Source: Rikenellaceae bacterium (GTDB taxonomy: Bacteria; Bacteroidota; Bacteroidia; Bacteroidales; Rikenellaceae). From it: a stretch of 64,000 bases of DNA. The notes under the pieces were generated by a model, which ran no database searches, had not been told where the DNA came from, and saw only the letters and a list, made by a program, of their open reading frames with translations. Each line of letters opens with the position of its first letter. The stretch's first letter is position 1. A program made the translations under genes and the position numbers. Of this stretch, positions 1-64,000 are shown in pieces. The DNA lies in the NCBI GenBank assembly GCA_015060075.1, contig SUZE01000008.1:17715-81714 (forward strand), read 5' to 3'.

Positions 1-2
1 AG

Positions 3-71
3 GCGTTAGCACTCATTGGTATTGAATACCACAAAAATAATGAAGTAAAAAATGAATTTAACTATGATTAA
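3..71 (+). CDS. 3' end of an upstream ORF (partial, runs off the window), C-terminus ...ALALIGIEYHKNNEVKNEFNYD; ends in an ATGATTAA overlap with the likely recombinase start
   Basis: Open frame from the window edge to TAA at 69-71; ATG at 64 overlaps it, as in coupled genes. Confidence 0.45.
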   Translation, partial: ALALIGIEYHKNNEVKNEFNYD

Positions 72-1566
72 AAATTGTTATATATGGACTCGTGTTAGCA
101 CAAAGCACCAAGAGGAGAATGGTGGCAGTCTTGATGATCAAAGATGTCGCTGTGAGAAATTTGCAAAAGATAACGGATACACGATTAAAGGTTACTTCGG
201 TGGCAAGCACGAGAGTGCGAAGACACCAGGAAAACTAATCAAAGAGATGATTTCTGCTGTCAAAAAAGACAGAAGTGTTAAGTATATAATCGTAAATCAA
301 GCGGATCGTTTCAGTCGCAACGCAGGGCAAGCAATAAACATCATCAATGACTTAAAACAACAAGATATTACGATTGTTGAGGCATCAACGGGTTTGGACA
401 CAACGACTCCCGAAGGTGTAATGATGATGCAGTTTAAGTTATCACTTGCCCAATGGGACAATACCAATCGTACGAACAAATTTGTGTCGGGGCGCAAGCA
501 CTGTATGGAGAGCGGAGTGTGGTGCGGAAAGAGGCCTATGGGTTACGACAAGAATGGCAAGAGTATAAACGCCGAATTTACCATCAACGCAACGGGTAAA
601 CTTATTCGCAAAGCGTTTCAGTGGAAGTTACAAGGAGCAGAGAACTTCCGAATCATAGAGAGGTTGTCAGCCTTCGGTTTGAAAGTTACCAAGCAACAAC
701 TACACAAGATACTCACTAACCCATTCTATGCGGGTAAAATTCAGAGTAAATTCACAAATGGAGAGATGGTTGAGGGTAAGCACCCCGCACTCGTCTCGTG
801 GGTTGATTTTCTGCGTGTACAAGAGATTTTAAGCGGGCGAACGGGAGTATATAGACACCAAGTAGAGACACCGAGATTTCCGCTAAAACGACATATTAAG
901 TGTGCTTATGATGGTACACCAATGACAGCATACACCGTCAAGAAAAAGAACATAGACTACTATAAATGTAACCATAGCGGTTGTAAGAATAACATATCAG
1001 CAAAGAGACTTCATTCCCTATATGAAGAGTTGCTAAACGAATACACCATTCCAACTTATCTGCAAGAAGTATTCAAGCAGATTGTAAGGGATATTCTTAT
1101 GCAAGAGGATAGAGAGCAAGCGGAGGCAATAGCATTGCTAAAAAAGCAAAATACAGAGATTAACAACAAAATCAAGAATTGTAAAATCAGTCTTGGTTCA
1201 GGCGATATTGATCAAGAGATATATGCTCTTACGATAGAGAGTTTACAGCAAAAATTAGCGAAAAATGAGTTAGAATTGGCAAAGCATAAAAGAAATTTAT
1301 CGAACCTCTATTCACGCACCGATGAAATAACCTCAACTTGTTGTATGTTAGGCAGTTTATGGCATAAATCGGAGTTGGAAATGAGTGAAAAAATCCAAAA
1401 TTTACTCTTTCCGAATGGAATTTTGTGGGATAAAGAAATTGGCAATTATCGAACCTTTAACAAAAACAAGGCATTGCTTATAATTGACAAAATATCAGAG
1501 AGTTACAAAAATAAAAAAGAGGAAAATCCACTTGGAAATTCCTCTTCGGTAACTTTGTGCGGATAA
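64..1566 (+). CDS. Large serine site-specific recombinase (resolvase N-terminal domain, recombinase domain, zinc ribbon, coiled coil)
   Basis: YIWTRVSTKHQEENGGSLDDQ catalytic Ser motif, QADRFSRN, CAYDG..YYKCNHSGCKN zinc-ribbon cysteines, C-terminal coiled coil. The ORF track starts at 52; ATG at 64 is preferred. Confidence 0.93.
   Translation: MIKNCYIWTRVSTKHQEENGGSLDDQRCRCEKFAKDNGYTIKGYFGGKHESAKTPGKLIKEMISAVKKDRSVKYIIVNQADRFSRNAGQAINIINDLKQQDITIVEASTGLDTTTPEGVMMMQFKLSLAQWDNTNRTNKFVSGRKHCMESGVWCGKRPMGYDKNGKSINAEFTINATGKLIRKAFQWKLQGAENFRIIERLSAFGLKVTKQQLHKILTNPFYAGKIQSKFTNGEMVEGKHPALVSWVDFLRVQEILSGRTGVYRHQVETPRFPLKRHIKCAYDGTPMTAYTVKKKNIDYYKCNHSGCKNNISAKRLHSLYEELLNEYTIPTYLQEVFKQIVRDILMQEDREQAEAIALLKKQNTEINNKIKNCKISLGSGDIDQEIYALTIESLQQKLAKNELELAKHKRNLSNLYSRTDEITSTCCMLGSLWHKSELEMSEKIQNLLFPNGILWDKEIGNYRTFNKNKALLIIDKISESYKNKKEENPLGNSSSVTLCG
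1518..1545 (-). terminator. Rho-independent terminator of tRNA-Leu(TAG), lying inside the recombinase ORF
   Basis: AGAGGAA...TTCCTCT stem followed by a T-run on the minus strand (AAAAAA at 1513-1518 on plus). Confidence 0.7.
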
Positions 1567-1639
1567 AGGGACTCGAACCCCCACGCCTCTCGGCACCAGA
1601 TCCTAAGTCTGGCGTGGCTACCAATTACACCATATCCGC
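1558..1639 (-). tRNA. tRNA-Leu (anticodon TAG)
   Basis: Reverse complement GCGGATATGG...CCAGA CTTAGGA TCTGG...GGTTCGAGTCCCTTTATCCGCA; acceptor stem GCGGATA/TATCCGC, long variable arm. Confidence 0.95.
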
Positions 1640-1751
1640 CTTAGTGCGAGTGCAAAGGTAGCCATTTTTTTACAATTCGCAACCTTGCAACCTCTTTTTT
1701 CGCCGAATTTTACGAAAAAGTGCTAAATTTGCACATCGTAAAACTTTTTGT

Positions 1752-3305
1752 ATGCCGAAGATTGTAAACCTCACCCTCTCGCCAAAGCACGCCTCCGATG
1801 CGAAGTTCTATGCTCCGTTGGTGGCTCGCGAGTTGCGTATCAAGGAGAGCGATATTGCCTTACTGCGTATCGTGAAACGCTCGGTTGATGCAAGGCGTGG
1901 GGCCTTGAAGGTCAATCTTTCGCTCGAAGCCTACATCGACAAGGAGGAGCAACCTGCACCGCTTCATTTCGACTATCCTTCTGTGGTCGGCAAGCCCGAA
2001 GTCATCATTATAGGTGCAGGACCGGCAGGTCTATATACGGCATTGCGACTCATTGAGTTAGGGTTGAAACCCATAATCTTCGAGCGAGGTAAAGAGGTTG
2101 TCGAGCGAGGTAAGGATATAGCCAAAATTCAACGCAATCAGGGCGTCAATCCCGACTCAAACTACGCCTTTGGAGAGGGTGGCGCAGGAACATTTTCCGA
2201 TGGAAAACTCTTCACCCGAAGCAAGAAGCGTGGCGACTACAATCGGGCTTTACAACGCCTTGTTTTTCACGGCGCATCGCCCGAAATCCTCTACGAGGCA
2301 CACCCCCATATCGGCTCGGATAGGCTTCCACGAATTATTGCCAATATGCGCGATACAATTCGTGCAGCAGGTGGTGAGGTACACTTCGAGAGGAGGGTGG
2401 AAGAGTTGATTATCCGCAAGAGCCGTGTTGAGGGCGTTGTGGCGGGTGGCGACAAAGTCGAAGCGCAAGCGGTGGTTGTTGCTACGGGACACTCGGCACG
2501 AGATATATACTATATGTTAAATAATAGCGGGGTGCGCTTGGAGGCAAAACCATACGCTATGGGGGTGCGTATCGAACACCCGCAACAACTTATAAATAAT
2601 ATTCAATACCATCGCTCTCCCGATATGGAGTATCTCCCTGCGGCATCGTACTCGCTTGTTGCGCAAGTGGGGGGTCGAGGGGTATATTCGTTCTGTATGT
2701 GCCCGGGAGGTTTTATCGTGCCAGCACTTACTGATGAGAGCGAGTCGGTTGTGAATGGAATGTCGCCTTCGCATCGTAATTCGCCATACGCCAATTCGGG
2801 TTTTGTAACCGAGATTAGAGAGGAGGATTTTGCACATCTCTCGGAGCAATATGGGGCATTGGCCGGTCTGGTATTCCAACAGCAGTTGGAGCAAGCAGCA
2901 CGAGCACAAGCGCCTGAACATCAGACTGCTCCGGCACAACGTGTGGCGGATTTTGTGGCAGGTCGCAAATCGTCATCGCTACCTAAATGCTCTTATGTTC
3001 CGGGCATTGTATCTTCGAGATTAGACGAGTGGCTACCACAATTTATGTCGTCACGCCTGCGCGAGGCAATATCGATATTCGATAAACGCATGAAGGGCTA
3101 CCTTACAAATGAGGCGGTGGTCGTGGGTGTGGAGTCGCGCACATCTACACCTGTGCGTATTCCTCGTGATAGGGATACTCTGCAACACCCTGAGGTCAAA
3201 GGTCTATATCCTACGGGAGAGGGCGCAGGCTTTGCAGGAGGTATTATCTCGGCTGCCCTCGATGGCGAACGCATCGCCGAAGCGATTTATAAAACGGAAA
3301 ACTGA
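1752..3305 (+). CDS. FAD-dependent dehydrogenase/oxidoreductase (COG2509-like)
   Basis: VIIIGAGPAGLYTALRLIELG dinucleotide-binding motif, GEGGAGTFSDGKL, C-terminal PTGEGAGFAGGIISAALDG. Confidence 0.88.
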   Translation: MPKIVNLTLSPKHASDAKFYAPLVARELRIKESDIALLRIVKRSVDARRGALKVNLSLEAYIDKEEQPAPLHFDYPSVVGKPEVIIIGAGPAGLYTALRLIELGLKPIIFERGKEVVERGKDIAKIQRNQGVNPDSNYAFGEGGAGTFSDGKLFTRSKKRGDYNRALQRLVFHGASPEILYEAHPHIGSDRLPRIIANMRDTIRAAGGEVHFERRVEELIIRKSRVEGVVAGGDKVEAQAVVVATGHSARDIYYMLNNSGVRLEAKPYAMGVRIEHPQQLINNIQYHRSPDMEYLPAASYSLVAQVGGRGVYSFCMCPGGFIVPALTDESESVVNGMSPSHRNSPYANSGFVTEIREEDFAHLSEQYGALAGLVFQQQLEQAARAQAPEHQTAPAQRVADFVAGRKSSSLPKCSYVPGIVSSRLDEWLPQFMSSRLREAISIFDKRMKGYLTNEAVVVGVESRTSTPVRIPRDRDTLQHPEVKGLYPTGEGAGFAGGIISAALDGERIAEAIYKTEN

Positions 3306-3327
3306 AAACGAAAAGCGGAAAACTAAA

Positions 3328-3357
3328 AGAAGAGTGGAGAAATTTCTCCACTCTTCT
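3328..3357. terminator. Bidirectional terminator between convergent genes
   Basis: Perfect 15+15 bp palindrome AGAAGAGTGGAGAAATTTCTCCACTCTTCT between convergent CDSs. Confidence 0.75.
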
Positions 3358-3380
3358 CATTTTCTTGAAAAGGTTCTTGG

Positions 3381-4718
3381 TTAAACAATTCCCTGCTCCA
3401 ACATTGCCTGTGCGACTTTGAGGAAGCCGGCGATATTTGCACCCTTAACATAGTTGATGCGGTCACCCTCGTTACCAGCCTTAACGCAAGCCTCGTGGAT
3501 TGACTGCATAATGTAGTGCAACTTCTCATCAACCTCGGCAGCCGACCATGAGATATGCATAGCATTCTGTGTCATCTCCAAGCCCGAAGTAGCAACACCA
3601 CCTGCATTCACTGCCTTACCCGGAGCAAACAAGATGCGAGCCTTCTGGAATGTTGCGATAGCCTCAGGGGTACAACCCATATTCGAAACTTCGGCAACGC
3701 ACCAAGTGCCGTTTGCCAACAACTCCTCAGCATCAGCACCTGTCAACTCGTTCTGGAATGCACAAGGAAGAGCGATGTCGCACTTCACGCTCCACGCCTT
3801 CTTGCCCGGAACGAATGTAGCATCGGTGAACTTCTCTGCAAATGGAGCAACGATATTGCGATTCGAAGCGCGCAACTCCAACATATAGTCAATCTTCTCA
3901 TCATTCATTCCGTTAGGGTTGAGAATTACGCCGTCAGGACCCGAAATTGCGATAACCTTTGCACCCAACTCGGTAGCCTTCTTTGCTGCACCCCAAGCCA
4001 CATTTCCGAAGCCCGAAATAGCAACTGTTGCACCCTTCAACTTCTTGCCTGCACGATGGAGCATGTGCTCAACGAAGTACAATGCACCAAAGCCTGTTGC
4101 CTCAGGGCGAATCAACGAGCCACCCCAAGTCAAGCCCTTGCCGGTCAATACGCCTGTATTGTACTCGCGAGCCAACTTCTTGTACATACCATACATGTAA
4201 CCAATCTCACGACCACCAACGCCTACATCGCCCGCAGGGACATCGGTGTCAGGACCGATATTCTGCCATAACTCCAACATAAACGCCTGGCAGAAACGCA
4301 TAATCTCGGCATCGCTCTTACCCACAGGGTCGAAGTCTGAGCCACCCTTTGCACCACCCATAGGGAGGGTTGTCAATGCATTCTTGAAGGTCTGCTCGAA
4401 GCCGAGGAACTTCAACATCGAAGGGTTTACTGCTTTGTGGAAACGGATACCACCCTTGTAAGGGCCGATAGCCGAGTTAAACTGAATACGATAACCGAGG
4501 TTGGTCTGAATCTCGCCCTGGTCATCAACCCAAGTTACACGGAATGTGATGATACGGTCAGGCTCGACCATGCGCTCAACAATCTTTGCCTTCTCGAACT
4601 CTGGGTGCTGGTTGTAAACCTCCTCAATTGACTCCAATACTTCGCGTACCGCTTGCAGGTACTCGCTCTCACCCGGATGCTTCTGCTCCAAGTTCTGCAT
4701 AATTTCATTTACTTTCAT
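3381..4718 (-). CDS. gdhA: NADP-specific glutamate dehydrogenase
   Basis: PYKGGIRFHKAVNPSMLKFLGFEQTFKNALTTLPMGGAKGGSDFDPVGKSDAEIMRFCQ, typical GdhA. Confidence 0.97.
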   Translation of the reverse strand: MKVNEIMQNLEQKHPGESEYLQAVREVLESIEEVYNQHPEFEKAKIVERMVEPDRIITFRVTWVDDQGEIQTNLGYRIQFNSAIGPYKGGIRFHKAVNPSMLKFLGFEQTFKNALTTLPMGGAKGGSDFDPVGKSDAEIMRFCQAFMLELWQNIGPDTDVPAGDVGVGGREIGYMYGMYKKLAREYNTGVLTGKGLTWGGSLIRPEATGFGALYFVEHMLHRAGKKLKGATVAISGFGNVAWGAAKKATELGAKVIAISGPDGVILNPNGMNDEKIDYMLELRASNRNIVAPFAEKFTDATFVPGKKAWSVKCDIALPCAFQNELTGADAEELLANGTWCVAEVSNMGCTPEAIATFQKARILFAPGKAVNAGGVATSGLEMTQNAMHISWSAAEVDEKLHYIMQSIHEACVKAGNEGDRINYVKGANIAGFLKVAQAMLEQGIV

Positions 4719-4782
4719 AGTCGTAAATATTTATTGTTAAAGTAATATGTAATTTTTAATTTTTAATTTTTAATTCTGCATT

Positions 4783-5418
4783 CTATACCTCTACAAGGTT
4801 GTGCTTTATCGCATAGACCACAAGGCTTGCCGTATTCTTCGAGCCGGTCTTTTCGAGAATATTGGCGCGATGCGAATCTACCGTACGCTTCGACAGATAG
4901 AGCGAGTCGGCAATCTCCTGTGTCGATAGCCCACGGCAGATGCCGAGCAGAACATCTATCTCTCGTTCGGAGAGTATCTCCGCCTCCTCGTTGCGGCGCA
5001 TCGCACCCGAAAGAGCCTCCATAACGGCATTGCAGATATACTCCTCGTCATTCATTACCGCCTTGATAGCCGCAAACACCTCCTCAATCGAAGAGTCCTT
5101 CAACAAGAAACCCTTTGCTCCTGCCTCAACCATTCGGGAGTAGTACTTTTCATCGCCAAACATCGATAAACAGATGACCTTCAAATTTGGATTGCGCTCC
5201 AATGCCAAGGTCGTTGCTTTGTCGCCAGACAGTGTAGGCATCGCTATATCCATAAATACAACATCAGCAGCCATTGCTTCCGGCAACTCCAAAAACTCGG
5301 CTCCGTCACTTGCCTCGGCAACCACACGGCAACCCTGCCGACCATCAATCAGTCCTCGCAATCCGTTGCGAAATAGGGCGTGGTCATCAACTAATGCGAT
5401 TTTTATCTCTTTTTCCAT
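4783..5418 (-). CDS. LuxR/NarL-family response regulator
   Basis: Receiver IALVDDHALFRNGL...VVFMDIAMP...KGFLLKD, C-terminal HTH LSEREIDVLLGICRGLSTQEIADSLYLSKRTVDSHR. Confidence 0.95.
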   Translation of the reverse strand: MEKEIKIALVDDHALFRNGLRGLIDGRQGCRVVAEASDGAEFLELPEAMAADVVFMDIAMPTLSGDKATTLALERNPNLKVICLSMFGDEKYYSRMVEAGAKGFLLKDSSIEEVFAAIKAVMNDEEYICNAVMEALSGAMRRNEEAEILSEREIDVLLGICRGLSTQEIADSLYLSKRTVDSHRANILEKTGSKNTASLVVYAIKHNLVEV

Positions 5419-6389
5419 CGTCTTCTGCGTTGTTTTGGTGTGTGAGAGTCACTCTGTGAGGTGTTGATATTTGCAAAAACATGAACACCTCGGCCCTCTG
5501 CACTTGTTATCTGTAATTCTCCATTTAGAGAGTCCACTCGTGAGGTTATGTTCGACAAACCCATGCCGCTTGCTATGACTTTGTCGGGGTTGAAACCGCA
5601 GCCATTATCGTCATAGTGCAGTTGTAAATAGCCACCCCTTAACATCAGAGAAATCTCTATCTTCGAGCATCCGGAATGTTTCAATGAATTATTTACCAAC
5701 TCGCATATTACTCGGTACAAAACAACCTCAATGTCGTTATCGAATCGTTCCTTGCGAAGATTGGTATTGAAGACGATTTCGATGGTATGGAGCGATTGTA
5801 TGCGAGAGAGAAAGTTGTGAAGCCCTTGCGCCAATCCGAAATCTATCAAAATTTGAGGAGACATATTGTTCGATATCTCGCGCACCGAGCGAATCGCCTC
5901 GTCAATAACAAAGCGGGTGTTGTTGAGAATATTTTGCTGTTCCTTGCTCATATTCTCTGCCGAGATGGCAGATAAAGACATCTTTGCCGAGGAGAGCAGT
6001 GGTCCCATACCATCGTGCAGCTCTTTGGCGAATTGCGAACGGGAACGCTCCTCGGTGCGGAGTACCGCTGAGAGTAATCGTTTGCTGAATAGAGAACGTT
6101 GGTAGTTCAATCGGTCAATGTAGGTGACGAGTCGGTGCGCAAAAAGTACCGCCACAACAATACAGAGCGATGCTACGACATCGAGAAGAAAGAATGCCTC
6201 GTAATTGAAGACTTCGGGGGAGTAGAGTAGAAGCAGGTGCATGGCAAACGATATCGCCAAACCTACAATACATAGAGTCCAAATGATGTTGTATTTTGTC
6301 CTTCGGATAAGATGCGCAGCATAACCTATGGCGAGCAGTTGAACAGCCATAATGATATACATTGCTATTTTCAGTCCGAGGCTCAACAT
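5403..6389 (-). CDS. HisKA_3-family sensor histidine kinase with N-terminal membrane segments
   Basis: RTEERSRSQFAKELHDGMGPLLSSAKMSL H-box, CELVNNSLKHSGCSKI N-box, DDNGCGFNPDK G-box; overlaps the response regulator start. Confidence 0.93.
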   Translation of the reverse strand: MLSLGLKIAMYIIMAVQLLAIGYAAHLIRRTKYNIIWTLCIVGLAISFAMHLLLLYSPEVFNYEAFFLLDVVASLCIVVAVLFAHRLVTYIDRLNYQRSLFSKRLLSAVLRTEERSRSQFAKELHDGMGPLLSSAKMSLSAISAENMSKEQQNILNNTRFVIDEAIRSVREISNNMSPQILIDFGLAQGLHNFLSRIQSLHTIEIVFNTNLRKERFDNDIEVVLYRVICELVNNSLKHSGCSKIEISLMLRGGYLQLHYDDNGCGFNPDKVIASGMGLSNITSRVDSLNGELQITSAEGRGVHVFANINTSQSDSHTPKQRRRRWKKR

Positions 6390-6406
6390 CTATTTATATT
6401 GTCTTA

Positions 6407-7180
6407 TCACAAAATGTTTTTCAGGTGTTCCATTTGGCTGTATGCTGTCAAATCAACCTGCACGGGGACAACCGATACGTATCCGTTTGCCAAAGCCCAC
6501 TCATCTGTATCCTCTGCATTTGGCTCTGCATTTGAAAATGCGCCTGTCAGCCAGAAATACTCCCGTCCGTGAGGGTCTGTCCGCTGATAGAACTCCTCCC
6601 GCCAATATCCTCTGGTCTGGCGTGAAAGCCTTATACCTTTTATTTCGTTGCATGGGATATCGGGGATATTTACATTCAGACATAAAGGTTTTGGCAGACC
6701 GTCATTCTCCAAAACAGCCTTGACGACTTGTGTTCCGTACCTCACGGCACCTTCGAAATCGGCATCGAGGTCATGGTCCGTGAGCGAAAGACCAATGCTT
6801 GGGATATTGTAGAATGCGGCCTCGATTGCAGCACCCATAGTTCCAGAGTAGAGGACATTCACTGCTGCATTGGAGCCATGGTTGATGCCCGAAATTACCA
6901 AATCAACTTTTTCGTTACGGAAGAGGTGGTCGAAAGCCATTTTTACGCAATCTACGGGTGTTCCGTTGAGCGAGTATACCGTTACATTCTCCTCGTCACG
7001 CACTTTGCGAAGATAGAGTGGGTTGTAGATGGTAATAGCCTGACTCATGCCACTTTGCGGGGCATCGGGCGCAATGGCAATTACGCGACCAAATTGTCGT
7101 GCAACCTCAATGGCGGCAGCAAACCCCTTGCTGCGGTAACTGTCATCGTTGGTCAGGAAAATTAATTTTTCATTGCTCAT
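6407..7180 (-). CDS. surE: 5'/3'-nucleotidase SurE
   Basis: MSNEKLIFLTNDDSYRSKGFAAAIEVARQFG, VISGINHGSNAAVNVLYSGTMGAAIEA; the ORF track extends to 7309 into repeat sequence, start assigned to MSNEK at 7180. Confidence 0.95.
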   Translation of the reverse strand: MSNEKLIFLTNDDSYRSKGFAAAIEVARQFGRVIAIAPDAPQSGMSQAITIYNPLYLRKVRDEENVTVYSLNGTPVDCVKMAFDHLFRNEKVDLVISGINHGSNAAVNVLYSGTMGAAIEAAFYNIPSIGLSLTDHDLDADFEGAVRYGTQVVKAVLENDGLPKPLCLNVNIPDIPCNEIKGIRLSRQTRGYWREEFYQRTDPHGREYFWLTGAFSNAEPNAEDTDEWALANGYVSVVPVQVDLTAYSQMEHLKNIL

Positions 7181-7199
7181 ACCGTCACAAAGGTAGTAA

Positions 7200-7442
7200 A
7201 AAAAACGAAAAACGGAAAGCGGAAAACGGAAAACTTTTGTTTTTCGGTTTTCGCTTGGAGTGGGAAAACGGAACTGACGCCAAACCGAGGGCAGAGTGTG
7301 CTTGCACACTCTGCCGAGGTGCGAAGGAAGAAAAGCCCTCGAAGAGGGATTAAAGCGGAAAACGGAAAACTTTTGTTTTTAGACGAGAGACGAAAGACGA
7401 AAGACGAGAGAAATGCAAAATGCAAAATGCAGAATGTAGAAT
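7200..7442. repeat. Low-complexity tandem oligonucleotides: (A/G)CGGAAAAC units, then GACGAAAGACGAGAG, then ATGCAAAATGCAGAATG
   Basis: Visible direct repetition of short units in intergenic DNA. Confidence 0.8.
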
Positions 7443-7575
7443 TGTTTTCAGCGCACTCCTACAAAGCGACTAACGGGAGCGAATCCTATTTAATCCTATT
7501 CAATCCTATAATCTCTTGCGCTTTGACCACCTTCGGAGTTCGGAAAACCAAAAACCACCTCCCCTTACCCTCCCC

Positions 7576-7755
7576 CTGGACTCGACCGGCGGCAGCAGTC
7601 GAGAGCATACCGAAGGGCGGTTGTTGCAATTGAAGATTGTCGGGGTTGATGGGCGATGGGGCGAAAATTTATTTTCAGCCACAATCGCACAGCAAGCACG
7701 AAGCTTTGCGCAAGCAAACAACAACCGACCACAGATGAGTCTGCCGAGGCGCCAC
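7576..7755. repeat. About 180-bp direct repeat, copy 1
   Basis: Near-identical, with no indels, to 7827-8006 at an offset of 251 bp; two differences seen (tcgagagcat vs ccgagagcag). Confidence 0.92.
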
Positions 7756-7826
7756 CTTGACAGCCTTTATTTTTTTGTCTTGATAACATTTGGAGTTCAG
7801 AGAGTCAAAAAAACTTCGCCACCATC

Positions 7827-8006
7827 CTGGACTCGACCGGCGGCAGCAGCCGAGAGCAGACCGAAGGGCGGTTGTTGCAATTGAAGATTGTCGGGGTTGA
7901 TGGGCGATGGGGCGAAAATTTATTTTCAGCCACAATCGCACAGCAAGCACGAAGCTTTGCGCAAGCAAACAACAACCGACCACAGATGAGTCTGCCGAGG
8001 CGCCAC
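7827..8006. repeat. About 180-bp direct repeat, copy 2
   Basis: See copy 1. Confidence 0.92.
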
Positions 8007-8036
8007 ACGCTGAACGAGCCCTATTCGGGCACAAAA

Positions 8037-8058
8037 AAGGAGTTCAACAGAACTCCTT
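8037..8058 (-). terminator. Terminator of tRNA-Leu(CAG)
   Basis: AAGGAGTT-N6-AACTCCTT stem followed by T-run on the minus strand. Confidence 0.75.
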
Positions 8059-8059
8059 G

Positions 8060-8140
8060 TGCCCAGAATAGGACTCGAACCTACACGCCTCTCAGCACTC
8101 GCACCTGAAACGAGCGCGTCTACCATTTCGCCATCTGGGC
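8060..8140 (-). tRNA. tRNA-Leu (anticodon CAG)
   Basis: Reverse complement GCCCAGATGGCGAAATGGTAGACGCGCTCGTTTCAGGTGCGAG...GGTTCGAGTCCTATTCTGGGCA. Confidence 0.95.
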
Positions 8141-8273
8141 ATTGCGACCGCAAAGGTAACTAAAAAATCGCTAATTCCAACTTTGCTTCACTTTTTTTGT
8201 CGCTTTTTTGTCACTTTTATATCGCCTTGTTTTTAATTTTTCGGATTTAGTTAAAAAACTATTGTTTTTTTAG

Positions 8274-8281
8274 TATCTTTG
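8274..8281 (+). promoter_or_regulatory. Bacteroidetes-type -7 box (TATCTTTG) upstream of lepA
   Basis: TATCTTTG 9 bp before the ATG region; fits the TAnnTTTG consensus. Confidence 0.5.
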
Positions 8282-8289
8282 CGCCGATT

Positions 8290-10080
8290 ATGAAGAGAAT
8301 TAGAAATTTTTGCATTATAGCCCATATTGACCATGGTAAATCTACCTTGGCAGACCGCTTGTTGGAGGCTACAAACACATTAAATCAACGAGAGATGCAG
8401 TCGCAGGTACTCGATGATATGGACCTCGAACGAGAAAAGGGTATCACGATTAAGTCGCACGCTATCCAGATGAACTATGTGGCGCGTGATGGCGAGAAAT
8501 ATACACTCAACCTTATTGACACCCCCGGACATGTCGATTTCTCGTACGAGGTGTCGCGTGCTATCGCTTCGTGCGAGGGTGCGTTGTTGGTTGTAGATGC
8601 TACGCAGGGTATTCAGGCGCAGACAATCTCGAACCTCTACCTCGCATTCGGTAATGACTTGGAGATTATCCCTGTGCTGAACAAAATCGATATGCCTTCG
8701 GCGATGATTGACGAGGTGAAAGACCAGATTGTCGATTTGCTCGGTTGCGACCACGATGATATTCTTTGCGCTTCGGGTAAGACGGGCGAGGGCGTTGAGG
8801 AGGTATTGGAGGCGATTGTAAGTCGTGTTCCAGCTCCTAAGGGCGATGAGAATGCTCCATTGCAGGCGTTGATTTTCGACTCGGTATTCAACCCGTTCCG
8901 AGGTATTATCGCCTATTTCCGCATATTCAACGGCTCAATCAGGAAGGGTGAACATGTAAAGTTCTTCAATACAGGCGAGGAGTACGATGCCGATGAGATT
9001 GGCGTTTTGAAGTTGAAGATGCAGCCTTGCGCCGAGTTGAAGGCGGGCAATGTGGGATATATCTGTTCGGGTATCAAGGATTCGAAAGATGTGAAGGTGG
9101 GCGATACGATTACTTCTGTCGCAAAACCTTGTACGGAGGCTATTGCAGGCTTCGAAGATGTTAAGCCTATGGTCTTTGCGGGTGTCTATCCCGTTGAGGC
9201 AGACCAATACGAAGATTTACGCGCTTCGCTCGAAAAGTTGCAGCTGAATGATGCATCGCTGACTTTCGAGCCTGAGAGTTCGTTGGCTCTCGGCTTCGGT
9301 TTCCGTTGCGGATTCCTCGGATTGTTGCACATGGAGATTATTCAGGAGCGACTTTATCGCGAGTTCGATATGGATGTTATCACAACCGTACCGAATGTGT
9401 CGTATAAGATTACAACCACCATGGGCGATGTTGTCGAGGTGCATAATCCATCGGGCTTGCCTGAGGTTACAAAGATTGCAAAGATTGAGGAGCCGTATAT
9501 CCTTGCGCAGATTATCACCAAGGCGGACTTCCTTGGTCCTGTAATGAAACTCTGCATCGACAAGCGCGGAGTGTTGAAAAATCAGACCTACATCACACAG
9601 GACCGTGTGGAGGTCAATTTCGAGATGCCTCTGTCGGAGATTGTCTTCGACTTCTACGATAAGTTGAAGAGCATTTCGAAGGGCTACGCCTCGTTCGACT
9701 ACCACCGTACGGGCTACGAGGTCAGCAAGTTGGCAAAGTTGGATATTTTGTTGAATGGCGACCCTGTCGATGCGTTGTCATCGTTGATATATGCCGACCA
9801 CGCCTACGACTTTGGTCGCAAGATGTGCGAGAAGTTGAAGGAGCTGATACCACGCCAGCAGTTTGATATTGCCATTCAGGCGGCTATCGGAGCTAAGATT
9901 ATCGCTCGCGAAACTGTTAAGGCGGTGCGTAAAGATGTTACTGCAAAGTGTTATGGAGGCGATATTTCGCGTAAGCGTAAGTTGCTCGAAAAGCAGAAGG
10001 CAGGAAAGAAGCGTATGCGCCAGATTGGTCAGGTGCAGGTGCCGCAGACAGCCTTCCTTGCAGTCTTGAAGATGGATTAA
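8290..10080 (+). CDS. lepA: Elongation factor 4 (LepA)
   Basis: [27 protein letters not shown]-terminal [43 protein letters not shown]. Confidence 0.98.
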
Positions 10081-10142
10081 ATTGATAGGTTTAATTTTAA
10101 TTTAGCTAATGGCTAATGGCCAATGGCTAAGAGCTGAAAAAT

Positions 10143-12026
10143 ATGAAAAAAACAATTATAGACCTATTCGAGTCATCCGTTGAGAAATTTGGCGACAAGC
10201 CGTTTTTGCTCGAAAAGACGACCAACGAATTTGAGCCTACTACATACGCCGAGACTCGCGAGATAGCCTTGAAAACGGGTGCCGGACTTGCTGCGCTCGG
10301 CATTAAGCCAAAGCAGGCAGTTTCGATTTTGGCGGAGGGTTGCAATGCGTGGATTACCTCGGAATTGGGACTCTTGTATGCAGGTGCTGTCAGCGTGCCG
10401 CTGTCGATAAAGTTGGAGGAGGCAAACGACCTATTGTTCCGTCTGCGCCACGCAGAGGTTTGTACAATTTTCGTATCTCGCAACCAACTCCCGAAGATTC
10501 GTAATATCCGTGAGCAGTTACCACTCTTGAAGCATATCATCGTATGGGGTGATATCGAGTTACAAGAGGGTGAGATAAGCCTTGCGGAGTTGAATGCAAT
10601 GGGCGAAAAGTACCTTGCCGAGCATCGTGAGGAGTTCTTGGCTATCGGTCGTGCAATTCAGAATAATGACTACGCCACAATCACCTACACTTCGGGTACT
10701 ACGGCAGACCCTAAGGGTGTAATTTTGACTCATCGTAACTATACCGCAAATGTTGAGCAGGCTCTAACTCGTATCTCGATTCCTTCGGACTATACAATGT
10801 TTATCATCTTGCCACTCGACCACTGCTTTGCCCATGTTGCAGGCTTCTATATTATGGTGGCTTGTGGTGCTTCGGTGGCGACAACACAAGTTGGTCGCAC
10901 CCCACTCGAAACATTGAAGAATGTACCTGTAAATATCCGCGAGGTTAAGCCTCATGTATTGTTGTCCGTTCCTGCGTTGGCAAAGAATTTCCGCAAGAAC
11001 ATCGAGGCTTCGATTCACAAGCAGGGACCAAAGGTTGAGAAACTATTTAAGTTTGCATTGAAGGTTGCCTACGAGTATAATCAAGATGGCTACACCAAGG
11101 GCAAGGGTTGGCGTTTTGTGCTGAAACCGCTTGTGGCGCTGTTCGATAAGATTCTCTTCGAGAAGGTGCGCCAAGGCTTTGGTGGCAATATCAAGTTCTT
11201 TGTTGGTGGTGGGGCACTGCTCGACTCGGAGTTGCAACGATTCTTCTACGCTGTGGGTATGCCGATGTTGCAGGGCTATGGTCTTTCGGAGGCTACACCT
11301 ATTATCTCGGCAAACTCGCTCGGCAAGGGGCGTCATCGCTTTGGCTCTTCGGGTAAGGTTATTCAGCCTTTGGAGTTGAAGATTCTTGACAACGATGGCA
11401 ACGAAATGCCATTGGGTGAGAAGGGTGAAATCGTTATCAAGGGCGAGAATGTTATGGCGGGTTATTGGAAAAACCCTTCGGCAACGGCTGAAACCGTTGT
11501 TGATGGCTGGTTGCATACGGGTGATATGGGATATATGGGCAAAGATGGATTTCTCTATGTTCTCGGTCGCTTCAAGAGCCTTTTGATTTCGAGCGATGGC
11601 GAGAAGTATAGTCCGGAGGGTATGGAGGAGGCTATGGTGGATAAGTCGCCATATATCGACCAGATTATCTTGCACAACAACCAAAATCCTTATACTATCG
11701 CTATCGTAGTGCCAAACAAGGAGGCATTGCGCAGAGAGGTTGGTAACGATGCTGCAAAGGCAGCGGAGTTGATTGATGCCGAGATTCGCAAGTACCGCAC
11801 AGGTGGCGAGTTTGGCGAGGAGTTCCCTGACCGTTGGTTGCCTGCGGCTTTGGCGATTGTCGATGAGGCATTTACCGAGCAGAACGGATTGGTTAATAGT
11901 ACGATGAAGGTTGTTCGCAACAAGGTTGAGAGCCATTTTGCCGACCGCATCGACTACGCCTACACTGCCGAGGGTAAGCAGTTGCTTAACAAGAAGAATC
12001 TGGAGTCGTTGTCGAAGTTATTATAA
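10143..12026 (+). CDS. AMP-forming long-chain fatty acid--CoA ligase
   Basis: ATITYTSGTTADPKGVILTHRN, GYGLSEATPIIS, GWLHTGDMGYMGKDGFLYVLGRFKSLLISSDGEKYSP. Confidence 0.95.
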   Translation: MKKTIIDLFESSVEKFGDKPFLLEKTTNEFEPTTYAETREIALKTGAGLAALGIKPKQAVSILAEGCNAWITSELGLLYAGAVSVPLSIKLEEANDLLFRLRHAEVCTIFVSRNQLPKIRNIREQLPLLKHIIVWGDIELQEGEISLAELNAMGEKYLAEHREEFLAIGRAIQNNDYATITYTSGTTADPKGVILTHRNYTANVEQALTRISIPSDYTMFIILPLDHCFAHVAGFYIMVACGASVATTQVGRTPLETLKNVPVNIREVKPHVLLSVPALAKNFRKNIEASIHKQGPKVEKLFKFALKVAYEYNQDGYTKGKGWRFVLKPLVALFDKILFEKVRQGFGGNIKFFVGGGALLDSELQRFFYAVGMPMLQGYGLSEATPIISANSLGKGRHRFGSSGKVIQPLELKILDNDGNEMPLGEKGEIVIKGENVMAGYWKNPSATAETVVDGWLHTGDMGYMGKDGFLYVLGRFKSLLISSDGEKYSPEGMEEAMVDKSPYIDQIILHNNQNPYTIAIVVPNKEALRREVGNDAAKAAELIDAEIRKYRTGGEFGEEFPDRWLPAALAIVDEAFTEQNGLVNSTMKVVRNKVESHFADRIDYAYTAEGKQLLNKKNLESLSKLL

Positions 12027-12028
12027 TA

Positions 12029-12619
12029 ATGAAGTATATTATGGCTACTCACGAGGTTTCCCCTATACAGAGCAAGATATATGAGATTCGTGGTCAGCGT
12101 GTGATGCTCGACTTCGACTTGGCAGCGTTGTATCAGGTGGAGACGAGGGTACTGAAACAGGCGGTACGCAGAAATATAGAACGCTTCCCCGATGATTTTA
12201 TGTTTAGACTTTCTGATGCAGAGGCTAAACACTTGATTTCCATAGGGGTATCACAAAATGTGATATCTCCCAATTACAATATAGGAACATCGAGTATGTT
12301 TGCTTTCACGGAGGAGGGTGTTGCTATGCTGTCGGGTATTTTGCGTAGTAAAGTTGCCATAAACGCCAATATCGCCATTATGCGAGCCTTTGTTGCAATG
12401 CGTAACTATATAACTACCACCTCGACCGTTACAGCAGAGTTGGCAGAGATAAGAGCAAAGTTGGCGTTATTGGAGCGTAACGATGAAGATAATGCCGAGG
12501 CGATAAATGACCTTTCGGAGGATATGCGCAAAGAGTTGGATAATCTCTATTTGGCAATTGCCGAACTCTCCGTAAAGAAGGCAAAAACCGATGAACCAAG
12601 AAGACCAATCGGATTTTGA
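12029..12619 (+). CDS. ORF6N domain-containing protein
   Basis: IYEIRGQRVMLDFDLAALYQVETRVLKQAVRRNIERFPDDFMFRLS typical ORF6N; start may be 12041 (MATHEV). Confidence 0.9.
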   Translation: MKYIMATHEVSPIQSKIYEIRGQRVMLDFDLAALYQVETRVLKQAVRRNIERFPDDFMFRLSDAEAKHLISIGVSQNVISPNYNIGTSSMFAFTEEGVAMLSGILRSKVAINANIAIMRAFVAMRNYITTTSTVTAELAEIRAKLALLERNDEDNAEAINDLSEDMRKELDNLYLAIAELSVKKAKTDEPRRPIGF

Positions 12620-12633
12620 TAGAATAAATAGGT

Positions 12634-12707
12634 TGCGGTAGTAGCTCAGTTGGTAGAGCATTGGCTTCCCAAGCCAAGGGTCACGAGTTCGAGTCTCGCC
12701 TACCGCT
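12634..12707 (+). tRNA. tRNA-Gly (anticodon CCC)
   Basis: GCGGTAGTAGCTCAGTTGGTAGAGCATTGGCTTCCCAAGCCAAGGGTCACGAGTTCGAGTCTCGCCTACCGCT. Confidence 0.95.
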
Positions 12708-12711
12708 CACG

Positions 12712-12740
12712 AAAAAGACCTCGTTTCGGAGGTCTTTTTT
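12712..12740 (+). terminator. Terminator after tRNA-Gly
   Basis: AAAAAGACCTC...GAGGTCTTTTTT. Confidence 0.8.
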
Positions 12741-12930
12741 GTTCGCTTCGGCGAGACTCGTTCAAGCGGTGGCGCAGCAGCAATATCTTGTCGGGCAAAT
12801 GTTCTGCATTCTTAAAGTCATTGAGCGTATGGCCATTTGCGTGCAAGCCCCCCCCAAAAAATATCCATCCACTCAACACCTTATTGCCGTTGGCAATTCC
12901 GACAATCTATTGCATGTTCTACTGCGGCGG

Positions 12931-12954
12931 TCGTTCGAATCCCGTCTACCGCTC
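12931..12954 (+). repeat. Partial tRNA 3'-end remnant (T-arm plus acceptor) resembling the upstream tRNA-Gly
   Basis: tcgttcgaatcccgtctaccgctc compares with agttcgagtctcgcctaccgctc; no 5' half found nearby. Confidence 0.7.
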
Positions 12955-12961
12955 AAAGAGA

Positions 12962-12991
12962 GAGCCTGTCTAACAGAAATTAGGCAGGCTC
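12962..12991 (+). terminator. Stem-loop, possibly a terminator
   Basis: GAGCCTGTCTAA...TTAGGCAGGCTC. Confidence 0.5.
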
Positions 12992-13012
12992 ATCTTCTAT
13001 ACTCTCAACAGT

Positions 13013-14446
13013 TTATTGGTGTTGCGGGCGGAGCAGGTCCTGCACAACCTTAACAGGCGAAAAAGTTGAGATAGGAACATCAACAAATATGGTGTTCCAC
13101 TTTGCCATAGCGCCATTCCACAAACCCGGTAACTCCTGCGCACGCAACTCGCGACCGCCACTCGACTTCGAAGAGATAAAGCCCGTCTTCGGGTCTGTGT
13201 AGCCCATCAAGTCGAACTTCGAGCCATCTGCTCGGCGCACTCCACATACCAAATCCACAGGGTTGAAGTGAGTAGCCTCCTTCATCAGTGGCATATCCTC
13301 GGCACTTATCTGACTCGATTCGGCAATTTGCAACGACTGTGTACCGTCATCATTCTTAACCCAGAATGGGCCACCGCCCGGCTCACCCTCGTTACGTACC
13401 ATACCACAAATACGGATAGGGCGGTCGAGCAATGACTCCACCAATGCAGCATCATACTTGGCAGGAAGTTTGGTGCAGAGTTTATGCTCTACAAACTCGG
13501 CAACCTCCTTTAAATCGGCAGAGCCACTACGCAACGCCTTCAAGTGGGCGAAAGTCTGTGCTTGGAGGTCGAGCAACACACCTGCTAATGCCTTCTTGTA
13601 GCGGATAGTATCGCCACGCAGGGCATCTGTTGTTACATTGTCGATATTTTTTACGAAGATTACATCTGCCTCGATATCGTTCAAGTTCGACAATAACGCT
13701 CCGTGTCCGGCAGGGCGGAACAACAACTTGCCCTCATCGGTAAGGAATGGGGTGTTGTCAGGATTTACCGCTATGGTGTCGGTTGAAGACTTTTGCTCCG
13801 AGAAAGAGATGTCGTACTTGATGCCGAATTTATCCTCATACTTGGCTACACGCTCATCAAGCAAAGCCTTGAATGCTGCCTTATGTTCCGGAGATACAGT
13901 GAAGTGGAGTCGTGATACGCCCTTTGATGCTCCATACTGCGCACCCTCCATCAAGTGCTCTTCAATCGCCTTGCGTGCGCCATCAGGATAGTTGTGGAAA
14001 GTAACTAATCCCTTTGGCTTTGCACCGTAGTTAAGACCTTCTTTGATAATTGCTGAAACAACTGCCTTGTCATCGCTGAAATCTACTCCCGTAGCCTTCA
14101 ACTCTTCGTAGAATGCAAACTTTTCGATATTTTGCAGGAGGGTGTCGATGCCCTTACCTCGCTTATCGTCATTTACAAATTCAAACAACTCCTTAAACAT
14201 TCGCGTTGCCGCACCCGATGCAGGAACAAATTTTACCACTTCGAGCTGCTCGGCTGTCGCTTCATAGTGTTTGATGGCAATATCGCAAGCCTCTTCCGTG
14301 AGTATGGTGATACCATCTTCGGGCGAAGCGGCTTTTACGACTTCGAGAGAGGGAAAACCTTGGCGGAACGCCTCAATCTGTTTTTCGACTTGCGCCACGG
14401 TAAGCCCATGTGCCTCAATTTCATGAATCTGTTTTTCGTTGAACAT
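13013..14446 (-). CDS. DUF4301-like protein
   Basis: FVPASGAATRMFKELFEF, GLVTFHNYPDGARKAIEEHL, RPAGHGALLSNLNDIEADVIFVKNIDNV; resembles the Bacteroidetes DUF4301 family. Confidence 0.8.
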   Translation of the reverse strand: MFNEKQIHEIEAHGLTVAQVEKQIEAFRQGFPSLEVVKAASPEDGITILTEEACDIAIKHYEATAEQLEVVKFVPASGAATRMFKELFEFVNDDKRGKGIDTLLQNIEKFAFYEELKATGVDFSDDKAVVSAIIKEGLNYGAKPKGLVTFHNYPDGARKAIEEHLMEGAQYGASKGVSRLHFTVSPEHKAAFKALLDERVAKYEDKFGIKYDISFSEQKSSTDTIAVNPDNTPFLTDEGKLLFRPAGHGALLSNLNDIEADVIFVKNIDNVTTDALRGDTIRYKKALAGVLLDLQAQTFAHLKALRSGSADLKEVAEFVEHKLCTKLPAKYDAALVESLLDRPIRICGMVRNEGEPGGGPFWVKNDDGTQSLQIAESSQISAEDMPLMKEATHFNPVDLVCGVRRADGSKFDLMGYTDPKTGFISSKSSGGRELRAQELPGLWNGAMAKWNTIFVDVPISTFSPVKVVQDLLRPQHQ

Positions 14447-14631
14447 GGTTGTATGTTTTTTAGATTTTGTGCTCTATATTTTAATCAAAGGTAACGATTT
14501 TTTTGGGAATAAAAAAGTCGTATAGAGATTATTTTACTTTTTTGACGATATTTTCCAACTTGCTTTAATCCCTGCGAGAAGAATTGGCATATTTTTTGGC
14601 TCAAAGAGGTAGTTGCTTATACCTATCTGCG

Positions 14632-14997
14632 ATGAGAAAAATTGTTATTTACTCTCGGCATGCCGAGGTTAGAGCCCTAATAAGAGGGTTGTTATCCGAT
14701 ATCGAAGCCTATTTTGTACCGGCATCCTCGCGTGAAGAGTTGTTCAAAATCTGTCAAACCACCAAATGCGATTTGGTGCTGACCGATGATGTCAGAATGT
14801 TTATGAATGGCTCCGATGCTATTTTGCAGATTCGACAAGAAGGCTATCTACCACAGATATTCGTGATGTCGTATGACCTATCGGAAGATACGATTACAGC
14901 CCTACTCGAAGAGGGTGTAAATCAGTTTATATCTCTACCTGTTGCCCCCGAACGACTTTGTCACAAGGTTGCAACGCAATATCGAGAATTGGTATGA
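14632..14997 (+). CDS. Stand-alone receiver-like protein (degenerate CheY-like domain)
   Basis: MRKIVIYSRHAEVRALIRGLL...CDLVLTDDVRMFMNGSDAI...IFVMSYDLSEDTITALLEEGVNQFISLPVAPERL; receiver-like spacing, but acidic pair and Lys absent. Confidence 0.7.
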   Translation: MRKIVIYSRHAEVRALIRGLLSDIEAYFVPASSREELFKICQTTKCDLVLTDDVRMFMNGSDAILQIRQEGYLPQIFVMSYDLSEDTITALLEEGVNQFISLPVAPERLCHKVATQYRELV

Positions 14998-15812
14998 TAG
15001 AGTTCGTTGAAGAGGTGTTGGCTATTGCACTCGCCTTACCATTGTTGGTGATGACCATACATCTGGTTTATGTTTTTCGCAGATGGCTGATATCCCATGC
15101 CACTGTCCGATGTGTGGCGCAAATTTCGGCAATGCTTGTGGCAGAAGAGGAACCGAGTGATAAGGAGATACGCTCCTTACGAATTAGATTTACGAAAGGG
15201 ATTATACACGATGCAGTAAATTTTATCTCGGAGTATATATATGGCAGGTCACTCAATCGTCTATCATTGATTGTTGAGGTGTGTGCGGTTGATTATACTC
15301 CTATATTTTATGGGCGATTCGGTGAGATTGCGACACTTATCGAGGCATATCCGGACCATGCCATACGATATATTTCTCGCCTTGACTATCCACTCTCTTG
15401 GTATGATGTTGCACTCTTGTCGCAACTCATGCGCCGAGCAGGAACACCGATAGCTTATACCCCTCTGCTGATATCGCAAAATCGCAATCTGCAACTTATA
15501 GGGCTCTATCTTTGCGAACACTTCTCGATAGTCGATGCAGAGCCACATCTGCAACGATTGGCCGGCTCGGAGGATAGCGAAATATCCTACATTGCGCTAC
15601 TATCACTCTGCTCTATTCGTGGTGACATATCGACTTCGCAGGTAGGTAGGGCGCTGGGAGGGCTTTTGCCATATCAACGAGCCGCTTTTCTTCGCCACGC
15701 TGTACATGCTTGTTATTCGTTGCGTTCGTGTGCACATCTGCTTAATAAGAGGGAGGGGCAGCTCTTCTTGCAACGCATAAACTCTTATAAATGCCGGATT
15801 GTATGCAACTAA
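14994..15812 (+). CDS. Hypothetical protein: one N-terminal TM segment plus HEAT-like alpha repeats
   Basis: ALALPLLVMTIHLVYVFRRWL TM segment; repeated helical pairs (ISQNRNLQLIGLYLCEHF, AGSEDSEISYIALLSLCSI); ATGA overlap with the previous gene. Confidence 0.6.
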   Translation: MIEFVEEVLAIALALPLLVMTIHLVYVFRRWLISHATVRCVAQISAMLVAEEEPSDKEIRSLRIRFTKGIIHDAVNFISEYIYGRSLNRLSLIVEVCAVDYTPIFYGRFGEIATLIEAYPDHAIRYISRLDYPLSWYDVALLSQLMRRAGTPIAYTPLLISQNRNLQLIGLYLCEHFSIVDAEPHLQRLAGSEDSEISYIALLSLCSIRGDISTSQVGRALGGLLPYQRAAFLRHAVHACYSLRSCAHLLNKREGQLFLQRINSYKCRIVCN

Positions 15813-16771
15813 TATCACTACTATTGTTTCTGTTTTCGGCTCTACTGTTTGTTGGAGCCATACTATTTGTTGCGATATGGCATCGGACATCTCGTAACAG
15901 TTCTGCTGTGAAGATTCTAAATGAGGGTATCGGACATATTGGGGTGTCGGCAGTTGTGGCGTATCCCAATACCCCGCAACCTCTTATCGCTCTGCTCGAA
16001 GAGGAGTATCCTCGCAGTGAGGCTGTTATCGTTACCGACCTCGAACACTTTCTCTCTCCATTCGGGGAGTTGATACAACGATTCCACCTTGTAAAGGTAA
16101 ATCATGCGCATTTGTTAGGTGTTCGTTCGCTATATCGTTCTCGCCATCGTGCATTTAGGCGTGTTGTGATGGTCGATTTGCCGATTGAATCTCGCCATCG
16201 TGCATTAGATGTCGCCAAAGAGGTTGCAACCTATGACTATATTCTGCAACTGCAAGGGGAGAGTGTAGTCGCACACGATGCACTCGCCTATTGCGCCAAT
16301 ATTATAGCCTCGCATCACGCCACCGCAAATATCTCTATGCGCAGCCTTATAGGAGCAGAGGTTCATCTCGAAAGGTGTGATGCATCTGATAAACGAGATA
16401 TTATCCATATACTTTCCGATAGAATATTGGCTTGGCATAGTGGTGGCTCATGTCTTGCTATATGTGCGATATTTATACCGGCTTTGTTTGTTCTTATGGC
16501 GCACTTGTCGAATAGTAGAGTTGTACTGCTTGTGGCAGTGACAATCTTACTATCACTTGCGTTTTGTCTGTATGTTTCGTGCCGTGTGATGACCGAAAAG
16601 AGTCTATTTAAGACACTCGGCACAATATTGTACAATTTTTATCGCTTTTTGATTGAAAGAGTTAAAAATTTTCACTATCTTTACAAGGAGAGGATAGACC
16701 GCAGTCGAATCCTGACCAAGGGCGTTGCGGTGATTAATAGAATAAGAAAAACCAACCGAGAATCACCATGA
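15803..16771 (+). CDS. Glycosyltransferase-2-like membrane protein, apparently degenerate
   Basis: N-terminal TM, GT-A-like VVAYPNTPQPLIALLEEEYPRSEAVIVTD, YDYILQLQGESVVAHDAL, C-terminal TM pair. Confidence 0.5.
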   Translation: MQLISLLLFLFSALLFVGAILFVAIWHRTSRNSSAVKILNEGIGHIGVSAVVAYPNTPQPLIALLEEEYPRSEAVIVTDLEHFLSPFGELIQRFHLVKVNHAHLLGVRSLYRSRHRAFRRVVMVDLPIESRHRALDVAKEVATYDYILQLQGESVVAHDALAYCANIIASHHATANISMRSLIGAEVHLERCDASDKRDIIHILSDRILAWHSGGSCLAICAIFIPALFVLMAHLSNSRVVLLVAVTILLSLAFCLYVSCRVMTEKSLFKTLGTILYNFYRFLIERVKNFHYLYKERIDRSRILTKGVAVINRIRKTNRESP

Positions 16772-17601
16772 TAGAGCAACAACTTAGAGAGTATCTTTTG
16801 CCATGTGCCTTCAATGCAGCAGTACGAGCCGGAGCCGAAATAATGAAGGTGTATCATAATAGCGAAAGCTATGACATAAAGGTTAAGAGCGATAATACGC
16901 CCTTGACCATTGCAGACCGTCTTGCTCATAACAAGATAAAGGAGGTGCTGGGCTCCACCCGTATTCCGATTCTCTCGGAAGAGGGGCGTGAAATGCTCTA
17001 TGATGAGCGCAAAAATTGGGATATGTTTTGGCTGATAGACCCGCTTGATGGTACCATTGAGTTTATCAAGGGCAATAACGAGTTTACGGTAAATATCGCC
17101 TTGATGTCAGAGAATGAGTGTGTTGGTGCGATTGTTTACGTTCCATACCTCGGAAAGGCATACTTTGCCGAGCAGGGTTGTGGTGCAATGTTGTTGGAGG
17201 GTGTCTATCCTGACGAAAACGCCAACTATACCAATCGTGATATTCGCTCGAAGGCGCAGATGTTGCCTCTATCCTCGGCTACGCACGATAAGTTTCGAAT
17301 CGCCGTGTCACGCTCGCATCAGACAGCCGAAACAGCTGAATATGTCGAGAAAATGCGAAAAATACACCCCGAAATTGATATCATTGAACAGGGTAGTTCC
17401 TACAAGTTTTGCCTTATGGCGGAGGGGGCGATAGATTACTATCCACGCACTACAACGACCTACGAGTGGGATACGGCTGCTGCTGAGTTGATACTTGTGG
17501 AGTCGGGCGGTTTGGTACGTTCGCTGCCGGACCATCGTCCATTGCGTTATAACAAAGAGGACTTACACAATCCTTGGTTTGAGTGCCACCGATTTATGTA
17601 G
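16768..17601 (+). CDS. cysQ: 3'(2'),5'-bisphosphate nucleotidase CysQ (inositol monophosphatase superfamily)
   Basis: DNTPLTIADRLAHNKI, PILSEEG, WLIDPLDGTIEFIKGNNEFTVNIAL, YEWDTAAAELILVESGG. Confidence 0.92.
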   Translation: MIEQQLREYLLPCAFNAAVRAGAEIMKVYHNSESYDIKVKSDNTPLTIADRLAHNKIKEVLGSTRIPILSEEGREMLYDERKNWDMFWLIDPLDGTIEFIKGNNEFTVNIALMSENECVGAIVYVPYLGKAYFAEQGCGAMLLEGVYPDENANYTNRDIRSKAQMLPLSSATHDKFRIAVSRSHQTAETAEYVEKMRKIHPEIDIIEQGSSYKFCLMAEGAIDYYPRTTTTYEWDTAAAELILVESGGLVRSLPDHRPLRYNKEDLHNPWFECHRFM

Positions 17602-17606
17602 CAAGG

Positions 17607-18584
17607 CTATTCGTTGAGGGTTGAGAACTCTCGATACTCCTCTTTGCCCTTCTCGGGTGCGAGTACAAAATAGACACTGATGCTATCGCATAGGCTCTTT
17701 GCCAAGGCGATGGCATCTTTTTCGTCTGATGCCATAAATGCAGTTGCCAACGCATCTGCCGTAGCGCATCGTGGCGCAATAACCGTTGCCGAAAGGAGCG
17801 AGGTAGTCTGCGATTGTCCTGTTTGCGGATTGAGGGTGTGGGATATACGCTCGCCCTGCTCGTTGTAATAGAAGCGGCGATAGTTGCCCGATGTGGCGAG
17901 TGCCGAGCCGCTAATCTGCACCACCTTCTGCTGATGCAGACCGGGTGTTTGGTTGTTTTCAAATGGTGTATCAACACCTACACGCCAAGCAATGCCTTTG
18001 GCATTTACACCTTTTGCGCAAATCTCACCTCCGACCTCTACGATATAGTTCTCGCAACCCTGCGAGTTGAGCCACTCGGCAATCAAATCTACGACATAGC
18101 CTTTGGCAATGGAGTTGAGGTCTATTTGCAGGCGAGAGTCCGATTTTACGATACGACCATCTTCGAGTCGAAATTTCTCGAAGCCGACAAACTGCACAAG
18201 TGAGTCGATATTGGGCTTTGCCTCACGATTTTTTGCGGCAAAACCATAGGCATCGACCAATGGTTTGACGGTGATATCGTAGCGAGGTGTGAGTGCGTTG
18301 ATTTTCGATGCAATTTCGATATTGCGAGCGATGTGAATATCCACCGAGTCGGTTTGGTTGCTGTTGATGCGACTTAACAACGACTGCGGATTGAAAATCG
18401 ACATCGAGGCGTTGGCTTCGCTGTTTATGCGTTGCATCTCCTCGAAAATCTGCTTGTTCGAGAGAGTTGTTTCGGCAACAATATGGTAGGTCGTACCGAG
18501 CATTGTGCCATCAACAACACGATATTGAGGTGCGGTGGAGCAGCCTGCCAAAAGTAGCGTAACAACAACTATAAACCACTTCAT
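17607..18584 (-). CDS. apbE: FAD:protein FMN transferase (ApbE), lipoprotein
   Basis: MKWFIVVVTLLLAGCSTAP lipobox, IDLNSIAKGYVVD, YIVEVGGEICAKG, ISHTLNPQTGQ; start set at 18584. Confidence 0.93.
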   Translation of the reverse strand: MKWFIVVVTLLLAGCSTAPQYRVVDGTMLGTTYHIVAETTLSNKQIFEEMQRINSEANASMSIFNPQSLLSRINSNQTDSVDIHIARNIEIASKINALTPRYDITVKPLVDAYGFAAKNREAKPNIDSLVQFVGFEKFRLEDGRIVKSDSRLQIDLNSIAKGYVVDLIAEWLNSQGCENYIVEVGGEICAKGVNAKGIAWRVGVDTPFENNQTPGLHQQKVVQISGSALATSGNYRRFYYNEQGERISHTLNPQTGQSQTTSLLSATVIAPRCATADALATAFMASDEKDAIALAKSLCDSISVYFVLAPEKGKEEYREFSTLNE

Positions 18585-19276
18585 TTTGTCGGAAATTTTC
18601 GTTCGAGCAACGCTTCGGAGTCCTTCACGGCGTAGCGGTACCAATCGTAGAGTGTGCGGGTGCGCTTCTCCTCGGAGAGGTGCCAATCCTCACATTCGAG
18701 GCGCATACGCTGCGACAACATATATATAAGTATAGCAGCCGAGGCCGATACATTGAGCGAATCGACCATTCCGCACATCGGAATCTGCAAAAATTCGTCT
18801 GCCTCTGCCAAAATCTCATCTGACACACCCGTCTTTTCCGTTCCGAACACAAGGGCAAACTTACCCTTCGTCACATCGAAAGTTTCGGGCGTACAACTTT
18901 TGTGGTGTGGCGTGGTGGCGATAATGCGATAACCCTCTTTGCGCAATGCCTTCACCGCATCGGCAGTTGTGGCGTGGCGGTTAATATCTATCCATTTGTC
19001 TGTTCCGAGAGCGATATTGAGGGTTGGCAAAAATGGGCACAACTCCTCTACGGTGTGGATATTCTGCACGCCAAACGCCTCGCAGTGGCGCACAATGGCG
19101 CTGGCATTTTGGGCGTGAAACATATTCTCGGTCATCACCGTTATATACTCGGTGCGCATATCGAGGGCTCGGGTGAGGGTGTCGATACGGCTCTCCAAGA
19201 GGAACGAGGAGAGGTAATCGATGCGCTCACGCAACTCTTCAAGAGAGAGATTATTTTCGGTATTTGTCATCTTCAT
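18581..19276 (-). CDS. TrmH/SpoU-family RNA 2'-O-methyltransferase
   Basis: FALVFGTEKTGVSDEILAEADEFLQIPMCGMVDSLNVSASAAILIY. Confidence 0.92.
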   Translation of the reverse strand: MKMTNTENNLSLEELRERIDYLSSFLLESRIDTLTRALDMRTEYITVMTENMFHAQNASAIVRHCEAFGVQNIHTVEELCPFLPTLNIALGTDKWIDINRHATTADAVKALRKEGYRIIATTPHHKSCTPETFDVTKGKFALVFGTEKTGVSDEILAEADEFLQIPMCGMVDSLNVSASAAILIYMLSQRMRLECEDWHLSEEKRTRTLYDWYRYAVKDSEALLERKFPTK

Positions 19277-20171
19277 CGAGTATTTTCAGGTAACTTTCAT
19301 AGCGCGAAAAGGCAATCTCCTCACACTTTACGGCCTCTATTACGGCGCAATGTGGCTCGTGGGTGTGAGTGCAGTTGAAGAACCTGCACTCGCCGGCACG
19401 CGAAATCATCTCAGGGAAGTAGTGCCACAACTCTTTATCATCAATATCAATCAAGCCGAAGCCCTTAACGCCCGGAGTGTCAATGATGTAGCCATCTGCA
19501 ATGCGGTACATCGTTGAGAATGTGGTGGTGTGCTTGCCCTTGTGGAACGAGTCCGATATCTCGCCCGTGCGAATATCTATCGTAGGGTCTATTGCTCCGA
19601 TAAGTGTCGATTTTCCAACTCCCGAATTTCCCGAGAGCAGGGTGGTTTTACCCGCCAACATCGCCTTTATGCGCTCTACGCCTACGCCCTCGGTGGCGGA
19701 TATGTCGATAACCTCGTAGCCGGCACCCTCGTATATGCAATGGAACTTCTCAATCGCTTCGGGGGTGTTGCGCAGAAGGTCAATCTTTGCCAAAAGAATA
19801 GTTACCGGCACCTTGTACGCCTCGCAGGTAACAAGAAAGCGGTCTATAAACTCGGTGGCGGTAACGGGCTCAACGAGCGTTACAACCAACATTGCGCGGT
19901 CGATGTTCGAGGCTATAATGTGCGATTCCTTCGAGAGGTTTGATGCTCGGCGGATAATGTAGTTGTGGCGTGGAGCGATATCGACAATCACCCACTCGCC
20001 ATCTTCGCCACACTCGCAATGAACGGTATCGCCCACGACTACGGGGTTTGTGGAGCGCACACCACGCAGGCGCAACTTGCCACGCATACGACAGCGCAAC
20101 ACCTCGCTCTCGTGCAACACCTCGTACCAACTGCCTGTGGCACGCATCACCAAACCTTCGACTCTCTGCAT
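19251..20171 (-). CDS. rsgA: Ribosome small subunit-dependent GTPase A
   Basis: LLSGNSGVGKSTLIGAIDP, HTTTFSTMYRIADGYIIDTPGVKGFGL, CRFFNCTHTHEPHCAV. Confidence 0.96.
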   Translation of the reverse strand: MQRVEGLVMRATGSWYEVLHESEVLRCRMRGKLRLRGVRSTNPVVVGDTVHCECGEDGEWVIVDIAPRHNYIIRRASNLSKESHIIASNIDRAMLVVTLVEPVTATEFIDRFLVTCEAYKVPVTILLAKIDLLRNTPEAIEKFHCIYEGAGYEVIDISATEGVGVERIKAMLAGKTTLLSGNSGVGKSTLIGAIDPTIDIRTGEISDSFHKGKHTTTFSTMYRIADGYIIDTPGVKGFGLIDIDDKELWHYFPEMISRAGECRFFNCTHTHEPHCAVIEAVKCEEIAFSRYESYLKILDEDDKYRK

Positions 20172-20174
20172 CGG

Positions 20175-20678
20175 CTACGCTTTTGGGGTTGGGGATAGAA
20201 TTACCTGCTTTGCCTCCTCCCAATAGTTGAATAGCGGCTCGGCGCATTTGCGGACAAGGTCAAACGATATGGAGTTGTCGAAATATTGAGGCTCAACAAA
20301 TTGTAAATTGGCATTGAGGGCAAAAATCGCAGCATAGAGCATACTCAATACGATTAAACCCTTGACGATTGAAAGCACTATACCGAGTAGGGTATTTACC
20401 CAACCCAAGCCGACAAACGACAATACTCTCGCAATAAGTCGTGCGATAAGTGTTGCAATGATAAGTGTTGCAACAAAGGTAATCAAGAAACCTGCAACTA
20501 CCGAAAATCGTGCATCGATATTAAACATTTCACCTACGGCAGTGCCATAGCGGAGTGAGAGAACAATGCCGAGAATAATGCCTAAAAGTCCGAGCAGTTG
20601 CGAAACAAAACCGCTTCGCCAACCGCTAACCACTGCCCAAACTAGGGCAACAAGAGTAAGAATATCAAAAAAATTCAT
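20175..20678 (-). CDS. CvpA family protein
   Basis: MNFFDILTLVALVWAVVSGWRSGFVSQLLGLLGIILGI with multiple TM segments. Confidence 0.88.
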   Translation of the reverse strand: MNFFDILTLVALVWAVVSGWRSGFVSQLLGLLGIILGIVLSLRYGTAVGEMFNIDARFSVVAGFLITFVATLIIATLIARLIARVLSFVGLGWVNTLLGIVLSIVKGLIVLSMLYAAIFALNANLQFVEPQYFDNSISFDLVRKCAEPLFNYWEEAKQVILSPTPKA

Positions 20679-20757
20679 CACAAAAAGTCTTAATAACCGC
20701 ACGAAGTTAGCAAATTATTTGCGAATTTCCTATCTTTGCACTTAGAATCGTGTTACC

Positions 20758-22728
20758 ATGAAGAGAATTTTACTATCCATAGCCTTTGTTGTCGGCATCG
20801 TTTGCGGTGCTTCGGCACGAGAAATATACTCGCTGAATAGCGGTTGGAAGTTCTTTTTTGCGGAGGAGAATTCGAGCGATAATGCGCGAGAAATCGTGCT
20901 TCCGCACACTTGGAATATAGACGCCTTCGTGGGCGATGGCTCCTATTTCCAAACCTCCGCCAACTACCAGCGCACACTCTTTATCCCTGCCGAGTGGAAG
21001 GGAAAGAGGGTTTTCTTGCGTTTTCATGGCGTTCAGAGCGTTGCCGATGTCTTTGTAAATGGTCGCCATATCGGAGAGCATTATGGCGGATATACCGCTT
21101 TCGCATTTGAGATTTCGGATAAGGTGTCGTATGGCTACAACAACACACTGCTTGTGGCGGTGAGCAACGCCATGCGCAGCGATGTGTTGCCGACTTCGAG
21201 CGAGGAGAATCGCTACGGCGGAATATATCGCGATGTTGAACTTATTGTAACCGACAAAACCACCGTTTCGCCTCTCTACTATGGCACAGATGGTGTTATG
21301 GTGCATCAAAGCGAGGTGTCGAAGGAGCGAGTTTCGGGTAAGGTGGATATTGCTCTGCTCGGCAAAAAGGACTCCTCACACAGCGTTACGGTCGATTTTC
21401 TTGCTCCCGATGGCTATGTGTCGTTGTCGAAGACGGTAAAGGCGAAGATTGATGGCAATTTGTTGGCTGTGCCGTTCACTATCGAAAACGCCGAACTATG
21501 GACACCATCGCAGCCACGACTCTATACCGTGCGTGTTACAGTAGGCGAGGAGTCGGCAGAGGTTAAGACCGGTTTCCGCAAAATTGAGGTTACACCGGAG
21601 AAGAAATTCACCGTAAATGGTCGCCGTGTGCGTGTGCGTGGCGTGCTGCTCGGACATGACCGTATGCCGAAGGGCAATGCGGTATCGCAGGCGGAGATAA
21701 ACTCCGACCTTGCACTTATTCGTGAGATGGGCGCAAATGCCGTACGCTCGGTTACAGGACCACACTCGCAACACCTCTACAACGGGTGCGACCGCCTCGG
21801 CATGGTGGCGTGGGTTGATTTTCCGTTTGCCCGTGCGCCATTTTTGAGCGATATACCGTACTATTCGACTGCTCGTTTCGAGGAGAACGGTTTGCAGCAA
21901 CTGCGAGAGATTGTTTTGCAGAATATCAACCACCCTTCGGTGGCGATGTGGGGTGTGTTTTCGATGTTGCGAGGCAACTCCAAACTGCAGATGGATTATA
22001 TCCGCAAGTTGAACTCCACTGCCAAAAAACTCGATGCAAGTCGCCCTACGGTAGCGATGAGCAACCAAGATGGCGAAATCAACTTCATTACCGACCTTAT
22101 CGTTTGGCAACAAGCAGTAGGTTGGGAGAGTGGCGAGGTAACCGATTTGGATTTGTGGCAGGGGGCGTTGCGCACAAATTGGAATCATCTTCGTCAGGCG
22201 GTATGCTATGGTGAGAGTAGCAATGGGGCACGCTTTGTTTCAACCCCTAAAACTTGCAATGCTGTGGCAGCGAGCGCTCGCCAGCAGAAGTTCCATGAGG
22301 GCTATTCACGGTTAGTTGATGAAGATTTGTTCTGGGGTGTATGGCTCAACTCGATGTTCGATATGGGCTCGGCTCGTTATCAGCACGGAGTACGCAATTC
22401 GGGCGTAGTTGCGGGCGACCACAAGAGCCGTAAAAACCTCTTCTACCTCTATAAGTCGCAGTGGAATCGCCGTAAGCCGACACTTCATATTACCGATAAA
22501 CACCGCAGTATTCGTGCCGAGGAGCGTCAGGTACTTACGGTCTACTCATCGCTTGGTCGCCCTGTGATGACCATAAATGGCGATACGGTGGCGTGTGAGA
22601 ATGTTGCACGCACGATATACCGCACCGATACCCTCACCTTGAAGGGTACAAATGCTGTAAAGGTTACGGTGGGGGATAAGACAGACGAAATGTCGCTTAC
22701 AATCGGCAACTATCTAAGAGTGCAATAG
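20758..22728 (+). CDS. Secreted glycoside hydrolase family 2-like protein
   Basis: Signal peptide; LNSGWKFFFAE...LPHTWN, YQRTLFIPAEWKGKRVFLRFHGVQSVADVFVNGRHIGEHYGGYTAFAFEIS; GH2 TIM-barrel start RVRVRGVLLGHDRMPKGNAVS. Confidence 0.88.
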   Translation: MKRILLSIAFVVGIVCGASAREIYSLNSGWKFFFAEENSSDNAREIVLPHTWNIDAFVGDGSYFQTSANYQRTLFIPAEWKGKRVFLRFHGVQSVADVFVNGRHIGEHYGGYTAFAFEISDKVSYGYNNTLLVAVSNAMRSDVLPTSSEENRYGGIYRDVELIVTDKTTVSPLYYGTDGVMVHQSEVSKERVSGKVDIALLGKKDSSHSVTVDFLAPDGYVSLSKTVKAKIDGNLLAVPFTIENAELWTPSQPRLYTVRVTVGEESAEVKTGFRKIEVTPEKKFTVNGRRVRVRGVLLGHDRMPKGNAVSQAEINSDLALIREMGANAVRSVTGPHSQHLYNGCDRLGMVAWVDFPFARAPFLSDIPYYSTARFEENGLQQLREIVLQNINHPSVAMWGVFSMLRGNSKLQMDYIRKLNSTAKKLDASRPTVAMSNQDGEINFITDLIVWQQAVGWESGEVTDLDLWQGALRTNWNHLRQAVCYGESSNGARFVSTPKTCNAVAASARQQKFHEGYSRLVDEDLFWGVWLNSMFDMGSARYQHGVRNSGVVAGDHKSRKNLFYLYKSQWNRRKPTLHITDKHRSIRAEERQVLTVYSSLGRPVMTINGDTVACENVARTIYRTDTLTLKGTNAVKVTVGDKTDEMSLTIGNYLRVQ

Positions 22729-23302
22729 CCTCGCGCCCCTCGCACATCAGCAGGTCGAGCATCGAAGCGTTTTCGACAAAGGGGGTACGGTCCATAAACA
22801 ACTGAAAATATTGGGGAGAGCTGAAATGGCTCTCTCTTTTTTTATTGCGGAGGTCTATTAAATCTTCGTTCGGCTCGATATATTGCTCCGAGAAGCGGAA
22901 CTTCGGCTCAATACCCAGAATATCGAACTCTGCCTGCAAAATCTCACGATTGAGGTCTACGAGATAGTCCCACTTACGCTCATAAATCGGGGCTATGCGG
23001 TCGGCAATATAGTCAAAGTAGGGCGATGAACGATAAGCCGAGAGAATCGCCACCCAATGTTGGTGTTGCCAACGCTTGGAGTTATCTATGCAAACTTTTT
23101 GCATAGGTGTTCGAGGACGATTTGCCTTGATAAGTGGCACCGACAAAACCATTCCGCCCGTAGGCGTAACAATCTCGGTACGGTTTCGCTCCGAGCGTTT
23201 CACATGGTTTTCGCCGAGGTCAATAATCGCATCCTCGCTACCCTGCAAAAGGTTGGCAAAATGCTCAATGTTTCCCCAATATGTCAGTGGTAAAACAACC
23301 AT
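22697..23302 (-). CDS. WbqC family protein
   Basis: LPLTYWGNIEHFANLL, ENHVKRSERNRTEIVTPTGGMVLSVPL, WQHQHWVAILSAYRSSPYFDYI. Confidence 0.9.
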   Translation of the reverse strand: MVVLPLTYWGNIEHFANLLQGSEDAIIDLGENHVKRSERNRTEIVTPTGGMVLSVPLIKANRPRTPMQKVCIDNSKRWQHQHWVAILSAYRSSPYFDYIADRIAPIYERKWDYLVDLNREILQAEFDILGIEPKFRFSEQYIEPNEDLIDLRNKKRESHFSSPQYFQLFMDRTPFVENASMLDLLMCEGREAIALLDSCRL

Positions 23303-23360
23303 TCAGTTAAAAAATACCTTTAATTGTCAATTCTCAATTGTCAATTGTTAATTAGATTGG

Positions 23361-24830
23361 CTACTGCCAATCTCCGTTGGCTTTGATGAGCTCGATAAGC
23401 CTTTCGAGAGCCTCCTCTTGCGGGATATTGCGCTCGACACACTCCTTGCCCTTATAGAGCGAAATGCGACCTGCGCCTGCACCGACATAGCCGTAGTCGG
23501 CATCTGCCATCTCACCCGGACCATTTACGATGCAACCCATAACGCCGATTTTCAAACCTTTCAGGTGAGAGGTGCGAGCCTTGATATCTGCCAATGCCTG
23601 CTCAATATTATATAAGGTACGACCGCACGAAGGACAAGCGATATACTCGGTATGCGAAAATCTTGCACGGGAGGCCTGCAAAATCATCAGTTCAATTTCG
23701 TGCAACTCTGCATCGGTAATCTGCGGCGCATCAATCCATACGCCATCTGCCAAGCCATCAAGCAACAACTGCCCCATATCGGCTGCGGCACGCACGGCAA
23801 CCTCCTCCTTCGTGCCTTCGTAGTGACGGCGAATAACGACAGGTTTGTTGTGGTCGGCATTGAGAATTGCAGCACGCCACTCGGCAGTTGGGTTTTCGCT
23901 TACGGCATCGACCACGATATATTCATCGGTAATCTCGCTGTGCGCAACAATCGGGGCAGAGGTACGGCGGCGGTACTCCGTTGGGGAGTAACGCTCAGGG
24001 TGCAAAACCTCAAATTCGCCATCACGACTTTGAAAATGCTCGACCAACATCTGCGCTACGGGAATTTCATTTTCAGGGGCTTCGGTAAGCGAAACACGGA
24101 TTGTGTCGCCCACGCCATCTGCCAAGAGTGTGCCAATACCTACGGCACTCTTAATTCTGCCCTCAATGCCGTTGCCAGCCTCGGTAACGCCGAGGTGGAT
24201 AGGGAACGACATTCCCTCACGCTCCATCGCCTCGACCAAAAGCCGGTAGGCGTGGACCATAACTCGGGTGTTGCTCGACTTCATCGACACTACGACTTGG
24301 TCGAAATTCTCCTTGACGCAAATTCTTAAAAACTCCATTGCCGACTCGACCATTCCGGCAGGGGTGTCGCCGAGTCGGTCGATAATATGCTTTGCCAATG
24401 AGCCGTGATTAACGCCTATGCGCAACGCTACACCACGCTTGCGACACTTCTCGATTAATGCTTCCAACTCGCCACCGCTTGTACGGTAGTTGCCAGGGTT
24501 GATGCGCACCTTATCGACCGACTCGGCGGCAATAGATGCAATCTCCGGAACGAAGTGAATATCCGCCACAATCGCTGTCGGATAGCCATCTCGGCGTACC
24601 TGTGCAACAATATTGCATAGGGCTTCACCCTCCTTTTTACCCTGTGCCGTAAGGCGTACAATGGGCGCACCGGCATCGGCAATGCGCTCAATTTGCGCCA
24701 CACTCGCCTCGACATCGGCAGTGGCGGTATTTGTCATCGACTGCACGGCAATCGGACTGTTGCCACCTATTACGGTAGCACCAATTCTGACCTCGTGGCT
24801 TTTTCTGCGTATGTACTTTGTCAAATTCAT
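23361..24830 (-). CDS. ispG: 4-hydroxy-3-methylbut-2-en-1-yl diphosphate synthase (flavodoxin)
   Basis: IAVQSMTNTATADVEASVAQI, VRINPGNY, IACPSCGRTLYNIE, KIGVMGCIVNGPGEMADADYGYVGAG. Confidence 0.96.
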   Translation of the reverse strand: MNLTKYIRRKSHEVRIGATVIGGNSPIAVQSMTNTATADVEASVAQIERIADAGAPIVRLTAQGKKEGEALCNIVAQVRRDGYPTAIVADIHFVPEIASIAAESVDKVRINPGNYRTSGGELEALIEKCRKRGVALRIGVNHGSLAKHIIDRLGDTPAGMVESAMEFLRICVKENFDQVVVSMKSSNTRVMVHAYRLLVEAMEREGMSFPIHLGVTEAGNGIEGRIKSAVGIGTLLADGVGDTIRVSLTEAPENEIPVAQMLVEHFQSRDGEFEVLHPERYSPTEYRRRTSAPIVAHSEITDEYIVVDAVSENPTAEWRAAILNADHNKPVVIRRHYEGTKEEVAVRAAADMGQLLLDGLADGVWIDAPQITDAELHEIELMILQASRARFSHTEYIACPSCGRTLYNIEQALADIKARTSHLKGLKIGVMGCIVNGPGEMADADYGYVGAGAGRISLYKGKECVERNIPQEEALERLIELIKANGDWQ

Positions 24831-24884
24831 ACCACAAAGATAAAAAATAATTCTGCATTTTGCATTCTACATTTTGAATTTTCT

Positions 24885-24892
24885 TATCTTTG
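24885..24892 (+). promoter_or_regulatory. -7 box (TATCTTTG) upstream of recG
   Basis: TAnnTTTG consensus 5 bp before the ATG; TTTG at 24859 is 22 bp upstream. Confidence 0.4.
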
Positions 24893-24896
24893 CACT

Positions 24897-27011
24897 ATGG
24901 GAAGTATGCTCGATAATTCGATAAAGTTTGTGCAGGGCGTAGGCGAGGTGCGTGCCAAGTTGCTCGAAAAGGAGCTTGGTATCGTCACTATGCGCGATAT
25001 GCTCTACCACTTCCCATTCCGCTACATAGACCGTTCACGCACTTACAAAGTGCGTGAAGTGACCGAAGATAACGCCTCCGCCTATATTCAACTGCGTGTT
25101 CGAGTTCTCGGCAAAGCCTTTGCCGGCGAGGGGCGCAAGCAACGTTTCTCGGTCTATTGTGCCGATGATACGGGGCGTGTGGAGTTGATTTGGTTTCGTG
25201 GCGTGAAGTGGATTGAGAAAATTATCGAGCCTAATCGTGAATATATCGTCTTTGGTCGCCCTTCCTTCTTCCGTGGCGAGTTCTCGATGGTGCACCCCGA
25301 AATTGAGGTTGTCGAAAAAGCTCTCTCTCGTAAGGTTGAGAGTGGCTTGCAGGGTATATACTCCACAACCGAAAAACTATCAACCACGCTCGGCGGTAAG
25401 GGGTTGTACAATATCATCTGCTCGTTGTGGGGCGTTGTGCGAAGCCATATCCACGACTATATGCCCGAATATATCGTGCGCAAGTATGGCTTGATGTCGC
25501 TCGAAGAGGCACTCTACAATATCCACTTTCCGCAGTCGCCCGAGAAGTTGCGACAGGCGCAATATCGCCTGAAATTTGACGAGTTGTTCGGTATTCAGTT
25601 GAACATTCAGGCTCGCAGGTCGGAGCGCACAGGGCGCAGAGATGGCTTCTTCTTCCCGAAGGTGGGCGATAAGTTCAACACATTCTACCACACGAAGTTA
25701 CCTTTCGACTTGACCGAAGGTCAGAAGCAGGCGGTGCGTGATATTCGCCAAGATACCGTGTCGGGTATTCAGATGAATCGCTTGTTGCAGGGCGATGTTG
25801 GCAGTGGTAAGACCGTGGTGGCGCTGTTGTCGATGTTATTGGCTGGCGACAATGGTTTTCAGTCGTGTATGATGGTGCCGACCGAGATTTTGGCACGACA
25901 ACACTACGCCTCGATGTCGAAGATGTGCGAGGGAGTGCCGGTGCGCATCGCAATACTTACGGGAACAACCAAGACGAAGGAACGCCGAGAGATTTTAGCC
26001 GCTTTGGAGGCGGGAGAGATAGATATTTTGGTGGGAACACACGCCCTGATTGAGGATAGGGTGCAGTTCTCGAACTTGGGACTTGTGATAATTGACGAGC
26101 AACACCGCTTCGGTGTGGAGCAGAGGGCGCGATTGTGGACCAAAAATGCGCAACCTCCACATATCCTTGTGATGACCGCAACGCCAATTCCTCGAACTTT
26201 GGCGATGACCTTGTATGGCGACCTCGATGTGTCGATTATTAAGGGATTACCTCCCGGTCGTCAGCCTATAAAGACCTACCACTACTTCGAGTCTGCCCGA
26301 TTGTCGTTGCAGAACTTTATGCGCAAGCAGATTGAGCGAGGACGACAGATTTATGTGGTATATCCGTTGATTGCCGAGTCCGAGAAGATGGACTACCTCT
26401 CGTTGCAGGAGGGTTTCGATGCTATTGTGCGCGATTTTCCGCTACCTAAATATAAGGTTGCCGTTTGTCACGGCAAGATGAAACCCGACCTAAAACAGCA
26501 GGCGATGGAGGAGTTCAAAAATGGGCAGGCGGATATTTTGGTAGCAACCTCGGTTATTGAGGTGGGAGTTGATGTGCCGAATGCTACGGTGATAGTTATC
26601 GAATCGGCGGAGCGTTTCGGATTGGCGCAGTTGCACCAGCTGCGTGGTCGTGTAGGTCGTGGCTCGGAGCAGTCCTACTGCGTGTTGATGTCGGACGAGA
26701 AGTTGTCGAAGGAGTCGAGCAAACGCTTGGAGGCGATGTGCCAGACGACCGATGGCTTTGAGTTGGCTGAGTTGGACCTGAAATTGCGTGGTGCAGGCGA
26801 TATAAACGGCACAATGCAGAGTGGCGAGGCGTTCGACTTAAAAATTGCCAATCCGACCTACGACAACCAGATTTTGCAGGTGGCGCAGGCGTTGGCGATA
26901 TCGCTTCTCGGTGTTGATGCTACACTCTCGCACCCCGACCACCTTGCACTGCGAGAGTTGCGTGACCGATACGCTCCCGAATACAAGACCGATTTCTCGG
27001 AGATTTCATAA
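24897..27011 (+). CDS. recG: ATP-dependent DNA helicase RecG
   Basis: LLQGDVGSGKTVVAL, IIDEQHRFGVEQR, MTATPIPRTLAMTLYGDLD, GRVGRGSEQSYC; start moved to MGSMLDN at 24897. Confidence 0.96.
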   Translation: MGSMLDNSIKFVQGVGEVRAKLLEKELGIVTMRDMLYHFPFRYIDRSRTYKVREVTEDNASAYIQLRVRVLGKAFAGEGRKQRFSVYCADDTGRVELIWFRGVKWIEKIIEPNREYIVFGRPSFFRGEFSMVHPEIEVVEKALSRKVESGLQGIYSTTEKLSTTLGGKGLYNIICSLWGVVRSHIHDYMPEYIVRKYGLMSLEEALYNIHFPQSPEKLRQAQYRLKFDELFGIQLNIQARRSERTGRRDGFFFPKVGDKFNTFYHTKLPFDLTEGQKQAVRDIRQDTVSGIQMNRLLQGDVGSGKTVVALLSMLLAGDNGFQSCMMVPTEILARQHYASMSKMCEGVPVRIAILTGTTKTKERREILAALEAGEIDILVGTHALIEDRVQFSNLGLVIIDEQHRFGVEQRARLWTKNAQPPHILVMTATPIPRTLAMTLYGDLDVSIIKGLPPGRQPIKTYHYFESARLSLQNFMRKQIERGRQIYVVYPLIAESEKMDYLSLQEGFDAIVRDFPLPKYKVAVCHGKMKPDLKQQAMEEFKNGQADILVATSVIEVGVDVPNATVIVIESAERFGLAQLHQLRGRVGRGSEQSYCVLMSDEKLSKESSKRLEAMCQTTDGFELAELDLKLRGAGDINGTMQSGEAFDLKIANPTYDNQILQVAQALAISLLGVDATLSHPDHLALRELRDRYAPEYKTDFSEIS

Positions 27012-27041
27012 TAATAGATGCCGCAACGGCGTTTAAGAGAT

Positions 27042-27887
27042 ATGTTGAGTGTGAACAGATATATAAAAGGTGCGATTTTTGCGATACTCCTTGTTGCAGG
27101 GGTAGCGACCACCTCGGCACAGGTTTTTCAAGAGGGCGAGGTGTTGTATTATCGTGCCGCCTATCGCGCCAAGTTGGTGCCGAATATCGAGGCGGGAGAG
27201 GTTACGGTATCGACACGCCTTGATACACTTGATGGCAAAGATATGTATCGTGTTACGGGGAATGGTCGCACCTTGCCTTTTTTCCGCTGGTTCTTCGACA
27301 TGAACGACACTTACGATATATGGGTTGATAGGCAGACTCTGCGCACACAACGTTTCGAGAGCGACTTGAAGGAGGATAAATATACCTTCCGCAGCCACTA
27401 TCGCTACGATTGGGACTCGATGAAGGTGCACACTTGGTCGCAAAGGCGACAGAATACACCTCGCACAAAGAAAATGGACTTAACGCCCGAAAGTATGGAC
27501 GCAGTATCGCTCTACTTTAACCTTCGTTCAGTCGATTTGGAGTCGTTCCGTGAAGGCGAACACCGACAGCTCGATATGGTATTGGAGGATACTATTCGCC
27601 ATCTTCGTTACCGCTATATTGGGCGCGAAAATCTGAAAGTGCCGAAGTTGGGGCGTTTCGATACGATGAAATTTGCCTGTACGCTTGGTTCTTCGGAGGA
27701 GTTTTCGTTTACTGATGGCACGGAATTTTTTATATGGATAACAAACGATGAAAACAAAATTCCGGTAATGCTTGCCTCGCCGGTGCGTGTTGGAGAGATT
27801 AGAGCCTATCTCCGCCGATACGAAGGGTTGAAATATCCACTAACTTCAAAAATAACGGAAAACGGAAAACGGAAAGCGGAAAACTAA
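27042..27887 (+). CDS. DUF3108-like secreted protein
   Basis: Signal peptide; EVLYYRAAYRAKLVPNIEAGEVTVS...; C-terminus ends in repeat-encoded ITENGKRKAEN. Confidence 0.78.
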   Translation: MLSVNRYIKGAIFAILLVAGVATTSAQVFQEGEVLYYRAAYRAKLVPNIEAGEVTVSTRLDTLDGKDMYRVTGNGRTLPFFRWFFDMNDTYDIWVDRQTLRTQRFESDLKEDKYTFRSHYRYDWDSMKVHTWSQRRQNTPRTKKMDLTPESMDAVSLYFNLRSVDLESFREGEHRQLDMVLEDTIRHLRYRYIGRENLKVPKLGRFDTMKFACTLGSSEEFSFTDGTEFFIWITNDENKIPVMLASPVRVGEIRAYLRRYEGLKYPLTSKITENGKRKAEN

Positions 27888-27925
27888 AAACAAAGTATTA
27901 TATTTGCAAAAAATATCTTAAAATT

Positions 27926-28849
27926 ATGGAAGAGAACAAATACGAATACAACCCCGATGAGGGTTATGACTACGAAAAGGAGGAGAATGAGGCGGTCAAA
28001 AAGTCGCTTCGAGGTTATCGTGTGGTGATTATTTTGTTGGCAATCATCTTGGCGGGATTGTCGGTTTTATACTTCAATCTCAACCGTCAGCAGCAGGAGG
28101 ATTATGCTCTGTTGCAGGCAGATAGAGATACCATTCAAAACAACCTTACTTCGCTGATTAACGAGTACGACAATTTGAAGTACCAAAATGACACCATCGC
28201 TGCGCAGTTGCAGAAGGCTACCGAGATGGTCGAACAACTCAAACGAGAGCGCCGTTTCAACTATAATAAGTTGAAGGCTTACCAGAAGGAGGTTGGTACC
28301 TTGCGTGCCGTGATGAAGAACTACCTTCGTCAAATCGACTCGCTCAATACGCTGAATAAGAAGGTTATTGGCGAAAATGTATCTCTCCGCAAAGAGATTT
28401 CTACCGCAAATCTTCGTGCAGATGTTGCCGAGGAGCGTGCTTCGGAGTTGCAGAACAAGGTGGCACAAGGCTCGGTACTTCGTGCTCGTGATATTACCCT
28501 CGTGGCACTCAATGCCAACGATAAGATTATCTCGCGCGTGAAGAATGCTGCAACTTTGCGTGTCGATTTCACCGTTGGCGCAAACGAGTTGGCAGCAGCA
28601 GGAAATCGCCCAATCTACCTCTGCATTACCTCGCCAGACGGCTATTTGCTCTCGACAGACTCGATGCCTACATTTGAATATCAGGGCGTCAAGAAGGGTT
28701 ATTCGGCATCGCGTGAGGTTGATTATCAGAATGAGGACCTCGATGTCAGCATCTTCTACAAGGGTAGCGGATTTATCCCGGGCACCTACAAAATAGAGCT
28801 CTATATGAACGGAAACCTAATTGGTTCGTCTGAGGTGGCCGTAAGATAA
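27926..28849 (+). CDS. TM-anchored coiled-coil protein, hypothetical
   Basis: Single TM VVIILLAIILAGLSVLYFNL, then a long coiled coil and a C-terminal beta-like domain. Confidence 0.7.
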   Translation: MEENKYEYNPDEGYDYEKEENEAVKKSLRGYRVVIILLAIILAGLSVLYFNLNRQQQEDYALLQADRDTIQNNLTSLINEYDNLKYQNDTIAAQLQKATEMVEQLKRERRFNYNKLKAYQKEVGTLRAVMKNYLRQIDSLNTLNKKVIGENVSLRKEISTANLRADVAEERASELQNKVAQGSVLRARDITLVALNANDKIISRVKNAATLRVDFTVGANELAAAGNRPIYLCITSPDGYLLSTDSMPTFEYQGVKKGYSASREVDYQNEDLDVSIFYKGSGFIPGTYKIELYMNGNLIGSSEVAVR

Positions 28850-28922
28850 AAATCGTTTTGATAATACGAGATAACTCGCAATTAGGAATATAACTTAACA
28901 TTAACTAAATAACATTACAACC

Positions 28923-29081
28923 ATGAAAAAATATGTCTGCACAGTATGTGCATGGGTTTATGACCCGGAGATTGGCGACCCCGATAGCGGTATCGCACCA
29001 GGAACAGCATTTGAGGATATCCCGGAAGATTGGGTATGTCCGGTTTGTGGAGTTGGCAAAGAGGAGTTCTCTGCTATCTAA
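28923..29081 (+). CDS. Rubredoxin (52 aa; absent from the supplied ORF track)
   Basis: [52 protein letters not shown] with both CxxC iron-binding pairs. Confidence 0.97.
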
Positions 29082-29092
29082 AAATCAAAAAT

Positions 29093-29121
29093 CGCCGAGC
29101 AAAAACTGCTCGGCGGTTTTC
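29093..29121 (+). terminator. Terminator after rubredoxin
   Basis: CGCCGAGC-aaaaact-GCTCGGCG then GTTTTCTTT. Confidence 0.8.
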
Positions 29122-29141
29122 TTTCTCTTCGCTTAACAAGC

Positions 29142-29696
29142 CTACTCTTTGAACAGGTCAATCTCCCCCTTTTCAACCTTATGGAAATAGTCGGCAAGAG
29201 TAGCGATAACGGGTGAAACAACCTCGATTGTATCAGCAACCGCCTTCTCGCCCTCTCCCTTTATGCGGTAGAGCATTGCAGCGTAGAGCGCACGGAAACA
29301 CAACTCCGTATCACTCATTTCGCTCTCCTTGCCAAGGCGTGAGCGTAGCGCCGGCAGATGTTGTGCCAAGAGTGCATACCTGCTGCGATAATCTTCGCCC
29401 AACTCCTGCTGCTGCATTAATCGCAAGTGGAGGTCATGCAGGTCGTGAATAAGGTGTAGCGTGTGGTCGAGGTGTCCCGACTGCTCCTTCTGCTCCTGCG
29501 CCAACAACCCTGCAATATCCATATACCACGCCAAGAGTATCTGCTCGTGTTGTGTGTCGAGTTTGCGAGGTTTTACGAGTGTCGAATATATCGCCTCAGG
29601 CGAAAACTGCAACGCTCGCAACAAATCCTCCAACTGCCATAAATACAAGATATATTCGGCAATATTTTCCTTTCGTTTTTGTTGTGCTATATCCAT
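29142..29696 (-). CDS. DUF4924-like protein
   Basis: IAQQKRKENIAEYILYLWQLEDLLRALQFSPEAIYSTLV; resembles the Bacteroidetes DUF4924 family. Confidence 0.75.
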   Translation of the reverse strand: MDIAQQKRKENIAEYILYLWQLEDLLRALQFSPEAIYSTLVKPRKLDTQHEQILLAWYMDIAGLLAQEQKEQSGHLDHTLHLIHDLHDLHLRLMQQQELGEDYRSRYALLAQHLPALRSRLGKESEMSDTELCFRALYAAMLYRIKGEGEKAVADTIEVVSPVIATLADYFHKVEKGEIDLFKE

Positions 29697-29739
29697 ATAT
29701 TTTCTTTTATGTTTGTTATCTTTTTGCTTGTTGTACCCT

Positions 29740-29860
29740 AAATCGTTCCGATTGGTAAATTTTGCACCTTACTTGCGGTGTAAATACTCACATACGACAA
29801 GTATGCTCCGTTTTCCACCACTGCGTAACGCACAAAATTTCCTCAATCGCCTCCGATTTC
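29740..29860. repeat. Long imperfect hairpin with CATAC/GTATG apex, copy A
   Basis: Arms AAATCGTTCCGATTGGTAAATTTTGCACC... and GGTGG...GAAATTTTGTGCGTT... pair around CATACgacaaGTATG (29791-29805). Confidence 0.75.
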
Positions 29861-30069
29861 ACCCATTGGGAAATTGCTCGTTGTACTGTAAATCGTTCCG
29901 ATTGCCTCTTTTTGCACTGCGCCTCGGTCGCCAAACTCCGATTTTACCCCTTGGGAGGGATTTTCTTTAACTCCTCTTTTCGGCGGCAACAAATCTTTTG
30001 GCAAAGGTAATAAAAAACTCTCGTCTTTCGTCTTTCGTCTCTCGTCTTTTTTATATCTTTGTAGCCACT

Positions 30070-32484
30070 ATGACGAACGAAGATATACTAAAAGGGTTAA
30101 ACCCTGCACAACGCGCTGCTGTTGAAGCGTATAACGAGCCTTCGCTGATTATTGCCGGTGCAGGCTCGGGAAAGACACGTGTCTTGACCACCCGCATCGC
30201 CTATATGTTGGCGCAGGGTGTATCGCCACACTCGATTTTAGCCCTTACATTTACCAATAAGGCTGCCAACGAGATGCGTGAGCGTATCGAGATGATGGTC
30301 GGCTCGAAGAGTCGCTATATCAGTATGGGTACTTTTCACTCGGTATTTTCTCGAATTTTGCGTGAAAATGCCGAGGTGCTTGGCTATCCGAAGGAGTATA
30401 CAATTTATGAGCCTAATGATACAAAAAACCTTATCAAAACAATCCTCAAAGAGAAGGGGTTGTCCGATGATAAGTATAAACCAGGGTTTGTTGCCTCTCG
30501 AATTTCGATGGCGAAGAATAACCTGATAACCCCGGGTGCGTATATCGCCAATACATCGTTGGCTGCGGAGGATAGGCAGTTGCGAATCCCGGAGTTTGGT
30601 GACCTCTACCTTGAATACTGCAAGCGTTGCAAGGCGAACGGAGCGATGGACTTTGACGATTTGTTGTTGCAGACAAATATCCTATTCCGTGACCACCCTG
30701 AGGTGTTGGCAAAGTATCAGGAGCGTTTCCAATATGTCTTGGTCGATGAGTATCAGGATACCAACAAAGCGCAATATATAATCATTCGCCGTTTGGCGCA
30801 GCACCACTCCCGTATCTGCGTAGTGGGCGATGATGCACAGAGTATCTACTCGTTCCGAGGGGCTAAAATCGAGAATATCCTCTCCTTCCAGCGCGATTAT
30901 CCGCAGGCGAAGGTATTTAAGTTGGAGCAGAACTATCGCTCGACACAGACGATTGTCGATGCCGCAAATTCGGTTATCGACCACAACTCCCGAAGGTTGA
31001 AAAAACGCTGCTTCTCGGAGGGTGCTACGGGCGAGAAGATTCGTATCTTCAAGGCATACACTGACCGTGAAGAGGCGGATTTGGTGGTGTCGGACTTGCG
31101 AGATAGAGTGCGTGAAAATGGTAGCGATTGGAGCGATGTAGCGATTTTGTATCGCACGAATAATCAGTCGCAGGCGTTGGAGAATGCGTTGCGTCAGCGA
31201 GGTATTCCGTACAGAATATACAAGGGTAGTTCGTTCTACGACCACAAGGAGGTCAAGGATATGCTCTCCTATATCCGCCTTATCATAAATCCGCGCGATG
31301 ACGAGGCATTCAAGCGCATTATAAACACTCCGGCACGAGGTATCGGCGATACAACGGTGGCTCGTATCGAGGCGATAGCGCAGGAGCAGCAGGTGTCGAT
31401 GTGGGAGGCGGTAGATACGATGGTTGAGCGCACACCTGCCGACTCGGTTGAGAAAGCAATAGTGAAGAAAGTTACCGAGTTTGTCGGGTTGATTCGTTCG
31501 TTGTCGTTGGAGCGTGAGCAGAAAGGGTTGTATGACTTTGGTATGGAGGTGGCGGTGCGAAGTGGTTTGTTGCCATTCTACCGTTTGCAAAATACGCCGG
31601 AGGCGCAGTCGGCTGTGAGCAACTTGGAGGAGGTTGTCAATTCGATGCAGATGTTTAACGAGCAGGTTGAGGCGGAGATTCGCAATGGCGAGCGTGAAGA
31701 TTTCGAAACGGCAACAATAGATGAGTGGTTGCAATCGCTGATGCTCCTTACCGATATGGATAATAAGGAGAGCGAGGAGGATAACGACCGAATAACGCTG
31801 ATGACGGTACACTCCGCCAAAGGTTTGGAGTATGAGTATGTCTATGTTGTGGGGTGCGAGGAGAATCTCTTCCCTTCACAGCGTGCGCTCGAAACGGTCG
31901 AGGGTATTGAGGAGGAACGAAGATTGTTCTATGTTGCCTTGACCCGTGCCAAGTCATTGGCTACGCTCTCGTGTGTCGATATGCGATTTAAGTGGGGTAA
32001 TATGGAGTTCTCGAAGCCGAGCCGTTTCCTCTCGGAGATTGACGAGCAGTATGTTGAGTGCGACTTCAATCTTCACGCCAAGCCTCGTGGAGAGCAGGGT
32101 GGAGTGAAGGTTGTCGGAGGCTCGAAAGATGAGTCGGCGATAGATGCTCTGCGCCGCCGCTTCGATGTTCGCTACCAGCAAAAAGCGGAGAACGGAAAAC
32201 GAAAAACGGAAAACTATTTTAATAGAGAACCTATTTTGCGACCACAACCGACTCCGCAGCGTGATGTGTCGGGGATGCGCCGTGTTGCGACCTCGACCGT
32301 TGGGCAGGTTACCTCGGAGCCGTGTGCTTACGCTATGGGAGAGCGTGTCGAACACCCTAAATTCGGCAGGGGCGAGATTGTTGAGGTTGTACCACTCGCT
32401 ACCGACCATAAACTCGTAGTGCGTTTTGTGAGTGGCGAGGAGAAAACTCTGCTCTCGAAATTGGCAAAATTGACAAAATTATAA
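30070..32484 (+). CDS. UvrD/PcrA-type ATP-dependent 3'-5' DNA helicase
   Basis: LIIAGAGSGKTRVLTTRIAYML, VDEYQDTNKAQY, VVGDDAQSIYSFRGA, TLMTVHSAKGLEYEYVYVVG, FYVALTRAK; start moved to MTNEDILK. Confidence 0.96.
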   Translation: MTNEDILKGLNPAQRAAVEAYNEPSLIIAGAGSGKTRVLTTRIAYMLAQGVSPHSILALTFTNKAANEMRERIEMMVGSKSRYISMGTFHSVFSRILRENAEVLGYPKEYTIYEPNDTKNLIKTILKEKGLSDDKYKPGFVASRISMAKNNLITPGAYIANTSLAAEDRQLRIPEFGDLYLEYCKRCKANGAMDFDDLLLQTNILFRDHPEVLAKYQERFQYVLVDEYQDTNKAQYIIIRRLAQHHSRICVVGDDAQSIYSFRGAKIENILSFQRDYPQAKVFKLEQNYRSTQTIVDAANSVIDHNSRRLKKRCFSEGATGEKIRIFKAYTDREEADLVVSDLRDRVRENGSDWSDVAILYRTNNQSQALENALRQRGIPYRIYKGSSFYDHKEVKDMLSYIRLIINPRDDEAFKRIINTPARGIGDTTVARIEAIAQEQQVSMWEAVDTMVERTPADSVEKAIVKKVTEFVGLIRSLSLEREQKGLYDFGMEVAVRSGLLPFYRLQNTPEAQSAVSNLEEVVNSMQMFNEQVEAEIRNGEREDFETATIDEWLQSLMLLTDMDNKESEEDNDRITLMTVHSAKGLEYEYVYVVGCEENLFPSQRALETVEGIEEERRLFYVALTRAKSLATLSCVDMRFKWGNMEFSKPSRFLSEIDEQYVECDFNLHAKPRGEQGGVKVVGGSKDESAIDALRRRFDVRYQQKAENGKRKTENYFNREPILRPQPTPQRDVSGMRRVATSTVGQVTSEPCAYAMGERVEHPKFGRGEIVEVVPLATDHKLVVRFVSGEEKTLLSKLAKLTKL

Positions 32485-32489
32485 CCGCA

Positions 32490-33416
32490 ATGAAACCCTT
32501 GGTTTCGGTCATCGTTACCACCTACAATCACGAGCCATACTTGGCGGAGGCACTCAATGCGATACTTTCGCAGGAGTGCGACTTTGGCGTAGAGATAATT
32601 TTGGGAGAGGATTGCAGTAGTGATAACACTTTGGGGGTATGCAAAACTTTTGCACAGCAATATCCCGACAAAATAACATTGATAACCTCTGCCGAAAATG
32701 TCGGTTGGCGGACTAACTATCGCCGTTGTGTTGAGGCTGCGAGGGGCAAATATATCGCCTTCTGCGATGGCGATGACTATTGGTGTGATAAGAGCCGTTT
32801 GGCAGAGCAAGTGGCGCTGATGGAGCAAAATCCCAATATCGGTTTGTGCTATACGCTTGCCGAGCGCCGAGATGGAGAGGGCAGATTGGTCGGTTGCTTT
32901 CCGATAGGGGAGGGGCATACCTCGCTCGATATGATGTTGCACGATTGGTGCGTGGAAAACTGCACAACGCTGGCGAGCCGAGAGTTGGTTTTGGACTATT
33001 ACGCCACCGAAAAGCCCGAAAATCACCCCGAGTGGCTGACCGAGGATTTGCCGATGTGGCTCTATGTGGCAGCACACGCCGAGGTGGCATATATCGACAA
33101 AGCAACAGCGGTGCATCGCGTCTTTCCCGATAGCGTAAGCCACAGTACAAGCCTTGCAAAACGCCTCGCTTTTTGTGATTCGTCATCAAACATAAAGTTG
33201 TGGTTTGACGAGCGATACAATAACTCGAAACAACGCCGCCATCTCCTGCGTGAGAGAATGAATACTGCATTGTGGGTATATTCGCATATCGGCTCGGTGG
33301 ACGATTTTGTAAAGCGTTGGTGGCAAGAAGTTAAAGAGAATAAAATGGGGGTATGCAATATTGTTGCATACGGTCTGTTTGTAAAGAAATTGTTCCGTTT
33401 GGCGAAAAATAAATGA
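32490..33416 (+). CDS. Family 2 glycosyltransferase
   Basis: LVSVIVTTYNHEPYLAEALNAILSQ, GEDCSSDNT, ARGKYIAFCDGDDYW. Confidence 0.93.
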   Translation: MKPLVSVIVTTYNHEPYLAEALNAILSQECDFGVEIILGEDCSSDNTLGVCKTFAQQYPDKITLITSAENVGWRTNYRRCVEAARGKYIAFCDGDDYWCDKSRLAEQVALMEQNPNIGLCYTLAERRDGEGRLVGCFPIGEGHTSLDMMLHDWCVENCTTLASRELVLDYYATEKPENHPEWLTEDLPMWLYVAAHAEVAYIDKATAVHRVFPDSVSHSTSLAKRLAFCDSSSNIKLWFDERYNNSKQRRHLLRERMNTALWVYSHIGSVDDFVKRWWQEVKENKMGVCNIVAYGLFVKKLFRLAKNK

Positions 33417-34078
33417 GTATGAGAAGAGAGGAGCGATATAAGGCTGTAATAGAGTACTTCGAGAAGGCGATGCCTGTGGCGGAGAGTGAGTTGAACTACG
33501 AAAATCCGTATCAACTATTGGTGGCGGTCATTCTGTCGGCACAATGTACCGACAAGCGTGTGAACTTGACCACGCCTGCACTCTTCGAGGCGTATCCTAC
33601 ACCACATGCGATGGCGCAAGCCTCGCCAGAGGAGATTTACGAATATATCCGCAGTATCTCCTATCCGAACAATAAGGCAAAGAACTTGGCAGCAATGGCT
33701 CGAATGTTGGTTGCGGAGTTCGGCGGTGAGGTGCCGAGCGATATTGAGGAGATGATGCGCCTGCCCGGTGTCGGTCGCAAGACGGCAAATGTTGTGGGTG
33801 CGGTGATTTGGAATAAGGAGGTTATGCCCGTAGACACCCATGTTTTCCGTGTTTCGGCTCGTATTGGTCTGTCGGTCGGTGCGAAAACCCCTCGTGCAAC
33901 AGAGTTGCAACTCGAAAAATATATCCCCTCGCATCTTCTTCCGATAGCGCACCATTGGCTTATCCTGCATGGTCGCTACACCTGCCTTGCCCGCAAGCCG
34001 AAGTGCGAAAATTGTGGCATCACCGAGTGGTGCAAGTACTATCAAACGAAGCGTGTAAGCATAAAAGCGGAAAACTAA
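33413..34078 (+). CDS. nth: Endonuclease III
   Basis: NPYQLLVAVILSAQCTDKRVN, LPGVGRKTANVV, VDTHVFRVSARIGL, Fe-S CLARKPKCENCGITEWC. Confidence 0.95.
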   Translation: MSMRREERYKAVIEYFEKAMPVAESELNYENPYQLLVAVILSAQCTDKRVNLTTPALFEAYPTPHAMAQASPEEIYEYIRSISYPNNKAKNLAAMARMLVAEFGGEVPSDIEEMMRLPGVGRKTANVVGAVIWNKEVMPVDTHVFRVSARIGLSVGAKTPRATELQLEKYIPSHLLPIAHHWLILHGRYTCLARKPKCENCGITEWCKYYQTKRVSIKAEN

Positions 34079-34092
34079 TTGTCAATTATCAA

Positions 34093-34122
34093 TTGTCAAT
34101 TGTCAATTTATTTGTATATTTG
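34093..34122 (+). promoter_or_regulatory. Putative promoter: TTG (34093-34095), N19, TATATTTG (34115-34122)
   Basis: Matches the TTTG-N19-21-TAnnTTTG architecture; the -33-like TTG lies inside the CAATTGT low-complexity repeat. Confidence 0.5.
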
Positions 34123-34127
34123 CGCCG

Positions 34128-35153
34128 ATGATGTTAGATATAAATAAGATAGAGGAGTTCAGAAATCTCCTCGCCGAGCCTAAAAATATCGTTATCGTGG
34201 GGCATACAAACCCCGATGGCGATGCCATTGGCTCATCGCTTGCATTGGCAGAGGTGCTGACCGCCCGTGGGCACAAGGTAACATGCACACTGCCTAACAA
34301 CTATCCGTACTATTTGCGCTGGATACCCGACTCAAACAATATCATAATCTATCGCAATGACGAGGAGCATCGCACCGAGAAGGCTCTCGATGAGGCAGAT
34401 GTAATCGTTTGTGCCGATATGAACTCTCTTACTCGTGCTGATGCGTTGGGCGAGGCTGTGGCAAAAAATACTACCGCAAAACGAGTTCTTATCGACCACC
34501 ACCTATTCCCTGCCGAGGGTTTCGATATTATGTTCTCGTACCCCGAATCTTCGAGTACCGCATTTTTGATGTACTCGGTAATAGTTGCTCTCTACGGCAA
34601 GGAGGCTATAACCGAGAAGGTGGCAACACAACTCTATGTCGGTATTATGACCGATACGGGCAACTTCGCATTCTCGAATCTTACGCCCGAATTGTTCGAG
34701 GCGGTGGCAGCATTGTCGGCTACGGGTATCAATATTCCGCAGATTTATAACAATGTCTATAACTCCTTCACCGAGGGGCGTGCCAAGTTGTTCGGCTATA
34801 CCATAAATCGCAAGATGAAAACTCTGCTCGGTGGTCGTGTTGCCTATATGTCGCTTACCGAGGAGGAGATGCGCCGCTATTGGTTCCAGCAGGGCGATAA
34901 CGAGGGCTTTGTGAACTATCCGCTTACGATTAAGAAGATGAAGATGTCTGCGATGTTTACTGCGCAGACAGGCTTTATCCGTGTATCGTTGCGTTCGCGA
35001 GGCGATGTTGATGTCGATACCTTTGCCCGCCGATACTTTAATGGCGGAGGTCATAAAAACGCAGCCGGCGGAAAGTCGTTTGTATCGATGGAGGAGACCA
35101 TCGAGCACTACATAAAGTCAGTTAAAGAGTACCACGAAGAGGGGTTAGTATAA
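34128..35153 (+). CDS. DHH-family phosphoesterase (NrnA-like oligoribonuclease)
   Basis: IVGHTNPDGDAIGSSLALAEVL, LIDHHLFP, YVGIMTDTGNFAFSN, RYFNGGGHKNAAGG. Confidence 0.93.
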   Translation: MMLDINKIEEFRNLLAEPKNIVIVGHTNPDGDAIGSSLALAEVLTARGHKVTCTLPNNYPYYLRWIPDSNNIIIYRNDEEHRTEKALDEADVIVCADMNSLTRADALGEAVAKNTTAKRVLIDHHLFPAEGFDIMFSYPESSSTAFLMYSVIVALYGKEAITEKVATQLYVGIMTDTGNFAFSNLTPELFEAVAALSATGINIPQIYNNVYNSFTEGRAKLFGYTINRKMKTLLGGRVAYMSLTEEEMRRYWFQQGDNEGFVNYPLTIKKMKMSAMFTAQTGFIRVSLRSRGDVDVDTFARRYFNGGGHKNAAGGKSFVSMEETIEHYIKSVKEYHEEGLV

Positions 35154-35165
35154 AGAGATACCTTC

Positions 35166-36998
35166 ATGTTAAAGACCTATTTACGATTATTAAATTTTGC
35201 GAAGCCTATAAGCCGATATGCAGTTCCCTACTTCTTTTTTGCGGCACTGCATGCAGTATTTAATACCTTCAACTATGCGATGATTATGCCTATCCTGAAC
35301 GCTATGTTCTCGGAAGGGTATGATTTCCAACCAACATACGAAATGCCTGCATTGTCGTTCAAAGGTGCAGTGTTGCAACAGTGGCTTAATTACCTCTACA
35401 CGATAACATTCGGTACGGAGTGGAAGGTTACGAATGTGCTTATGATGTTGGCAGTGATACTTATCATCATGAATTTCCTCTCGAACCTTTTCCGTTATCT
35501 TGGTGGATATACGGTCGAAAATATGCGTGTTACCACTGTGCAACGTATGCGTAATACGATGTTCGATAGCGTTATAGGCAAAGATGTAGGCTATTTCAGC
35601 GGTCAGCGTAAAGGAGATATTATTTCCCGTATCACCTCTGATGTGATGGTTGTGCAGTATTGTATCACCAACACCTTGCAGGTAGCTTTTCGTGAGCCGT
35701 TCCTTATTATCGGATACCTCGTGTTGATGCTTAATATCTCGTGGGAGTTGGCTCTCTTTTCGGTGTTGTTCCTCCCATTGGTGGGATTGATTATCGGCAA
35801 TATAGTTAAGAAATTGCGCCACCCTGCAAGCCAAAGCCAGCAGCGCATGGGCGATTTGGTGAGTGTCCTCGATGAGTCGCTCGGAGGTATCAAAATCGTT
35901 AAGACCTACACCGCAACAGAGTATATCAAGGATAAGTTCCACACCTTAAATCAAAACCTTGCCGACACCCTGCTTTGGATGGCTCGCCGTCAGCAGTTGG
36001 CATCGCCAATGAGCGAGTTCCTCGGTATTACGGCAGTGGCAATAATCTTGGTATTTGGTGGTGCGCTTGTGATGAATGGCTCGTTAAGTGGTGCCGGATT
36101 TATCGCATTTATTGCAGCCTTCTCGCAGATTACACGACCTGTCAGAGCGTTTATCGACCAATTTGCAAATATCAATCAAGGTGTTGCAGCAGGTGAGCGT
36201 ATCTTTGCTGTGCTTGATGATAAGAACGATGTAACAGATGCTGCCGATGCAAAGGAGTTTGAGGGCTTCAACGACAAAATCGAGTTTAGAGATGTTCACT
36301 TCTCGTATGACTCTTCGCGCGAAATTATTCACGGCGTATCGTTCGAGGTACGTAAGGGCGAAACAGTTGCTCTCGTGGGACCTTCGGGTGGCGGAAAATC
36401 TACTTTGAGCGAGTTGATGGAGCGATTCTACGACACAGATAGCGGTGATATCCTCATTGATGGAGTATCAATTCGTAACTATAAACAGGAGTCGTTGCGT
36501 GCAGCTATGAGCCTTGTGTCGCAGGAAACAGTACTGTTTAACGACTCCATCAAGAGTAATATCGCACTTGGTCGTACCAATGCTACCGATGAGGAGATTG
36601 TGGCGGCTTGCAAAGTGGCAAATGCTCACAACTTTATCGTGGAGAGCCCTGAGGGTTATGACACCAATATTGGCGATAGAGGTACTAAACTTTCGGGTGG
36701 TCAGCGCCAGCGATTGAGCATTGCCCGTGCGGTACTTAAAAACCCGGAGTTTCTTATTCTCGATGAGGCGACCTCTGCCCTCGATACCGAGAGCGAGAAA
36801 CTTGTGCAAGATGCTCTCACCAAATTGTTAAAGGGTCGAACCTCAGTTGTTATCGCTCACCGACTCTCTACCATTATGAATGCCGACCGCATCTTTGTTA
36901 TAGACGAAGGTCGCATTGTCGAGGAGGGTAAGCACGAAGAGCTGCTCGCCAAGGGGGGCGTTTATGCAAAACTCGTTGAGTTGCAAAATGTAAAGTAA
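35166..36998 (+). CDS. ABC transporter, fused permease/ATP-binding (MsbA-like exporter)
   Basis: Walker A GPSGGGKST, signature LSGGQRQRLSIARAVLKNPEFLILDEATSALD, six TM N-terminal half. Confidence 0.95.
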   Translation: MLKTYLRLLNFAKPISRYAVPYFFFAALHAVFNTFNYAMIMPILNAMFSEGYDFQPTYEMPALSFKGAVLQQWLNYLYTITFGTEWKVTNVLMMLAVILIIMNFLSNLFRYLGGYTVENMRVTTVQRMRNTMFDSVIGKDVGYFSGQRKGDIISRITSDVMVVQYCITNTLQVAFREPFLIIGYLVLMLNISWELALFSVLFLPLVGLIIGNIVKKLRHPASQSQQRMGDLVSVLDESLGGIKIVKTYTATEYIKDKFHTLNQNLADTLLWMARRQQLASPMSEFLGITAVAIILVFGGALVMNGSLSGAGFIAFIAAFSQITRPVRAFIDQFANINQGVAAGERIFAVLDDKNDVTDAADAKEFEGFNDKIEFRDVHFSYDSSREIIHGVSFEVRKGETVALVGPSGGGKSTLSELMERFYDTDSGDILIDGVSIRNYKQESLRAAMSLVSQETVLFNDSIKSNIALGRTNATDEEIVAACKVANAHNFIVESPEGYDTNIGDRGTKLSGGQRQRLSIARAVLKNPEFLILDEATSALDTESEKLVQDALTKLLKGRTSVVIAHRLSTIMNADRIFVIDEGRIVEEGKHEELLAKGGVYAKLVELQNVK

Positions 36999-37003
36999 TA
37001 ATC

Positions 37004-37115
37004 GTTTTTAAGCAGCGTTTGCTGTGTTAAACTTCGGTAGCCGAGTTGCTAACATACGCCCAAGTATGCTGCGCACTCGGCTCCTTGTTTGCCTTGCAAC
37101 TCTCTGCTTAAATTC
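37004..37115. repeat. Long imperfect hairpin with CATAC/GTATG apex, copy B
   Basis: TTTTTAAGCAG...GTAGCCGAGTTGCTAACATAC-gcccaa-GTATGCTGCGCACTCGGCTCC...CTGCTTAAATT. Confidence 0.78.
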
Positions 37116-37124
37116 CTTCAAATT

Positions 37125-38042
37125 TTATAACTTTCTCTCCAACATCTCCCTTTTCGTGCGGAGATAGGCGATAAAATCGGGCGAGTCGATAATCTCGATA
37201 TCCTCAATCAGTCCTATGACAAAGCGGGCAATACCGGCGTAGTTGCAGACCATTGTGTCGAGCACCCAATGCGTATCATCTACCTGTGTCAAATCTCGCT
37301 CCGATAGTGGGTACTCCTCTATAAGAAGGTTGTGCGACATTACGCCCAATCGCAACTGCACACGCATCTGCTCGAAGCCCATATTGCGGAATATATCTAT
37401 CTGCCCGCAACGATGTTCAGCCTCGTGTTGCCACTCGCTGTCGAGAACCTCAACCTCGCCAATACGGGCAGTGTTAAAGAGTTTTGTCTTGCCGTCAGAG
37501 AGGTCGTAGCACCAAATCTGCACGTAGTTTGTCGTGAATGATATCGGCTCGACAAGGCGATTGCGCTTGGAGCCTGTATGTGATGACGAGTAGTCATGCA
37601 GCACCACCTGACGATGCTCCTCAATAGCCTCGATGATGCGATTTACATTCTCGGCATTCTTGCCTTTGACGATGCTGTTTGCAAGCGAGGTGCAGTTATA
37701 GACGGAGGATAGTTTACGGCGCAAATTCTGTTTGAGCATATTGGTATCGTCCAATGCCCCGATAAGCTGATTTACGATGTGTGCCTCTTCGTCAGTGAAG
37801 TGTATGAGTTGCGAAATATCCTTGAAATAGGGACTCTCCTTGCCCAAGCGATATACTCCGCCCTCCTCCTTATGCACAACAAATCCTACCTCTTTGAAGG
37901 TGTCGATGTAGCGATAAATTGAGCGATACGAGGTATCAAGTCGTTCCGCCAACTCCTCTACGGTGTAGCGGTTTGCGCTTGTCATCATCTTCATCAGACG
38001 CAGTACACGCTCAATCTTCGGCTGGTCCATAATAGAATGCAA
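37125..38042 (-). CDS. WYL domain-containing transcriptional regulator (HTH N-terminus)
   Basis: IERVLRLMKMMTSANRYTVEELAERLDTSYRSIYRYIDTFKEVGFVV; WYL-like core HRQVVLHDYSSSHTGSKRNRLVEPISF. Confidence 0.9.
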   Translation of the reverse strand: MHSIMDQPKIERVLRLMKMMTSANRYTVEELAERLDTSYRSIYRYIDTFKEVGFVVHKEEGGVYRLGKESPYFKDISQLIHFTDEEAHIVNQLIGALDDTNMLKQNLRRKLSSVYNCTSLANSIVKGKNAENVNRIIEAIEEHRQVVLHDYSSSHTGSKRNRLVEPISFTTNYVQIWCYDLSDGKTKLFNTARIGEVEVLDSEWQHEAEHRCGQIDIFRNMGFEQMRVQLRLGVMSHNLLIEEYPLSERDLTQVDDTHWVLDTMVCNYAGIARFVIGLIEDIEIIDSPDFIAYLRTKREMLERKL

Positions 38043-38093
38043 AATTCAAAATGCATAATGCAGAATGCAGAATGCAAAATTCAAAGTGCGGAA

Positions 38094-39512
38094 TTAAGCC
38101 TTTTTACTCTTTTTATCCTTTTTTGCCTTCGGCTGCATTGAGCGCATATACTTCGCCTTGCCGAGGTTGAAACCTACTCCGACATATATATTCGCCGAAG
38201 TCATCATCTTTGGAATAGGTATAGTCTGATTATATACCGCAAAACGAGTATCGATAAAGTCCGCACCGAGGAAGATATTTAAGCCCGCAGGGTGGATATT
38301 CAATGCCCAACCCAATACGCCCGGCTGATTGCCGTTGAAGAAGGTGTGGCTGAACGATGTAGAGAGCCAACGCATAATACGGAAGTTTACTGATGCTGTA
38401 AGTTCCGAACGGGTAAAGTTCTGACAGAACTCAGTGTGCGAAAGCAGACCGAATGCTATCCAATTATTCAAAATGTTGTACTCAACACCGGCATTGAGCG
38501 AGCAAGTGAGACGAGTGGTGTAAGAGCCCTCCGATTTAGCCATTAAAGCATTAAAACCTCCATCAATCTTCGCCTCGCTTGTGGTAAGGTCAAATCCCTC
38601 GTAGGAGAAATTGGCGTTTCCTTCGGCATTAACGGTGCTGTTGCCATACCACTTGATAAAGCCGATATCGCTTGCGCCAACCGAGACTTTGAGGTGGTCC
38701 TCCAAGAAGCGGAATTCAAAACCGATGTCTGCGCCCAAACCCCAGCTCTTGATATTGGTCAAGGCTTTCATCATATCTTGCTGCATAATCTCTTCTACCG
38801 AAAACTCCGAGCCGACAGCATATTGCGAAGAGAGAATAGGGCAATTGGCACGAATGCCACCAATCAACTCGGCTCTAACAGCATTCTCGTTTACATCGAG
38901 ATACATCTTGTCCATTTTCATCGACAAATCTGCAATACCTACCAAACCTTTAACACGGAAGCCAAAGGTCATAAACTGCTTAATCGGGATTGCAAATCCG
39001 AGAGCCGCTTCGATATACTCACGATTGGATATGTGCGTGTCGCCTAAGTCGTAATATCCGTTCGAAAGATTCTTCAATACGGCGAACATATCCTTTGAGA
39101 GCGTTATTTCTGTATTGGAACGGACATTCAGACCGAAACTCCAAAACAGTTTCTTCGTATGCGCTCCGAAGCCGAGTATCGGCATGTTTAGGTTTACGCT
39201 TAACTTTCCTTTGTCGGAGAGTTTACCCAAAAATTCATCTGCCGAAACACCGCTATACATGAATGTATAGATTCCTCCGTTTTTCTTGTACAAGAGGTTG
39301 TTTACCGAGAAGTAGTTGTTGCCGAAATCAACACCCAAACCTCCGATTGCAGGTAATTTGATATACCCACGAGTAGGGGCAAGTGCTGCGTTCATATCGG
39401 TACGGAAGTATGAACCCTCCATGAAATATGCAGTACGCATCTGTGCGGAGGCGGTTATAAATCCTCCCAATACTGCGACAATAGTGATAATAACCTTAGT
39501 AGAGAATTTCAT
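38094..39512 (-). CDS. DUF5723-like outer-membrane protein
   Basis: Signal peptide, beta-barrel-like pattern, basic C-terminus KAKKDKKSKKA. Confidence 0.72.
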   Translation of the reverse strand: MKFSTKVIITIVAVLGGFITASAQMRTAYFMEGSYFRTDMNAALAPTRGYIKLPAIGGLGVDFGNNYFSVNNLLYKKNGGIYTFMYSGVSADEFLGKLSDKGKLSVNLNMPILGFGAHTKKLFWSFGLNVRSNTEITLSKDMFAVLKNLSNGYYDLGDTHISNREYIEAALGFAIPIKQFMTFGFRVKGLVGIADLSMKMDKMYLDVNENAVRAELIGGIRANCPILSSQYAVGSEFSVEEIMQQDMMKALTNIKSWGLGADIGFEFRFLEDHLKVSVGASDIGFIKWYGNSTVNAEGNANFSYEGFDLTTSEAKIDGGFNALMAKSEGSYTTRLTCSLNAGVEYNILNNWIAFGLLSHTEFCQNFTRSELTASVNFRIMRWLSTSFSHTFFNGNQPGVLGWALNIHPAGLNIFLGADFIDTRFAVYNQTIPIPKMMTSANIYVGVGFNLGKAKYMRSMQPKAKKDKKSKKA

Positions 39513-39515
39513 ATC

Positions 39516-42500
39516 TTACTCTCCCTCACCTTTCAAAAAATCAAAAATATCTATTGTTAAGCCATCACGAACTCTCAATTTGAGTTTTCCGTTTAGGTAT
39601 TGTGTGTCTTTGAGTGCAACTGTTTCCTCCGTGTTAGGTTTCGAGAGCCGGAACGAGAACTCTATTCCATCAACATTCTCCAATGCCTTCAATGAGTGAC
39701 TGTCGCCAAGGCTGAACTCAATATCTAACTTTGTTATATGAGGATTTTTGCCATCTTCCTCAGTCCAACCCTTGATAATACCGTCATTGCCAATTTTGAG
39801 TTCGGCATCAATACCCTTGCCTGTGCCCTCTGCATTAATCAATTTGGCTGTGAGTTCGATATCAAACGGAATGGTGGTACCTAACTCGGCAATTAATCCT
39901 ACATCGCCAACCTTCAAGCCTTGAACATCATTTGCAAGACCTGCGAATGTTTCGTTCAATCCCGTAACTTTGCTCTCGTATGAAAGGTCTACATAGCCGT
40001 TAAACTCCAACGGAACAACAACTTCATATTGATATTCGAGTTTGTATCCATCTTTTGCGCTTGCAAGGTCGATGGTGTAGATATCCTCCTTGTTTGTTCC
40101 TACCGACATGTTCACGGCAATCTTTGCAGGGATACCATACGAGAGAAGTTGCGACAAATCTCTCACCCCTACAAATTGCACATTTCTATATCTGCCTTCA
40201 TTGTCTGGTGTCGAGATTACAATGGTTGATGGACCCGAACCTGCAATCCTAATCTCAGGAACAACAATTTCGGCAAGCTGCATGCCCTCTGCATCATAGG
40301 TTTTCAATGCTACATTCGCAAAGAATGGAATACCCGTAGGGTTGTCCTTTAAGTTAAGCGTCAAGACCGGATTAAGGCTCAACTCTTTAATATCTACGCC
40401 AAGAGATGACAAATCGCCCAACTCTACGACCATCTCCTCGGGCGCAACCGAGAGATTGATGCCTCCACGGAACTCTCTTACCTCAATGTCGTCAATCGAA
40501 ATCTGCATGTCGATTGCGGCATTGTTGATTGCAGTGAGGTCAATATCCTGTCCATCTTTAACCTTTGCCCAACATCTCTCAATCTTGATGGCTTGGTCGA
40601 GTTTGAGATGACCGTTCTCAATAGCAGGAATATTCTCCAAGGCGTCAAACTCCAAATGTGCTGTCAATGGTGCAACATTAGGATTCCAAGCCTGCTTGAT
40701 TGTCAGTATCGACTCGCCCTTGTCGTTTGTGGTGATGATACCAGACTCTTTTGTCGCATTTGTAGGGCGAAGCAGATTGCCGATGTTGATGGCAACATCG
40801 AGGTCTATCTCATCAATAGGGAATTGGCTATTATTGAGTGTGCCAAGCGAGAAATCTATCGCCACAGGTGCGCCGTTGCCTTCTGCCTTACCTATCGAAA
40901 TGCTCTCGATTGAGGATATCATCTCCGGAATCTCAATATCCTGCGACAAAGAAGGTAGCTGGTCTTGAATATCCAAGTCCAAAATCATCTCGTTCATCTC
41001 GACTTCGGATTTCTCTTTGTCGATTGTGAAGTTCATGTTAGCCATGCTGAACGCCACATTCAGAGGACTTGCAGGCGGAACGATTGATGAGGCAAGAACG
41101 GTGTGTCCGTCAAGACTCTCCAAGTGTATCTCTGCCTCAACTGTTGTGTCGATAACCAAAGCATCTTCAACTCGTTTTATTGAACTATCTTTTCCGTCTA
41201 TATGGTCAATGTACAACTTGATGCCACCGGCGAGAGCCTCTGCCGATGCGGTGAGAATGTAATCTCTGTCTTTATTATCCTCTCTGTCGCCTCCGAGGTG
41301 AAGGTCTGAACTGCGCAGATTGTTGATTGATGCAGGGTTTGCCAATTCAGCATGAGAGAAGTGCATGCATGAAGGAAATTTCACTACAAGATATGGAGAG
41401 AAATCCTCCTTGGTTATATTATCCTTGATTTTAATCCAATCAAGACCTTTAAGACTTAACGATATCGCAGAATCTTCGGTAAAGGCGATTTTGTTGATAT
41501 CTATCTCCTTTGGAAGGTTGCTGAATGTGTGCTTTACGGGGTATGTTGCTGGGTCCACCTCGAAGTGGTTGATAACAACTTCGACATCTTTGTAGATTGG
41601 TGTCGCCTCGATTTTAAGTTCAGGGAGGTCATTCAAATCGAATTTGCCACCGCATAGTGAAAGGCTAAGGTTGTAGTCGAAGGATATGGTATCATTGACA
41701 TTCAAACGGCCATCTTCAAAGGTGTGGTGGCTGTAATCAATTCGGTGAAGATAGAGCAACAATTCTATCGATTCCTGTTGTTTCTCTATTTTGTAGTCGT
41801 CGAGTGTCAAGATGTTGTGTCCATTCAACTTTATATCGTTTCTACCTTCGTACTCCTTAGGGAGGACAAGGTTGTAACCCTCAGGGAATACAAGGTTGAG
41901 ATTTACTGTGCCACCGCCATTAATTCTGGCAATGCCATTTAGGGCGATGTTGATGCTGAATGGGGCTCCTTCCGGTGTGTTAGCATCGCCAAACTCCACA
42001 TAGTCTATCTTCTCCAACTGCTTCAAAATAGAGAGTTCGGCATTGAAGGTAGAGGTTCCTTCGTAACTACTGGTTAGAGGGTCGCAAAGATTTGCAATAT
42101 AGTCAGTCAGTTCATAGTTACCTAATGCTATCAACTCTTTTACCTCTTGCGGAAGATTTAACTCCAATTGCTGCTGAATCTGGATTGGCTGAACCCTTAC
42201 AATCTCGCCAATCGTAGGAAAATCGATATAGAAATTCTCGGTTATGTCGTCCAGATTTATACTCTCAGGCAATTGCGCCATATCAAACGATACGGGGTCG
42301 AGCTTTGGCGACAAATTCTCGATTGCCGGAATTTTAATGCCGTCAATGGAGATACTCTCGTATTTGTTTGGGTTATCGCCGAAAGAGGAGAAGTAGATTT
42401 GGTAGACGCCTTCACTGTCATTGGTAATAACATCGTTGCCTTTGAGTAGGTCGCTGAGGTAGACGTTGTTGATGTCAGCCAAAGGTACGGTCAGTTCCTC

Positions 42501-42614
42501 TCCACCCACGGTCATCTCTCCCGAAACATCGGTGAGTTCAAATTCACGGTCAATACAGCCTGCAAACGAGAATGCTGCGCAAACAGACAATGCGACAAGA
42601 ACTTTTTTCATATT
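39516..42614 (-). CDS. Large hypothetical lipoprotein (about 1030 aa)
   Basis: MKKVLVALSVCAAFSFAGCIDREF lipobox; repetitive beta-rich sequence. The ORF track starts at 42641. Confidence 0.75.
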   Translation of the reverse strand, partial: NMKKVLVALSVCAAFSFAGCIDREFELTDVSGEMTVGGEELTVPLADINNVYLSDLLKGNDVITNDSEGVYQIYFSSFGDNPNKYESISIDGIKIPAIENLSPKLDPVSFDMAQLPESINLDDITENFYIDFPTIGEIVRVQPIQIQQQLELNLPQEVKELIALGNYELTDYIANLCDPLTSSYEGTSTFNAELSILKQLEKIDYVEFGDANTPEGAPFSINIALNGIARINGGGTVNLNLVFPEGYNLVLPKEYEGRNDIKLNGHNILTLDDYKIEKQQESIELLLYLHRIDYSHHTFEDGRLNVNDTISFDYNLSLSLCGGKFDLNDLPELKIEATPIYKDVEVVINHFEVDPATYPVKHTFSNLPKEIDINKIAFTEDSAISLSLKGLDWIKIKDNITKEDFSPYLVVKFPSCMHFSHAELANPASINNLRSSDLHLGGDREDNKDRDYILTASAEALAGGIKLYIDHIDGKDSSIKRVEDALVIDTTVEAEIHLESLDGHTVLASSIVPPASPLNVAFSMANMNFTIDKEKSEVEMNEMILDLDIQDQLPSLSQDIEIPEMISSIESISIGKAEGNGAPVAIDFSLGTLNNSQFPIDEIDLDVAINIGNLLRPTNATKESGIITTNDKGESILTIKQAWNPNVAPLTAHLEFDALENIPAIENGHLKLDQAIKIERCWAKVKDGQDIDLTAINNAAIDMQISIDDIEVREFRGGINLSVAPEEMVVELGDLSSLGVDIKELSLNPVLTLNLKDNPTGIPFFANVALKTYDAEGMQLAEIVVPEIRIAGSGPSTIVISTPDNEGRYRNVQFVGVRDLSQLLSYGIPAKIAVNMSVGTNKEDIYTIDLASAKDGYKLEYQYEVVVPLEFNGYVDLSYESKVTGLNETFAGLANDVQGLKVGDVGLIAELGTTIPFDIELTAKLINAEGTGKGIDAELKIGNDGIIKGWTEEDGKNPHITKLDIEFSLGDSHSLKALENVDGIEFSFRLSKPNTEETVALKDTQYLNGKLKLRVRDGLTIDIFDFLKGEGE

Positions 42615-42722
42615 GTTATTCGGTAAAATTTTGATTTTCACTGCTCTTTACTTTGCAAAGTTAAGTTTAATTTTTTAAATTAAGCACGATTTTCGCAAAA
42701 ATATGTATATTTGTAATGAAAT

Positions 42723-44546
42723 ATGTCGGGAAACGATAAAATATCACTGAAAGAGCAGGTTGCAATGCTGCCGATGTCGCCCGGTTGCTATCTCTTTGAG
42801 AATAGCAAAGGGGAGGTTATATATGTCGGCAAAGCGAAGCATCTGCGCAATCGTGTTCGCTCCTACTTTGTCGAGAGTCGTGACCACTCCGCCAAGGTGC
42901 GGGTGATGGTGCGACAAATCGCCTCGATGCGCCATATCGTGGTCGATAGCGAAACCGATGCATTACTGTTGGAAAACTCGCTTATCAAGACCTTGCAACC
43001 TCGCTACAATATACTTCTGAAAGATGATAAATCATACCCTTGGATAGCGGTTACGGCGGAGGAGTTTCCACGTATTCTTTCAACCCGTCAGATTGTGCGT
43101 GACGGCTCGCAATATTATGGACCTTACGGCTCAATTTCGGCACAACGAGCAGTACTCGATTTTATTCATGAGGCGTTGCCACTTCGTATCTGTCGCCAGA
43201 AGATGACCGAGCAGAGTATTGCTAACGCTAAACACTCGCCCTGCCTGCAATATCATCTCGGAAACTGCAAAGCACCATGCATTGGCAGGTGTAGCCGAGA
43301 GGAGTATAAAGACTATGTCGATATTGCCACAGCAGTCTTGAAGGGCGATTTGCGACCTGTCAGAGCATATCTTGAAGGGGAGATGATGCGTGCTGCCGAG
43401 GAGTTGCGTTTTGAGATTGCGGCACGATATAAAGCTCGCCTTGATGCGTTGGAACGCTATGCAAGTCGCTCGGTTATTGTGAGTGCCAAGATGGGCGATG
43501 TGGATATCTTCTCGCTGTTGGTCGATGACGATGAGGCTTACTGCAACTTTTTGCGTGTGCGCAACGGCTCGATTACTGCGGTGCATACAGCGACCATTTC
43601 AGTAGGTGTGGAGAGCGATGAACGCTCGATAATGACACTCGGTATTCAGCATATAAAAGAGTCCATTGCAGGCGAGTTGGCACAAGAGGTGTTAGTGTCG
43701 GTTTTGCCGCATGAGGAGTTTTTTGAGGGGGTGCAATTTTCGGTGCCGAAGAGGGGCGAGAAGCACGATTTGTTGGAGTTTTCTCTGCGCTCGGCAAAGA
43801 CCACTCGGGCGGAGCGTCTGAAAAACCTCGAAATTCACAATCCGGCACGCCATACCGACCGACTTATGGAGGCGATGCGCCGAGAGTTGCGACTTGCGAA
43901 GGAGCCACGCCATATAGAGTGTTTCGATAACTCCAACTTACAGGGTACCAATCCGGTAGCATCGTGCGTGGTGTTTCGTGACGGCAAGCCGGCACGCAAG
44001 GAGTATCGCCATTTCAATATAAAAACGGTGGTCGGAGCAGATGACTTTGCTTCGATGCGTGAGATACTCACTCGCCGCTACTCCCGATTGTTGGAGGAGG
44101 GTGCGGAGCTGCCCGATTTGATAGTTGTCGATGGCGGTAAAGGTCAGTTGTCGAGTGCTTATGCCGTGTTGCAGGAGTTGGGCATTGCCGAGCGAGTGCC
44201 GATTGTGGGCTTGGCGAAGAGGTTGGAGGAGGTCTTCTACCCGAACGACCCTATGCCGTACTATCTCAGTCGTACGGGCGAGCCGTTGAAGGTTATCTGC
44301 CATATTCGAGATGAGGCGCACCGTTTTGGTATTACGCACCACCGCAATCGCCGCAGCAAGAATTTTATTAAGACAGGTCTTGAAGGCATAGAGGGTGTTG
44401 GCGAGAAGAGTATTACTGCGCTTTTGCGCCACTTCCGCACACTATCGAACCTCCGCAAGGCTCCATTCGAGGAGATTTCGGATATTGTCGGCAAATCACG
44501 AGCCGAAAGGGTGGTGCAATTCCTTAATAATGGTGGAGCAGAATAA
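42723..44546 (+). CDS. uvrC: Excinuclease ABC subunit C
   Basis: PMSPGCYLFENSKGEVIYVGKAKHLRNRVRSYF, HIECFDNSNLQGTNPVASCVVFRDGKPARKEYRHF, LIVVDGGKGQLSSA. Confidence 0.97.
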   Translation: MSGNDKISLKEQVAMLPMSPGCYLFENSKGEVIYVGKAKHLRNRVRSYFVESRDHSAKVRVMVRQIASMRHIVVDSETDALLLENSLIKTLQPRYNILLKDDKSYPWIAVTAEEFPRILSTRQIVRDGSQYYGPYGSISAQRAVLDFIHEALPLRICRQKMTEQSIANAKHSPCLQYHLGNCKAPCIGRCSREEYKDYVDIATAVLKGDLRPVRAYLEGEMMRAAEELRFEIAARYKARLDALERYASRSVIVSAKMGDVDIFSLLVDDDEAYCNFLRVRNGSITAVHTATISVGVESDERSIMTLGIQHIKESIAGELAQEVLVSVLPHEEFFEGVQFSVPKRGEKHDLLEFSLRSAKTTRAERLKNLEIHNPARHTDRLMEAMRRELRLAKEPRHIECFDNSNLQGTNPVASCVVFRDGKPARKEYRHFNIKTVVGADDFASMREILTRRYSRLLEEGAELPDLIVVDGGKGQLSSAYAVLQELGIAERVPIVGLAKRLEEVFYPNDPMPYYLSRTGEPLKVICHIRDEAHRFGITHHRNRRSKNFIKTGLEGIEGVGEKSITALLRHFRTLSNLRKAPFEEISDIVGKSRAERVVQFLNNGGAE

Positions 44547-44549
44547 AAG

Positions 44550-44669
44550 AAGCTGTCTAACAAGGTGATTTCTGCGTTACGCTCACTTTTTAATTGCTCA
44601 CATACGCCCAAGTATGCTGCGCATTAAAAAAGTTTCGCAAGCCTTGAAATCCCTCTTGTTATACAACTT
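44550..44669. repeat. Long imperfect hairpin with CATAC/GTATG apex, copy C
   Basis: AAGCTGTCTAACAAGGTGATTTC...TTTTTAATTGCTCACATAC-gcccaa-GTATGCTGCGCATTAAAAAAG...GAAATCCCTCTTGTTATACAACTT. Confidence 0.8.
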
Positions 44670-44680
44670 CCGACAAAAAA

Positions 44681-44710
44681 GAGTGTGTCCTAAATTTTTT
44701 GGACACACTC
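44681..44710. terminator. Bidirectional terminator between uvrC and fba
   Basis: GAGTGTGTCC-taaatttttt-GGACACACTC with flanking A/T tracts. Confidence 0.75.
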
Positions 44711-44731
44711 TTATCGTTAAAAGAAGTATTA

Positions 44732-45733
44732 CTACTCTGCCTTGCCGTCAGAACCGAGTACATTCTTAATCTTGTGAATGTACTGCTTCTTCATATTCTC
44801 ACGAGCAGGACCGAGGTACTTACGAGGGTCGAACTCAGCAGGGTTTACTGCGAATACCTCGCGGATAGCTGCGGTCATTGCAAGACGAGAGTCAGAGTCG
44901 ATGTTAATCTTGCAAACTGCCGACTTAGCTGCCTGACGAAGCTGCTCCTCAGGAATACCAACAGCAGCCTTCAAAGCACCACCATACTTGTTGATAGTCT
45001 CAACCTCCTCCTGTGGTACAGACGATGAGCCGTGGAGTACGATAGGGAAGCCTGGAAGCTCCTTCTCGATAGCTGCGAGAACATCGAATGCCAATGGTGG
45101 AGGTACGAGGCGACCTGTCTGTGGGTCTACTGTGCACTGCTCAGGAGTGAACTTGTATGCACCGTGCGAAGTACCAATTGAGATAGCCAACGAGTCGCAA
45201 CCTGTCTTAGTTACGAAATCAACAACCTCCTCAGGCTTAGTGTAGTGGCTCTCCTCAGCGCAAACCTCATCCTCTACGCCTGCCAAAACACCGAGCTCAC
45301 CCTCAACGGTAACACCGTATTGGTGTGCATAGTCTACAACCTTCTTTGTGAGGGCAACATTCTCCTCGTATGGGAGGTGCGAGCCGTCAATCATTACAGA
45401 TGAAAAGCCCATATCAACACACGACTTGCAAGTCTCGAACGAATCACCGTGGTCGAGGTGAAGAACAATCTGTGGCTTAGCCCAACCAAGCTCCTTAGCA
45501 TACTCTACTGCACCCTCAGCCATGTAGCGGAGGAGAGTCTGGTTAGCGTAGTTACGAGCACCCTTCGATACTTGAAGGATAACAGGCGACTTGGTCTCAG
45601 CCGAAGCCATGATGATAGCCTGCAACTGCTCCATGTTGTTGAAGTTGAACGCAGGGATAGCGTAGCCACCCTTAATAGCCTTTGCGAACATCTCGGTAGT
45701 GTTCACAAGCCCCAATTCCTTGTACGAAATCAT
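44732..45733 (-). CDS. fba: Class II fructose-1,6-bisphosphate aldolase
   Basis: YAIPAFNFNNMEQLQAIIMA, VLHLDHGDSFETCK, SVMIDGSHLPYEENV, PIVLHGSSSVPQE; start moved to MISYKELG at 45733. Confidence 0.96.
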   Translation of the reverse strand: MISYKELGLVNTTEMFAKAIKGGYAIPAFNFNNMEQLQAIIMASAETKSPVILQVSKGARNYANQTLLRYMAEGAVEYAKELGWAKPQIVLHLDHGDSFETCKSCVDMGFSSVMIDGSHLPYEENVALTKKVVDYAHQYGVTVEGELGVLAGVEDEVCAEESHYTKPEEVVDFVTKTGCDSLAISIGTSHGAYKFTPEQCTVDPQTGRLVPPPLAFDVLAAIEKELPGFPIVLHGSSSVPQEEVETINKYGGALKAAVGIPEEQLRQAAKSAVCKINIDSDSRLAMTAAIREVFAVNPAEFDPRKYLGPARENMKKQYIHKIKNVLGSDGKAE

Positions 45734-45868
45734 AGTTTTTTTAGTTTTATTTTTTGTGAAAAAAGTTTTGTTGCATTTAACCGTGCCAAAGGTACTAATT
45801 TTTTTTTGAAAAACAGTCCAAAAAGTGCAACAATCGGACAAAAATATTAAATCTATTAAATTTTTGGC

Positions 45869-46038
45869 GGAATTATATACTTTAATGTTGTGGTTTATAA
45901 CAATCTGTCATTATGAGTCTTCGCAGAAGCCGTGAAAATCTCCCTTATTGTATTTTAATTAAAAAGTGGGAGATTACCACGCTCATTACATTCGCTCGTA
46001 ATGACGAGTGATTTTACAACATTAAAGCATATAATTCC
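45869..46038. repeat. Nested inverted-repeat element (MITE/REP-like, or invertible-segment-like) between fba and the capsule locus
   Basis: Outer 23-bp IR (45869-45891 / 46016-46038, 22/23 complementary) and inner 38-nt imperfect IR (45907-45944 / 45968-46005: GTCATTA(T/C)GAG...AATCTCCC). Confidence 0.85.
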
Positions 46039-46357
46039 CATTTTTTAGTAGACGATACATACAAGCAAATGGAGCGCAGAGCGATTGTTGAAAAACTTCA
46101 AAATGAGAAGACAACTTGCTGTATCTCAATAAGCGAGAAGAGCAGATGCAATTTGTGTATTTTATGGTAATGCGAGGTGACAATATAAGTATAGTTTAGC
46201 GAGTTTTGGTAATGTTGCAAAGCAATATCAGGTTCGAATCATGACACAAATCACAGTTGCTCCAAACGTAATATGTTGAAAATCAGTATATTTAGGGGGG
46301 GGGTATTTGGGGGATAAAAATAATTGTCAAATTATACTTATAATTGTTTATAATTTA

Positions 46358-46365
46358 TTACCTTT
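46358..46365 (+). promoter_or_regulatory. -7 box (TACCTTTG) of a putative capsule-locus promoter
   Basis: TAnnTTTG consensus in AT-rich DNA, about 230 bp upstream of upxY; no clear -33 at ideal spacing. Confidence 0.4.
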
Positions 46366-46596
46366 GCAAGCGGGTGTAGAAGGTCTTTTTTGAAGAACTT
46401 TTATGGTGTTGTTTAGGTGTGTTGAAAAGCTTTACAATCTTGTGACATAACTCTGAACGATGATGACGAAGATAGAAAACTCGCAGTGTCGTCAGCTGCA
46501 AACTTTTGAGAAAACTTTTGTAACTGCCTGGAAATGTGCTACATATATTTCCTTGCAGGATTAGAAGGTTTGTGGTTATGCGAGCTTTATTAAGAG

Positions 46597-47145
46597 ATGG
46601 ATACCGAGAAACTCTATACAGAAAGGCGTTGGTATGTTATGCGGGATTTGAAAAGAAGCAATGCTCTTATGCCCGCATATAAACAGTTGGCTGAGGCGGG
46701 GATAGAGGTCTTTACGCCAATGGTGTCTCGTTTGTTTACCAGTAATGGTTTACGCATCAAAAAAGAGGTTCCGGTGATTCAGGACTTGCTATTTGTAAAT
46801 GATTCTCGTCAAAATATAGATGCGATTGTAGCCAAAACTCCTACGCTTCAATATAGGTTCAAGAAGGGTGGTAAATTTGGAGAGGCTCTTGTCGTGCCAG
46901 ATGACGAAATGGCGAAATTTATTGATGCGACACACGCAACTAACAATCCGAAATTCTACTCTGCAGAAGAGGTTTCTACATTGATGTGTGGTCGTACAGT
47001 TCGAATGATTGGCGGAACATTGAATGGCTATGAGGGTAAACTTCAAACAGTTAGAGGTTCAAAGAAAAAACGTTTACTAATTACGCTACCATCACTAATG
47101 GCGGTAAGCCTTAGTATTAATGATGAGTATATCGAATTGCTTTAA
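46597..47145 (+). CDS. UpxY-family transcription antiterminator (NusG N-terminal domain)
   Basis: RRWYVMRDLKRSNALMPAYKQLAEAGIEVFTPMV, GGTLNGYEGKLQTVRGSKKKRLLITLPSLMAVSLSI; first gene of the polysaccharide locus. Confidence 0.92.
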   Translation: MDTEKLYTERRWYVMRDLKRSNALMPAYKQLAEAGIEVFTPMVSRLFTSNGLRIKKEVPVIQDLLFVNDSRQNIDAIVAKTPTLQYRFKKGGKFGEALVVPDDEMAKFIDATHATNNPKFYSAEEVSTLMCGRTVRMIGGTLNGYEGKLQTVRGSKKKRLLITLPSLMAVSLSINDEYIELL

Positions 47146-47347
47146 GCAATTGACGGACTTTGTGGTACAGATTATATCGCAATATATTGCAACAATCTAA
47201 CTAAGGCATAATACAAACTTGATTGAGAAGTGCAATATAACTTGATAAGACGTGCTACAGTTTTTGGAATTGGCAAGAAACAATCCAATATGGGTAAGAT
47301 AGAGTTACATAGGAGTCTTAATTGCTGATTAATTCTCATGACATCTT

Positions 47348-48871
47348 ATGTCAAATAATAAGCGCATAGCAAAAAATACGATATTTCTATACATTAGGAT
47401 GCTAGTCCTAATGTTAGTTTCTTTGTATACATCAAGAGTTGTTTTAGCTGCTCTTGGAGTTGAAGATTATGGTATTTATAATGTTGTTGGTGGAATTGTG
47501 GTATTGTTTACATTCATCAACAATGCAATGATAACATCAACGCAGCGATATCTGAATTATGAGCTTGGAAGGAACGATTTACAACAAGCAAAGAAGGTGT
47601 TTTCTGTCAGTTTGAATATTCATATTTTCATAGCACTAATTGTTTTACTCCTTGCTGAAACAGTTGGTTTATGGTTCCTAAACACGACTATCCAGTATCC
47701 TGAATCGAGAGAGTTTGCAGTACACGTCACATATCAACTATCTATTTTAACAACCTGTGTCAAGATTATAAGAGCACCTTACAACGCAGCCATCATTGCC
47801 CACGAAAAAATGTCTTTCTATGCATATTTGAGCATATTTGAAGCAATATTACAATTGGGAATCGTCTTTATGTTGATGTCTTATAGTGCAGATAGATTGA
47901 TACTATATAGCATTTTATTATGTATAGTCGCCCTTATAGTCAATTTGTGTTATTATGCTTATTGTCGAAAGAAATTTGAGATTTGTCATTATGCGTTATA
48001 TAAGGATAAATTATTGTATCGACAATTACTCAGTTTCTCGGGTTGGAGTCTTTTTGGCGGAGTGGCCAATATGGGAGCAAGTCAAGGATTAAATATGCTT
48101 CTCAATGTATTCTTTGGCGTTACCGTCAACGCAGCAATGGGTATAGCCACTCAAGTAAATACCGCCGTATCGAGTTTTGTGAGCAGTTTTCAAACTGCTT
48201 TTAATCCTCAAATTGTCAAATCGTATGCAGCAAGAGACTATGGTTATTTTATAAAACTGATATTATCAACATCTAAATACTCATATTTACTTTTATTCAT
48301 CATTGCGCTTCCTATATATATATGTTGTCCTGAAGTGTTAAACGTTTGGCTCACGGAAGTTCCTGATTATGCAGTGTCGTTTTGTAGGCTGATGTTAATA
48401 TTTGCCTTATTAGATGCTTTGCAGGGGCCATTATGGTATTCGGTGCAAGCAACAGGAAAGATAAAGACATATCAGATTCTGATGTCGTTTATGATTTTAG
48501 CCAACTTACCGATTGCGTATGTGTGTCTAAAGTTAGGATATTCGCCTAATAGTGTACTGGTGGTTAGGTGCATCATAAACCTCGCAACTTTATTTGTAAG
48601 ATTGTGGTATCTGAATAGACTATACAAATTCCCTGTAATGGAATTTGTAAATGGCGTAATCTTCCGAATAGTCCCTATAACGGTAATTGCATACCTGATT
48701 TCATATATTCCAATAGATGCAGACACATCTCTTTTGAAGATTCTTATCGTAGTCGCAATGACTCTTGTTGCCAATATGGTTCTGATACTATCTATTGGAT
48801 TAAATAAAGACGAAAGACTAGTCGTGAAGAGAAAGATTAATCGCTTGTATGAAAAATATAGGAGAGGTTAA
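47348..48871 (+). CDS. Polysaccharide flippase / oligosaccharide repeat-unit translocase (Wzx/MATE-like)
   Basis: Multi-TM; RIAKNTIFLYIRMLVLMLVSLYTSRVVLAALGVEDYGIYNVVGGIVVLFTFIN. Confidence 0.92.
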   Translation: MSNNKRIAKNTIFLYIRMLVLMLVSLYTSRVVLAALGVEDYGIYNVVGGIVVLFTFINNAMITSTQRYLNYELGRNDLQQAKKVFSVSLNIHIFIALIVLLLAETVGLWFLNTTIQYPESREFAVHVTYQLSILTTCVKIIRAPYNAAIIAHEKMSFYAYLSIFEAILQLGIVFMLMSYSADRLILYSILLCIVALIVNLCYYAYCRKKFEICHYALYKDKLLYRQLLSFSGWSLFGGVANMGASQGLNMLLNVFFGVTVNAAMGIATQVNTAVSSFVSSFQTAFNPQIVKSYAARDYGYFIKLILSTSKYSYLLLFIIALPIYICCPEVLNVWLTEVPDYAVSFCRLMLIFALLDALQGPLWYSVQATGKIKTYQILMSFMILANLPIAYVCLKLGYSPNSVLVVRCIINLATLFVRLWYLNRLYKFPVMEFVNGVIFRIVPITVIAYLISYIPIDADTSLLKILIVVAMTLVANMVLILSIGLNKDERLVVKRKINRLYEKYRRG

Positions 48872-48969
48872 AGACTGCTTTGACTGTGGAATATTTGTAC
48901 TCAAATTTGTGCAAAAAGCGCCATTCGAATATTATCAAGTTACCATAAATACATAAATGTCATACAGGA

Positions 48970-50043
48970 ATGAAATCCGTCTCTTTTATCACAATCCATT
49001 TTGGAGCGAATTTTGGCTCAGTACTTCAAACCATTGCCACATATAGGATTTTAAAAAGTTTAAATTGTAATGTAACTTGTATAAATTACATCCAAGATAG
49101 GTGGACATGGAAAGCATATTTTAATGTCAAAAAACCATTTAGATTGGCTAAACGCATTTTGTACTCTCCTATTGAGTTTGCAAATCGTTACATATATCAA
49201 TCTTTTCTAAAAAAACATGTCAAACTAACACCAGAAATATACAAAAAGGACTTTGCGAATAAATGTCCAAAATCAGATGTTTATATTACAGGCAGTGATC
49301 AAGTGTGGAATAGTAAACACAATCAAGGAGTAGACACTATATATTACTACGAGAATATTCAAGCTCCAAAGATTGCTTTTGCCTCTTCTTTCGGTCAAGA
49401 ACAATTATCTGAGAAAGAGTATACTGCTGTAAAAGAACTATTAAGTAATTACGGTCATCTTTCTGTTAGAGAAGAAAGTGGAAAAAGAATAGTGGAAAGT
49501 ATGGGATATTTTGCAGAACACCTACTTGACCCCACATTCCTGCTAAACAAAGAAGAATGGCAGAATTATATGAGCCAACGAAAAATCAAAGAGGATTATC
49601 TGCTCATATATACACCATATAACACAATAGACAAACAGGCAATATTCGATTCCGCATATTCTATTGCACAAGAGAGAAAATTAAAGATAGTTACATTTTC
49701 CTGGAACTTGCAAAAAGAAAAGATGGCTGACTATACCATAACTTTTGCTAATCCTGGGGATTTCCTCTCATTGATGCATTATGCGACATATGTTATAACC
49801 AATTCTTTCCACGGGACAGCATTCTCCATCAATCTAAATAAGCAGTTTAGTGTATTTATGCCATCAGCATTTAGCACTCGAATTAGTAGTATAATAGAAC
49901 TCTGTGGATTGCAGAGCAGAATGGTGTTGGCGCAGTTCTCCATTGAGCAATCTAAAGAAATTATTGATTACACAACAGTGAATAAAGTGTTAGATGCTGA
50001 ACGAGAAAAGAGCATAGAATTTCTTAAACAGGCTTTGTTGTAA
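48970..50043 (+). CDS. Polysaccharide pyruvyl transferase family protein
   Basis: ITIHFGANFGSVLQTIATYRIL, ITGSDQVWNSKHNQGVDTIYYYENI, SLMHYATYVITNSFHGTAFSINLNK. Confidence 0.92.
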   Translation: MKSVSFITIHFGANFGSVLQTIATYRILKSLNCNVTCINYIQDRWTWKAYFNVKKPFRLAKRILYSPIEFANRYIYQSFLKKHVKLTPEIYKKDFANKCPKSDVYITGSDQVWNSKHNQGVDTIYYYENIQAPKIAFASSFGQEQLSEKEYTAVKELLSNYGHLSVREESGKRIVESMGYFAEHLLDPTFLLNKEEWQNYMSQRKIKEDYLLIYTPYNTIDKQAIFDSAYSIAQERKLKIVTFSWNLQKEKMADYTITFANPGDFLSLMHYATYVITNSFHGTAFSINLNKQFSVFMPSAFSTRISSIIELCGLQSRMVLAQFSIEQSKEIIDYTTVNKVLDAEREKSIEFLKQALL

Positions 50044-50044
50044 T

Positions 50045-51217
50045 ATGTACTTTAAGACGTTAGAAAAACAAGATTGTAGCGGGTGTACAGCGTGTGTTAA
50101 TGCTTGCCCCAAACAATGTATTGTTATGAAGCCCGATGACGAGGGTTTCTTCTATCCAGAGATTGATAAATCGGCCTGTATAGAGTGTGGTGTTTGTGAA
50201 AAGGTGTGTCCTTTTGACAAACCCAAATATGAGAATACAGAGATTCAAGATGTATACGCTTGCTATATTAAAGAGGCTAAACAGCGTCAACGAAGTACAT
50301 CTGGCGGCTTATTCTATGCAATAGCAAAATGGGTGATTGAGCATGGCGGTATTGTTTATGGTGCTGCATTCGATGATAATTTTAAATTACGACATATTGG
50401 GGTAGACAATCTTCAAGATTTGGAGCAATTACGAGGCTCTAAATATTTACAAAGTTATTTGGGGGATTGTTACGCAGAGATAAAGGATTATCTAAAAAAC
50501 GGAAGATGGGTATATTTTGTTGGCTGTGGATGCCAGGTTGCTGGGCTCAACGCGTTTCTGCGAAAAAAGTATGATACCCTTATAACCTCTGATTTAGTAT
50601 GTCATGGGGCTCCAAGTCAGTTGATGTTTGATTGGCATTTAGACTATTTGCGTAGAAAAGAAAAAGGAGAAATAACATCTTATACTTTCAGAGACCTCGC
50701 AGGTTGGGGGGTTTGTGAGTCGTATCAATACGACTCACAAACCCGTGGCAAAGGACAAAGAAAGAATCAAACTTATTATCTCAGTCCTTATCTCTATTCC
50801 TTTATGTATGCGTTTACATACCGATATAGCTGTTATAATTGTAAGTTTGCTCAGGTTCCTCGTCAAGGAGATATTACTCTTGCAGATTATTGGGGTGTAG
50901 ATAAGTTCTTCCCAGATTTAGAACGAGCAAAAGGAGTGTCCTTGGTTATTGTAAATACTCGAAAAGGCAGAAATATTTGGGGGGGGGTAGAGCGCTCTAT
51001 TGAATACAGAAAATCTAATATTGTGGATGCTGCCAAGGAGAATGGAAATCTAATTCACAAAACGGCAATGCCTGAAATACGACCTATTTGTTACCACATT
51101 ATTCGTGAAAGAGGGTATGAGGATGTGGCAAAAAAAGAGTTCCGAATTAAGGGATATCGTTTCTATGTGATTAAATGTGTAATAAGAACTATTTTAAACT
51201 ACATTAAGAGGCATTAA
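50045..51217 (+). CDS. Coenzyme F420 hydrogenase/dehydrogenase beta-subunit family protein with 4Fe-4S domains (polysaccharide locus type)
   Basis: CSGCTACVNACPKQCI, CIECGVCEKVCPFDK, GGLFYAIAKWVIEHGGIVYGAAFD, VCHGAPSQLMFDWHL. Confidence 0.93.
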   Translation: MYFKTLEKQDCSGCTACVNACPKQCIVMKPDDEGFFYPEIDKSACIECGVCEKVCPFDKPKYENTEIQDVYACYIKEAKQRQRSTSGGLFYAIAKWVIEHGGIVYGAAFDDNFKLRHIGVDNLQDLEQLRGSKYLQSYLGDCYAEIKDYLKNGRWVYFVGCGCQVAGLNAFLRKKYDTLITSDLVCHGAPSQLMFDWHLDYLRRKEKGEITSYTFRDLAGWGVCESYQYDSQTRGKGQRKNQTYYLSPYLYSFMYAFTYRYSCYNCKFAQVPRQGDITLADYWGVDKFFPDLERAKGVSLVIVNTRKGRNIWGGVERSIEYRKSNIVDAAKENGNLIHKTAMPEIRPICYHIIRERGYEDVAKKEFRIKGYRFYVIKCVIRTILNYIKRH

Positions 51218-51218
51218 T

Positions 51219-52442
51219 ATGTTAACCTATTCTATTAATAGCAAGTGGTATGAGAAATTTGCCGCATTCTATCTTGCGTTTGCATCCATATTGCAGACTT
51301 ATGGATATGGCGGTTTCTTGAATTTTAGCCGTTTGTGTTCTTTCGTACTAATTTTTGTAGTGATATGTGTATGTATGAAAAAGGCAACATTCAGCAAAGT
51401 GCCAACCTCTTTATCAGCATATTTCTATTGGTTATTCTTGGTCTCCGTTTTGTCCTGCACTTCACTTGCCGATGCGATACCATTAGGTCAAATAGAGAAA
51501 TATCTGTTAATCGTAGCAATTTTTAGTTTTGTTAATTATAACAAGTTCTTACCAATATATAAATTTGTATCATATGTTTCTATTGCATACTTGTATATAC
51601 AGCTCATCGTATTTCATCTATCAGGCGTTCATATAACTGGTATTATTGGGTTTCTACCGTTGGATTTAGCTGATGTTATCAGCGTTGAGGATTTCTATGA
51701 CCTGCACACTCGTGAAAATGCTCGTGTTTCATCTTTTTTTTCCGAGCCTGCATTATTTGTCCAATATGTTATACCATTATTTATAATAGAATTGTTTAAT
51801 GCCTCAAAATTCAAAGATTGGATAAAGGTTATTATCGTTTTTATTTCCATTTTAGCGACAGAATCTGGTAATAGCCTCTTCCTTCTATTATTAGTAGGCG
51901 TTTCATACGTAGTATATATTCTACGATACAAAAGCGTAATTTGGCGTATTCTTCTTCCAATTGCAATTATTGGGCTCTTTATAGGCGGACAGGAATATTT
52001 GAAAACTGATTCTGCTGAAAGGTTGTTAGAAAGACAAGACGAATTATCAAATGATATCGAATATACTTCAGGGTTCTTAAGAATCTTTAGAGGTTACTAT
52101 GTCTATGAGGAGTTTACTCCAATAGAGAAAGTTATTGGAGTAAATAATTTAACGATTCTTGATGAAAGAATAAAGACTTGTAAAGCGGCTTTTACATTTA
52201 AAGAAAATGATTATTATGCCAATACATTCCAAAAATTTTTACTTAACACAGGAGCGATAGGAGTTGTTTTCTTTCTTATAATCATGTTTGGGTTAATGAG
52301 GAATAACACTCCTGCTGGAAGAACCATTGCTTTCGTATATTTTGGTTCATCTTTTATTGCAGCATCATACCTTGCACCGATAATGTTTCTATATCTATAC
52401 ATTGCCTATATGGAAAAGAAGTCACTTAATAGAATGCAATAA
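51219..52442 (+). CDS. O-antigen/capsule polymerase-like membrane protein (Wzy-like)
   Basis: About ten TM segments; position in locus; periplasmic-loop pattern FFSEPALFVQYVIPLFIIELFN. Confidence 0.7.
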   Translation: MLTYSINSKWYEKFAAFYLAFASILQTYGYGGFLNFSRLCSFVLIFVVICVCMKKATFSKVPTSLSAYFYWLFLVSVLSCTSLADAIPLGQIEKYLLIVAIFSFVNYNKFLPIYKFVSYVSIAYLYIQLIVFHLSGVHITGIIGFLPLDLADVISVEDFYDLHTRENARVSSFFSEPALFVQYVIPLFIIELFNASKFKDWIKVIIVFISILATESGNSLFLLLLVGVSYVVYILRYKSVIWRILLPIAIIGLFIGGQEYLKTDSAERLLERQDELSNDIEYTSGFLRIFRGYYVYEEFTPIEKVIGVNNLTILDERIKTCKAAFTFKENDYYANTFQKFLLNTGAIGVVFFLIIMFGLMRNNTPAGRTIAFVYFGSSFIAASYLAPIMFLYLYIAYMEKKSLNRMQ

Positions 52443-52453
52443 TATATATCACT

Positions 52454-53602
52454 ATGAAAAAAGTAATGCTCGTCTTCGGCACTCGTCCTGAAGCAATAAA
52501 GATGGCTCCGTTAGTTAAGGAGTTCCAAAAATATCCTAACGATTTCAAGACGATAGTATGTGTAACCGGTCAGCATCGCGAGATGCTTGACCAAGTATTG
52601 AGCCTGTTCGAAATTACTCCCGATTATGACCTTAATATCATGAAACAAGGTCAAGACCTGTATGATGTTACGGCTCGTGTCTTGGTGGGTATGCGTGATG
52701 TATTGAAGGAGGCGCAACCTGATGTGGTTTTGGTTCACGGTGATACTACAACTTCGACTGCTGCTGCGCTGGCTGCCTTCTATCAGCAGATTCCGGTAGG
52801 ACATGTTGAGGCGGGATTGCGCACTCACAACATTTATAGCCCATGGCCTGAGGAGATGAATCGTCTGATTACCGGCCGTATTGCAACATATCATTTTTCG
52901 CCTACGCCACTTAGTAAAGAGAATCTGTTGAAGGAGAGTGTTGCTGAAAGTGCGATTACGGTTACGGGTAATACCGTTATTGATGCACTCTATATGGTTG
53001 TTGATAAAATCAAAAAGGACTCTGCGCTATCAGACGAGTTGGCAACCTTGTTAAAGAATGCAGGATATGACACCGCACGTTTGGCTAATGGTAAGAAGTT
53101 GGTGTTAATTACGGGTCATCGCCGAGAGAATTTCGGAGATGGTTTTATCAATATGTGTACAGCTATTAAAGACTTGACACAGAAGTATCCGGATGTTGAT
53201 TTTGTCTATCCAATGCACCTCAATCCTAATGTACGCAAGCCTATTCATGAGGTGTTTGGAGAGGATTTGACAAATTTGGGTAATATGTTTTTCATTGAGC
53301 CATTAGAGTATCTGAGTTTCGTCTATCTGATGGAAAAATCGACCATTGTTCTGACCGATAGTGGTGGTATTCAAGAGGAGGCTCCTGGTCTTGGCAAGCC
53401 TGTGTTGGTTATGCGTGATACAACCGAACGCCCTGAGGCTTTGGCGGCTGGTACTGTAAAATTAGTGGGTACAAGTTACGATAAGATTGTGACAGAGGTC
53501 TCTTGCTTGCTTGATGATTCTGCATATTATGATACAATGAGTAAGGCCGTAAACCCTTATGGTGACGGTTTGGCATGTGGTAGAATAGTAGAAATACTCT
53601 AA
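52454..53602 (+). CDS. wecB: UDP-N-acetylglucosamine 2-epimerase (non-hydrolyzing)
   Basis: LVFGTRPEAIKMAPLVKEFQ, VHGDTTTSTAAALAAFYQQIPVGHVEAGLRTHN, TDSGGIQEEAPGLGKPVLVMRDTTERPEA. Confidence 0.96.
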   Translation: MKKVMLVFGTRPEAIKMAPLVKEFQKYPNDFKTIVCVTGQHREMLDQVLSLFEITPDYDLNIMKQGQDLYDVTARVLVGMRDVLKEAQPDVVLVHGDTTTSTAAALAAFYQQIPVGHVEAGLRTHNIYSPWPEEMNRLITGRIATYHFSPTPLSKENLLKESVAESAITVTGNTVIDALYMVVDKIKKDSALSDELATLLKNAGYDTARLANGKKLVLITGHRRENFGDGFINMCTAIKDLTQKYPDVDFVYPMHLNPNVRKPIHEVFGEDLTNLGNMFFIEPLEYLSFVYLMEKSTIVLTDSGGIQEEAPGLGKPVLVMRDTTERPEALAAGTVKLVGTSYDKIVTEVSCLLDDSAYYDTMSKAVNPYGDGLACGRIVEIL

Positions 53603-53612
53603 TAATTATCTG

Positions 53613-54614
53613 ATGAAAAAAGCATATTTGTATTGCGACAAGCGCTCGTTAAATGATGCAACAATCTTCTATGTAGATTTAGTAAATGATTGTTTGCGCG
53701 TTAAGGGATATGATGTTTTCACTGTACATCAGTTAAACGAAATTAAAAAACCAAATCTAATCTTTACTATCACAAATTACTACTTTGTAAAAGCAAAGGT
53801 AAGATTCCCATTTACAAAGACTATAAATTGGTCACAGGGAGTAGAATTTGAGGAAGTAAAGATGACTCGAGCATATTGGAAAAGATTTCCTTTCTGGCTA
53901 TTTGAGCAACTCACAATATGGTTATCCGACATGCATCTTTTTGTATCTGATAAGATGTGCGAGTACTATCGTAACCATTTTTCATATAGAGGCAATGAAC
54001 ATGTTATTATGCCTTGTTATAATCTTCCCTTGGGAGAATTTTTGTCAGTAGAACGCTACGCTTCGCCATCGTTTGTTTATGCCGGTGGTGTAAGTAAATG
54101 GCAAGGAATAGATACTATTCTTGACACATATGCCAATATTGAGGCGCAGATTCCAACATCCTCCTTAACAATGTATTGCAAAGAAGAGGATTACATTTAC
54201 AGTGAGGCACGGAAACGCAATATTAACAATATTAAAGTTAAATATGTTCCATTGGATGAGCTGCAAAGTGAACTATGTCAATACAAGTATGGTTTTATTC
54301 TAAGAGAGAAGAATTGGGTCAATTATGTTGCAACACCCACTAAAATGAATTCTTACCTAGCAGCATATCTAATACCAATTTTTAGTGATGGTGTTGATGA
54401 TTTCTCTTTGAATATAAGTCTTGGTGATTTTACAATTATGGCCAAGACGCCGTTGAATCCTAACACTATAGCTGAACAAATAGTATCATTCGAGAAAGGG
54501 AAACATTGTTATGAAGATTATAAAGGCATAGTTGAGCGTGTTTTCAGTCATCACTATAATGATGAACATTATAAGTGTCAAATATTGAAAAAATTATCAG
54601 AGTTAAATATGTGA
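53613..54614 (+). CDS. Glycosyltransferase-like protein
   Basis: FVYAGGVSKWQGIDTILDTYANIEAQIP...YVPLDELQSELCQYKYGFILREKNWVNYVATPTKMNSYLAA. Confidence 0.75.
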   Translation: MKKAYLYCDKRSLNDATIFYVDLVNDCLRVKGYDVFTVHQLNEIKKPNLIFTITNYYFVKAKVRFPFTKTINWSQGVEFEEVKMTRAYWKRFPFWLFEQLTIWLSDMHLFVSDKMCEYYRNHFSYRGNEHVIMPCYNLPLGEFLSVERYASPSFVYAGGVSKWQGIDTILDTYANIEAQIPTSSLTMYCKEEDYIYSEARKRNINNIKVKYVPLDELQSELCQYKYGFILREKNWVNYVATPTKMNSYLAAYLIPIFSDGVDDFSLNISLGDFTIMAKTPLNPNTIAEQIVSFEKGKHCYEDYKGIVERVFSHHYNDEHYKCQILKKLSELNM

Positions 54615-54666
54615 TTTCCTGTCTATTCTAATTTATTGGAATAGTACGGATTGTGTAGAAACAAGT

Positions 54667-56100
54667 TTGAATGAGATGACTTTTCAATCTATCGAATACC
54701 TAATATTCTTTCCTATAGTATTCTTACTATATTGGATTGTCGGCAATAAAAACAAGATGATACAAAATAGCATTCTTGTTATTGCAAGTTTAATCTTTTA
54801 TGGTTGGTGGGATTGGCGTTTCTTGAGTTTGCTGCTATTCACTGCGTTTTCCACTTTTGTCGCAGGATTGTTGATGGGAAATAAATCGCTATCAAACAAT
54901 AAACGCAGACTAATATCAGTAATATCGATTCTCTTAAACCTTGGCATTCTATTCATATATAAATACTTTAATTTTTTCATTGAGTCATTTGTAGATTTGT
55001 CAGCGGTATTTGGGATAACAATTACCGCTTCTACTCTAAAAATTATCTTGCCGGTCGGTATAAGTTTTTATACTTTCTCGGCATTAAGTTATAGTATTGA
55101 TGTATATCAGAGAAAAATATATCCGACCAAGGATATAATAGCCTACCTGGCATATGTCACATTTTTCCCAAGTATATTAAGTGGTCCAATCAATAGAGCC
55201 GACAAGTAGTTGCCACAATACTTCGAGTCACGCAGTTTTAACTATAATGTGGCTATAATGGGCTGTGTATCAATTTTGTGGGGCGGGCTAATGAAATTGT
55301 GTTTGGCAGATAGATTGGGCATCTATGTAGATGCTGTATATGCCAACATTGCACAACATAATGGAACGACATTGTTATTTGCCTCTATTCTATATACAAT
55401 TCAAATATATGCAGATTTTGCGGGATATTCTTTAATGGCCATTGGTTGTGGCAAACTATTAGGCATTCACTTACAAACAAACTTTATACGCCCATACTTT
55501 GCTACAACAGTCACTGAATTTTGGAGAAGATGGCATATATCACTGACAACTTGGTTCCGAGATTATATATACTTCCCATTGGGAGGAAATAGATGCAGTA
55601 AACCTCGCTGGATATTAAACACATTAATTGTATTTACGGTATCGGGATTATGGCATGGAGCTGCGTATGCTTTTTTGCTTTGGGGTGTGCTCCATGGTCT
55701 TGGGATGATTGCCGAAAGGCTATTGTACGGTAATAGGTTGAAACAACTATCAAATAAATTCTCCCTTTCAAGCATTATTCGATGGGGTGTAACATTTATG
55801 TTCGTTAACATTGCTTGGATACCATTTAGGGTTAATGATTTAAATGATGTTAAGGTTATTATTGGCAAAATATTTACAGACCCTGGCTCGATATTCATAG
55901 ATGCCAATACCCTTTTAATGGGAATGATAGCTTTTGTAATAGTTTTCATACATGACTTCATTGAGGAAAAAAGAGACAAAGACCCTCTTTTACTCTCCAA
56001 GTATAGGGTTGTCAGATATGCATCTGCTGTACTGATTGTATGCTATATTCTTGCATTTGGAGTGCTTAATGGTGGCTCATTCATCTATTTTCAATTCTAA
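54667..56100 (+). pseudogene. MBOAT-family O-acyltransferase (AlgI-like), split by an in-frame TAG at 55207-55209
   Basis: ORFs 54667-55209 and 55210-56100 are in the same frame; GPINRADK*LPQYFESRSFNYN... WRRWHISLTTWFRDYIYFPLGGNR. Confidence 0.88.
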
Positions 56101-56105
56101 TAATC

Positions 56106-57023
56106 ATGCACAAGGGTATTCTAAAATTTTGCCGTTCTGTATTAATAGTTGTTGCATTAGTTACAATAGTAGATGTCGCAGTTGGGTATCTAATGGATTG
56201 GATGATGCCTCGAACAGGAAATAAGGGTGATTTATGTTTAACGAATTTAGGTGTAAATGTTATAGAAACTCCAATTGTTATTGTTGGAAGTTCCAGAGCG
56301 TCTCATCACTATGACCCTAGAATTTTTGCGGATAGTCTTGGCAAGGCCACATATAATGTTGGAACTGATGGTTGTTTCTTTACTCACAATTGTTGTGTTA
56401 TAAATTCCATTTTAGAAAGGTATTCTCCAGAACTTATAATATGGGAGTTTGAGCCATCATACCTGTTAGAGCATAGTGCAGATGATATCACTTCGATGTA
56501 TCTATATTACAACAAAAGAGATTATATCACCAAAACCCTCAATGACGTATTGCCTAGAAGTGAAGTTATAAAATTAAACAGCAATATATATCGCTATAAT
56601 TCAAAATTCATTCGAGTTCTTACTAGATATTTACAAAATAATGATACTCCAGATGAACACAGCGGATATGAACCATCAGCCCCCAAAAGTCTTAAAGAGC
56701 CGTTAAGTCTTGTCGAGGAGAAGTTGAGTTCTACATCAGTTATTGATAGTAGTAAATTGTATCGTTTCAAGGAGACTATTGAAAATGCGAAAACCAAAGG
56801 GTGCAAAATAGTATTAGTTAACTCGCCGAAATACGCTATTGACACTAATGTGTATATGACAGATACGGTTACAAATCTTTGCCAAGAGCAAGGAGTCTCA
56901 TTTATGGACTGCTCGCAATTGTATATAAATCACCCTGAATATTTTAACGATCCCTCCCATTTGAATGCCATTGGAGCGGATATATATACAAAACATATAG
57001 CATCAATACTCCAAAGTAATTAA
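56106..57023 (+). CDS. SGNH/DltD-like hypothetical protein, probable partner of the MBOAT
   Basis: N-terminal TM; PIVIVGSSRASHHYDPRIF (GSSR Ser motif); terminal DPSHLNAIGADIYTKHI (DxxH-like). Confidence 0.7.
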   Translation: MHKGILKFCRSVLIVVALVTIVDVAVGYLMDWMMPRTGNKGDLCLTNLGVNVIETPIVIVGSSRASHHYDPRIFADSLGKATYNVGTDGCFFTHNCCVINSILERYSPELIIWEFEPSYLLEHSADDITSMYLYYNKRDYITKTLNDVLPRSEVIKLNSNIYRYNSKFIRVLTRYLQNNDTPDEHSGYEPSAPKSLKEPLSLVEEKLSSTSVIDSSKLYRFKETIENAKTKGCKIVLVNSPKYAIDTNVYMTDTVTNLCQEQGVSFMDCSQLYINHPEYFNDPSHLNAIGADIYTKHIASILQSN

Positions 57024-57095
57024 TAATGCCATTGATTTCCCCAATAATAGTTACATGTTTGAATATTTTGTTGATACATCTATTTTATAGCGGTT

Positions 57096-58187
57096 ATGAA
57101 GATATTGCATATTATAAATAGTTTGGGCTGTGGTGGTGCAGAGAGCCTATTGTCTGATTTATGTTACATTCAGAAAGAACAAGGATTTGACATAAGTATC
57201 GCCACATTAAAGGATGAAAATTCGATTTTTAAAGAAAAAGTCAAACAATTAGGTGTTGAGTATATTAGTTTGTCGAGTAGGTTAAGCATCTATAATCCCA
57301 TATTTATATTCAAGATATCTAAGTTGATAAAGCAATACGACCTAATACATGTCCACTTGTTTCCTGCTCAATATTGGGTCGCAATTGCTAAGTTTATTAC
57401 CCGTACAAAAACTCCAATAATAACAACAGAACACTCTACCAGTAATAGGAGAAGAGAACTCAAAATTTTCAAGTATATTGATAAATCTGTGTACGGATTG
57501 TACAATAAAATTATTTGTTGTTCAGATAAAGCATATGAAACATTCCGACTTCATTTCCCCTCTATAAAAAGTGCAATTTCAATTCCGAATGGAATTAATC
57601 TAAAACGTTTCAAAAATGCGAATACACAAGACAAACAAAAACTCTTTAATCTGCCCAATACATCATGTGTAATAACAATGGTTGCACGATTTCAATCCCC
57701 TAAACGACAAGATACCCTCATCGAGTCTCTAAAATATCTCCCAGAAAACTATTGTGTAGTGTTTGCTGGTAATAAACTAGATGACCCCAATGTTGTAACG
57801 ATAACAGGTTTAATCAAGGAGTTAAATTTAAATCACCGAGTTCGTTTATTGGGTGTTAGAAATGACATTCCGGACATATTAAAGACATCTGATATTATTG
57901 TCTTAGCATCAGATTATGAAGGCTTGTCGCTATCATCCATTGAGGGTATGTCCATAGGTAAACCTTTTATTGCAACTGATGTAAATGGTCTCCACGAAGT
58001 AGTATCAGGGGCAGGTATTCTTTATGAAAAAGATAACACTTCCCAGCTAGCTGCGAATATTCTTAAATTAATGCACGATACGACATACTACAAAAAGATT
58101 TCAGAACAATGTGCTATTCGTGCCTCTCAGTATGATATTCACAACATGGCGAATGCATATTTAAGTGTATATAAAGAGTTTTTATAA
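57096..58187 (+). CDS. Family 4 glycosyltransferase
   Basis: ILHIINSLGCGGAESLLSDLC, VARFQSPKRQDTLIES, SDIIVLASDYEGLSLSSIEGMSIGKPFIATDVNGLHE. Confidence 0.94.
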   Translation: MKILHIINSLGCGGAESLLSDLCYIQKEQGFDISIATLKDENSIFKEKVKQLGVEYISLSSRLSIYNPIFIFKISKLIKQYDLIHVHLFPAQYWVAIAKFITRTKTPIITTEHSTSNRRRELKIFKYIDKSVYGLYNKIICCSDKAYETFRLHFPSIKSAISIPNGINLKRFKNANTQDKQKLFNLPNTSCVITMVARFQSPKRQDTLIESLKYLPENYCVVFAGNKLDDPNVVTITGLIKELNLNHRVRLLGVRNDIPDILKTSDIIVLASDYEGLSLSSIEGMSIGKPFIATDVNGLHEVVSGAGILYEKDNTSQLAANILKLMHDTTYYKKISEQCAIRASQYDIHNMANAYLSVYKEFL

Positions 58188-58189
58188 TT

Positions 58190-59230
58190 ATGAAAATTCT
58201 TCAGGTTATTACCCAATCTGAATTGGGTGGTGCACAAACGGTTGTTGTGCAATTGGCAAACAATCTCAGCAAGGAATATGAAGTGGTTTTGGCTGCTGGA
58301 CAAGGCGATGGAAAGATGTGGAATATGGTCAGTAATCAAGTAATCAAGGAAGATTGCCCCCATTTGCAACGCTCAGTATCGTTGAAGAACGATTTGTTGG
58401 CCGCTATTGAGTTGAGAAGGCTCTATAAAAAATATAAGCCAGATGTGATTCATCTGCATTCATCCAAAGCTGGCACACTCGGTCGCATTGTTTTCCCATC
58501 AAAGAAGACGGTATATACTGTCCACGGATTTGATTCGGTAAGATTGGCATTTAGAAAATTCTTGCCTATCGAGAGATTTTTACAACATTTCTGCAAAGCC
58601 GTAGTAGGTGTTAGTAAATACGATGAGAAGAATCTCTTGGCCGAAGGAATAAAGAATAATGTGTCTACTGTTTACAATGGAATATCCATTCCTGATTGTT
58701 CGCAAATTAGCGATATTGATGTATTTAACCAAGATAAGAAAGTTGTTTTGACAATAGCTCGAGTTTCCCCTCCCAAAAAAACAGACCTATTTGTAGAGGT
58801 TGCACGATTGCTTCCAAAGTATAATTTTGTGTGGATTGGCAACCAATGCGAGGTGTCGGAGTTTGGAGAACTACCCAGCAACTGTCACTTCTTGGGTAAT
58901 GTACCAAATGCAGGAGCCTTTTGTTCAAAAGCAGATTTGCTGATGTTGCCATCGAATTACGAGGGATTACCAATGGTTATTTTGGAGGCAATGAGTTTTG
59001 GTAAACCCGTGGTTGCTTCGGATGTTGGAGGTATTAGCGAGATTGTTAGAAATGAGGTAAATGGTTACACATTGGCGAACGATGCTCGACTGTTTGCCGA
59101 AAAGATACAAAACATATTTGAAGACACGACTTTATATTCCAAATTCTGCCAAAACTCACTTGACATATTCCAAAGGGAATTAACCGTTGAGAAAATGGTG
59201 CAGGGGTATTTAGATATTTACAGAAGATAG
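58190..59230 (+). CDS. Family 4 glycosyltransferase
   Basis: ILQVITQSELGGAQTVVVQLANNL, IARVSPPKKTDLFVEVARLL, ADLLMLPSNYEGLPMVILEAMSFGKPVVASDVGGISEIV. Confidence 0.95.
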   Translation: MKILQVITQSELGGAQTVVVQLANNLSKEYEVVLAAGQGDGKMWNMVSNQVIKEDCPHLQRSVSLKNDLLAAIELRRLYKKYKPDVIHLHSSKAGTLGRIVFPSKKTVYTVHGFDSVRLAFRKFLPIERFLQHFCKAVVGVSKYDEKNLLAEGIKNNVSTVYNGISIPDCSQISDIDVFNQDKKVVLTIARVSPPKKTDLFVEVARLLPKYNFVWIGNQCEVSEFGELPSNCHFLGNVPNAGAFCSKADLLMLPSNYEGLPMVILEAMSFGKPVVASDVGGISEIVRNEVNGYTLANDARLFAEKIQNIFEDTTLYSKFCQNSLDIFQRELTVEKMVQGYLDIYRR

Positions 59231-59241
59231 TGTTTTACAGA

Positions 59242-60324
59242 ATGGACTTAAATAACGATACTCACCTTCTACTCTATCTTACGGGATGTGGATTAAGATT
59301 TAGGGAAATTGATCCCGACTTAATCGCAGATATCCCACTAACTCGTTGGAAGCACATATACAACCTTGCGCAAGAGCAGGGTGTTCTTGCTATTGTCTTT
59401 GATGCAATAGAGAAGTTGCCTGCATCAGTGAATATATCCAAACCATTAAAGCTTCAATGGATTGCGGCAGTTCATACAAGAGAATATAACTACAAGAAGC
59501 AGTACAATATAGCGGTGGAACTCGCCACTGCCTTCAAAAAGGAAGGTATCAAAACTGCGGTGCTGAAAGGTCTTTCTATATCAACATATTACCCTAAACC
59601 AGCATACAGAGAATTCGGCGACTTTGATTGTTTTTTAGGTGATAATTACGAGGTTGGAAACTGTATTGCTGAAAAGTTAGGGGCGAAAGTAGAGCGAAAT
59701 TACTACCGGCACTCTCACATTTTCTACAAAAATCAAATGGCCGAAAACCATCAATTCTGTGTTGGAATTCGTGGTAGCAGGAAAATGAAAGAGTTTGAAA
59801 AACATCTTTATCATATAATGTACAATGAGACGGAGTTCATAGATGAGAATAATGTTCTTATCAGACCTTCGTGCGATTTTAATGCTTTGTTCTTGACATC
59901 GCATGCAATGACTCATTTTCTTGTTGAAGGGATTAAGTTAAGACATATTTGCGATTGGGCAGTTCTGTTGTATCACGAACAGCGAAATATCGACTGGCAT
60001 AATTTCTATCAATGGACTGATAAACTACACTACACTCGATTTGCCAACATTATTACCAGTATAGCAAATGCATATCTCGGTCTGGAGATTGAAAATGAAT
60101 TAATTAAACATGAAGAGATATATATAGATTTGGTTTTGGACGATATTTTCCATTCCAATTCCTTATTCAATAAAGGATATGGCGTCTGGCGAAGCAGATT
60201 CACAAGTATAAAGAATAAGTTTATGTCTTTGTGGAAATTCCATAGAATATACCAACAATCTGCGATAAAAACAATAATGGTTCAAGTTCTTGGTTTCTTA
60301 TTTGACCGCAATCCTAAACTATAA
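59242..60324 (+). CDS. Nucleotidyltransferase family protein (Nucleotidyltransf_5-like)
   Basis: AVLKGLSISTYYPKPAYREFGDFDCFL (KG..Y..P..R..GD.D pattern); the ORF track starts at GTG 59230, ATG at 59242 preferred. Confidence 0.8.
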   Translation: MDLNNDTHLLLYLTGCGLRFREIDPDLIADIPLTRWKHIYNLAQEQGVLAIVFDAIEKLPASVNISKPLKLQWIAAVHTREYNYKKQYNIAVELATAFKKEGIKTAVLKGLSISTYYPKPAYREFGDFDCFLGDNYEVGNCIAEKLGAKVERNYYRHSHIFYKNQMAENHQFCVGIRGSRKMKEFEKHLYHIMYNETEFIDENNVLIRPSCDFNALFLTSHAMTHFLVEGIKLRHICDWAVLLYHEQRNIDWHNFYQWTDKLHYTRFANIITSIANAYLGLEIENELIKHEEIYIDLVLDDIFHSNSLFNKGYGVWRSRFTSIKNKFMSLWKFHRIYQQSAIKTIMVQVLGFLFDRNPKL

Positions 60325-60330
60325 CAAGCT

Positions 60331-61209
60331 ATGAAAGGAATTGTATTGGCTGGCGGGAGCGGGACGAGGCTCTATCCAATTACGAAGGGGGTGAGCAAGC
60401 AGTTGTTGCCTGTTTACGACAAGCCGATGATATATTACCCCATTTCGGTATTGATGTTGGCGGGAATCAGGGAGATTCTCATCATCTCTACGCCCTACGA
60501 TATGCCTGCTTTTCAGCGGCTTCTGGGCAACGGCAGTGACTATGGTGTGAAGTTTTACTATGCCCCCCAGCCACAGCCTAATGGTCTTGCTGAGGCGTTT
60601 ATTATCGGCAAGGAGTTTATCAAGAACGATAATGTATGCCTTGTTTTGGGCGACAATATCTTCTATGGTCAGGGTTTTACGGGTATGTTGGAGTCAGCGG
60701 TAAGGCGTGCCGAGGAACAGCATTTGGCAACCATTTTCGGCTATTCGGTGCCCAACCCCGAGAGGTTCGGTGTGGCGGAGGTCGATGCCGAGGGAAGAGT
60801 GACATCAATAGAGGAAAAACCATCCGAGCCCAAGAGTAATGTGGCGATTACGGGACTATATTTCTATACTAATGAGGTGGTTGCGATTGCTGAGAGCTTG
60901 CAACCTTCGGCTCGTGGCGAGTTGGAGATTACCGATGTGAACAAGGCTTTTTTGGCGCAAAATAGACTCTTTATGCAATCTCTTGGCAGGGGCTTTGCTT
61001 GGCTCGATACGGGCACCCACGAGAGCCTCTTCGATGCTGCGAGGTTTGTGGAGGTTGTTGAGTCGCGCCAAGGTGTGCAGATTGCCTGCTTGGAGGAGAT
61101 TGCTTGGCGCAAAGGATGGATTACGAGCGCTCGCCTTGCCGAACTCGCCGAAACTATGCTTTCCAGCGAATATGGAAGGTATATGCTCAAATTATCCAAT
61201 CAGCGATGA
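60331..61209 (+). CDS. rfbA: Glucose-1-phosphate thymidylyltransferase
   Basis: [55 protein letters not shown]. Confidence 0.98.
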
Positions 61210-61751
61210 ATGTTATAGAGACAAATATAGATGGCGTGCTAATTATTGAGCCGCAGGTGTTTGGTGACGAGAGGGGATACTTTTTCGAGTCGTTCAATGC
61301 CGAGCGATTTCTTGTTCAGACGGGTATTGAGGTGACCTTTGTGCAGGACAACGAGAGCCGCTCCAAAAGGGGTGTGTTGCGTGGTCTGCACTTCCAGAAG
61401 GAGCCTTATGCGCAGGCAAAGTTGGTGCGTGTGGTGCGTGGCAGGGTACTCGATGTGGCGGTCGATATCCGCCCCGAGAGCCCCACTTTGGGCAAGTATG
61501 TGGCGACCGAGTTGAGTGGTGAAAATCACCGCCAAATGTTCATTTCCAAGGGCTTTGCTCACGGTTATGTGGTGTTGGAGGACGACACGGTGTTTCAATA
61601 TAAGTGCGACGAGTTTTACCACCCCGAGGCAGAGGAGGGTATCGCCTGGAACGACCCACAGATTGGCATCGAATGGGGCATACCCGAGAGCGAGATAATC
61701 CTCTCGGAGAAAGATAGAGTTAATAGTACAATAGATAAGATTCAAAAATAA
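61206..61751 (+). CDS. rfbC: dTDP-4-dehydrorhamnose 3,5-epimerase
   Basis: [55 protein letters not shown] overlap with rfbA. Confidence 0.97.
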
Positions 61752-61779
61752 AATATAGCGTTATAAACTATTTTGCTAT

Positions 61780-62634
61780 ATGAATATATTGGTTACTGGA
61801 GCTAATGGTCAGTTGGGTCAGGAGTTAAGAATCTTGCCAAATACTGATGCTATATATTTCTTTACTGATGTTGAGGAATTGGATATTACGAACAAGGAGG
61901 ATGTTCGACACTTTGTTGATAGTAATCAGATAGAAGTTATAATTAATTGTGCAGCATACACCGATGTCAATAAAGCAGAGGAAGAGTCCGCCAAAGCAGA
62001 GCAAATAAATACTCACGCTGTTGCAAACCTTGCCAATGTAGCAAAGAAGAGTGGAGCAACACTGATACATATCTCTACGGACTATGTATTTGGCAATAAT
62101 TCTATCAATGAGCCAATAAAAGAGGACGCTGCTACTAATCCAATGGGGGTATATGGTCGCACAAAATTTGATGGCGAAGAGGAAATTATAAAGTCTGGTT
62201 GCCGATATATCATAATTCGTACAGCATGGCTTTATTCCTCGTATGGAAAAAACTTTGTTAAGACTATATTGCGCCTTGCACAAGAGAAAGACTCGATAAA
62301 TGTGGTTTATGACCAAGTTGGAACTCCGACCTATGCGGGGGACTTGGCTTTGGTGATTAAGATGATTGCTGAGAGCGAGCTTCGCCATATACAAGGAGTT
62401 TATCATTTTTCTAATGAGGGAGCTATCTCTTGGTATGACTTTGCCCAGGCTATTGTTGAATTAGGCGGAGTTAAATGCAATATTATCCCATGTAAGACAG
62501 AAGATTTCGGTAGTACAGTGGAGCGACCTCACTATTCGGTGCTCGATAAGACAAAGATTAAACAAACACTTGGAATGAGCATCCCATATTGGAAAGACTC
62601 TCTTAAAGAGTGCTTATCTAAAATCAATGGTTAA
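61780..62634 (+). CDS. rfbD: dTDP-4-dehydrorhamnose reductase
   Basis: MNILVTGANGQLGQELRIL, HISTDYVFGN, GVYGRTKFDGEEEI. Confidence 0.96.
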   Translation: MNILVTGANGQLGQELRILPNTDAIYFFTDVEELDITNKEDVRHFVDSNQIEVIINCAAYTDVNKAEEESAKAEQINTHAVANLANVAKKSGATLIHISTDYVFGNNSINEPIKEDAATNPMGVYGRTKFDGEEEIIKSGCRYIIIRTAWLYSSYGKNFVKTILRLAQEKDSINVVYDQVGTPTYAGDLALVIKMIAESELRHIQGVYHFSNEGAISWYDFAQAIVELGGVKCNIIPCKTEDFGSTVERPHYSVLDKTKIKQTLGMSIPYWKDSLKECLSKING

Positions 62635-63775
62635 TAATTCCTCAAGAAATATAGTTATCACGGGTGGAGCTGGTTTTATCGGCTCGCATGTAGTCCGTCT
62701 ATTTGTAAATAAATATCCTGACTACAACATTATCAATCTCGATAAACTCACCTATGCAGGTAATTTGGAAAATCTCAGAGATATTGAGAATAAGCCCAAT
62801 TACAAGTTCGTAAAGATGGATATTTGCGATTTCGATGCATTTTATAAACTGATGCAGGAGGAGAAGATTGATGGCATTATCCACCTTGCAGCCGAGAGCC
62901 ATGTAGACCGTTCCATTAAAGACCCATTCACATTTGCTCGTACGAATGTGATGGGTACCTTGTCGCTACTTCAAGCCGCAAAACTCTATTGGGAGTCGCT
63001 GCCTGAGGGCTACGAAGGCAAGCGTTTCTACCATATTTCGACCGATGAGGTGTATGGCGCATTGGAGATGAATCACCCCGAAGGTATAGAGCCTCCATTT
63101 AAGACTACGGCATCTTCGAGTGAACACCATTTGGCGTATGGGGATGAATTTTTCTACGAAACGACCAAATATAATCCTCACTCGCCATATTCGGCAGCGA
63201 AAGCATCGAGTGACCACTTTGTACGTGCCTACCACGACACTTACGGTATGCCTACAATCGTTACCAACTGCTCGAATAACTATGGTCCATACCAATTCCC
63301 AGAGAAGTTGATACCACTCTTTATCAATAACATTCGTCATCGCAAACCACTGCCTGTATATGGCAAGGGTGAGAATGTGAGAGATTGGCTCTATGTAGAG
63401 GACCATGCACGGGCTATTGATGTGATTTTCCATAATGGAAAGGTTGCCGAGACCTATAATATCGGAGGCTTCAATGAGTGGAAGAATATCGACCTTATCA
63501 AGGTTATGATAAAGACCGTGGATAGAATATTGGGTAATCCGGAGGGCTATTCACTTGATTTGATAACATATGTAACCGACCGCTTAGGACATGATGCACG
63601 TTATGCAATTGACTCGACCAAACTCCAAAAGGAACTTGGTTGGGAACCATCGTTGCAGTTTGAGGAGGGCATCGAAAAAACAGTACGTTGGTACCTTGAC
63701 CACCAAGAGTGGATGGACAACATCACCTCAGGTGACTACCAAAAGTATTACGAGGAGATGTATAAAGAGAGATGA
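62627..63775 (+). CDS. rfbB: dTDP-glucose 4,6-dehydratase
   Basis: IVITGGAGFIGSHVVRLFVNKYPDYNIINLDKLTYAGNLENL, HLAAESHVDRSI, HISTDEVYG. Confidence 0.98.
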   Translation: MVNNSSRNIVITGGAGFIGSHVVRLFVNKYPDYNIINLDKLTYAGNLENLRDIENKPNYKFVKMDICDFDAFYKLMQEEKIDGIIHLAAESHVDRSIKDPFTFARTNVMGTLSLLQAAKLYWESLPEGYEGKRFYHISTDEVYGALEMNHPEGIEPPFKTTASSSEHHLAYGDEFFYETTKYNPHSPYSAAKASSDHFVRAYHDTYGMPTIVTNCSNNYGPYQFPEKLIPLFINNIRHRKPLPVYGKGENVRDWLYVEDHARAIDVIFHNGKVAETYNIGGFNEWKNIDLIKVMIKTVDRILGNPEGYSLDLITYVTDRLGHDARYAIDSTKLQKELGWEPSLQFEEGIEKTVRWYLDHQEWMDNITSGDYQKYYEEMYKER

Positions 63776-63842
63776 TGACGCCAAAAGTGGCGCTTGGCTA
63801 AAATGTAATTGCCTATAAATTGGGGGATTACAGTGATATTTA

Positions 63843-63884
63843 AGAGGTTAGTAGAAACCAATTTCTACTAACCTCTATTTTTTA
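63843..63884. terminator. Terminator at the end of the polysaccharide locus
   Basis: AGAGGTTAGTAGAAA-ccaa-TTTCTACTAACCTCT followed by ATTTTTT. Confidence 0.85.
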
Positions 63885-63919
63885 TAAAGTATCTGGCAGT
63901 GGGCGTTAATGTGCCAAAA

Positions 63920-64000
63920 TTATTTGCCGATGCAGAAGCGGCTGAATACATTTTTTAATATATCATCGCTGGTGATTTTTCCTGTGATTTCTGCAAGGGA
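63920..64000 (-). CDS. mnmE: tRNA uridine-5-carboxymethylaminomethyl(34) synthesis GTPase MnmE, C-terminal 26 codons (partial)
   Basis: Reverse-strand translation SLAEITGKITSDDILKNVFSRFCIGK* matches the MnmE C-terminal ...FCIGK signature. Confidence 0.9.
   Translation of the reverse strand, partial: SLAEITGKITSDDILKNVFSRFCIGK

Follow-up and report, generated by a model that had tools for sequence, protein, structure and literature searches.

A pseudo-receiver, HEAT-like and pseudo-glycosyltransferase gene trio of Rikenellaceae and its origin from a receiver-YaiO-HEAT-GT2 cassette

Four open reading frames (ORFs) encoding a receiver-like protein (RR), a HEAT-like membrane protein, a degenerate glycosyltransferase (GT) and a CysQ-type nucleotidase follow one another in a 64,000-nucleotide stretch of Rikenellaceae DNA (the whole of which we call the window). 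This arrangement raises the question of whether the four genes form one system and what the first three, none of which has an obvious standard function, are kept for. A preliminary description had placed four overlapping ORFs here, and this is borne out (Table 1), with ATGA overlaps present at 14994 and 16768. The HEAT and GT frames overlap by 22 nt when the GT is started at 15791 and by 10 nt when it is started at 15803; of the two, the 22-nt form is the one present in L144 and L146, the nearest relatives. The unit is bordered on its 5' side by a divergent gene (13013-14446, minus strand) and on its 3' side by a convergent ApbE-like gene that ends at 17607. Positions 46597-63775 of the window hold what appears by eye to be a surface polysaccharide cluster, with a NusG-like gene, a flippase, glycosyltransferases and nucleotide-sugar enzymes, these contents also being judged by eye.

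Table 1. Features of the four-gene unit in the window.
Feature	Position	Strand	Description
RR	14632..14997	+	121 aa, single-domain pseudo-receiver
HEAT-like	14994..15812	+	272 aa, alpha-repeat protein, one N-terminal membrane helix
GT-like	15791..16771	+	pseudo-glycosyltransferase, 326 aa (322 aa from start 15803)
Pseudo-GT best-kept stretch	16118..16180	+	GVRSLYRSRHRAFRRVVMVDL, 21 residues, hairpin insertion and next strand
CysQ	16768..17601	+	277 aa, CysQ-type 3'(2'),5'-bisphosphate nucleotidase

To see how far this coupling is kept we counted the overlaps among related loci, with some genomes entered twice. RR and HEAT overlap at 53 of 68 loci and HEAT and GT at 53 of 65, whereas GT and CysQ overlap at only 8 of 67. 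Because the last overlap is rare and the other two are usual, the coupling belongs to the trio and not to CysQ. The proposal that all four genes are co-translated thus stands for RR-HEAT-GT, within which the overlaps are kept, but not for CysQ.

Relationship of the trio to a receiver-YaiO-HEAT-GT2 cassette

The first protein matches the receiver family PF00072 with an E value of 4e-11 (43.5 bits against a cut-off of 30.2). Its active site is altered in that the DD pair is replaced by S and R and the K by L, with the D and an S being kept. The same losses are seen throughout the 23 receivers compared, since the first DD position is non-acidic and the active-site Lys is absent in all of them; the phospho-accepting Asp persists in three, and the window's clade is among those that keep it. 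A pseudo-receiver has been defined as a receiver in which any of DD, D, T or K is missing (PMC12632262). Lacking both DD and K, the window protein is therefore a pseudo-receiver under this definition, as the preliminary description had it.

Taken singly, neither the HEAT-like protein nor the GT of the window has a significant match in Pfam or NCBIfam; the GT sequence also has none in the PDB, and relatives of both were reached by profiles only. The HEAT-like protein is modeled with pLDDT 91 as an alpha solenoid attached to a single membrane helix; its structural matches are weak and mostly to alpha-repeat and HEAT-type folds, and it is internally about 40 aa shorter than most of its relatives. 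Profile homology, the model and these matches together make its original designation as a HEAT-like membrane protein the right one. The GT is predicted to have an N-terminal membrane helix, a truncated GT-A domain and C-terminal membrane helices. Its AlphaFold2 (AF2) model shows a GT-A-like core with pLDDT above 90 and membrane helices at both ends, and each of the 50 PDB matches that Foldseek returned at E<=0.001 is a glycosyltransferase or a polysaccharide synthase.

Outside Rikenellaceae the first match to a more complete set was in genome G043 (L046, 4962-9223). The set there begins with a receiver that scores 97 bits against PF00072 and continues with an outer-membrane barrel protein (TPR-YaiO), a HEAT protein and a GT2 of 473 aa. 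About 20 further genomes from many Bacteroidales families carry a receiver-YaiO-HEAT-GT2 set, rearranged in some, and YaiO is present in most of the parent cassettes examined. Profile comparison with hhalign links the Rikenellaceae GT to the active GT with a probability of 99.6 (E 4.7e-25) and the Rikenellaceae HEAT protein to the parent HEAT protein with a probability of 99.2 (E 2e-19). The best NCBIfam match of the parent GT2 is PgaC/IcaA (TIGR03937) at 132 bits, which is far under the equivalog cut-off of 422 and so makes the enzyme PgaC-like but not PgaC; the window GT itself reaches only E 0.017 against this model, and no PgaA/B/D-like partners were seen. From these relationships the parent cassette would be a candidate system for exopolysaccharide synthesis and export, built around a PgaC/IcaA-like enzyme. 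Some parent cassettes additionally encode a membrane protein of the sulfatase superfamily (PF00884) as well as a family-less membrane protein of roughly 390 aa (noted at L135 7189-9222, minus strand, and L133 9024-10196, minus strand).

Catalytic residues separate the two forms sharply. The Lys of GGK, the Glu of GED and the Gln and Trp of QxxRW occur in none of the 36 pseudo-GTs, and the two Asp of DxD occur in five and two of them at positions that vary freely, whereas the residues of all four motifs are kept in each of the nine active GTs aligned. The first nucleotide-binding Asp (the VTD position) is D in 28 pseudo-GTs and N in the remaining eight. In the window GT, QGE stands at DxD, and alignment gaps fall at the GED/TED base and QxxRW sites. 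With the motifs lost, the hhalign probability of 99.6, the GT-A model and the PDB folds, the earlier label of a degenerate GT2-like membrane protein is correct. Pseudo-GTs also evolve fast, sharing 20-30% identity within one genus, while active GTs change slowly and differ little from one another (mean column identity of 65% and invariant catalytic motifs in 19 genomes). In a maximum-likelihood tree all 36 pseudo-GTs lie on one side of a branch with support 100/100. This topology is consistent with a single event of catalytic loss, although it has to be read with caution because branches are long and composition is skewed.

What the pseudo-GTs have kept lies elsewhere. Two non-catalytic residues, E91 and S135 as numbered in L046, do not vary among the 45 aligned GTs, dead and active. 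Conservation in the pseudo-GT peaks over the 21 residues GVRSLYRSRHRAFRRVVMVDL (106-126 when numbered from the start at 15803), which fall not in the catalytic center but in a beta-hairpin insertion of 25-30 residues that is specific to this GT subfamily and in the strand that follows it. Between the same flanking motifs this region spans about 30-40 residues in the active profile as opposed to ~3-12 in solved GTs.

No YaiO-like ORF lies between RR and CysQ in the window, where there is no space for one. Collectively, these sequence comparisons show the trio to be a reduced descendant of the receiver-YaiO-HEAT-GT2 cassette that is conserved in Rikenellaceae, and they show that YaiO, the catalytic residues of the synthase and the phosphorylation pocket of the receiver were lost in this family. 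The locus had been put forward as an undescribed system outside any known pathway. We likewise found no description of the parent cassette, of YaiO in Bacteroidetes or of the trio in the literature searched, with most subscription papers outside its scope, but the set is a derived variant whose origin lies in the parent cassette. The components of the trio are of known kinds; it is the dead and parent cassettes that are without description in the literature searched.

An intact GT of the parent type is present in 8 of 150 Rikenellaceae genomes, three of them Alistipes, and most genomes with the pseudo-cassette have none; active and dead forms occur together in three searched Alistipes genomes. 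Modulation of an active paralog by the dead GT in the same cell was consequently dropped as a general explanation. In these eight genomes (L241-L248, e.g. L241 5383-11131, plus strand) the active-type set is HEAT-GT2-YaiO without a receiver, and its YaiO-containing protein is about 770-1010 aa long. The active-type GT of G189 (L246 8485-9963, minus strand) is broken by an in-frame stop.

Conservation of the trio and its linkage to CysQ

The preliminary description had let its case depend on conservation of the neighborhood beyond close strains, and the trio extends far beyond them. Used as a query, the window GT finds matches in 26 of 60 relatives, and the HEAT profile finds matches in 75 of 150 Rikenellaceae genomes from 10 of 19 genera. 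RR, HEAT and GT occurred together and in the same order at all 25 Alistipes loci first examined. We then considered 61 CysQ-anchored loci from named Alistipes genomes, each with >2.5 kb of upstream sequence. The complete trio lies directly upstream of CysQ at 44 of these, the receiver alone at six, and no recognizable part of the cassette at 11; HEAT without GT, or GT without HEAT, was found at none. An order maintained in 25 of 25 and 44 of 61 loci indicates that the arrangement is not due to chance. At several of the 11 cassette-less loci the divergent neighbor of CysQ is rplU-rpmA, which marks an empty site. The receiver-alone loci are remnants of the cassette in which the pseudo-receiver is the sole part kept. 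At L160, L179, L192, L206, L211 and L214 (about 5.3-5.9 kb) the lone receiver lies 39-76 bp before CysQ, and at L160 and L192 at least, rplU/rpmA is divergent upstream.

Flanking sequences are less constant. Downstream flanks of the cassette differ widely among loci. Neither flank is constant in the clade to which the window belongs, yet relatives L142-L147 have kept the four genes together; in G005 (L027) CysQ is absent. The other Rikenellaceae genera g25, g34, g36, g37, g39 and g40 have a dead GT of greater length, about 340-435 aa, with CysQ downstream, and the shortest form is that of Alistipes. In g25, g34, g36 and g40 these two genes are separated by one for a secreted GH31-like protein. 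Secreted proteins of ~500 aa with partial GH31 domains lie in this position at L105 (1861-3432), L118 (2066-3577) and L119 (2158-3648), all on the minus strand, and at L106 (7495-9069, plus strand). Two long ORFs, in G007 (620 aa) and G010 (607 aa), that resembled HEAT+GT fusions are not fusions, because in this GC-rich DNA the open frame of the GT continues 5' through the HEAT gene in a different reading frame. Among L142-L221, contigs of metagenome-assembled genomes end <600 bp upstream of CysQ in 13 of 80 cases as compared with 6 of 80 downstream, an excess that perhaps reflects variation of the cassette between strains.

The ORFs for RR, HEAT and GT are open in dozens of species over dS values from 0.4 to saturation. 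In close pairs, down to about 60% GT identity, dN/dS for the three is mostly 0.06-0.37, with CysQ at 0.02-0.13 in the same pairs; more distant pairs give 0.5-0.8, where dS is near saturation. These codon-level ratios show purifying selection still acting on all three ORFs of the trio. In the pair L033/L034 the cassette has a dS of 0.03-0.08 against 0.42 for the adjacent CysQ, and this much lower divergence of the cassette suggests that it recombined between species.

CysQ itself scores 227.9 bits against TIGR01331 over nearly its full length, at an equivalog cut-off of 228.8, and this match is far above those to other members of the superfamily. No second member of the Inositol_P family was found in the assembly. 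The genome also encodes ACP synthase, a general source of pAp, while for APS-kinase there is a marginal match only. A PAPS/sulfation pathway as the reason for CysQ accordingly found no support. Given that its overlap is unconserved, that loci without the cassette still carry it and that no other gene of its family was found in the assembly, CysQ is probably a linked housekeeping pAp phosphatase, as judged from sequence, and not a functional partner of the trio. Its inclusion in one system with the other three thus keeps the linkage (44 of 61 Alistipes loci) and loses the partnership, which is improbable. CysQ shares the neighborhood of the trio and, in some species, probably its transcript.

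Possible roles of the trio

Because the trio is dead in catalytic terms yet kept intact, what survives is probably a membrane complex without catalysis and not a polymer maker. The explanation we find best, and to which we give a reasonable though far from compelling likelihood, is that a dead synthase was turned into a membrane scaffold or regulator that makes no polymer. A fuller version, in which a signaling or scaffold complex built entirely of dead parts has a single origin in an exopolysaccharide synthase operon, is under selection throughout Rikenellaceae and uses the hairpin as its working surface in place of an active site, we hold at about even chances. HEAT and the pseudo-GT would be obligate partners in a complex at the cytoplasmic side of the inner membrane, a pairing suggested by their never being found apart in CysQ-anchored loci, whereas the receiver is alone in six. 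Contact between them might run through surfaces inherited from the synthase, the hairpin among them, and the pseudo-receiver, unphosphorylated, could dock on this complex or on a different client. The module may then scaffold or regulate another process; one of the envelope or of polysaccharide is the most plausible on account of ancestry, which is a guess.

Against this explanation stand the 20-30% GT identity within a genus and the absence of the cassette from many species, both of which fit a slowly vanishing relic as well, together with the further 40 aa missing from the window HEAT protein and the dN/dS of 0.5-0.8 in distant pairs. Such a relic would have lost its job along with YaiO and catalysis and be eroding, kept by chance and by the need of CysQ expression for a promoter or transcript. 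Fast divergence, patchy presence, receiver-alone remnants and empty sites with rplU/rpmA beside CysQ all agree with it. A relic is nevertheless unlikely in our estimate, as three ORFs remain open in dozens of species with low close-pair dN/dS, the RR>HEAT and HEAT>GT overlaps are retained, non-catalytic residues are invariant and the hairpin conserved, and the trio has been kept in 10 genera after what the tree presents as one catalytic loss.

Two other explanations keep some enzymology at the locus. The GT could still be an enzyme of unusual catalysis, for instance one using the first Asp and a partner subunit to make a short glycan or glycolipid; retention of D at the VTD position in 28 of 36 sequences (N in eight) and the GH31-like secreted protein adjoining the GT in several other genera would suit this. 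It is very improbable given that none of the 36 retains the Lys of GGK, the Glu of the general base or QxxRW and that the DxD positions are free to vary. We give as little credence to a four-gene system with CysQ as an active partner, e.g. one clearing pAp from an envelope-linked sulfation step. Within Rikenellaceae, several genera besides Alistipes do have CysQ adjoining the cassette, as do most Alistipes loci, and it is beside CysQ that the receiver alone remains in six loci. However, GT and CysQ seldom overlap, CysQ is also present where the cassette is missing and was not seen adjoining active cassettes of other families among the loci listed, and the APS-kinase match is marginal while ACP synthase provides a general pAp source.

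Comparison with known systems

Single pseudoenzymes are familiar; what is unusual here is an operon in which the switch and the enzyme are both dead and which a common family of gut bacteria has kept. As active and dead cassettes coexist in the order Bacteroidales, non-catalytic roles can be tested by direct comparison, and the parent cassette, apparently undescribed in the literature searched, is itself a candidate Bacteroidales exopolysaccharide system.

The closest known likeness of the enzyme is the poly-N-acetylglucosamine synthase PgaC/IcaA, which has the GT-A fold and membrane helices and of which the parent GT is a distant relative; the window protein differs in lacking the catalytic motifs. 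Ordinary GT2 structures are without the hairpin insertion of the window's GT subfamily. The receiver resembles the pseudo-receivers and atypical response regulators (PMC12632262) in being a single domain with the receiver fold but without conserved active-site residues. It is unlike the kinds described there in that it is tied by its operon to a HEAT protein and a pseudo-GT and not to a DNA-binding or kinase domain. With the parent cassette the window set shares the order of RR, HEAT and GT, proteins homologous by profile comparison and the GT hairpin insertion. It differs, as far as sequence comparison tells, in having no YaiO and a GT that is ~150 residues shorter and apparently catalytically dead, and also in having a receiver without normal phosphorylation chemistry and CysQ downstream.
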